IMG/VR virus record: IMGVR_UViG_3300032265_004047 | Coordinates: 1-30,059 of that record | Origin: a virus | DNA length: 30,059 nt | Direction: 5' to 3' (one strand) | In this document: positions 1-30,059 of the stretch, piece by piece | Numbering within the stretch: position 1 is the first letter of the stretch | Layout of the letters: every line of letters starts with the position of its first letter | Notes under the pieces: model-generated | Told to the model about the DNA's origin: nothing | Database searches by the model: none | The model's input: the letters and a program-made list of their open reading frames with translations, nothing else | Translations under genes and position numbers: made by a program

Positions 1-459
1 AGTTAAGCTTTTATTGGGCGTGCACCCATAATTGATTAATTTTGAGCGAATGTTACTGCTATTTATCTCTAAGTAGCAAAAATTTTTAGGAGCTTCTCTG
101 GCACAATTTTTGCCATAAAGAAAATTTGAAAAAGTTTCAAGAATACCCATATCTCTAATATTTAACTTTAATGTCACCCTATTGGAGTTAGAAGCGACAT
201 TTCCGTCAGCAAACAAAAATCCAAGAAAATAAGCCTTATCTTCTCGATCGATAGTATCAAAATAAGAATGATCAATAGCATTCTTTCTATTTATCTCATC
301 TTTTGTTTTGATGTGAATATTGTTTGCCTTTAATAACTTTAATATAGTGTGATGATCGCAACCTTTAACCTTTGCTATTTTGTAAGAAGATTTTCCTTCT
401 TTATATAAATAACAAATTTCTTCTCGATCTTTTTCATTAAAGACTATTCTAGCTGGCAT
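1..459 (-). CDS. LAGLIDADG-type homing endonuclease, 3' end cut off
   Basis: This gene starts with ATG at 459 and stays open for 153 codons to the window edge, so its C-terminus is missing. Residues about 8-50 (EEICYLYKEGKSSYKIAKVK and following) look like a helix-turn-helix. They are followed by KAYFLGFLFADG, a first LAGLIDADG motif whose acidic residue would bind metal. The last residues, LINYGCTPNKSL, closely match LIKLGCTPNKSL in the endonuclease at 1152-2171, so the two are paralogues. The product is expected to cut DNA at one long site and spread its own gene. No clear Shine-Dalgarno sequence precedes the ATG, which lies just after the stop of the upstream gene. The family call is firm; the target is unknown. 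Confidence 0.85.
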   Translation of the reverse strand, partial: MPARIVFNEKDREEICYLYKEGKSSYKIAKVKGCDHHTILKLLKANNIHIKTKDEINRKNAIDHSYFDTIDREDKAYFLGFLFADGNVASNSNRVTLKLNIRDMGILETFSNFLYGKNCAREAPKNFCYLEINSSNIRSKLINYGCTPNKSLT

Positions 460-462
460 ATG

Positions 463-1152
463 TTAATATAGAAGTAATTCGAGAAATGAATTAAGACTCG
501 TGGGAGGAGCTGTAACCATTGCAATTGCGGGGTGTTTTGGAGATGGTTTCCTAGTAGTAAACAGCCCTGATTCGCTAATGTAGAGATTGGCTCTAACTGG
601 ATATACCTGGTTTGTTTCTATGCGATCTGTTTGGTAAAACCCTCTAGAATACCAGACAGTAACTCTTCCGCTACCTAATGTAGAGTCGTCACCAGGAATG
701 TTAGATACATAGTATGTATAATTTACTACCGTGCGGATCGCATCCGGCACTCCTCCGCCCGTCAAATCAAAGTTTAGAGGCGTTCCCTTAATAAAGGTAA
801 TAACTCCGTTGGTCGGATTAAGCAATACATCTACCGTGCTAAGAAAGCTACTAGGAGTGACGTTAGGGTACTTTAGCTCCGCCTTGATATCCATTGGAGT
901 CACCGGACCCGATGGAGTCATATCTGGGTTGGATACTGGGACAATAATAATTTCATTCCAGGAGACGGCGCTGAATGCCCTGGTCTTGATGTCATCGATA
1001 ATTCCAATTGGAGCGATTCCTGAGCTAACGGTTGCCATGACTTGATTGCCGATAACGGTCAGTTCTGCCGCCATGCCTGGCTCAAATTCGGCAGAAGGGT
1101 CGCAAATGAAAGAAGCAGGAAGAGCGTTGGAGGTGTGTACTAATCGTAACAT
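463..1152 (-). CDS. putative virion protein, function unknown
   Basis: This is a 229-residue protein not recognised with certainty. It is predicted beta-rich, with many short alternating hydrophobic stretches, a proline-rich middle (residues about 75-100) and no membrane segment or signal peptide. The N-terminal part, with FEPGMAAELTVIGNQVMATV and GIAPIGIIDD, resembles small capsid-surface or decoration-type domains, but this is a weak impression. Its ATG overlaps the stop of the upstream endonuclease by one base (TAATG). A purine-rich AAGGG about 10 bases upstream lies inside the end of that endonuclease gene, so the endonuclease insertion seems to have kept or supplied the ribosome binding site. 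Its place after the protease-scaffold genes supports a head role. A tail or neck protein is an alternative. Confidence 0.6.
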   Translation of the reverse strand: MLRLVHTSNALPASFICDPSAEFEPGMAAELTVIGNQVMATVSSGIAPIGIIDDIKTRAFSAVSWNEIIIVPVSNPDMTPSGPVTPMDIKAELKYPNVTPSSFLSTVDVLLNPTNGVITFIKGTPLNFDLTGGGVPDAIRTVVNYTYYVSNIPGDDSTLGSGRVTVWYSRGFYQTDRIETNQVYPVRANLYISESGLFTTRKPSPKHPAIAMVTAPPTSLNSFLELLLY

Positions 1153-2171
1153 TATAAATTTTCCCTTAAAATTCTAGCAGCAAATGACTTATCAACTTTA
1201 ACTCCATTTTTATTTAAAATGACAGTAATGTTGCTTGGGCTGCAATTAAATTTTGCAGCTATTTCTTTGATAGTTGTACCGTTATTATATAACAAAACTA
1301 TTTCTTTCGCTTTGGAGCTAACTGCTTTTTCTCTCGTATATGAATTGTTTTTAATTGTTTCTACCTTCTTTTTCTTTAAAATAGAGTAAACAGATCTTGC
1401 ATTGCAATTCATTAATTGAGCTACTTTTCTTTTGCTATTGCCATTAATATATAAAGATATTGCTAAGTTTTCATCTAGTTTAAAGCTGCTCCTGCTAGAA
1501 AATTTACTTTGCAGAGAGTTGTTAGAAATTTGATTCTGGAACTCTAGATATTTGTTATATTTACGTTCCATGTAAATTGACGCATCGCAATATAACCAAT
1601 CTAGTAGTTTCTTGAGTTGTAAGCTTCCGCCCACTGAAAGAGTTTGAGTTATATCGTTTCTCCGGCTTCTATCTGTTGTTTTAATGTAACAATTAATATT
1701 TAATTTATCTTTTAATATTTGAGATAGTTGTTGGCAAAAATTTTTAGTGGAAACAATCGCCCAAGAAAAATCTTTTCTGTTGGTTTTGGTTATTGTGAAT
1801 GAGATACTGCCGTCTCCATCGCTATACCCTCGAATAAAATGAGGAATTAACTGCTCTGACACTTGATTGAGAGAGGGAAATATTAAGGTTAATGATTTAT
1901 TAGGAGTGCATCCTAATTTGATTAATTGCTGACAAATTGCCGCTCTATTGATTCTAAAGTAGCAATATCTACCCTGAGTAATTTTGATTGGAGTGGAGGG
2001 AGAGATTAAGTTTTTTAATTTTTCTAAAATAGAGATATCTTGTTGATGCAATTTTAAAGTTGCACAATTATCAGAAATTCCACCATCAGAATAAAGAAAT
2101 CCTAAAAAATAAGCTTTTTCTTCTGAATCAATTTGTTCGAAAAAATGATCGTTCACGTCAAAATATTTCAT
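1152..2171 (-). CDS. LAGLIDADG homing endonuclease with C-terminal helix-turn-helix repeats
   Basis: This is a 339-residue free-standing homing endonuclease. It has two LAGLIDADG motifs: residues about 21-31 (YFLGFLYSDGG) and about 111-122 (HFIRGYSDGDGS), so one chain could form both halves of the active site. After the catalytic region come two helix-turn-helix-like segments, around residues 232-265 (AISLYINGNSKRKVAQLMNC) and 287-325 (EIVLLYNNGTTIKEIAAKFN), probably for DNA recognition. Its stop overlaps the ATG of the next gene by one base. A hairpin that looks like a terminator lies just upstream, and no good Shine-Dalgarno sequence is visible, so expression may be low. The partial gene at the window start is a relative with its helix-turn-helix at the other end. 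Confidence 0.9.
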   Translation of the reverse strand: MKYFDVNDHFFEQIDSEEKAYFLGFLYSDGGISDNCATLKLHQQDISILEKLKNLISPSTPIKITQGRYCYFRINRAAICQQLIKLGCTPNKSLTLIFPSLNQVSEQLIPHFIRGYSDGDGSISFTITKTNRKDFSWAIVSTKNFCQQLSQILKDKLNINCYIKTTDRSRRNDITQTLSVGGSLQLKKLLDWLYCDASIYMERKYNKYLEFQNQISNNSLQSKFSSRSSFKLDENLAISLYINGNSKRKVAQLMNCNARSVYSILKKKKVETIKNNSYTREKAVSSKAKEIVLLYNNGTTIKEIAAKFNCSPSNITVILNKNGVKVDKSFAARILRENL

Positions 2172-2191
2172 GAGTAATTCTTAGAAAGCAA

Positions 2192-2219
2192 AAACCCAAC
2201 CTGGGTGAAGGTTGGGTTT
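2192..2219 (-). terminator. candidate intrinsic terminator
   Basis: Bases 2192-2201 and 2210-2219 are perfect 10-base inverted repeats (AAACCCAACC / GGTTGGGTTT) around an 8-base loop. Read on the minus strand, the stem is followed by TTTTTGCTTTC. It lies 5 bases after the stop of the 2224 ORF and 21 bases before the ATG of the LAGLIDADG gene, a natural place to end the head-gene transcript. A role as a translational or RNA-stability element is also possible. Confidence 0.65.
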
Positions 2220-2223
2220 GCGC

Positions 2224-2478
2224 TCACGCTTCTTCTTCGAAATCATCTGCGTCGAGACGATTAAAATCTTTTCTAGAAAAAACAGTACCGGTTTCTTTTA
2301 AATTAGAAACTAATTTATTTTTATTATTTTTTAGATGATTAGAGTCGCTCTCTTCAAATAAATCAGGATACTCCTCTTGAAGTATTTTTAATATTTCTCT
2401 AGATTGTTCTTCTAGAGGGCGATCTTGCAAATGACGAACGAATCTATTAATTTCCTGGTCTTCTGAATCAATTAAACT
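2224..2478 (-). CDS. acidic C-terminal ORF, probably expressed by -1 frameshift from the gene at 2472-2978
   Basis: This reading frame has no ATG. The only possible conventional start is a TTG at 2430, with no ribosome binding site. The frame is open from 2478 and directly continues the upstream gene in the -1 frame at a nine-A run (2478-2486). A slip there gives ...KKKSLIDSEDQE and adds 84 residues, for a product of about 251 residues. The segment is charged and helical and ends in DDFEEEA; no known domain was recognised. Alternatives are independent translation from TTG, or a miscounted homopolymer in the assembly (ten A would simply fuse the genes). A terminator-like hairpin follows the stop. 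Confidence 0.6.
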   Translation of the reverse strand, partial: SLIDSEDQEINRFVRHLQDRPLEEQSREILKILQEEYPDLFEESDSNHLKNNKNKLVSNLKETGTVFSRKDFNRLDADDFEEEA

Positions 2479-2490
2479 TTTTTTTTAGAG
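2470..2490 (-). promoter_or_regulatory. candidate -1 slippage site (A9), second copy
   Basis: Bases 2478-2486 read as nine A on the minus strand, in the zero frame AAA AAA AAA GTT TAA. This contains the ribosomal slippery heptamer A_AAA_AAA. It also reaches the run length at which bacterial RNA polymerase is known to slip. A -1 change reads AGT TTA ATT and joins the next ORF. No strong downstream hairpin or upstream Shine-Dalgarno-like stimulator was seen. Confidence 0.5.
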
Positions 2491-2978
2491 GAGGCGTAGG
2501 AACTAAAAGATTCTTCATGTGGTCTTCCTCCCTCAGCTTCAAAAACTTCAACCTCGTTCTCTCCTATAGGTGAAACTCCTAATTTCTGTAACTCTGAATG
2601 AAAGAATTCTTCTAATTCGTTTAATTGAATCTTGTTTAGGTGCTTCATTTGATCAGATAGCATTTTCTTTAAATTTTCAATGCTAACAATCTCGACACCG
2701 TTAACTGTTTCTACCATGTGTTTAGGAATGCCTTCAACTGGAGTATCTAATATTTCCGTTACAGCAGAGTCATCTTCCGCAAGAGATTCGAGTAACTCGG
2801 TGACAACTTCGGCTTGTGCATGCAAACCTGTATCGTCAAGAATTTCGGCGGCAGCGTTTAAATAATCAGCAGCTTTGGCAATTTTATTAAAGCTGTGTTG
2901 ATTTTCAGCCTGATTTGCCACTAGCTGTTTGCTCATTTCATTCATTAATTCTTGTTCAAAGCTGCTGATTTTAAACAT
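2472..2978 (-). CDS. helical head-associated protein with recurrent LD-x2-GL motif
   Basis: This is a 168-residue, acidic, mostly helical protein of unknown function. Residues about 31-70 carry the motif YLNAAAEILDDTGLHAQAEV plus VTELLESLAED. Versions of the same pattern occur in the proteins at 3519-4217, 26425-28215 and 29357-30058. The ATG at 2978 has a good ribosome binding site (AAAGGAAAC). The last codons are AAA AAA AAA GTT TAA. The nine-A run allows a -1 slip into the ORF that ends at 2224, so this may be the short form of a two-product gene. It sits in the head-assembly cluster downstream of the protease-scaffold gene. Confidence 0.75.
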   Translation of the reverse strand: MFKISSFEQELMNEMSKQLVANQAENQHSFNKIAKAADYLNAAAEILDDTGLHAQAEVVTELLESLAEDDSAVTEILDTPVEGIPKHMVETVNGVEIVSIENLKKMLSDQMKHLNKIQLNELEEFFHSELQKLGVSPIGENEVEVFEAEGGRPHEESFSSYASSKKKV

Positions 2979-3000
2979 TATTGTTTCCTTTTATTTATTA

Positions 3001-3525
3001 TTATTTTCCAGAAAATCCTGGGGTTGGTCTTCTTTGACCTTGGGGTGCTTGAGGCGCCTGAGATGTTTGAGGTAGGTTTCCTAAAACGCCATTAAGGAAT
3101 GGCAATGTTTGTCCAGCTATTCCTGCCATTTGCCCTACCATATCCACTGGGCTGATCCTTCCTGAAGGGACTGATTGTGTTTGAGCTGACGGCGCCGTTC
3201 CTGGAATCATTCCGGGAAGAATCCTTGGAAGCAATTGAGGTAATTGACCTAAAATTATTCCAGAGGTAATATCGGGGAGATCAGTAGGGTTTGGTATTGG
3301 TAATTTATCACCGGCAGAGTTAACTTGAGAGGCGAGCATTTTTGAAATATCTTCAAATATTTTTTGTGGATTAATCTGCCCTCCGGAAATTATTGATGTG
3401 ATCATTTTAGATATGGAATCAACTGAGATAGATATATCCGGGAATGACCCATATTTAAATGTGACATTCCCGTTATTATATGCTATTTTCCAAGAGGGCA
3501 ACTCTTGCGCTTTTTTATTTAGACT
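3001..3525 (-). CDS. Gly/Pro/Gln-rich C-terminal ORF, probably expressed by -1 frameshift from the gene at 3519-4217
   Basis: This frame has no ATG near its 5' end; the first possible start is a TTG at 3501 without a ribosome binding site. It is open from 3525 and continues the upstream Cys-rich gene in the -1 frame at a nine-A run, giving ...KKKSLNKKAQELPSWK. The added segment is about 174 residues. It begins with a short beta-like stretch (WKIAYNNGNVTFKYGSFPDI), then a helical part, then a Pro/Gln/Gly-rich tail (SQAPQAPQGQRRPTPGF). No family was recognised. The fused product would be about 405 residues. Separate initiation at TTG, or an assembly homopolymer error, are alternatives. Confidence 0.6.
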   Translation of the reverse strand, partial: SLNKKAQELPSWKIAYNNGNVTFKYGSFPDISISVDSISKMITSIISGGQINPQKIFEDISKMLASQVNSAGDKLPIPNPTDLPDITSGIILGQLPQLLPRILPGMIPGTAPSAQTQSVPSGRISPVDMVGQMAGIAGQTLPFLNGVLGNLPQTSQAPQAPQGQRRPTPGFSGK

Positions 3526-3537
3526 TTTTTTTTACCT
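3517..3537 (-). promoter_or_regulatory. candidate -1 slippage site (A9), first copy
   Basis: Bases 3525-3533 are nine A on the minus strand, in frame as GGT AAA AAA AAA GTC TAA. Slipping by -1 reads AGT CTA AAT and enters the open frame that ends at 3001. The sequence around the slip is nearly the same as at 2478-2486. These two were the only runs of nine A or T found by eye in the window. Confidence 0.5.
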
Positions 3538-4217
3538 TTTTCTTTTTTAGCTTTCTCTGCTTTTTCGCGAAGCATCTTCATTCTTTCTTTCATGGTCATC
3601 TTCTTTTTAGCTTTGGGAGCCGAAGAAGTTGACTTAGAAGTGGAGGAAGTTGATTTAGAAGTAGAGGAAGTTGATTTAGAGCTAGAGTCCTCTTTCTTTA
3701 AATTAACTTTACCTTTTTTAGCTTCGGAAACGAGAGTGGCAATCTTAAGGGTTAACTCAGAAGCCTTGGATAGACCAGCGTAATCGAGAGCGGCAGAGGC
3801 TGTGAGAAGATCCTGCATAGCAGAGTCAACTGCAGTAGCCATCTTGTGCTCTTCGTCCGCCCAAGACATATCATGGTCTTCGTGAGATACATCATTGTCA
3901 TCGGCTTTGTGGCAGGTGCATGGCTTTTTCTTGCATCCAGCGCAAACGCCACGGGCATCATTGGCATCGTCAGCCATCATGCTATCGCCGCACATACACT
4001 TGTCGCCATCTTCGCCGCAGCTAGAGCACATTTTGTGCGATACATTGTTGTCGTCTGCATAACCACAGGAGCATTGATCCATTGATTTCATACAGCTTGA
4101 ACACGATTCGCCTTCATGCCTATAGGCTTTTTTGAAAAGCGAAGCGTGTTCCTTGCTGTTAAGAACTTGGTTCATGCTGCTAGCTACTAAATCTCCGATA
4201 TTATTTTTCATGTTCAT
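3519..4217 (-). CDS. Cys-rich protein with three CxxC/CxC clusters and Lys/Ser tail
   Basis: This protein is up to 232 residues long. The first ATG (4217) lies only 2 bases after GGAGAT, while the second ATG (4211) is 8 bases away, so translation probably starts at 4211 (MKNNIGDL). Residues about 39-102 hold three metal-binding-like clusters: CSSCMKSMDQCSC, CSSCGEDGDKCMC and CAGCKKKPCTC. They are separated by repeats of ADD-x-N-x-VS type. A helical segment follows (DLLTASAALDYAGLSKASEL), which matches the motif in several neighbouring proteins. Then come three 21-base repeats (3625-3687) coding STSSTSK-like units and a very basic end, GKKKV. Zinc binding is inferred from cysteine spacing only. 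The gene ends in the same A9 slip sequence as the next gene. Confidence 0.75.
   Translation of the reverse strand: MNMKNNIGDLVASSMNQVLNSKEHASLFKKAYRHEGESCSSCMKSMDQCSCGYADDNNVSHKMCSSCGEDGDKCMCGDSMMADDANDARGVCAGCKKKPCTCHKADDNDVSHEDHDMSWADEEHKMATAVDSAMQDLLTASAALDYAGLSKASELTLKIATLVSEAKKGKVNLKKEDSSSKSTSSTSKSTSSTSKSTSSAPKAKKKMTMKERMKMLREKAEKAKKEKGKKKV
3625..3687. repeat. three tandem 21-base repeats in a coding region
   Basis: Units 3625-3645, 3646-3666 and 3667-3687 are near-identical, differing at a few bases, and encode Ser/Thr/Lys repeats in the tail of the Cys-rich protein. The unit length is a multiple of three, so changes in copy number keep the frame. Confidence 0.9.
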
Positions 4218-4235
4218 ATCTCCTTTTAGTAACTA

Positions 4236-6659
4236 TCAAAACATTCTGCGGTTAGATTTTGAGAAAGCGCCAACGAGTTGCGAGTAAAGGTCTTCGTTAG
4301 TAGCTTGTGTATAAACGTCTCCGCCGCCAATGAGACCAACTTGAGGTACATTGACCGAAGCTTGTTTGCTCATGGTGGGCTTATGACGAGCGACAACTCT
4401 CTTGAGAGAGTCAAAGCTCTCGTCATTAAACTTCATGATTTCTTCTACTTGAGCCGAGACCGCTTCACGGTCGTTGAGGCAGAGCCCACGGTCAACCATT
4501 TCATAAGCTAGTTCATAGGCACGAGCAAGTTTGACACGGTAGGTTTCTTTTTCTTCTTCGGCTTTGGCAGCAGCAGCTTCTTTGAGAAGTTCGTTGGCGA
4601 ATTCTTTGCCACCGTCTACTTGACCGTAGTAATCGCGGTAGTATTTGGCGGTTTCGGCATCGAGACCTTCGGCTACGAGAGAATCGAGGTCATTGACATC
4701 AAGCTTGCCTTCGGAAACGAGGCGGTGGATGACTTCAGCTTCTTTGCGAACCTTGGGAGAAGCTGTGGCAACTTCCATCATCGCTTTGTGTTGTTCTTTG
4801 AGATCTTCGACGTGAGCATGGTCACCCTCAACTTTAACATCAAGTTGTGTAGTGAATCCGCCCTTGGGGTGAGCTTCGTCGAGAATGGGAGAAGTTTCCA
4901 TCATATCGGCAGCAAGTTTGGCGCGATAGGCGGCGCGGCCTTCTTTGGTATTAAGAGAGGCAACTACGTTAAGTTGATCTCCAGCCTTTAATTGATCCGC
5001 TACGTTTCTTACATCAGCTGGTTTAGCAGTGACGCTAACGTTATTGGTGTCATCTGCCATCATGTGATGAGAGGAAGATCCCATGCCAGAGGAAGATTCC
5101 ATATCAGAAGCTTCGTCATTATCGGGTTTAGATGACTCTTCTGAAGACATTTCTTCTAATCTTCCCAAAGCTTTTCCAGCAAGACCGGAGATTTCTTCTG
5201 ATTCTCCAGAAATTTGATCGAGAAGATTGCGAAGTTCGTCGGAAGAACTTCCTTCTCCTAGTTCGTCGGAAGAACTTCCTTCTCCTACGTGCATTTCTTG
5301 AGCGAATTTGCGCATTTCAGCTTCTGCTTCGGCACGCTTGACCATCGCTTCGGTGCCACGAGCGTACTTAACGAAAGCGCCCATGAGTTTGTAGGTGTCT
5401 GCAATTGATTTCTTGGCTTCGGAGAAAGCCTCAGAAACTAAACCAGAAACAAACTTAGCGTTGGCAGGATTAACTGAACCGCTGCCGTACATGTTGCCAA
5501 TGATTTCGAGTTCGTCACGGTGATCTTTGAGCTCCGCAATCGCCTCTTTAACAGAAGAGATGAGAGCGCCATTAAGCTCTTTTCTCATGTTGGCGAGAGT
5601 GCGAAGTTCAGCAGAAGCTGTTTTACCAGCAGGAGCGCTAGATTCTTCACCAGTGAGACCTTCAAGAGCTCCCATTTCGGCTTTTTCACCAGTGAGGGCG
5701 CGAAGAGCTTCAACGAGGTCGCTAGAGAGATCGCGAATCTTGGTAGCTAATTCCATCGCAACTTCGGCTGGGTCGCCTTCTTTAGAAGCAACTTCCTCTT
5801 CAGCGCCGGGGGCTTTTTCTTCCATGCCAGGAGCAGCGGCTTCCATGCCAGGGGCGGCAGGGGCAGCAGGAGCGGCAGGGGCGGCAGGAGCTTCGACGGC
5901 AGGAGCGGCTTGACCACCCTTGAAGAGTTGCTTAACTGATTGAACGCCGCTGGTCTTTACAGTCTCGATGAGTTTGCCGCCGAAATCCTTGGTGGCAATC
6001 GAGTTGTACATGAGACCGGCTTTGTTGCCGGAGATTTCGTTGACAGAGGCGGTGAGGACGAGTTTATCGCCCATGAAAACGTTCCAGCGGCTCTCGCCAG
6101 CGTTGAAAGAACCATCATCATTCGCCGCTTTGACGAATTGCGCTTTGAGTGCACCTGCGCGACGAAGCATTTCTTTGCGCTTGAGTTCGTCTTTTTCTTT
6201 AACAGATTCGGGGCTGGGGTGTAAGCCATCAACTTCGCCAACTTCGGGGAAGGGCTTTTGACCAACCATTTGCTTGTCCTGTTGGCGAACTTTCATCGCA
6301 AGAGGATCAGGAGTGTATTTTACTTTGCCCGGAGTAGGCTCGTTACCTTCACCGCCGCCTTGGAAATAGGCATTTTTGCGGTTTTCGAGAGCCTCTTTGG
6401 CAAGAGCGACCGCCGCTTGGCGACGGAGAGAGCGCTCTTCCGCTTCAGCGCGAGCAAGAAGTTTCTTGCGGTCGAGATCGCCAGGGAAAAGTTCATCAGT
6501 GGCACCCATGTCATCGACGAACATTTGCTTGTCACCATCGGTGCGCATTTTTTCATTGAGTGGGTCCGCTGTGTACTTAGGCTTACCAGGGGTTGGTTCA
6601 TTGACGCCACCGGCACCTTGATAATAAGCAGCTTTGTTCATACGAGTATTTCCAGACAT
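4236..6659 (-). CDS. possible nested scaffold product from an internal start
   Basis: The ATG at 6659 (residue 405 of the protease gene, MSGNTRMNKAAYY) is preceded by AGAGGAAAAC, a good Shine-Dalgarno sequence at normal spacing. This would give an 807-residue product in the same frame that lacks the protease domain. The same design is established for phage lambda C/Nu3, where the scaffold is made from within the protease gene. DNA downstream of this start appears richer in G and C than the stretch just upstream, which fits two genes that became fused. Translation from this site is an inference. Confidence 0.55.
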   Translation of the reverse strand: MSGNTRMNKAAYYQGAGGVNEPTPGKPKYTADPLNEKMRTDGDKQMFVDDMGATDELFPGDLDRKKLLARAEAEERSLRRQAAVALAKEALENRKNAYFQGGGEGNEPTPGKVKYTPDPLAMKVRQQDKQMVGQKPFPEVGEVDGLHPSPESVKEKDELKRKEMLRRAGALKAQFVKAANDDGSFNAGESRWNVFMGDKLVLTASVNEISGNKAGLMYNSIATKDFGGKLIETVKTSGVQSVKQLFKGGQAAPAVEAPAAPAAPAAPAAPGMEAAAPGMEEKAPGAEEEVASKEGDPAEVAMELATKIRDLSSDLVEALRALTGEKAEMGALEGLTGEESSAPAGKTASAELRTLANMRKELNGALISSVKEAIAELKDHRDELEIIGNMYGSGSVNPANAKFVSGLVSEAFSEAKKSIADTYKLMGAFVKYARGTEAMVKRAEAEAEMRKFAQEMHVGEGSSSDELGEGSSSDELRNLLDQISGESEEISGLAGKALGRLEEMSSEESSKPDNDEASDMESSSGMGSSSHHMMADDTNNVSVTAKPADVRNVADQLKAGDQLNVVASLNTKEGRAAYRAKLAADMMETSPILDEAHPKGGFTTQLDVKVEGDHAHVEDLKEQHKAMMEVATASPKVRKEAEVIHRLVSEGKLDVNDLDSLVAEGLDAETAKYYRDYYGQVDGGKEFANELLKEAAAAKAEEEKETYRVKLARAYELAYEMVDRGLCLNDREAVSAQVEEIMKFNDESFDSLKRVVARHKPTMSKQASVNVPQVGLIGGGDVYTQATNEDLYSQLVGAFSKSNRRMF

Positions 6660-7871
6660 GTTTTCCTCTTGTTGATTTAATTGTGTTGAAAGTTTGTTAA
6701 AATCTTGTTTTAAATTAGCCAATTTTACTTCAATACTTGCGGTTAAGTTTTTTAGTTCTTCAATTAATAGATCATCGGAAGACGCAAATTTAGGAGACGC
6801 AGGAGCAGCAATCCCTAACCCGGATTCTCCACTAAACGCCATATGACCACCATCTTCCGCATAGTTCTTTTCTTCGCCTAAAGATTGTTCATCAGCCTTT
6901 AAGTGATTGTACTTTTCTTCTAACTCGCTGAGAGCCGAAGTTAAAGCGCTCTTAAATTGGTCAAAAGAACCTTTGTTAGAAACGTTGAAATGAGAGGCAT
7001 CTGCGTTATCTTCATCTGCGCGACTAAGAGACAAAGATCCGCTAAAATTATAATCTGCAGCAATTTTCTTTAATTCGCTTTCTTTTTTTGCGACGTAATC
7101 ACTGAGATTGTTAGCGGCTGCAATGATGTGCTTAATTTTGGCTTTAGGGTCTGCGCCATTAACTACGATTGAAAGCTCAATAGGGGAGAGATCGACATTG
7201 ATTTCTCCGTAGCATGATTTGGCTCGCATGTGTCCGCAGAAATCGGGCTCTGCTTTAGCTACCTTGCCGCAATCGCTGCAAATAGCTTGACCAACAGCTG
7301 TGCCCATGCTGACATTGTTAGAATATCCAGAAGAAACTTTGTGGGCTAGATCTGGGTAATTCTTTTTGTCGAGAGCGCAAAGAGCGATGACTCGCTTGAG
7401 CTTGTGATCATAATAGGTATCAACGATGAAACCTCTAACGTGATCAACGGAACTGGACTTGTGATCAATACAAAGTGGTTTTCCTACCCATTTTTTATGA
7501 GCAGTGAGTAATTCTTGCTCAGGAAAAATATCACGGTTGCTGTTGCGATAGGGAAGAAGTTTAGTGTCATTGCTTTTCCATTTCCAGGAATCGCCTTTCT
7601 TTTCCCAACCAACAGAAACAGGCTCTCCGTTCGCAAGAACTTTTAGAGAGCCGTCATCATTTAACGCTACAGATTCTGCTGCATGCATCATAACTGCACT
7701 AAAATACAAAAAGTCATTTGCCTTGGGGGCAATTCTTTTTAGATTTTTTGTAAATTGAGCGAATTTAGAGAGAATCTTAGAGTTATGAGATGTATTGAAA
7801 TTAGGGTCACCGACAACTGCATCTGTGTCTTCGACATTAATAAAAGTAGCTTCACCTAATTTAACAAACAT
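4236..7871 (-). CDS. prohead protease fused to a long scaffold-like region
   Basis: This protein has 1211 residues. Residues about 50-250 look like a phage prohead serine protease. KPLCIDHKSS gives the probable catalytic His137, and SNNVSMGTAV gives the probable catalytic Ser188. They are followed by a zinc-finger-like insertion (C198, C201, C212, C220) and the strand DLSPIELSIVVNGADP. The rest is a long, helical, charged region. It has two copies of an NEPTPGKxKYT...DPL repeat (near 6550 and 6320), a small compact segment at about 580-645, an Ala/Pro stretch near 5840-5900 and a Ser/Asp/Glu-rich stretch. The ATG at 7871 has AAGGA upstream. An in-frame ATG at residue 405 has its own strong ribosome binding site, so a scaffold-only product is likely. 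The protease should cut the scaffold during capsid maturation. The protease call is good; the scaffold role is inferred from position and composition. Confidence 0.8.
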   Translation of the reverse strand: MFVKLGEATFINVEDTDAVVGDPNFNTSHNSKILSKFAQFTKNLKRIAPKANDFLYFSAVMMHAAESVALNDDGSLKVLANGEPVSVGWEKKGDSWKWKSNDTKLLPYRNSNRDIFPEQELLTAHKKWVGKPLCIDHKSSSVDHVRGFIVDTYYDHKLKRVIALCALDKKNYPDLAHKVSSGYSNNVSMGTAVGQAICSDCGKVAKAEPDFCGHMRAKSCYGEINVDLSPIELSIVVNGADPKAKIKHIIAAANNLSDYVAKKESELKKIAADYNFSGSLSLSRADEDNADASHFNVSNKGSFDQFKSALTSALSELEEKYNHLKADEQSLGEEKNYAEDGGHMAFSGESGLGIAAPASPKFASSDDLLIEELKNLTASIEVKLANLKQDFNKLSTQLNQQEENMSGNTRMNKAAYYQGAGGVNEPTPGKPKYTADPLNEKMRTDGDKQMFVDDMGATDELFPGDLDRKKLLARAEAEERSLRRQAAVALAKEALENRKNAYFQGGGEGNEPTPGKVKYTPDPLAMKVRQQDKQMVGQKPFPEVGEVDGLHPSPESVKEKDELKRKEMLRRAGALKAQFVKAANDDGSFNAGESRWNVFMGDKLVLTASVNEISGNKAGLMYNSIATKDFGGKLIETVKTSGVQSVKQLFKGGQAAPAVEAPAAPAAPAAPAAPGMEAAAPGMEEKAPGAEEEVASKEGDPAEVAMELATKIRDLSSDLVEALRALTGEKAEMGALEGLTGEESSAPAGKTASAELRTLANMRKELNGALISSVKEAIAELKDHRDELEIIGNMYGSGSVNPANAKFVSGLVSEAFSEAKKSIADTYKLMGAFVKYARGTEAMVKRAEAEAEMRKFAQEMHVGEGSSSDELGEGSSSDELRNLLDQISGESEEISGLAGKALGRLEEMSSEESSKPDNDEASDMESSSGMGSSSHHMMADDTNNVSVTAKPADVRNVADQLKAGDQLNVVASLNTKEGRAAYRAKLAADMMETSPILDEAHPKGGFTTQLDVKVEGDHAHVEDLKEQHKAMMEVATASPKVRKEAEVIHRLVSEGKLDVNDLDSLVAEGLDAETAKYYRDYYGQVDGGKEFANELLKEAAAAKAEEEKETYRVKLARAYELAYEMVDRGLCLNDREAVSAQVEEIMKFNDESFDSLKRVVARHKPTMSKQASVNVPQVGLIGGGDVYTQATNEDLYSQLVGAFSKSNRRMF
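5234..5287. repeat. exact 27-base tandem duplication in a coding region
   Basis: Bases 5234-5260 and 5261-5287 are identical. They encode two GEGSSSDEL-type nine-residue units in the scaffold-like region. An exact copy suggests a recent duplication by slippage. Confidence 0.95.
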
Positions 7872-7981
7872 ATATTTTCCTTGTAATTACCATACTTTAT
7901 ATTGCAATATTACTAAAAAATTAACCGACAATTATCCTATTTAAAATTAAAGAGGGAAGTCGCTTACTTTTATATTATAAA
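7872..7981. promoter_or_regulatory. intergenic leader before the protease-scaffold gene
   Basis: This is about 110 AT-rich bases between the HNH gene and the protease gene, the longest gap in the window. On the minus strand it ends with AAGGAAAATAT before the ATG and contains AATATAAAGTATG about 30 bases upstream. This could be a phage late promoter or leader, but no convincing -35/-10 pair was seen. Confidence 0.3.
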
Positions 7982-8542
7982 TTATGCCATGATATTTTTC
8001 TTTTTGTTAATTATTTTTAACCAATCTTCTGGTAATTTATCTTTTTTAGCAAGATTGCATTCCTTGCACGCCACCACTAAATTATTTATATTATGAGCAC
8101 CGCCCTTGGACAAAGGGAGATAGTGATCGATTTGAATTTCCTTCAAAGAACCACAATAATAACAGCAATGATTAGATTTTTTAATTAATTCTTGAATTTC
8201 TTGAGGAGGAATATTAGATCCAGAAAGCAAATTTCTTCTTTTTCTATTTCTTAAATAAATATAATTTTTATTATTTTGACGATATTCTTTTTGTTTTTCT
8301 TTTATTTTATTCTTGTTTTTCTGATAATATTCTTGAAAGGACAATAATCTTTTTTCTTTATACTTGGTGTAATTTTTTTTATTTTGCTCCGAGGAAGTTT
8401 TTCTTTTCTTACCTAGATTGTTTCTTCTGTATTGATTTGAGCAAATTTTGCACCAATAAGAAAATCCGTCTCTATATTGTTTATTAGGAGAGAATAATTT
8501 AAGATCGAGAGTTAAATTGCATTTAGTGCAAATTTTTTCCAA
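7982..8542 (-). CDS. HNH homing endonuclease with zinc-ribbon N-terminus
   Basis: This is a 186-residue free-standing HNH endonuclease. The N-terminus has two Cys pairs (C5/C8 and C31/C34) like a small zinc ribbon, then a long Lys/Asn/Tyr-rich helical linker. The catalytic part at residues 127-170 includes CYYCG, the core IQIDHYLPLSKGG (D139, H140), the central Asn (N154) and CKECNLAKKDK. The start is TTG at 8542, because an in-frame TAA lies immediately upstream and no ATG is available; an AAAGAAAGAG stretch lies about 10 bases before it. It lies between a small unknown gene and the protease gene and is much more AT-rich than the protease gene, which fits a mobile insertion. Confidence 0.9.
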   Translation of the reverse strand: MEKICTKCNLTLDLKLFSPNKQYRDGFSYWCKICSNQYRRNNLGKKRKTSSEQNKKNYTKYKEKRLLSFQEYYQKNKNKIKEKQKEYRQNNKNYIYLRNRKRRNLLSGSNIPPQEIQELIKKSNHCCYYCGSLKEIQIDHYLPLSKGGAHNINNLVVACKECNLAKKDKLPEDWLKIINKKKNIMA

Positions 8543-8570
8543 TTAAAATGCTCTTTCTTTAATCAATATA

Positions 8571-8741
8571 TTAATTAGATTTTTTATCTTCTTTTTTATT
8601 AGGAGCAGCTCCGGTTTTTTTATTGGCATTTACCAAATCCTTAACTGCCTGGCTTTGAAAAGGATCAAGCTGTTCCAACTCTTCTGGATTTTCAGGATCA
8701 ATAACAGACAGAACTTTACCATCTCCGCGTTTAATAAACAT
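8571..8741 (-). CDS. small 56-residue protein, function unknown
   Basis: A short gene begins with ATG at 8741 and ends at TAA 8571-8573. Its sequence starts MFIKRGDGKVLSVIDPENPE, has an acidic middle and ends in a Lys-rich tail (APNKKEDKKSN). It has a strong ribosome binding site (AGAGGAGAG) and starts one base after the stop of the upstream gene, so it is very likely translated with it. The N-terminal stretch with two short beta-like runs was not matched to a known family. A small accessory virion protein is possible. Confidence 0.75.
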   Translation of the reverse strand: MFIKRGDGKVLSVIDPENPEELEQLDPFQSQAVKDLVNANKKTGAAPNKKEDKKSN

Positions 8742-8742
8742 A

Positions 8743-9369
8743 TTATTTCTCTCCTCTTAATTCTTCTTCTCGTTTTTTATATAACTCAATCATTAATGGA
8801 GTTTTCTTTTCAATCTTCATCTGAAGCTCATCGCCCACATTATTAATCCAGCTCTTGGAGAGAATATTATTTTTAATATGATTTTTAATTCTCTCATCGA
8901 TTAAAGAAGAAATTTCTTCGCACTTCTTTCTAATGGAGTCAACTTCTTTAACAATATTGGCGGCAAAATCTTTATTCTTCAGGTCATCAAATAAATCAAC
9001 AAAAGAGTTTACCTTGGATTCTAATTCTTCAATTGAGTTAGTGAACGATTTAATTAGTTTAATAGTTTGAGTATCAGAAGCAAAGGCATTCATCGTTCTA
9101 ACGCATTTAAAAGATCCAACTTTAAATTTATTAAATTTGTTAACAACATTATCTCTGTATTTTCTTAGAGCGGCACGATATTGGTAAATTTGGTCAGAGT
9201 CAATAGCAGAATCTTTAGAGAAAGGATTGTAAATAATATTTAAATAATCATAAGCCTTGTCTAAAAGACTATTGGTTGCATTAAAAATAAGCAAAGCCTT
9301 CTCTGCCGTCGCCTTTTCCTCATTGGTAACGTCATAGGACATTTGTACGCTATAAGCATGTTTAATCAT
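8743..9369 (-). CDS. coiled-coil protein, function unknown
   Basis: This is a 208-residue, almost entirely helical and charged protein, with heptad-like stretches around residues 110-175 (FTNSIEELESKVNSFVDLFD). No signal peptide, membrane helix or known domain was recognised. The ATG at 9369 lies 21 bases after the phosphatase stop. Its last codons overlap the ribosome binding site for the 56-residue gene that follows. Its place in the head cluster suggests a structural or assembly role, which is inference only. Confidence 0.65.
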   Translation of the reverse strand: MIKHAYSVQMSYDVTNEEKATAEKALLIFNATNSLLDKAYDYLNIIYNPFSKDSAIDSDQIYQYRAALRKYRDNVVNKFNKFKVGSFKCVRTMNAFASDTQTIKLIKSFTNSIEELESKVNSFVDLFDDLKNKDFAANIVKEVDSIRKKCEEISSLIDERIKNHIKNNILSKSWINNVGDELQMKIEKKTPLMIELYKKREEELRGEK

Positions 9370-9390
9370 AAACTTATGGGATAATATTAG

Positions 9391-10158
9391 TTAGTCGTGA
9401 ATGAATCCGCCGTAAGGTTCGGCAGGTCCAAAGCCGCGAATTCCGCCATTTGCATCGTATTGACCTATCAGTGGAATGTCTTCGTTTTCTGGGTCGGTTC
9501 CTATTTCTGCATATGGCGACGCAGAATGGTCATAATTAGTGCGGGTAGGGCTCTGATCATTAATAGAATTATACGGATTGTCATAGGGGTATTGTCTGGT
9601 TTTAGAAATAAAAGGAGCGAACGACCCTTGATGCGCCTGATCTAAATAAGATCCTCTACCATCCGAATCGCTTTTATAAGACCGTTCATTGCCAACAATG
9701 CTTTCCTGATCTCTTTCTTTGCATACATTTTTTAATATGTTAGTATAAAGTCCGATAATAAAGGGATTTACTCCAACGCCAAAGCCTAATGACTTAGCTT
9801 CGGCAAGAGCTTCTTCATAAGTGTATCCCATGTAAAGGCAGCGAAACATAGCGGCAACAAGACCAGTACGATCTTTTCCTTCCATGCAATGAAAGAAAGT
9901 TGGACCGCCATCCATTAATAAATGATATAAATCATAGCCCAATAATTGAATTAATGGACCTTTTCTGCCATTCAGTGGAATAATAATATGTTTGATGTGG
10001 AGGGCTTTGCAAATACCATCGATAGCTTCCCCAGTCGCTTTGTCTAAAGAAATAATTTTATTAACTCCTAAATATTTATGGAGATTAATGACATCATTTT
10101 CAGAAGGGGCGCTTCCTCGAAACAATCCATCGGTTATTTGTCGAAATCTTTTAATCAT
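9391..10158 (-). CDS. tyrosine/dual-specificity protein phosphatase with Tyr-rich tail
   Basis: This is a 255-residue protein. Residues about 1-150 form a cysteine-based phosphatase domain. The P-loop HCMEGKDRTG (residues 90-99) supplies the nucleophile Cys91 and phosphate-binding Arg97, with FRGSAPSE and the strand HIIIPLNG upstream. The GKDRT form is typical of bacterial tyrosine phosphatase and lipid-phosphatase-like members. A general-acid Asp could not be placed with certainty. Residues about 160-255 are low-complexity and rich in Tyr, Ser, Gly and Asp, and end in GGFIHD. The start codon overlaps the GIY-YIG stop as ATGA, so translation is probably coupled. The substrate could be a virion or host phosphoprotein. 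Confidence 0.85.
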   Translation of the reverse strand: MIKRFRQITDGLFRGSAPSENDVINLHKYLGVNKIISLDKATGEAIDGICKALHIKHIIIPLNGRKGPLIQLLGYDLYHLLMDGGPTFFHCMEGKDRTGLVAAMFRCLYMGYTYEEALAEAKSLGFGVGVNPFIIGLYTNILKNVCKERDQESIVGNERSYKSDSDGRGSYLDQAHQGSFAPFISKTRQYPYDNPYNSINDQSPTRTNYDHSASPYAEIGTDPENEDIPLIGQYDANGGIRGFGPAEPYGGFIHD

Positions 10159-10880
10159 TGCAAATATTTTCCAGATTTATTATTAATAATTTTTGATGCG
10201 TGACTTGATGATATGCCAAATAATTCAGCTATTTCTTTCTGACTATATTTTTTAGATTGATATAATTTTTTTATATTAATTATATTTTCTTTAGTTAATT
10301 TATAATTTTTATTATTTTTCACTGACTTTAACTTGTCTTCTTCTTTTGCTTTTTGACCTTTTCTGAGAGAGCTTAATTTTCTTTTTGTTTCTTGAAGCAT
10401 TGAAGGAAGCTTTCTCCCAGAAAGGGCGGCACTGATCTTCTTTCTATGTTCTTCCGAATGATTTCTTTTGATTCCGGTCAAGGATGAGCTTATTCTTTTC
10501 TTTGTATTTTCTGTATGTTTTCTTCCCAGAGATGATTTGGAGATATTTGATCTAATTTTTTCCGATCTAAAATAGTCAGCACCCTCATCTCCTCCTTTGG
10601 TAACATTAGTTAATTGACACCCTATCCATTTGTAATAAGCGATTAAATCTATTTCTGCCTGCAATGCTTCTTCTTTAGAATTGTACGTTTCTAAAATATA
10701 GATTTGTGGAAATAATCCATTTGCCCTAATAGATTTGATCCAATTATTTTTGTAGCTATTCGCTTTTAATTTTGATGGGCGACAATGCTGAGCAATTCTA
10801 TTTTTAGAGTTTTTGGTGAATCCAACATATCTTAGCTCATTGGTTCTAGGATCGATTAGCCCATAAACGCAAAAACTCAC
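10155..10880 (-). CDS. GIY-YIG homing endonuclease with NUMOD3-like repeats
   Basis: This is a 241-residue endonuclease. The N-terminal nuclease has the GIY-like VYGLID, the YIG-like RYVGFT, the catalytic Arg in KNRIAQH, the metal-binding Glu in ALQAEIDL and a TNVTKGG element. Residues about 110-170 contain repeated DNA-minor-groove binding units of NUMOD3 type (GRKHTENTKKRISSSLTG, then HSEEHRKKISAALSGRK). The C-terminus is a helix-turn-helix (YSQKEIAELFGISSSHASKI). It is joined to both neighbours by ATGA overlaps, at 10155-10158 and 10877-10880, so it sits cleanly in the operon. The sequence is AT-rich. The family call is strong; the cut site is unknown. Confidence 0.93.
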   Translation of the reverse strand: MSFCVYGLIDPRTNELRYVGFTKNSKNRIAQHCRPSKLKANSYKNNWIKSIRANGLFPQIYILETYNSKEEALQAEIDLIAYYKWIGCQLTNVTKGGDEGADYFRSEKIRSNISKSSLGRKHTENTKKRISSSLTGIKRNHSEEHRKKISAALSGRKLPSMLQETKRKLSSLRKGQKAKEEDKLKSVKNNKNYKLTKENIINIKKLYQSKKYSQKEIAELFGISSSHASKIINNKSGKYLQ

Positions 10881-11608
10881 AGATATCTCATAATATATTG
10901 CAAAACGGCGCGAATATATTGAGGATCTTGCCCGAACAATGTGTGTTTAATGAAGGTAATGCTTTGTCCCATGGAGGCAGAGGCGGGCATCTTCTTATTA
11001 GAGATTTGATTAACATCTAATTGGTTAATTTTATTTTTTACTTTGTATAGGCTTCCAGACCGACTCTGAGGAGATATTTTGGTTAGAGTGAATTTGATAA
11101 TGTTAGCTAAATATCTCGCTACAGTAGCCGCATCTCCTAAATTTGCAGCCGCGACTTTAACAAATTTTTTACTTATTTTAACTGGATATTTCTTATTGAA
11201 TTCCTTGACTGTTTTGGAGAGACTTCGCTCTTCAATATCTTGTTCTTGATTTAATAAATATTGATCAAAATAGTCTTTATATAATTGTGCAAAATATTTG
11301 CAACCTTCTTCACCCAATTGTTTGTTTATTTTTCTCATAATGGCAGAATAACTAAAGTCTTCAATTTTAGTTAGATCTACCTGATCAGAAGCCTTCTTTT
11401 TTATTTTCTTTAAATATTTAAAATATTCAACTTGCTTTAATCTTTTTTTTGCAGCCTCTCTGGAAGAGTAAGTGCCCATGTTTTTCCCCTTGGAAGAAAA
11501 AACGCGATATTTTCCATCGGGTAATTTTCTTATATAAGAAACCTTATAAAGAGAAGAAATCTCTTCATAGGCTTGGGTGGTTTTATATAAAAAATCCGAT
11601 GATTTCAT
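10877..11608 (-). CDS. unknown virion-cluster protein with basic N-terminal domain
   Basis: This is a 243-residue protein. Residues about 20-70 make a compact basic domain (SYIRKLPDGKYRVFSSKGKN, then MGTYSSREAAKKRLKQVEYF). It looks like a small conserved domain seen in large phage proteins, but no function is known to me. The rest is mainly helical and basic, ending in a hydrophobic helix (FIKHTLFGQDPQYIRAVLQY). No membrane segment or signal peptide was seen. It overlaps the genes on both sides by 4 bases (ATGA), showing tight coupling in the structural operon. A neck or head-completion protein is possible. Confidence 0.6.
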   Translation of the reverse strand: MKSSDFLYKTTQAYEEISSLYKVSYIRKLPDGKYRVFSSKGKNMGTYSSREAAKKRLKQVEYFKYLKKIKKKASDQVDLTKIEDFSYSAIMRKINKQLGEEGCKYFAQLYKDYFDQYLLNQEQDIEERSLSKTVKEFNKKYPVKISKKFVKVAAANLGDAATVARYLANIIKFTLTKISPQSRSGSLYKVKNKINQLDVNQISNKKMPASASMGQSITFIKHTLFGQDPQYIRAVLQYIMRYL

Positions 11609-12012
11609 TTGATTTTTTTAATTTCTTTGCCATTGGTAAAGGCTTCATAAACTGAGAAAACATCGCCGCTTCTTAGGATCATGTCCTGGAGCGTGTGGTG
11701 ATCGTTAACTTCGGTCATACCTCGAATCGCTCTTTCGTTAATTAACAGGATACTTCCGCTCTGAACTTTTTTCGATTTATCAACATGAAGCGCTTCAATA
11801 GCAAGGCACTCTTTAAAAGCGGCGATAACCTTACCGCAAAAGACAGCAGGGTAAGAGCAGGAAGTTTGTTCCATGCGAACTTCTTCATAAGAATCGCCTA
11901 AATAAAGCTCGACATATTTATCTTTAAATAAAGTACAAATAAATTCGGCAAGGGTGCTATCTTTGCCTTTCCATTCTTCTGACAAAGATTCAATTTGATT
12001 TCTATCAACCAT
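11605..12012 (-). CDS. small structural-type protein, function unknown
   Basis: This is a 135-residue protein with mixed alpha/beta character. It starts MVDRNQIESLSEEW and ends with a Lys-rich tail (EIKKIK). The central region (GDSYEEVRMEQTSCSYPAVF, then CGKVIAAFKECLAIEALHVD) and the stretch SGSILLINERAIRGMTEVND look like a compact beta-rich fold. No family was recognised. It overlaps the stop of the transglycosylase gene upstream and the start of the next gene downstream by a few bases. This fits a head-tail connector or small virion part, which is inferred from position only. Confidence 0.6.
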   Translation of the reverse strand: MVDRNQIESLSEEWKGKDSTLAEFICTLFKDKYVELYLGDSYEEVRMEQTSCSYPAVFCGKVIAAFKECLAIEALHVDKSKKVQSGSILLINERAIRGMTEVNDHHTLQDMILRSGDVFSVYEAFTNGKEIKKIK

Positions 12013-13060
12013 TGTTGTTTCCTATTATTTTAAGCATGAATTTTCTGTAATTTTTCTCTGCCGTCTTAATATCTAAATGACTATAAGATGGTGATTTATT
12101 GGCAACTATAGATATATTTAAATCATTAATGTTAGTTTTTTGACTGAATTGATTTAAAATATCAAAAGATATTTTTTGAATGAGAGAGTAGTTCTCTTCT
12201 GCATAAGCCACTTTGCATAGAACTTCGACTTCCCTATCCTCGGCGTAGGTACGGCATTTAGCGGATGCAAGATCTTCGCAGGCACTGGAGAGGATTCGAG
12301 CAAATTCTAAATTATTTTCTAGGTGCGGAGAAGTAATCTTAATTAATAAATTATTTGTTGCAGACGGAGATGCTGTGATAGATTTAACTATGCTCTCCAT
12401 GCTGCTGATTAGCTTATTAACAAAAGATTCTATTAGACCGATTCGTTCTTTCTTGGATTCTTCTTCATCAGAAGAAATAGATGAACCGGTAGCGGATTGA
12501 AGATCTTTTAAAGATTTCTGATACCCACTTTCTTTAGAAAGTTTATTTAAATAGTCTTCTATATCTCCGTAGGTCATAACTCCATCTTCATTAAAATCTA
12601 AACTGGAATTTGAACGATAAACGGAGTCATAAGTTAGTCTAGAATTATTCGGATATTTTTTTTGACTTCCCTTTTCGGCTACAACAGCATTTCTATTCTT
12701 ATTAATTACTTCAGGGTCGTCTACTTTTTTTGGAACTAAATTAGCTATATAAAATTGAGTTGAATTAAGCTTTTTGCCCTTGGTGGCTTCTTGGAAATAT
12801 TTTTCAATGTAGGGGAGCTGTTCTTCTGCATCTAATTTTCTAAATTCTTCAGGAGTTCCGTTAAATATTCCTTTTAACGTACTTGGGATAATTTGAGTTA
12901 AACCAGAGGCATTGCTACTTGGACTTTTTATAGAAGAGTCCAATGTCCTGGCAGATTCTAAATACATAATAAGTAACATATCAGCGGGATTCATACCTAG
13001 CCGAGAACTCATCTCAACTAGTTTTTTATAAAAATTTGAACTTAGTTTTTTAGTTTCCAT
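12005..13060 (-). CDS. virion-type lytic transglycosylase with EF-hand-like loop
   Basis: This is a 351-residue protein. Residues about 20-95 look like a soluble lytic transglycosylase domain: LGMNPADMLLIMYLESA places the probable catalytic Glu at residue 35, and GLTQIIPST (53-61) is the typical second motif. Such enzymes cut peptidoglycan and are often carried in the particle to open the wall at infection. Residues about 153-170 (SLDFNEDGVMTYGDIEDYLN) match an EF-hand or dockerin-type calcium loop, with Asp/Asn at 155, 157 and 159 and Asp at 166. The C-terminal half is helical and unknown. There is no signal peptide, so it is not a simple secreted lysin. The ATG at 13060 lacks a clear ribosome binding site, but an in-frame stop lies just upstream. 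Confidence 0.8.
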   Translation of the reverse strand: METKKLSSNFYKKLVEMSSRLGMNPADMLLIMYLESARTLDSSIKSPSSNASGLTQIIPSTLKGIFNGTPEEFRKLDAEEQLPYIEKYFQEATKGKKLNSTQFYIANLVPKKVDDPEVINKNRNAVVAEKGSQKKYPNNSRLTYDSVYRSNSSLDFNEDGVMTYGDIEDYLNKLSKESGYQKSLKDLQSATGSSISSDEEESKKERIGLIESFVNKLISSMESIVKSITASPSATNNLLIKITSPHLENNLEFARILSSACEDLASAKCRTYAEDREVEVLCKVAYAEENYSLIQKISFDILNQFSQKTNINDLNISIVANKSPSYSHLDIKTAEKNYRKFMLKIIGNNNG

Positions 13061-13158
13061 AACGATATTTTACATTTTTTAAGCAGTGCTTTTATTGGTT
13101 TTAACTGATCTTTTAATTCCTCTACCTTTTTTGTATCTTAAGAGCCGCTCTCAATCAT
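13042..13158 (-). pseudogene. possible broken small ORF between two structural genes
   Basis: An ATG at 13158 overlaps the stop of the 973-residue gene as ATGA. It reads six codons (MIESGS), meets TAA at 13138-13140, then stays open for about 31 codons of helical, Lys-rich sequence (KKVEELKDQLKPIKALLKKC) up to TAA at 13042-13044, inside the next gene. It could be a decayed small gene, or just AT-rich chance. The segment also fills the only sizeable gap here (13061-13154), in which no promoter or clear terminator was seen. Confidence 0.3.
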
Positions 13159-16076
13159 TCATATCCAGGAGGCGAAATTGCCTGCGGAGGCTCTTCTCCA
13201 GGGCTAGTTGTTGCTGGGGTTCTCCTTCTTCCCCCTCTTCTCTTCTTAGGAGCATCGGGTTCTACTCGCACTTCTGAATCACGACGGGAGGAGTCTGATT
13301 CAAAGCTTAGCCTATCGCCAATGTCTATCAGCGCTTCTTCTTTTATGTCTATTTTTGTACCAACTTCAATTTCTCCCTGGCGATGAAGTACGCCACTAAT
13401 TCCGGCAATTGCAGAGTCTACAACGTAGCTGGTGGGATTTCCCTCCGGATTTGGCACTTTAACACTCACGCCCTGTTCAAAAACGGACTGCATGTTTTGT
13501 AGTATATTATCGGGATCTATTCTCCCGTCAACCCCAAGAGGGAGGAATTTTTTTCTTATTTTATTAACTTCTTCTTGAAAAATTTTATTTATTTGATAGA
13601 GAATTTCTTCTTTGGAATAATATATTTTTTTTGGATTAATAATATCATCATTTAAAATTCTATTCAAGGCTCCATTAATTTCATCTCTTACCTCTGTTGT
13701 TAATTCATATAGTTCTCTTGGACTATTTTTTAAATCTACAGTAGAGGCTCCAATTACTTTTTTAATTGATTCTCTTATAGCTTCGTTAAGAGAAGGTTCT
13801 TCATTTATTTTTTTATCAAAATCATTTAAGGTGCTTTCATTGTATTTTTGAGATAGGAGTGATTTTCTTTGCTCGTACAATGAATTAAAATTATCTACAG
13901 GGTCTTGATTTTCGACGGGAGACCCTCCAAGACTTGTAATTTCATTACGGAGCTTTTCATTAATTCTTTCTAGCTTCTCCATTATCTTATTTCTTTGTTC
14001 CTCTTCGTTTCCTTCGTATAAGAATGCAGATTCTTGAGCATCTAGAATATCGATTAATTTTATTTTGAGTGCTGGTAAGCTAAATTCTATTAAGGGTTCA
14101 TCTAAATTGGTGCGCAATGACTCAATAATGTCAGCACCTTTTTGAGCAGAGGGCTCTACAGGAGACTTGGCACCCTCCAGTATCGGCGTTGTTTGCTCGC
14201 CAGTTAAGAAAGGATCTACTTGTGCAATTAAAATATTAAAATTATTTTTAATTTCATCAAGAGATTGTCGAATATCTTCTCTTTGTTTTTGATTTATTTT
14301 TCTTCTTGAATAAAATATAATTAAATTTAAATTTTTTACAATCTTTTCTATTGATTCTTTAATTTCTAAAGGACTCGTATCAAGGACAAGACTAGATATT
14401 TTTTTATTTAAATCTGGAAATAAATTAATCCAGAGGGGATCCATTAATATATTGCTTCTATAATTAGAAAAATTTTCAAATTCTTGTTTTATTAATAAAA
14501 ATTGACTCTTAGTGGCGTTAATAATTCCTAACTCTTGTTCAGGGGCTTTGACAGAAGGAGATAGTGATAAAGCAGAGGTTGGCGCTGCAGGTCTTGATGC
14601 AGGAAGATTTATCACTTCAGGACTTGATGAATAATCTTCAATTTCATTTTCCAAACCTTCCTCTGAAACAAGAGGAATATCTTGCTGTTCATCAGTGGCG
14701 GGAATACTAACTTCACTAGGCGGAACAGATGGAGCGACTTTAGCTAATTCTTTATTAATTTCATCAGCGACACCCTTTTCTGAAACGGTAGCTGCTGGCT
14801 CAGCAGGAGTAGTTTTTAATTTATCTAAAAGCCCAGACAGAGAATTTAATACGGTTTCGGAAAAACCAGATTCAATTAAATTTTCAATACAAGAAGTAAT
14901 ATCTTGTAAAGTTTTTTTATGTTCCGGATCGGCTTCACTACTTGTAATTATTGTAGCTAATATTTTAAGATTATTTTTTGATATTTCTTCTGTGTTTTCG
15001 GGTTTTTCTCTAATTTGATCAATAATTTTTTTAAAAGAATCAATAGACTGATCTAGCGCAAAATCCTTACCAGGAGGGGTAGTGGGGGCGGCAACGGCAG
15101 GAGCAACAACAGGAGCAATAACTGAAGCGGCAGGAGGTCCACTAACAGGAGCGGCAGGAGCAGCGACAGAAGGAGCGGCAGGAGCAGCGACAGAAGGAGC
15201 GGCAGGAGCAGCCGCAGGAGCAGCCGCAGGGGCCGCGACAGAAGGGGCGGCACTCTCGGGAAGAACAGCATCACCTTCCGACAACTGCGCCGAAGTAGTA
15301 GCTCCGGTTAAGGATTGTTCCATTTTTTCAACAATATCTTTAATCTCGGCATTGTAATAATTCTTGAAAGCAGAATTATAAGCGCCCATTCGTGACAATA
15401 ATTTATTTTTTCTTTCTAAATAATCTTCTACTTTTCTTTTAATTCTAAATTCTCTCATCTCTTTAAGAGATTGAATAATATAATTATTTAAAGATACAGA
15501 AATTCTAAGCAAATTATTTAAAGATTTTTTTAATTTATTTGCTGTTTTAGGAAATCTTTTTTCCCAAGATCTGAGAGTTCTGCCTCGGGTAGAAAGAATG
15601 TTATGTAAAGAGTCTAATATTCCGGCTTGCTTTACTAGAGAGTGGCTCTGATAAGACATTTTTCTTTTTAAAGAAAAAATTCTGCTTTTATCTTCATCGC
15701 TTAAATTTTCGGATAAAATTTGATAATGAGATTTTAAAAAATCAATGTTTAAGGAACCTAGCTCCCTATTCGCTGCATCAATCACTTCATGAAATTTAAT
15801 AAGATCTGATAAAGCTGCGGGATATTCTCTTCGATTAATATTGGTCTTAGCAGAGTCTAAGATATTTTTTAAGGAATCATGCCCGGTGTCTTTGCCTGTA
15901 ATGAGATTGCGAACTTTATCATCCGCTTCTCTCAAAGCATCCATCATTTCTTTAAACTCAGAACGAGTGGCTTCAATCCATCTTCCGCCCAAATTAATAG
16001 ACTCTCTTAGTTTGCCTATTAAGCCAAATTCTTGAGCTATTTTTTCCAATTCATAATCAATGTCTGAGTATTTCAT
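13155..16076 (-). CDS. large coiled-coil protein with Ala/Pro repeat linker
   Basis: This is a 973-residue protein of unknown function next to the portal gene. Residues about 1-265 are helical and charged. Residues about 270-340 are an Ala/Pro/Val linker (AAPSVAAPAAP units), followed by several long helical segments with heptad-like spacing (for example NNFNILIAQVDPFL and NEKLRNEITSLGG). Near the C-terminus is a short beta-like stretch (VKVPNPEGNPTSYVVDSAIA), and a basic patch RRGGRRRTP comes before the end. No signal peptide or membrane helix is seen. Position and length suggest an internal head, neck or portal-associated protein. The start at 16076 has GGAC about 6 bases upstream. Confidence 0.7.
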   Translation of the reverse strand: MKYSDIDYELEKIAQEFGLIGKLRESINLGGRWIEATRSEFKEMMDALREADDKVRNLITGKDTGHDSLKNILDSAKTNINRREYPAALSDLIKFHEVIDAANRELGSLNIDFLKSHYQILSENLSDEDKSRIFSLKRKMSYQSHSLVKQAGILDSLHNILSTRGRTLRSWEKRFPKTANKLKKSLNNLLRISVSLNNYIIQSLKEMREFRIKRKVEDYLERKNKLLSRMGAYNSAFKNYYNAEIKDIVEKMEQSLTGATTSAQLSEGDAVLPESAAPSVAAPAAAPAAAPAAPSVAAPAAPSVAAPAAPVSGPPAASVIAPVVAPAVAAPTTPPGKDFALDQSIDSFKKIIDQIREKPENTEEISKNNLKILATIITSSEADPEHKKTLQDITSCIENLIESGFSETVLNSLSGLLDKLKTTPAEPAATVSEKGVADEINKELAKVAPSVPPSEVSIPATDEQQDIPLVSEEGLENEIEDYSSSPEVINLPASRPAAPTSALSLSPSVKAPEQELGIINATKSQFLLIKQEFENFSNYRSNILMDPLWINLFPDLNKKISSLVLDTSPLEIKESIEKIVKNLNLIIFYSRRKINQKQREDIRQSLDEIKNNFNILIAQVDPFLTGEQTTPILEGAKSPVEPSAQKGADIIESLRTNLDEPLIEFSLPALKIKLIDILDAQESAFLYEGNEEEQRNKIMEKLERINEKLRNEITSLGGSPVENQDPVDNFNSLYEQRKSLLSQKYNESTLNDFDKKINEEPSLNEAIRESIKKVIGASTVDLKNSPRELYELTTEVRDEINGALNRILNDDIINPKKIYYSKEEILYQINKIFQEEVNKIRKKFLPLGVDGRIDPDNILQNMQSVFEQGVSVKVPNPEGNPTSYVVDSAIAGISGVLHRQGEIEVGTKIDIKEEALIDIGDRLSFESDSSRRDSEVRVEPDAPKKRRGGRRRTPATTSPGEEPPQAISPPGYE
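15157..15204. repeat. exact 24-base tandem repeat in the Ala/Pro linker
   Basis: Bases 15157-15180 and 15181-15204 are identical, and a degenerate third unit follows to about 15228. They encode alternating Ala/Pro/Ser/Val. Copy number probably varies by slippage without changing frame. Confidence 0.9.
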
Positions 16077-16107
16077 GAGATGTCCATTTAATTGAATAAA
16101 TGCCTAA

Positions 16108-18990
16108 TTATGCCGGAGGAGGGCTGGGGGGCGGACCACCTCCGGGAGGGGCTCCTAAATCTAACGGAGGCATTCCTCCTCCAGGTTCGCCCGGAACTCC
16201 TCCGCCGCCGCCTGCGCCAACCTCTGAGGGCTCCTTCGGCTCTGGGATCTCGTCATCATCATCCAAGGCACGAAGCTCGTTAAGAGTAAGTGTCTCAAGA
16301 GAGACTTTTTCCTTCTTGGCAATAGCTGCTTGGATAGATTCTTTGCGCATGTTGCGATTCTCGTTTTCAGCATCAAGACCAAGAGAGCGATATAGGGTGT
16401 GAAGAGAGGCTCTCTTTTGTTCGCCTTCGCCCTGAGTGAGAGACACTAAGGTATTGACGTAATCAGCAGTGTCGAAGAGAGACATGTGATTCCAGTCAAC
16501 ATCAGGAACGATAAGCTGCTTCTCTCCGTTTTTGTACTCATAGAACCCTTGGATTTTAGAGATGGGGGCGAAGATTTTGCGCTTAAGCCAGGTAGCCATC
16601 ATGTTGCGGAATTGCATGTAGCGCTGACGAAGGACGTCAAGAGCCACTCCACCGTTAGCATATGTAGTATCACTACCGCCATCCATAAGAACAGAAGGAA
16701 CTTGTAATCCAGTATAAATTTCTTTTATTAATTGAGTGATATCTCCAGAGATATCATAAATACCTCCACCAGCACCAACTCTTTCCACCGTAACGCCCTC
16801 ATGAGTAAAGATTTTAAAATCTTTATCATATTGGGCGCTGTTGCCTTGAATAGTTATTTTTCCACCTCTTCTTGTAATAAATAGCCCTGTAGGTACAGTA
16901 AAACACCAAACTTTACCAGAATATTGCTCTACTTTTATACTAGGCACATCTCGCTCGCCCTTGCCGTTTCTAACGAGCGGAAATTGTCCCTTTATTTTGC
17001 CATCAAAATTAGACCAAGAAATATCATAAGCGGTAAGCCTATTCTCTCTATTAGTTATACGAGAGGTCGGCGCGTACCCGCACTTATAAGAGATCTCGTA
17101 CACGTCATCGGATAATTGTTTTGATGTTGTTGTATATCTTGAAATTTTGTTACCGGATTTTCTACTAGGTCTAATGTGACCATCTCCAAGCATCATTGCA
17201 TCTAATAGTGTGTTTAAAAGATTTGCATTTAAATTTCGCATCCAAGAAGGTATTTTTTTATATGCTGAAGTTGTTACATTATTTGTTCCAAATTCTGATT
17301 TAAAATAATTAAATATTTCTTTGTTTGAAATAAATCCGATCCACATGCCATTTGTTCTTATTGACTGATGGCATTTAACTCCAAGATGAGATGCAAATTC
17401 TTCCATGCATTTCTTCATCTTCAAATAATTTTCATGCTTTGCGATTGTGGACTGACAAATGCTAACACAATAATTTCTACTAAAAACATAAGTAGACCCT
17501 TCGCTTAAGAAATATCCCAAGAATTCTAGATAATTATTTATTGGAACTTGCTTTCCACAAACTTCAACAAAGCTTTTTTCTTCCCCAGACCATTTGATAT
17601 TTGATCTGAATCTCTGATAATTGCTTGGATTGATTTCAGATGCCTTTGCCTTATGCCACTCGCCCCATGTATGTGATTTATTTTTAATATTTTTTCTTTT
17701 AGAAACCCACATATCATGGTTTGGGGTAACTTTGATATCCATTTTCTTGCTATCAAAGTGATACATTTCTCCCATATAGTTGCCAACGAAAGACGCCAAG
17801 GGCTGATGGTATTCTAATTGCTCATTGCTCGGATTAAAGCAAGCAATCTTTACTCCATCTTTTGGTTTAGAGGGCAACGCCCCAAACAAAGAAGAGTCGG
17901 CATATTCTATTACTTCATTAAATCTCTTAAAGCCTTGATCGGTAAGGACTTCGGTCTCTTCGTCATAACATTCAAAAGTGCTACGCCACGCTTCCAAATC
18001 GGCGTGCGTAGGCTTATAGTCGGCACTACCAATCTTCACGATCGTCAAAGGATTAATTAAATTAGAAGCTTGAGCGAATTTGCTTTCTCTTAATTGGTCG
18101 AATAAAGATAATTGTCTAAACACCGCTACCGGCAATCCGGTCCCTCTCACCTCATAAGGAGAAATCCTGCGAGCAATGTGCGATACATGGAAATTATCTA
18201 GAGGAATATTATCTCCTCGCTTGACGCAATCGATAATATATTGATTTAATTGTTTTCTTTGTTCTACGTCTCTGGTTTTATTTGAGAAAACAATTCTTCT
18301 TAAGTTTTCATCGGGGCGCAAAGAAATTACCGGCTCATCTGCTGCTACGGTACGATTAACAATGACATAATCGGGATTTTGAATTAACAGACGACTCCAT
18401 TTGCCTTTACTTTTGTCATAATCGGCATAAACAAAAGATTCTCCTAGCAGCCAGAATTCTTGAGCAATTTGAACTGCTATATTCATCAAATCCAATTCTT
18501 CAATCATATCATTAAAGAATTTTTCTACTTCTTTGTTATAGCATTTGATATTTAATTTACTAATTGGGTAGGTGCTGTGAAGCGAGATGGCGTTTTGAAC
18601 AAAAGGATTTAGTGCAAAGAAGCTACGGCACCAAGCATTGATGGTGGCACGGTCTCTGGGGAGAGAAAGATTGCTGTTGAGCCAAAGAGGCGAATATACC
18701 TCTGGCGTTTGCTTGACGGTATCTCCTGATCCAGAGGTGTTAAGAGAGTTGTAGGAAGAAACCATCTGAGCTTGTTTCTTAATCCCAACAGAGGCGGTGA
18801 CCAAGCCATTGGCGGTCATCCCATTATCTCTAACGGTTGGACCTGTTCCATCTTTGAATAATCCTTTTTCTACCTCACCAGCTAGCTTGTCCTTGCGAAA
18901 TTGAGAGACGCTGTTCGCCATCAGGGCGCTAACTTGAGGGGCTTCGGATTTATTTTCTAAATATTTCTCTGACTTAGACTTTTCGCTCAT
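16108..18990 (-). CDS. portal protein interrupted by an intein
   Basis: This is a 960-residue precursor. Removing the intein (residues 341-717) leaves about 583 residues, a normal portal length. The extein has features of phage portal proteins: SLPRDRATINAWCRSFFALN near residue 105, the helical run FVQNAISLHSTYPIS, IAQEFWLLGESFVY and, after the intein, QLIKEIYTGLQVPSVLMDG and GVALDVLRQRYMQFRNMM. The C-terminus is a Gly/Pro-rich tail (GGGGVPGEPGG and PPPSPPPA). Portals form the ring through which DNA enters and leaves the head. The start has a clear ribosome binding site (AGAAGGATTAAATT before ATG). It follows the terminase gene, the usual packaging order. Confidence 0.88.
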   Translation of the reverse strand: MSEKSKSEKYLENKSEAPQVSALMANSVSQFRKDKLAGEVEKGLFKDGTGPTVRDNGMTANGLVTASVGIKKQAQMVSSYNSLNTSGSGDTVKQTPEVYSPLWLNSNLSLPRDRATINAWCRSFFALNPFVQNAISLHSTYPISKLNIKCYNKEVEKFFNDMIEELDLMNIAVQIAQEFWLLGESFVYADYDKSKGKWSRLLIQNPDYVIVNRTVAADEPVISLRPDENLRRIVFSNKTRDVEQRKQLNQYIIDCVKRGDNIPLDNFHVSHIARRISPYEVRGTGLPVAVFRQLSLFDQLRESKFAQASNLINPLTIVKIGSADYKPTHADLEAWRSTFECYDEETEVLTDQGFKRFNEVIEYADSSLFGALPSKPKDGVKIACFNPSNEQLEYHQPLASFVGNYMGEMYHFDSKKMDIKVTPNHDMWVSKRKNIKNKSHTWGEWHKAKASEINPSNYQRFRSNIKWSGEEKSFVEVCGKQVPINNYLEFLGYFLSEGSTYVFSRNYCVSICQSTIAKHENYLKMKKCMEEFASHLGVKCHQSIRTNGMWIGFISNKEIFNYFKSEFGTNNVTTSAYKKIPSWMRNLNANLLNTLLDAMMLGDGHIRPSRKSGNKISRYTTTSKQLSDDVYEISYKCGYAPTSRITNRENRLTAYDISWSNFDGKIKGQFPLVRNGKGERDVPSIKVEQYSGKVWCFTVPTGLFITRRGGKITIQGNSAQYDKDFKIFTHEGVTVERVGAGGGIYDISGDITQLIKEIYTGLQVPSVLMDGGSDTTYANGGVALDVLRQRYMQFRNMMATWLKRKIFAPISKIQGFYEYKNGEKQLIVPDVDWNHMSLFDTADYVNTLVSLTQGEGEQKRASLHTLYRSLGLDAENENRNMRKESIQAAIAKKEKVSLETLTLNELRALDDDDEIPEPKEPSEVGAGGGGGVPGEPGGGMPPLDLGAPPGGGPPPSPPPA
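16840..17970 (-). other. intein with LAGLIDADG endonuclease in the portal protein
   Basis: Residues 341-717 (377 residues) form an intein. It begins with Cys341 in CYDEETEVLTDQGFKRF. Block B is VTPNHDMWV (Thr422 and His425), and it ends GLFITRRGGKITIQGN with Asn717, followed by Ser718 as the +1 nucleophile. The penultimate residue is Gly rather than the usual His, as in many inteins. Two LAGLIDADG motifs (LEFLGYFLSEGS at about 488-499, LLDAMMLGDGHI at about 595-606) show a homing endonuclease domain. Excision joins STFE to SAQYDKDF. The mechanism should be class 1. Confidence 0.93.
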
Positions 18991-19050
18991 AATTTAATCC
19001 TTCTGAGTATAGTAATATATCTAAATATTTAGAGAAAAAAATAAATATAA
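18991..19050. promoter_or_regulatory. leader between terminase and portal genes
   Basis: These 60 AT-rich bases hold a perfect 12-base palindrome (CTAAATATTTAG, 19021-19032) and, on the minus strand, GATATATTACTAT, a box nearly identical to one just before the terminase gene. The portal ribosome binding site lies at the 3' end. Promoter or operator use is possible but unproven. Confidence 0.3.
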
Positions 19051-22000
19051 TTAGAATCTTCTGCTAACGTGACCGCCAACAACTAATGGCTTTTGTGCTC
19101 CGGTATTATTTTGATTGGCAAAAGGATTGTTACTGGTTAGTCCATTGGTAATAACGAACTTGTAAGCAATGTAAGCGTTGAGGAGGGCGGCAAATCCATC
19201 ATTGGGACCTGATTTAACATAGTGAATTGTAGGGTCTCCTCCCCGAGAAATAGAGGGTTTAATTTCATTGTTGCTGCAATGCTGAGTCAACCAGGCAATC
19301 TTTTCATAGTCCCCCAAAGGAAATCTAATTTTCCCGCCTCGCAATTGCTCGATTAATTCTGCATAATAAAAGTTCTTTTGAAAAATAATTTCTTTGGGGA
19401 AAATTTCTTTATTATATTTAATATGCCCATTAACGGTATTGTGAGCCCGAGACACTAAATACCGATCGCCATAAGCGGTATGCAGTTTTTCGGAAAATTC
19501 TTGAGAGAAGCCAATATCCCCAATAGCCAACTTTACGCTGTACTGACGCATCAACTGATCGATAAGTGCCCTTTTAGATTCTTCATCATTTCTTTTAAAT
19601 TTAGTACAAAATTCAATAGACAGTAATTGCGGACCCTTGGTAACTAAAATAACTGCAGTGCTAAAAGATTGACCCTGAGTAGATTTAGTGTTATCTGCTA
19701 ATTGTTCTAAATCAGATTTTAAACCATAATCTATTCCAAGAGTAACTAAAAGATCCTCTTCTACGGCAATAGAGGCTCTCATTTTTCTTTCTACATCGCC
19801 ACAAAGATCTCTAATTTCTTCCGGAGTAATTGGACTAGAGTCTCCTTGATAAAACTCTCCTAATACTTCGTTTCGATAGGAGCGCTCTGTGGCGATCGGA
19901 TGAGTGCCGGGTTTTTCAGATAAGATTTTTTCTTTGGTAAAATCAGGCATGTAAAGCTGATTAATATGAAAGCCTACAATAGAATATTCATCTGGCTTTC
20001 TAGAAGCCACCCATTTACCTCTTTCTGCGGCGGGTCGCTTATCCTGTTCGTGCCCGCAATGAGCGCATTTAACAATAAATCCATATAGCCAAATTTTTTC
20101 CCATTCATCGCTTTCGGGAGTGTAGAGTGGGAAATGTTGTTTGCATTTTTCGCAGCCAAGATAAAAATATTGCTGGGATGATGCTATCCACATTTTATAA
20201 TAATCAGAACCTTTTCTTTTAGGGGTTCCGAAATACACTTGCACGCCATCGCCGACTCTGCCGTATTTAGACGCATTGAGCATTTTAGTAGCGTTGCTAA
20301 TAGCGGCTCCACTGATATCTTGGCAATTATGAGCAACTAATCCGTGTTCCCCTATTACAAAATTATGGTTATGGTCAACCTCTATATCGTATACAATTTC
20401 TTCTTCAGTGGTCTCACTGATATTAAAAATTGGTAAAAATTTATTATTAGATCTAATTAAATCTCCGTTAGAAATATTTTCTAATTTTTTCCAACCTTCT
20501 TGTGTTAAAAATCTGTGATTGCCTGTGCACTTGATTATTTCATTATTACATTGAAATTCGAATAATTTTCTTTTATCTCTTTTCCAAGCATTGGTTATTT
20601 CTTTATATTCAAAAATTTCTTTTTCTTCATTAAAAGTTAATACTTTTGGCAATGTTTCATTATTAGAATACATATCATACAATTTTCCAATTGTAACTTT
20701 ACCATTCTCTGTTTGTATGTTTTGACTGTATGGAAAACATTCATCAAAGAAGATGACGTCCGCAGTATTATGGGTTGGTATAAAAGATCTTGTAATTAAA
20801 AATAAATGAGATGGGCTATCTACAGTGATACATCTCATTGGGATTGAATCTATAGGCTCTATGCTTTTTATAAATCTGTGAGTGATTTTTGTAATGAATT
20901 TATTGTTATTTTTGATATTTTTAATTTTTCTTTTCATTCTAAATACAGGTAATTTTGTTACAAAATTTATACAATAAGCATCTTTATATTGTATCCCGTA
21001 TCTCCATCTTTCTTTTTTACAAATATGAGCTTTAATTCCTAAACTTAAAATTAACTCATAAACTTGATAAGCTAAGTCTTTTCTAACTTGACTAAACTCT
21101 ATTCTTCCATCTTTGGAACAACTGCCATCAGTATCCAGTAGCCCTTGTAATAAAGCGAGTCTTTGTTCCGCCGAAGCGCGCATATATATTTCGGGAATGT
21201 GTTTATAATAAAAATCACCTTTTCCACTATGAGTATTTTTAATTACCCCTAATTTAGTTAAAGCTGTAGTTAAACCAATTACTCTGTAGGAACATGATTT
21301 TGAGGGGGCAGAGCTAAAGCTTCCCATATGATTTATTGACGACGGAACAACCCTATGTTCATAATTTTGTAAAATTTCAGGATCGGCAGACTCTATTCTT
21401 CTATACTTATCACCATCACCAAGCCATAATCCAAATAAATAAGGATCAATTGGTAATTCTTTTTTATCATAATTTAACGGCAAACAATTTGGTATTGAGT
21501 GGTTGTTTTCGTCAGAGGTTGACACTTTTAAAGTTTTAAATATTTCTTTTGTGTTTTTTATTTTTGGTTCCGGCTTTTTGCTAGATTTTCCTTCTAAAAA
21601 TTTTCTATAAATTTTACGATCTCGCTTCGTATACGTTAACCAGAGATGGTCTGCACAAGCTTCCACAATTGTACCATCATCAAATGTTATTTTATATGAT
21701 TCTGGGGATAAATTTATTGGATGCATTTTTGTAACATTACAAATATTTCCAGATTCATCAAATAATTGGTCTCCCTCTTTTAAATCTTTTAATTTAATAA
21801 ATCCAGTAGGAGTGGGCAATTCAGTTTCTAAAGATAATTGCCTACCACGCAACCTGTCTGCGTTTAAGCCGGTAGATTCAATCCAAATATGATTGCCCCC
21901 GGTAAATTGTTTAAAGTGAAGAGAGTTGTTGGTTTCGCTAGTGGTATCTAACAAAGACTGCATAAAAGATTTATGCTTACCTTTTTTCTCCTGAGCATCA

Positions 22001-22386
22001 GTAGATATAGAGTCTACGATCATTGGATTGAGTTTGGTCTTGCTATAAGCGGCTGCGTGCTCTAATTGCGGGAAGGCATGAATAACTCGAATAGGAGGGT
22101 TATTATCAGTTCCAAATAGACCCGAGCCCATGAAATACATTTCAAGGGCGGATGCCATGGTCGTACCTCCGACCTGACGAGACTTAACCAATATCATTGG
22201 CTTGGCGCCTCTTTCTAAAGCTTTGATTCCAGCATATCTGTAAATGTCAACGAAAGGCTTGTACCCATTGCCGTTTAATCTAAAGGGTTTGCCATCTAGC
22301 ATTAAATGCTTCTCAATAAAAGCCACTGGATCTAGCCTAAGAAGAGAGTTCTTAATATCTAAAAATAAATCTTTATCTTGAGTCAT
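19051..22386 (-). CDS. terL: terminase large subunit (GpA-like) with two inteins
   Basis: This is a 1111-residue precursor; removal of both inteins leaves about 615 residues. The ATPase has a deviant Walker A, KSRQVGGTT (residues 68-76), with the lysine early as in lambda GpA. Walker B is VIFFDE (544-549), with the coupling-type FGTPKRKGS at about 719. A zinc-finger-like pair follows (C745/C748 and C774/C777), typical of GpA-like terminases. The nuclease has the expected acidic residues: D886 in GIDYG, D957 in GDIGF and D1063 in NDGFAALLNA. The enzyme cuts concatemeric phage DNA and pumps it through the portal. No clear ribosome binding site precedes the ATG. Both inteins must leave for an intact ATPase site. 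Confidence 0.93.
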   Translation of the reverse strand: MTQDKDLFLDIKNSLLRLDPVAFIEKHLMLDGKPFRLNGNGYKPFVDIYRYAGIKALERGAKPMILVKSRQVGGTTMASALEMYFMGSGLFGTDNNPPIRVIHAFPQLEHAAAYSKTKLNPMIVDSISTDAQEKKGKHKSFMQSLLDTTSETNNSLHFKQFTGGNHIWIESTGLNADRLRGRQLSLETELPTPTGFIKLKDLKEGDQLFDESGNICNVTKMHPINLSPESYKITFDDGTIVEACADHLWLTYTKRDRKIYRKFLEGKSSKKPEPKIKNTKEIFKTLKVSTSDENNHSIPNCLPLNYDKKELPIDPYLFGLWLGDGDKYRRIESADPEILQNYEHRVVPSSINHMGSFSSAPSKSCSYRVIGLTTALTKLGVIKNTHSGKGDFYYKHIPEIYMRASAEQRLALLQGLLDTDGSCSKDGRIEFSQVRKDLAYQVYELILSLGIKAHICKKERWRYGIQYKDAYCINFVTKLPVFRMKRKIKNIKNNNKFITKITHRFIKSIEPIDSIPMRCITVDSPSHLFLITRSFIPTHNTADVIFFDECFPYSQNIQTENGKVTIGKLYDMYSNNETLPKVLTFNEEKEIFEYKEITNAWKRDKRKLFEFQCNNEIIKCTGNHRFLTQEGWKKLENISNGDLIRSNNKFLPIFNISETTEEEIVYDIEVDHNHNFVIGEHGLVAHNCQDISGAAISNATKMLNASKYGRVGDGVQVYFGTPKRKGSDYYKMWIASSQQYFYLGCEKCKQHFPLYTPESDEWEKIWLYGFIVKCAHCGHEQDKRPAAERGKWVASRKPDEYSIVGFHINQLYMPDFTKEKILSEKPGTHPIATERSYRNEVLGEFYQGDSSPITPEEIRDLCGDVERKMRASIAVEEDLLVTLGIDYGLKSDLEQLADNTKSTQGQSFSTAVILVTKGPQLLSIEFCTKFKRNDEESKRALIDQLMRQYSVKLAIGDIGFSQEFSEKLHTAYGDRYLVSRAHNTVNGHIKYNKEIFPKEIIFQKNFYYAELIEQLRGGKIRFPLGDYEKIAWLTQHCSNNEIKPSISRGGDPTIHYVKSGPNDGFAALLNAYIAYKFVITNGLTSNNPFANQNNTGAQKPLVVGGHVSRRF
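20326..20739 (-). other. mini-intein directly after the terminase Walker B
   Basis: Residues 550-687 (138 residues) begin with Cys550 (CFPYSQNIQTENGKV). They contain the block B-like CTGNHRFLT and the block F-like VYDIEVDHNHNFVIG, and end VAHN with His686-Asn687, followed by Cys688. It has no endonuclease domain, so it is a class 1 mini-intein. Excision restores VIFFDE-CQDIS. The DNA is markedly AT-rich compared with the extein. Confidence 0.93.
20767..21840 (-). other. class 3 intein with LAGLIDADG endonuclease, directly before the terminase Walker B
   Basis: Residues 183-540 (358 residues) begin with Gln183 (QLSLETELPTPTGF), not Cys or Ser. They carry the class 3 Trp-Cys-Thr set: Trp249 in ADHLWLTY, Cys519 in MRCITVDS and Thr538 in the terminal PTHN, with Thr541 as +1 residue. 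Two LAGLIDADG motifs are present (PYLFGLWLGDGD at about 315-326, LALLQGLLDTDGS at about 410-422). Excision joins RLRGR to TADVIFFDE. Confidence 0.92.
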
Positions 22387-22410
22387 CTAACATAGTTATA
22401 TATCATAATT

Positions 22411-22812
22411 ATGGATAAATGCGTGAGGTGCTCTAAAAACTTAAATTCTTCAAATTGGTTTTTATCCTTTCAAAAGAAAAATTTAAGAAAATGCAAGAAT
22501 TGCTCAGAGCCTTCTAATCTTCTGGAAAAAAGAAAGCAATCTTATGCCAAATATAGAAATTTAGTTTTTGATAAATTGGGGAATGCATGTGCTTGTGAAA
22601 AATGCAATGTTACTGATCCAGAAATTTTATCCATTGATCATATCTATGGAGGAGGAATTCAAGAAAAGAAAATTAGAAGAGGGTTGGAATATCTAAAATA
22701 TTTAAACAAATTATCAACAGAAGAATTAAAAAATAATTATCAGCTTCTTTGTTACAATTGTAACTACTCGAAAGGATTTTTTAAAATTTGTGGACATCTG
22801 TTTAAAATGTAA
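22411..22812 (+). CDS. HNH endonuclease, first of a tandem pair
   Basis: This is a 133-residue HNH endonuclease on the strand opposite to nearly all other genes, divergent from the terminase (24 bases between start codons). It has N-terminal Cys pairs (C4/C7 and C28/C31), then CEKC (C62/C65), the catalytic LSIDHIYGGG (D76, H77) and LLCYNCNYSKG (C114, C117, N118). It is shorter than many homing endonucleases but has all key residues. No clear ribosome binding site is seen before the ATG. It is probably a mobile insertion next to the packaging genes. Confidence 0.85.
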   Translation: MDKCVRCSKNLNSSNWFLSFQKKNLRKCKNCSEPSNLLEKRKQSYAKYRNLVFDKLGNACACEKCNVTDPEILSIDHIYGGGIQEKKIRRGLEYLKYLNKLSTEELKNNYQLLCYNCNYSKGFFKICGHLFKM

Positions 22813-23287
22813 TGATTCTTTAGATCAAAATCGTAGCAAATCTTATTTAAAAAGAAATATTAAAATTTGCAATTACTGCGAACGATTTAAAAAGAAAATT
22901 GATAAAAGAGTTGAAAGATTAAAAATTAAATTAGAAATGATTAGAGCTTATGGCTCAAAGTGCATTTCTTGTCGGGAAGATCACCCATTTTTTTTAACTT
23001 TAGATCATGTGGATAATAATGGTTCCTATGAGAAGGAGCGTGGCGCCGACTTCTACAAGAAATTAAAAAGGCTAGGGTTCCCAAAAAACGGACTACAATT
23101 ACTTTGTCATAATTGTAACGCCTATAAAGAATATCACTCGCTAAGAGAAGAGAAATCTATCTATAGAACAGCCTCTGCAACCATCTATCAAAAATGCGAA
23201 TATTTCATTTCCAAAGAAGAGGACGGTGAGCTTTGGCGGCAAGCAAAAGAGTTGTACGAAAAAATTGAAAAAATTAAATATCTTTAG
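22790..23287 (+). CDS. HNH endonuclease, second of a tandem pair
   Basis: This is a 165-residue HNH endonuclease that starts with GTG at 22790 and overlaps the first HNH gene by 23 bases. AAAGGA lies about 12 bases before the start. It repeats the same layout: Cys pairs C4/C7 and C27/C30, CISC (C58/C61), catalytic LTLDHVDNNGS (D72, H73) and LLCHNCNAYK (C106, C109, N110). A C-terminal helical extension of about 50 residues is extra. It converges with the next minus-strand gene, sharing 4 bases at the stops. It probably arose by duplication of the neighbouring HNH gene or a relative. Confidence 0.82.
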   Translation: MDICLKCNDSLDQNRSKSYLKRNIKICNYCERFKKKIDKRVERLKIKLEMIRAYGSKCISCREDHPFFLTLDHVDNNGSYEKERGADFYKKLKRLGFPKNGLQLLCHNCNAYKEYHSLREEKSIYRTASATIYQKCEYFISKEEDGELWRQAKELYEKIEKIKYL

Positions 23288-23889
23288 AATTTAACTGGCA
23301 TCAACCCATGCCAAGCATCATAGTTGCCTGGATCAATATCTTCTTTGCCGCTTTGAAAATGTAACTTTCCTAAATTTTGGTCATGCTCGTGATTATGGCT
23401 TTGCTTGCACTTTTCATTTAGCTGATCGATAAATTTAATTAAGCTTTCTTGATCCCACAATGAATTATCCGCTACGTCTTTTTTGTGAATAGATTTTATC
23501 TGCTCTAAAATAGAGGGAACGTCCTGTTGCCCCTTAGTGTCAGTGCAGTAATTATTGACTGTCATTTCGATGTGCGGATGAGTTAAAAAAAGATCGGGTT
23601 TAGAATTTTTCTTTACTTCCTCTGTTTCTGCTACTTTTTTATTAGAAATATAATCTAAGTACCCGCTGCGCCTCTGCATATCTTGTACGGCGGCATCTAC
23701 AGAGGTGTGCTTCGATTTTCCATTAATGATCGAGTTGATTTGTTCATACATAGATTGATCAACTCTTTTTGGTTGCACCGCTTGCTTTTTTAATTGACTT
23801 TCAAACTCAGTAAGCCAAGAGTCTTCTCTATTTTTGGCGTTATTGACTGTAGAAATTATATACTCTTGTCTATTATTATATTTAGTCAT
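23284..23889 (-). CDS. unknown structural-cluster protein
   Basis: This is a 201-residue hydrophilic, mainly helical protein. Visible segments are a basic N-terminal third (SQLKKQAVQPKRVDQSMYEQ), a helical element VDAAVQDMQRRSGYLDYISN at about 84-103 and a His-rich stretch KQSHNHEHDQNLGKLHF near residue 165. No known domain, membrane segment or signal peptide was found. It starts one base from the end of the acidic 353-residue gene. Two plus-strand HNH genes separate it from the terminase gene, probably inserted into a formerly continuous operon. Confidence 0.6.
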   Translation of the reverse strand: MTKYNNRQEYIISTVNNAKNREDSWLTEFESQLKKQAVQPKRVDQSMYEQINSIINGKSKHTSVDAAVQDMQRRSGYLDYISNKKVAETEEVKKNSKPDLFLTHPHIEMTVNNYCTDTKGQQDVPSILEQIKSIHKKDVADNSLWDQESLIKFIDQLNEKCKQSHNHEHDQNLGKLHFQSGKEDIDPGNYDAWHGLMPVKF

Positions 23890-23890
23890 A

Positions 23891-24952
23891 TTACGCCTTG
23901 TAATTGGCAGAGTAGTCGAAGTTTTCGGTGGATTCTGGTTTAAATCCTTCTTCTGGAAGAACTGAGCGGTCCTTGATCATGGGCAGCCCCATGTCCTGTA
24001 ATAATTGAATGAGCTCAATCTTTTCTCTATCGGTTAGATCATATTTTTTGACTAACAAAGAGTAAGAGTGCTCAATATCTTTTCCTGCAGAAACCATACC
24101 ATTAACTAATGTTCTCGCAAGAGTAGAGATAAACAAGGGAACAGTAATTACTACGCCATTTTGTACGCCAAAGATTTTTTGAGCTTCTTTAACCAAACCT
24201 TCACTGGATTCATCTGCTTTTTTCTTGCGCTTAGAAGATTTAGAAGCTTTGACTTTTTCAATTCTTTCTTCTAATTTCTCAATTCCTTGTTCAATTTTTT
24301 CATGAATATCAGCAATTAACTCAGCTTCTAGATCTCCGTCGATGTCGGAGCGCATCGCCCTAGATATTTCACTATGTAATTTTTCTAAATAAGCATGAGC
24401 TCGTTCTAATCCGGAGATATCATACCCAGAGTGTTTGGGAACATCTTCAAAACGATCCTTTACCCAAAAAGTAAAATGACCAAATCCTTTAGACTTCCAG
24501 TCCCACTTATCTTCTTTCTTTTTGGAATCTTTAGCTTCATTAGAGTCTCCAGATTCGGAATCTTTTGAATCTGACTCTTCGACAACCAAATCCTCTTCTT
24601 CCGTTTCTGGGTCGGGCGTATTAGATGGGGCTCCAGGAAGATCTCCTAGGTCAATGCCGAGAACAGGCTCACCATCTTGCTCTATCACAACATCCACGTC
24701 TTCGGGCAAATGATCTTCTTCCGAGGGCAAATCTACCGAAAGGTCTGATTCAGGATCAACCACCTCTACCGAAAATTGTACAGGTCCTCCAAAATCAATA
24801 TGGGGTTCATCATGCATATGATGCATTTCAGGATGATGCGCTTCCATTACCTCTTGATAAGAAGGGGGCACGTTATCTTCCGAATCGTGAACTACGATTT
24901 CGCTAAGGGTAACAGGCTGCATTGAATCATCTAAAATATTTACGTTGGGCAT
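23891..24952 (-). CDS. acidic low-complexity virion-type protein
   Basis: This is a 353-residue protein of unknown function. The N-terminal half is strongly acidic and low-complexity. It has a His/Met-rich patch (HHPEMHHMHDEPHI) and Asp/Glu/Ser runs (EEEDLVVEESDSKDSESGDS). Next come an aromatic segment (WDWKSKGFGHFTFWVKDRF), a coiled-coil-like stretch at about 195-240 (IHEKIEQGIEKLEERIEKVK), a Lys-rich linker and a C-terminal helical domain (GVVITVPLFISTLARTLVNG, then ELIQLLQDMGLPMI). It may be a scaffold-like or internal head protein, judged by composition and place. No clear ribosome binding site was seen within 15 bases of the ATG. Confidence 0.65.
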   Translation of the reverse strand: MPNVNILDDSMQPVTLSEIVVHDSEDNVPPSYQEVMEAHHPEMHHMHDEPHIDFGGPVQFSVEVVDPESDLSVDLPSEEDHLPEDVDVVIEQDGEPVLGIDLGDLPGAPSNTPDPETEEEDLVVEESDSKDSESGDSNEAKDSKKKEDKWDWKSKGFGHFTFWVKDRFEDVPKHSGYDISGLERAHAYLEKLHSEISRAMRSDIDGDLEAELIADIHEKIEQGIEKLEERIEKVKASKSSKRKKKADESSEGLVKEAQKIFGVQNGVVITVPLFISTLARTLVNGMVSAGKDIEHSYSLLVKKYDLTDREKIELIQLLQDMGLPMIKDRSVLPEEGFKPESTENFDYSANYKA

Positions 24953-25036
24953 AGTAATTTCTCGCTATTAATAACCTTATTCAATATAACAAAATATTAA
25001 TATCTATTTGTTGGAAATGGAACTCCTTAATAAGAT
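24953..25036. promoter_or_regulatory. AT-rich gap, possible promoter
   Basis: These 84 non-coding bases include, on the minus strand, AAGGAG near the upstream gene end and TTGTTATATTGAATAAGG before the next ATG. This may be a promoter, but the spacing fits no standard consensus well. No hairpin terminator was seen. Confidence 0.25.
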
Positions 25037-25642
25037 TTAATTCCCAGAATCAGTTATTCCATAGCCAGTGTTTGTGTAAGTGTGGTCTTGATCTTCTTCG
25101 TCTACTATCCCGTCTGGAATTCCTTGAATAGAAGGTTTCGCTGGAGATAAAACTAGCTTAGTTGCATTTTTTGCATCTTTTGCTTCAGAAAAACTAGCGG
25201 CTAAAATATCTATTAAACGATTCCAATAATTAGAGTCAATAGGTAAATTTGGAGGGTAATCCTTAGCCACGCCGTAGTTTAAATTAGTTCCAATATCTTG
25301 CCCAGAGAAATCTGTACTTTGAGTGACATGGTCGGCGATTCCCCCAATTTGATTAGCTCCTGAAATACTAGGAGAGTTTGGGATTGGGGTGGTATGAGAA
25401 TCTGTACTAAAATCTAGCCGATTAATATCAGAAGAGGCGATGACATAAAAGGCTTTTTTACGACGTTTCGATCTTTTTCTTTTTTTATTTTTTTTATCTA
25501 AATATTCTTGGACGCTCTTGTATTTATATAATTCTTGATAGAAAGAAGCTGCCGGACCTTCTTTTCCATCAGAATATAAGTCTGTATTCTTATAAAGAAC
25601 AAGGTCTCTTGGTTCTGGGTGAGATTCTTCTTTTTTATTCAC
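25037..25642 (-). CDS. unknown protein with very basic patch
   Basis: This is a 201-residue protein. Residues about 49-65 form a strong basic cluster (DKKNKKRKRSKRRKKAFYV) that could bind nucleic acid or mark an interaction site. The following 100 residues are rich in Ser, Thr, Asn and Gly and probably poorly ordered. A short helical segment (YWNRLIDILAASFSEAKDAK) and an acidic tail end the protein. No family was recognised. The ATG at 25642 overlaps the end of the nucleotidyltransferase gene by 8 bases, so translation is probably coupled. It is likely a virion or assembly protein. Confidence 0.6.
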   Translation of the reverse strand: MNKKEESHPEPRDLVLYKNTDLYSDGKEGPAASFYQELYKYKSVQEYLDKKNKKRKRSKRRKKAFYVIASSDINRLDFSTDSHTTPIPNSPSISGANQIGGIADHVTQSTDFSGQDIGTNLNYGVAKDYPPNLPIDSNYWNRLIDILAASFSEAKDAKNATKLVLSPAKPSIQGIPDGIVDEEDQDHTYTNTGYGITDSGN

Positions 25643-26417
25643 GTTTGGCTCGATTAGCTAATAAGTCTAGTACTTCATCAGATAACATATTATTAATGGG
25701 TATGTAGTTCCATAAATTCATTTTGTTTAAGTAATAAATCGTTTTTTCTGAATCTAACTCATATGCTTGGTTTAATTTTTTAGATAAACTTTTGGGATCA
25801 GATAAAGTGATAGCGACTGGATTATCGGAAAGATAATCAATAATTGCCTGATCAATATCGAATCCTAATTTGCAAGCCAAATAAATCGCTCTAATAGCTC
25901 TATTGTTGTTTTGAGTTTTGGGATTAGGTTTAAATGTAATTGCTGGAGGCAGAATGGTTTTAATTGTTTTATTATTACAATCTTTTTTTCCTTGACCAGT
26001 CGGGTCCAAAATATCTTTAAAGTCCAAAGATAGTAATAAAGAATTACACCCAAAATCTCTGGAATACGACTCCAATTCTAAAAGAGATGGTTTTTTTCCT
26101 AATTTTTTTAAAAATTTTTCGGCATAGGGAACGATATAATTAGAAGAAAAGTCAATTTTCATATTTTTAAAATAAATAGAGCTGTGACCGTCTTGCTTTA
26201 TCTCTCTAACAATATTGAATTTTTCTTTTAAAATTTTATAAGATTCAAGAGATAATTTTTCAACTGTTTTATCTCCTGTAGTAAAATCAACATCCACAGC
26301 AGAAACTAATTTACCTAAATATTTATCTCTGGGCAAACCACCACAAATATATGGAGTAGAGGTTCCATATTTTTGATGGACCAGGTCAATTAATTTAAGT
26401 AAATTTTTTAGTTTCAT
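25635..26417 (-). CDS. class II CCA-adding/poly(A) polymerase-like nucleotidyltransferase
   Basis: This is a 260-residue protein with the head domain of bacterial-type tRNA nucleotidyltransferase/poly(A) polymerase. GGLPRDKYLG (residues 26-35) is the nucleotide-binding GG...RD motif. AVDVDFT (Asp42, Asp44) is the catalytic DxD, and MKIDFSS (Asp89) is the likely third carboxylate. SRDFGCNSLLLSL and DILDPTGQGKKD correspond to the RRDFTIN and DPxGG regions, and NRAIRAIYLACKLGFDI to the RxxRAxRFA motif. It is shorter than full CCA-adding enzymes (about 400 residues), so the C-terminal RNA-binding part is reduced. It would add nucleotides to an RNA 3' end, or have another nucleotidyl-transfer role. 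Its place in the virion cluster is unusual. Confidence 0.85.
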   Translation of the reverse strand: MKLKNLLKLIDLVHQKYGTSTPYICGGLPRDKYLGKLVSAVDVDFTTGDKTVEKLSLESYKILKEKFNIVREIKQDGHSSIYFKNMKIDFSSNYIVPYAEKFLKKLGKKPSLLELESYSRDFGCNSLLLSLDFKDILDPTGQGKKDCNNKTIKTILPPAITFKPNPKTQNNNRAIRAIYLACKLGFDIDQAIIDYLSDNPVAITLSDPKSLSKKLNQAYELDSEKTIYYLNKMNLWNYIPINNMLSDEVLDLLANRAKRE

Positions 26418-26424
26418 TTATTTA

Positions 26425-28215
26425 CTATATTGCTGGTGGCGGGGTTTGAGGAGGGGCAGGCGCCGCTGGCGCTGCTGCTGGAGGCGCGGCGGGAGCGGCA
26501 GCTTCTGGAGCCGGTGCACCAAGATCTTCCTCTGTAACTTCTAATTCTGGGGTGTCTTCTTTTGCCCTTTCTTCCAGAGCTTTGTCAGATAGCTCTTTTC
26601 TCATTTCTTTACGTTCTTTTTCTATATTTTCTTCTTCTTGCAGTTTTCCTTTAACAGCTTCTGCTTGAGGCGGCGTAGCTGCTTCATGGGTTAAGTCTAA
26701 GCTCTTTGTTTTAACCGCCCCGCTCAATTGCGTTAAAATACCTTCAACACGAGTTAAAATATAGTTATTAGACTCTAAGGCTTTGTTAGTGGCTTCAGAT
26801 AAGGATGGGAAGAAGCTAGCTAGCCCGAGACTATCTAACATCATATCAACCATAGCTAATTGTCTTGGTATTTCTCTTGTTTTAAATACTTTTGATAATT
26901 CTTCAATTTTTTTAACAATATCTTCTACAGTTACTCCAGAAAGAACTGAATCTAGTTGACTATCAAAATCTTTTTCGGTAACGGTAATTTCTGGGGACGG
27001 GGCGGCTGGTGCAGGCGCAGGAGACGCTTCTTGAGCTTCTGCGACCATTAAATAATCATCCAAATCATCAGAAAGATTTTCATCATAAACCATTAAATCA
27101 TCTTCTAAATTGTTCTGATCGTCGGCGAAGAACCCTGTACCTAAATTAGCTGCAACGGCAGCGGCTCCGGTCTCATTTTGGCTTGTTGTCCCTGGTAAAT
27201 CTGTTAATTTGCTTTGAGAATTGCTATCCGGTCCCGTAGGTTGAGGTGGGGGCATCCCGCTAACTTCATTTGGCGAATCGCTTGATCCAGCTCCGGTCGA
27301 AACTGATGGAGGGGGCGGTGAAGGTGGTGGAGGAGCAGAAACTTTTTCAGGCTCTGGCTTATTTTCTTCAGCTTTTGCCGGGGGAGGCGGTGAGCCGGAG
27401 GGCGATTCCGGTTTTTTATCTTCAGCCACTACATACAAATAAGATGCCGCTTTATAAAGACCATTTTTAGCTAAAACATTCGCCTCACGAATAATCAAGT
27501 CTTTGTAAAATAAATCTCCGCTGGTTTTTTTATTTAGTTTAAGTATTTTTCTTTTTAATGCGTGAATAGAATCCATTAAAGAGTCTGATTCGGATTCTGC
27601 CAACAAATCCCCTTCGTCAGATCTTAACAGCCTCTCTACAGAGTCAAGTCGGCTAATTAATTTTTTCTTATGTTTTTCTATTAGTTTTCTTTTTTCAGCG
27701 GCAGAAATATCATTGGAGGTAGAATTTTTTGAAAAATCTACATCTGAATGGAGATTTGAATTTCTATGACCATGAGAGTCTTCGCTTAATGCATTAGGTA
27801 TCCTATAACCCGCATAAGCCTTAGATCCGGCGATAAGATCATTATCATCACCCTGCTCTTCATCTGGAGAAATATACCAACTAGCTTTTTTATATTTTAA
27901 ATGACCTTGTTGCTGATAGAAGTTAACCCAATGATCAAAATCATTTTTTTCTAATTCATTCCATCCTTCAGTGGAAGAGTCCGTCGCCTGTTTCCATGGC
28001 ATGCCCTGATGATTTTTAAAATAAATATCCTTTAATGTCTGAACCCATTTTTCTAAATTATGCTCTCCAGGAATAGACATACTTTCAGAATAATTGGGAT
28101 AAGCTTTTTTAAAATTTAAAAAATCTTTCTCCAATTTGCTAATTTTTATTTTCAGCAATTTATCTTGCAGTAGGTTGGAATAATTGGATTCTGTATTAGA
28201 CATGGCTGGTCTCAT
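26425..28215 (-). CDS. large Pro/Ala-rich structural-type protein
   Basis: This protein is up to 596 residues long and of unknown function. Two starts are possible: ATG at 28215 and, better for a short overlap with the upstream stop, ATG at 28203 (MSNTESNYS). The N-terminus (about 1-110) is an aromatic, charged domain (EKWVQTLKDIYFKNHQGMPW). Then come helices with the recurrent motif REANVLAKNGLYKAASYLYV at about residue 247. A long Pro/Ser/Ala linker follows (SPPPPSVSTGAGSS), then an acidic segment, a helical domain (SQLDSVLSGVTVEDIVKKIE) and a Pro/Ala C-terminus. It may be a scaffold- or internal-head-type protein. Confidence 0.65.
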   Translation of the reverse strand: MRPAMSNTESNYSNLLQDKLLKIKISKLEKDFLNFKKAYPNYSESMSIPGEHNLEKWVQTLKDIYFKNHQGMPWKQATDSSTEGWNELEKNDFDHWVNFYQQQGHLKYKKASWYISPDEEQGDDNDLIAGSKAYAGYRIPNALSEDSHGHRNSNLHSDVDFSKNSTSNDISAAEKRKLIEKHKKKLISRLDSVERLLRSDEGDLLAESESDSLMDSIHALKRKILKLNKKTSGDLFYKDLIIREANVLAKNGLYKAASYLYVVAEDKKPESPSGSPPPPAKAEENKPEPEKVSAPPPPSPPPPSVSTGAGSSDSPNEVSGMPPPQPTGPDSNSQSKLTDLPGTTSQNETGAAAVAANLGTGFFADDQNNLEDDLMVYDENLSDDLDDYLMVAEAQEASPAPAPAAPSPEITVTEKDFDSQLDSVLSGVTVEDIVKKIEELSKVFKTREIPRQLAMVDMMLDSLGLASFFPSLSEATNKALESNNYILTRVEGILTQLSGAVKTKSLDLTHEAATPPQAEAVKGKLQEEENIEKERKEMRKELSDKALEERAKEDTPELEVTEEDLGAPAPEAAAPAAPPAAAPAAPAPPQTPPPAI

Positions 28216-28954
28216 TTAGCTTGTTATTGATATTTTCATTAATTATTTTAGCCTCTGCCAACCTCATATCTACGGTTGGATTATCTTTTTCTACAGGAGC
28301 TTTGAGTTTAGACATTTTTTCGTTAAAGACTTCCATAAAATAAAGAGAGGTCTCCACATCCATTTGTGATAAAACTTCTCTAATCGTATCATAAAATACG
28401 TTAATATGCTGGTCTACTACCTGCAAAGTGACATTGTGCTGAATTATTTGGTCCGGCGCTCCGTTCACCAGCTTATGATATTTTTCTAAAACATTTCCCA
28501 ACAAATCAAACCATTCGATTAGAATTCGATCGGTTCTCATATTTCTGGGGTCATCTTGAATGGTGTCGAATACTTGGGCAGCTCTGGTTTCGATGGCAGC
28601 AATCATGTTAGTAATCATGCGCTTGATATCTATTTCCTGGGAAGCCAAATCAATCATTTTTTCTTTGTAGGCTTTATTATTTTTAATAGAAAGTTCAAGC
28701 TGCTCTTCGGGACTTGCTTGCATTTGCTTTGTTTTAAGAATATCTTCTTTAATGTGCGAATATAAATCTAAATAATTATCTTGAAAGGATTTGATTGACT
28801 TTTCAGATAAAACAAATCGAGATTCTCCGGGGTTAGTATATTTGGCTTTTAGCCATTCAGCAATATCAGATGAAGAAATATTAATAATGAGCTTACTTAT
28901 AATCTCCTCTTTATCTGGATGTTCTAAAATTTTAGTAAGATTATTTTTGTTCAT
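28196..28954 (-). CDS. helical protein, possible DNA-binding or small-terminase-like role
   Basis: This is a 252-residue, almost entirely helical protein. Residues about 25-70 (SDIAEWLKAKYTNPGESRFV, then LSEKSIKSFQDNYL) resemble a helix-turn-helix followed by a helix. The central part is coiled-coil-like (IDLASQEIDIKRMITNMIAA). Small terminase subunits have a DNA-binding N-terminus and a helical oligomerisation core and lie upstream of the large subunit. That layout fits loosely, but several genes intervene, so this is only a guess. The start is overlapped by 14 bases by the Vsr-like endonuclease. Confidence 0.6.
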   Translation of the reverse strand: MNKNNLTKILEHPDKEEIISKLIINISSSDIAEWLKAKYTNPGESRFVLSEKSIKSFQDNYLDLYSHIKEDILKTKQMQASPEEQLELSIKNNKAYKEKMIDLASQEIDIKRMITNMIAAIETRAAQVFDTIQDDPRNMRTDRILIEWFDLLGNVLEKYHKLVNGAPDQIIQHNVTLQVVDQHINVFYDTIREVLSQMDVETSLYFMEVFNEKMSKLKAPVEKDNPTVDMRLAEAKIINENINNKLNETSHV

Positions 28955-29351
28955 TATATTCCATCCAATCAGATTCCCACATAGAAATTATTTTGTATCC
29001 AGCCTCAATTAATTTCTTTTCTTTAGCAATCGTTAGATTATATAACTGACCAAATGTTTTACGAACCCTTTTGTTTATTTTAGATGGATGGTATTTCTTC
29101 GGATTACCATGCCAAAAATCTCCATAAAAACTATAAATTGTTTTTGATTCTGGGTCATACCCATCAACAAAACAAATGGTGCTCCCGACAGAAATTTTAA
29201 TTTGCCGATACTCATTTGGAATATTAATTGAATCAAGCCAATTAATTTCCGCTTTGGATGTTTTAATGGAGTATTTTTTACCCTTAAAGAATGCGTCCGA
29301 TGGTATCTCTGGAGATAATTTAATATGATCTGATTTGTCATCAGGTTTCAT
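28941..29351 (-). CDS. Vsr-like (EDxHD-type) homing endonuclease
   Basis: This is a 136-residue small nuclease. Visible motifs are SKAEINWLDSI (acidic Glu), CFVDGYDPESKTIYSFYGDF (Asp in VDGY), FWHGNPKKYH (His), TFGQLYNLTIAKEKKLIEAG and the terminal GYKIISMWESDW. This order matches small phage endonucleases with a Vsr-like PD-(D/E)xK fold, the group that includes I-Bth0305I-type homing endonucleases. It lies between two structural genes, 5 bases after the upstream stop, and its end overlaps the next start by 14 bases. No clear ribosome binding site is seen. The family assignment rests on motif memory, not a search. Confidence 0.65.
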   Translation of the reverse strand: MKPDDKSDHIKLSPEIPSDAFFKGKKYSIKTSKAEINWLDSINIPNEYRQIKISVGSTICFVDGYDPESKTIYSFYGDFWHGNPKKYHPSKINKRVRKTFGQLYNLTIAKEKKLIEAGYKIISMWESDWMEYNEQK

Positions 29352-29356
29352 AAAAA

Positions 29357-30058
29357 TTAATCGCCATATCCTCCGAGGCGACCCTCACGATTATCAAATA
29401 TCGTATGGAATTCTCTTTGGTCTACTTGAGTTTGTTCGGAAACGTTGCCGCCAGGAACTTTAGATCCGTTAACTAAAGAAAAACCTTCATTATAATTATA
29501 GATTTTTTTAGTCATCTCAGATTGCCAAAGACCATCTCCAACACGAGATAGTAGAGTTCCAGGATAATCTGGATCATAGCGAGTGCTAAGGGAGTGCTCC
29601 ATGATTCGGTACTGTTTGGTCATGCCGCTATTCTCGATGTCTTTAGCGGCACCCTTAATTTCATTGAGAGAGGCTAATTCTTTTGGAGGATTTTGGTATT
29701 TTTGTTGCAAATCTTTAATTCTTTGCTCTTCTGCGGCTTGTTTTTTCTTTAAAAAATCTGAGGGAGCGGCAAGGGTTAAAAGCAATTCATCGATGACCGA
29801 AGCTTGTTTTTTAAGAGCGGGATCACCGGAATAATCAAAAGCAGTGGCGATAGCAGCCAACTCTTCCAATGACTTAGAATTTAGCTTAGACTCTTCGGGA
29901 GGCTCTATTGATTCTACTTTTTTAGCTGCTGTTTTTAATAAGGAAGCGGCGGCAACGCAAGACTCAGAAACAACTTTCAAACATTCATCATCGTATTCCG
30001 ATAATAAAACAGCTTCGTTATCTGGACTCTCTAGCCATTGAGCAATAGAAATTAACAT
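29357..30058 (-). CDS. virion-type protein with recurrent helical motif
   Basis: This is a 233-residue protein if the ATG at 30056-30058 is the start; the window ends one base later, so the true start could lie further upstream. Residues about 1-55 form a helical segment (IAQWLESPDNEAVLLSEYDD). Residues about 60-100 carry LEELAAIATAFDYSGDPALK, then KQASVIDELLLTLAA, the same pattern as in the proteins at 2472, 3519 and 26425. A coiled-coil-like part follows, then a Gly/Tyr-rich end (FDNREGRLGGYGD). No known function was recognised. It is probably a head or assembly protein. Confidence 0.6.
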   Translation of the reverse strand: MLISIAQWLESPDNEAVLLSEYDDECLKVVSESCVAAASLLKTAAKKVESIEPPEESKLNSKSLEELAAIATAFDYSGDPALKKQASVIDELLLTLAAPSDFLKKKQAAEEQRIKDLQQKYQNPPKELASLNEIKGAAKDIENSGMTKQYRIMEHSLSTRYDPDYPGTLLSRVGDGLWQSEMTKKIYNYNEGFSLVNGSKVPGGNVSEQTQVDQREFHTIFDNREGRLGGYGD

Positions 30059-30059
30059 G

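Follow-up and report, generated by a model that had tools for sequence, protein, structure and literature searches.

Ribosomes shift frame in the dnaX gene of E. coli on the sequence A_AAA_AAG. Transcriptional slippage has been described on a nine-A run in dnaX of Thermus thermophilus (PMC6260861, PMC5009743) and in the type III secretion genes spa13, mxiE, spa33 and mxiA of Shigella (PMC5009743). Slippage by bacterial RNA polymerase occurs on A or T runs that are nine long or longer, and in A7-A11 reporters insertions outnumbered deletions (PMC6260861), a bias that would favour the -1 frame. A viral polymerase slips on GAAAAAA to give potyvirus P3N-PIPO, and among phages ribosomal frameshifting is known in head genes (gene 10 of T7/T3 and the major head protein gene of Lactobacillus phage A2) and in the lambda tail assembly chaperone genes G/GT (PMC5009743).

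The stretch of DNA analysed here (the window) is a linear IMG/VR fragment of 30,059 nt from an uncultured large phage. Its structural genes lie on the minus strand in the order terminase with inteins, portal, prohead protease, A, B, a homing-endonuclease-like gene and D229. The features on which the analysis is based are:

463..1152, minus strand: D229, a conserved 229-aa protein that served as the query for finding relatives.
2186..2222, minus strand: terminator-like hairpin and T run, AACCCAACC...GGTTGGGTTTTTG, directly after the B tail, identified by eye.
2224..2478, minus strand: 84-residue -1 extension of B that contains the conserved motif of the tail, KLVSNLKETGTVF (LTPEKMVxNLKxxGTxF in relatives).
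2472..2978, minus strand: gene B, zero-frame product of 168 aa (the short form), with an N-terminal module predicted to be helical in relatives.
2478..2486, minus strand: putative slip site B, nine A, in TCT AAA AAA AAA GTT TAA.
3001..3525, minus strand: -1 extension of A, 174 residues, starting SLNKKAQELPSWK and ending 22 nt before the B start codon.
3519..4217, minus strand: gene A, zero-frame product of 232 aa, with a CxxC-rich N-terminal part, an LLTASAALD module and a Lys/Ser-rich end, KGKKKV-stop.
3525..3533, minus strand: putative slip site A, nine A, in GGT AAA AAA AAA GTC TAA.
4236..7871, minus strand: prohead protease with a long C-terminal region, adjoining A and kept in relatives.

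Reading of the frames bore out the preliminary description, which had reported that both genes end in AAA AAA AAA GTY TAA and that the -1 frame stays open beyond the run for 174 (A) or 84 (B) residues, each extension starting with SL. The -1 frame reads KKK-SLNKK... in A and KKK-SLIDS... in B, the +1 frame closes after 1-2 codons in both genes, and an in-phase A_AAA_AAA heptamer is present at both sites. Neither extension has an ATG or a clear ribosome binding site ahead of it, again as first described (the first TTG codons are at 3501 in A and 2430 in B); the starts of genes A and B, by contrast, are ATG codons preceded by sites of the AAGGAG or AAAGG type. The impression, originally gained by eye, that these are the only runs of nine A or T held up in a count of all 30,059 nt, which found only the two plus-strand T9 runs at 2478-2486 and 3525-3533 (nine A as read in the mRNA); there were also six T8 and no A8. 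By base composition, the chance of an open frame is ~3e-6 for 174 codons and ~2e-3 for 84. The codon-usage scores of the extensions in the -1 frame (+0.16 and +0.37 bits/codon) fell among those of the genes in the window, and only this frame was positive, the other forward frames scoring -0.26 to -0.61 bits/codon. A hairpin similar to the one behind the B tail also follows the tail in L003, the closest relative.

The Shigella type III secretion slippage set is the closest precedent in design. There too several genes of one system carry runs of A or T, about 9-10 long, that give extended or truncated products, and the spa13 extension overlaps the start of the next gene, as the stop of the A tail overlaps the B start in two relatives of the window (L029 and L064). 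The Shigella genes, however, are bacterial and their mechanism has been demonstrated, whereas the present genes belong to phages and their predicted slippage alternates with a gene pair. In dnaX an A run likewise leads to two products, but the alternative product is truncated whereas those of A and B would be extended; truncation of the E. coli type resembles what slippage would do in a third gene, C, considered below. In T7/T3 gene 10 and phage A2, as predicted for our locus, a -1 shift lets a single phage gene supply a head-region protein in two lengths, but the proteins are different ones, and here the run is exactly nine A and relatives swap the site for a gene pair. Lambda G/GT is similar in that recoding is conserved close to the 3' end of a small gene for virion assembly, whereas the genes here follow the prohead protease. 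In P3N-PIPO one inserted A also opens a -1 tail, but through the polymerase of an RNA virus and at a shorter run. The proposed recoding is of a known kind; what is notable is the alternation of slip site and gene pair and the recurrent use in one gene region.

A first search, for which D229 and the early relative L002 were the queries, yielded 80 loci on contigs of up to 480 kb, and two later scans enlarged the set. The order protease, A, B, D229 was conserved wherever a contig spanned the region. D229 itself had no match among the named phages of the INPHARED set or in GTDB genome contigs.

A profile of the B tail matched in nearly all loci. At least 52 non-redundant loci carried a pair of B genes (B1 and B2), and there the tail closed B2 without a change of frame. 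Eight divergent lineages had only one B gene (the window, L003, L032, L040, L077, L078 (=L080), L085 and L134 (=L135)), with the tail in the -1 frame and a run of exactly nine A ahead of it; two of them, L085 and L134=L135, served as held-out tests and surfaced in the later scans, as had been predicted beforehand. Wherever a detected tail was out of frame, the locus had just one B gene and its run was exactly A9. The exception to the pattern was L131 (7251-7664), a long-branch lineage in which a lone B gene runs in frame into the tail and A9 is absent. Two B genes and no detected tail were found in L029, L060 and L147, and L042 and L046 were cut off by the contig end. These results answer the question raised at the outset of whether relatives keep the run or fuse the genes: at B, both occur. 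Because the tail is in frame with B2 where there are two B genes and in the -1 frame behind A9 where there is one, slippage seems to stand in for a pair of short and long B genes.

The conserved domain in the slip tails had no ATG upstream of it. Purifying selection acts on the -1 tails, with dN/dS values of 0.15/0.77, 0.34/2.30, 0.18/1.73 and 0.36/0.88 in the pairs with finite dS. On an unrooted tree with long branches (L131, L134), the B slip state corresponded to one change in the first set of loci and two in the larger set; the loci are mutually related and the single-B slip state needs few changes, so the counts are not independent tests. On the evidence of these relatives, the B case is real and old. 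The run at the B junction was nine A in 20 loci (the 8 slip lineages and 12 fused forms), in three codon registers and never eight or ten, so that its length itself seems to be maintained. In one clade, fused B2 genes retain a run of exactly nine A immediately ahead of the in-frame tail, in three codon registers (e.g., L031:8648-8656, L062:8704-8712, L067:2880-2888, L076:8641-8649, and others), where slippage would yield a truncated B2.

In most relatives gene A ends in Lys/Ser codons like AAGAAGTAA, and the B start lies within ~30 nt. The run at the end of A was A9 in the window, L011, L019, L029 and L037, A10 in L043, A7 in L055 and A8 in L064; in all eight the stop fell within one codon of the run and was followed by a -1 tail of ~32-174 residues. 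L011 and L019 had the same A9 GTC TAA as the window at the homologous gene end, and their A tail was fused in frame in the sister locus L012, so that runs (A7-A10, in seven relatives) and a fused form occur at A as well. The A tails vary by lineage, and the slip state required six or seven changes on the unrooted tree. Searches of viral contigs by peptide patterns, of the related loci, of Pfam and of PHROGs returned no homologue of the window A tail. This tail is an orphan, if a coding-like one, so that the support for slippage at A is indirect and the use of the A tail less certain than that of B. Slippage at A is nevertheless moderately backed by the relatives' sites at the same gene end, the long coding-like open reading frame and the group of L011, L019 and L012. 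The A tail of L011 (7280), L019 (4330) and, in fused form, L012 looked EF-hand-like by eye (GDxxITxxDF). In L003 a GC-rich stretch that differs from its surroundings (4360-4530) interrupts the end of gene A, possibly an assembly chimera or an insertion.

Long A runs were surveyed in non-redundant sequence comprising 753 ORFs and 791 kb of coding sequence. Three genes, A, B and C, held 36 of the 39 sense runs of nine or more A, placed at the end of A, at the end of single B, at the pre-tail junction of fused B2 and at about codon 150 of C. In the first seven B-slip loci (93 kb of ORFs), all eight sense A9 runs were slip sites, and none of 40 other KKK tripeptides was written AAAAAAAAA; AAGAAGAAG is a synonymous replacement for the A9 run. 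Compared with synonymous shuffles, A7 was depleted in all three phases (ratios 0.50-0.65), and A_AAA_AAG was depleted in phase (0.63) and not out of phase. Chance occurrence of A9 was ruled out by the concentration of 36/39, the choice of KKK codons and the A7 depletion relative to shuffles.

Gene C lies downstream, outside the window. In 13 loci (L013:6633-6642, L030:10078-10087, L076:15695-15704 and ten further loci) it carried A9 or A10 near codon 150, with a hydrophobic stretch following the run; about eight loci had A7 at the same position. As gene C stays in frame past the run in all but L013, slippage would truncate its product. In L013 a stop directly follows the A10, and 265 codons are open in the -1 frame.

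The preliminary description had proposed that slippage gives short and long forms of both proteins, an expectation that the relatives supported strongly for B (A9 in eight lineages, the tail domain, selection) and moderately for A. With modest confidence, we consider it probable that both sites are programmed for slippage by RNA polymerase and that each gene gives two proteins, a reading built on the anatomy of the sites, the conserved B run and tail, the selection acting on that tail and the alternation of one and two B genes. Transcripts with nine A, the majority, would give the short protein ending in KKKV. At times RNA polymerase, presumably that of the host, would insert one A at the run, and the resulting ten-A transcripts would be read straight into the -1 frame to give a long protein (A plus 174 or B plus 84 residues). 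Long B would then carry the conserved C-terminal tail that relatives fuse to a second B copy. For a phage-encoded RNA polymerase, PF00562 had no match in 13 large relatives, while its controls did match; PF00940 likewise had no match in these 13, and none of its controls matched either. Within a limited check of the literature, we know of no phage gene that has been shown to rely on transcriptional slippage by a host RNA polymerase.

Both of the machines named in the preliminary description, ribosome and RNA polymerase, remain candidates, and we infer that it is RNA polymerase that slips. This is favoured at B because the run is always nine in three registers and there are no recurring stimulators. 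Neither a consistent upstream SD-like element nor a consistent downstream stem was found at the B sites, and the z-scores of local, pseudoknot-free folds at the window sites were 0.31 (A) and 1.27 (B). A homopolymer of about nine or more, its length kept irrespective of frame, was found at B; at A the run ranges from 7 to 10 and is not uniform, and the choice of machine is left more open there. The avoidance of runs of nine or more A outside the three genes also speaks for RNA polymerase, and A7 depletion in all phases is a pattern ascribed to transcriptional slippage or to indel mutation (PMC4066793).

A possible but doubtful alternative is programmed ribosomal -1 frameshifting, in which tandem lysyl-tRNAs would re-pair one base back on A_AAA_AAA and the same products would arise at translation. 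It would account for the heptamer, A_AAA_AAA or A_AAA_AAG, that lies in phase at each slip site (the A7 of L055 and the A8 of L064 among them), for tails that are all -1 and never +1, and for the roughly eight A7 sites in gene C. Candidate SD-like or stem-loop stimulators at A were seen in L037, L043 and L055, the selective depletion of in-phase A_AAA_AAG indicates that ribosomal slippage matters in these hosts too, and -1 ribosomal shifts are known in phage head genes (PMC5009743). However, such a heptamer needs only seven bases, whereas the B run is nine whatever the codon register; AAG is unused at B in the slip lineages, the B sites share no stimulator, and the depletion of A7 is independent of phase. 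RNA-polymerase slippage thus remains the favoured reading at B, although both machines may contribute.

It is very improbable that the sites are not programmed at all, being an assembly indel, a decayed fusion gene or a phase-variable tract that is A10, and fused, in other members of the population. A9 tracts are prone to error and mutation, and tails of this kind are fused in frame in L131 and L012, which indicates that interconversion happens. Yet the run is exactly A9 in eight diverged lineages, never A8 or A10 at B, and tails that have no starts of their own are under purifying selection. Near-identical phages from different metagenomes, assembled independently (L078/L080, L134/L135), all have A9, which makes a true ten-A plain fusion very unlikely; the sharing of exactly A9 by independent contigs ruled out assembly error, and homopolymer phase variation at the DNA level also appears unlikely. 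Least probable of all, and barely credible, is that the tails are separate genes with a non-ATG start or coupling to the upstream stop, for although TTG codons and upstream stops lie near the tail ORFs, there is no ribosome binding site, no ATG precedes the conserved domain, the boundary of the -1 frame coincides exactly with the run in each gene, and relatives fuse the tail in frame to B or A.

More tentatively, but as a serious possibility, we suggest that in this lineage of large phages RNA-polymerase slippage at nine or ten A might provide dosage devices in three neighbouring genes of the virion region (A, B and C), some of whose products would be lengthened and others cut short, and that evolution swapped this device with a B gene pair. 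If so, a phage virion-gene region sets protein ratios by homopolymer slippage, and relatives offer a natural alternation, for the same gene, of a single slip-site copy with a pair of copies. This alternation would permit a direct test of whether slippage-made isoforms precede or replace gene duplication. The long forms would escape annotation pipelines, and the signature of nine or more A would be a simple route to further cases.

As to what the proteins do, the preliminary description had called A and B head proteins. Their position beside the prohead protease agrees with this, but neither has an annotated relative: there was no Pfam match above the cut-off, no significant PHROG match and no homology to capsid proteins. 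AlphaFold models had pLDDT values (67 for B2, 50 for D229) too weak for a fold search, and Rfam gave nothing beyond one sub-threshold chance match. Based on the position of their genes between those of the prohead protease and D229, A and B may be head proteins, and a role in head assembly would be consistent with this placement.

Bacillus phage G (L082) was considered as a distant relative; its annotated joined gene gp22/gp23 is lysin-like and unrelated to A and B. The design of that gene (10879-12548) is nonetheless similar, with A_AAA_AAG TAG and a -1 extension. The window protein at 29357-30058 shares with A (3519-4217) and B (2472-2978) a short module of the type 'A..LD..G...A......L', and short MADD/ADDND motifs, possibly for cleavage or targeting, are common to the C-terminal part of the protease, A and the B tails of relatives. 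On the minus strand at 19051-22386 and 16108-18990, the terminase of the window matched intein splicing and homing endonuclease domains, and an intein-like insert was recognised by eye between the portal segments of the portal gene.
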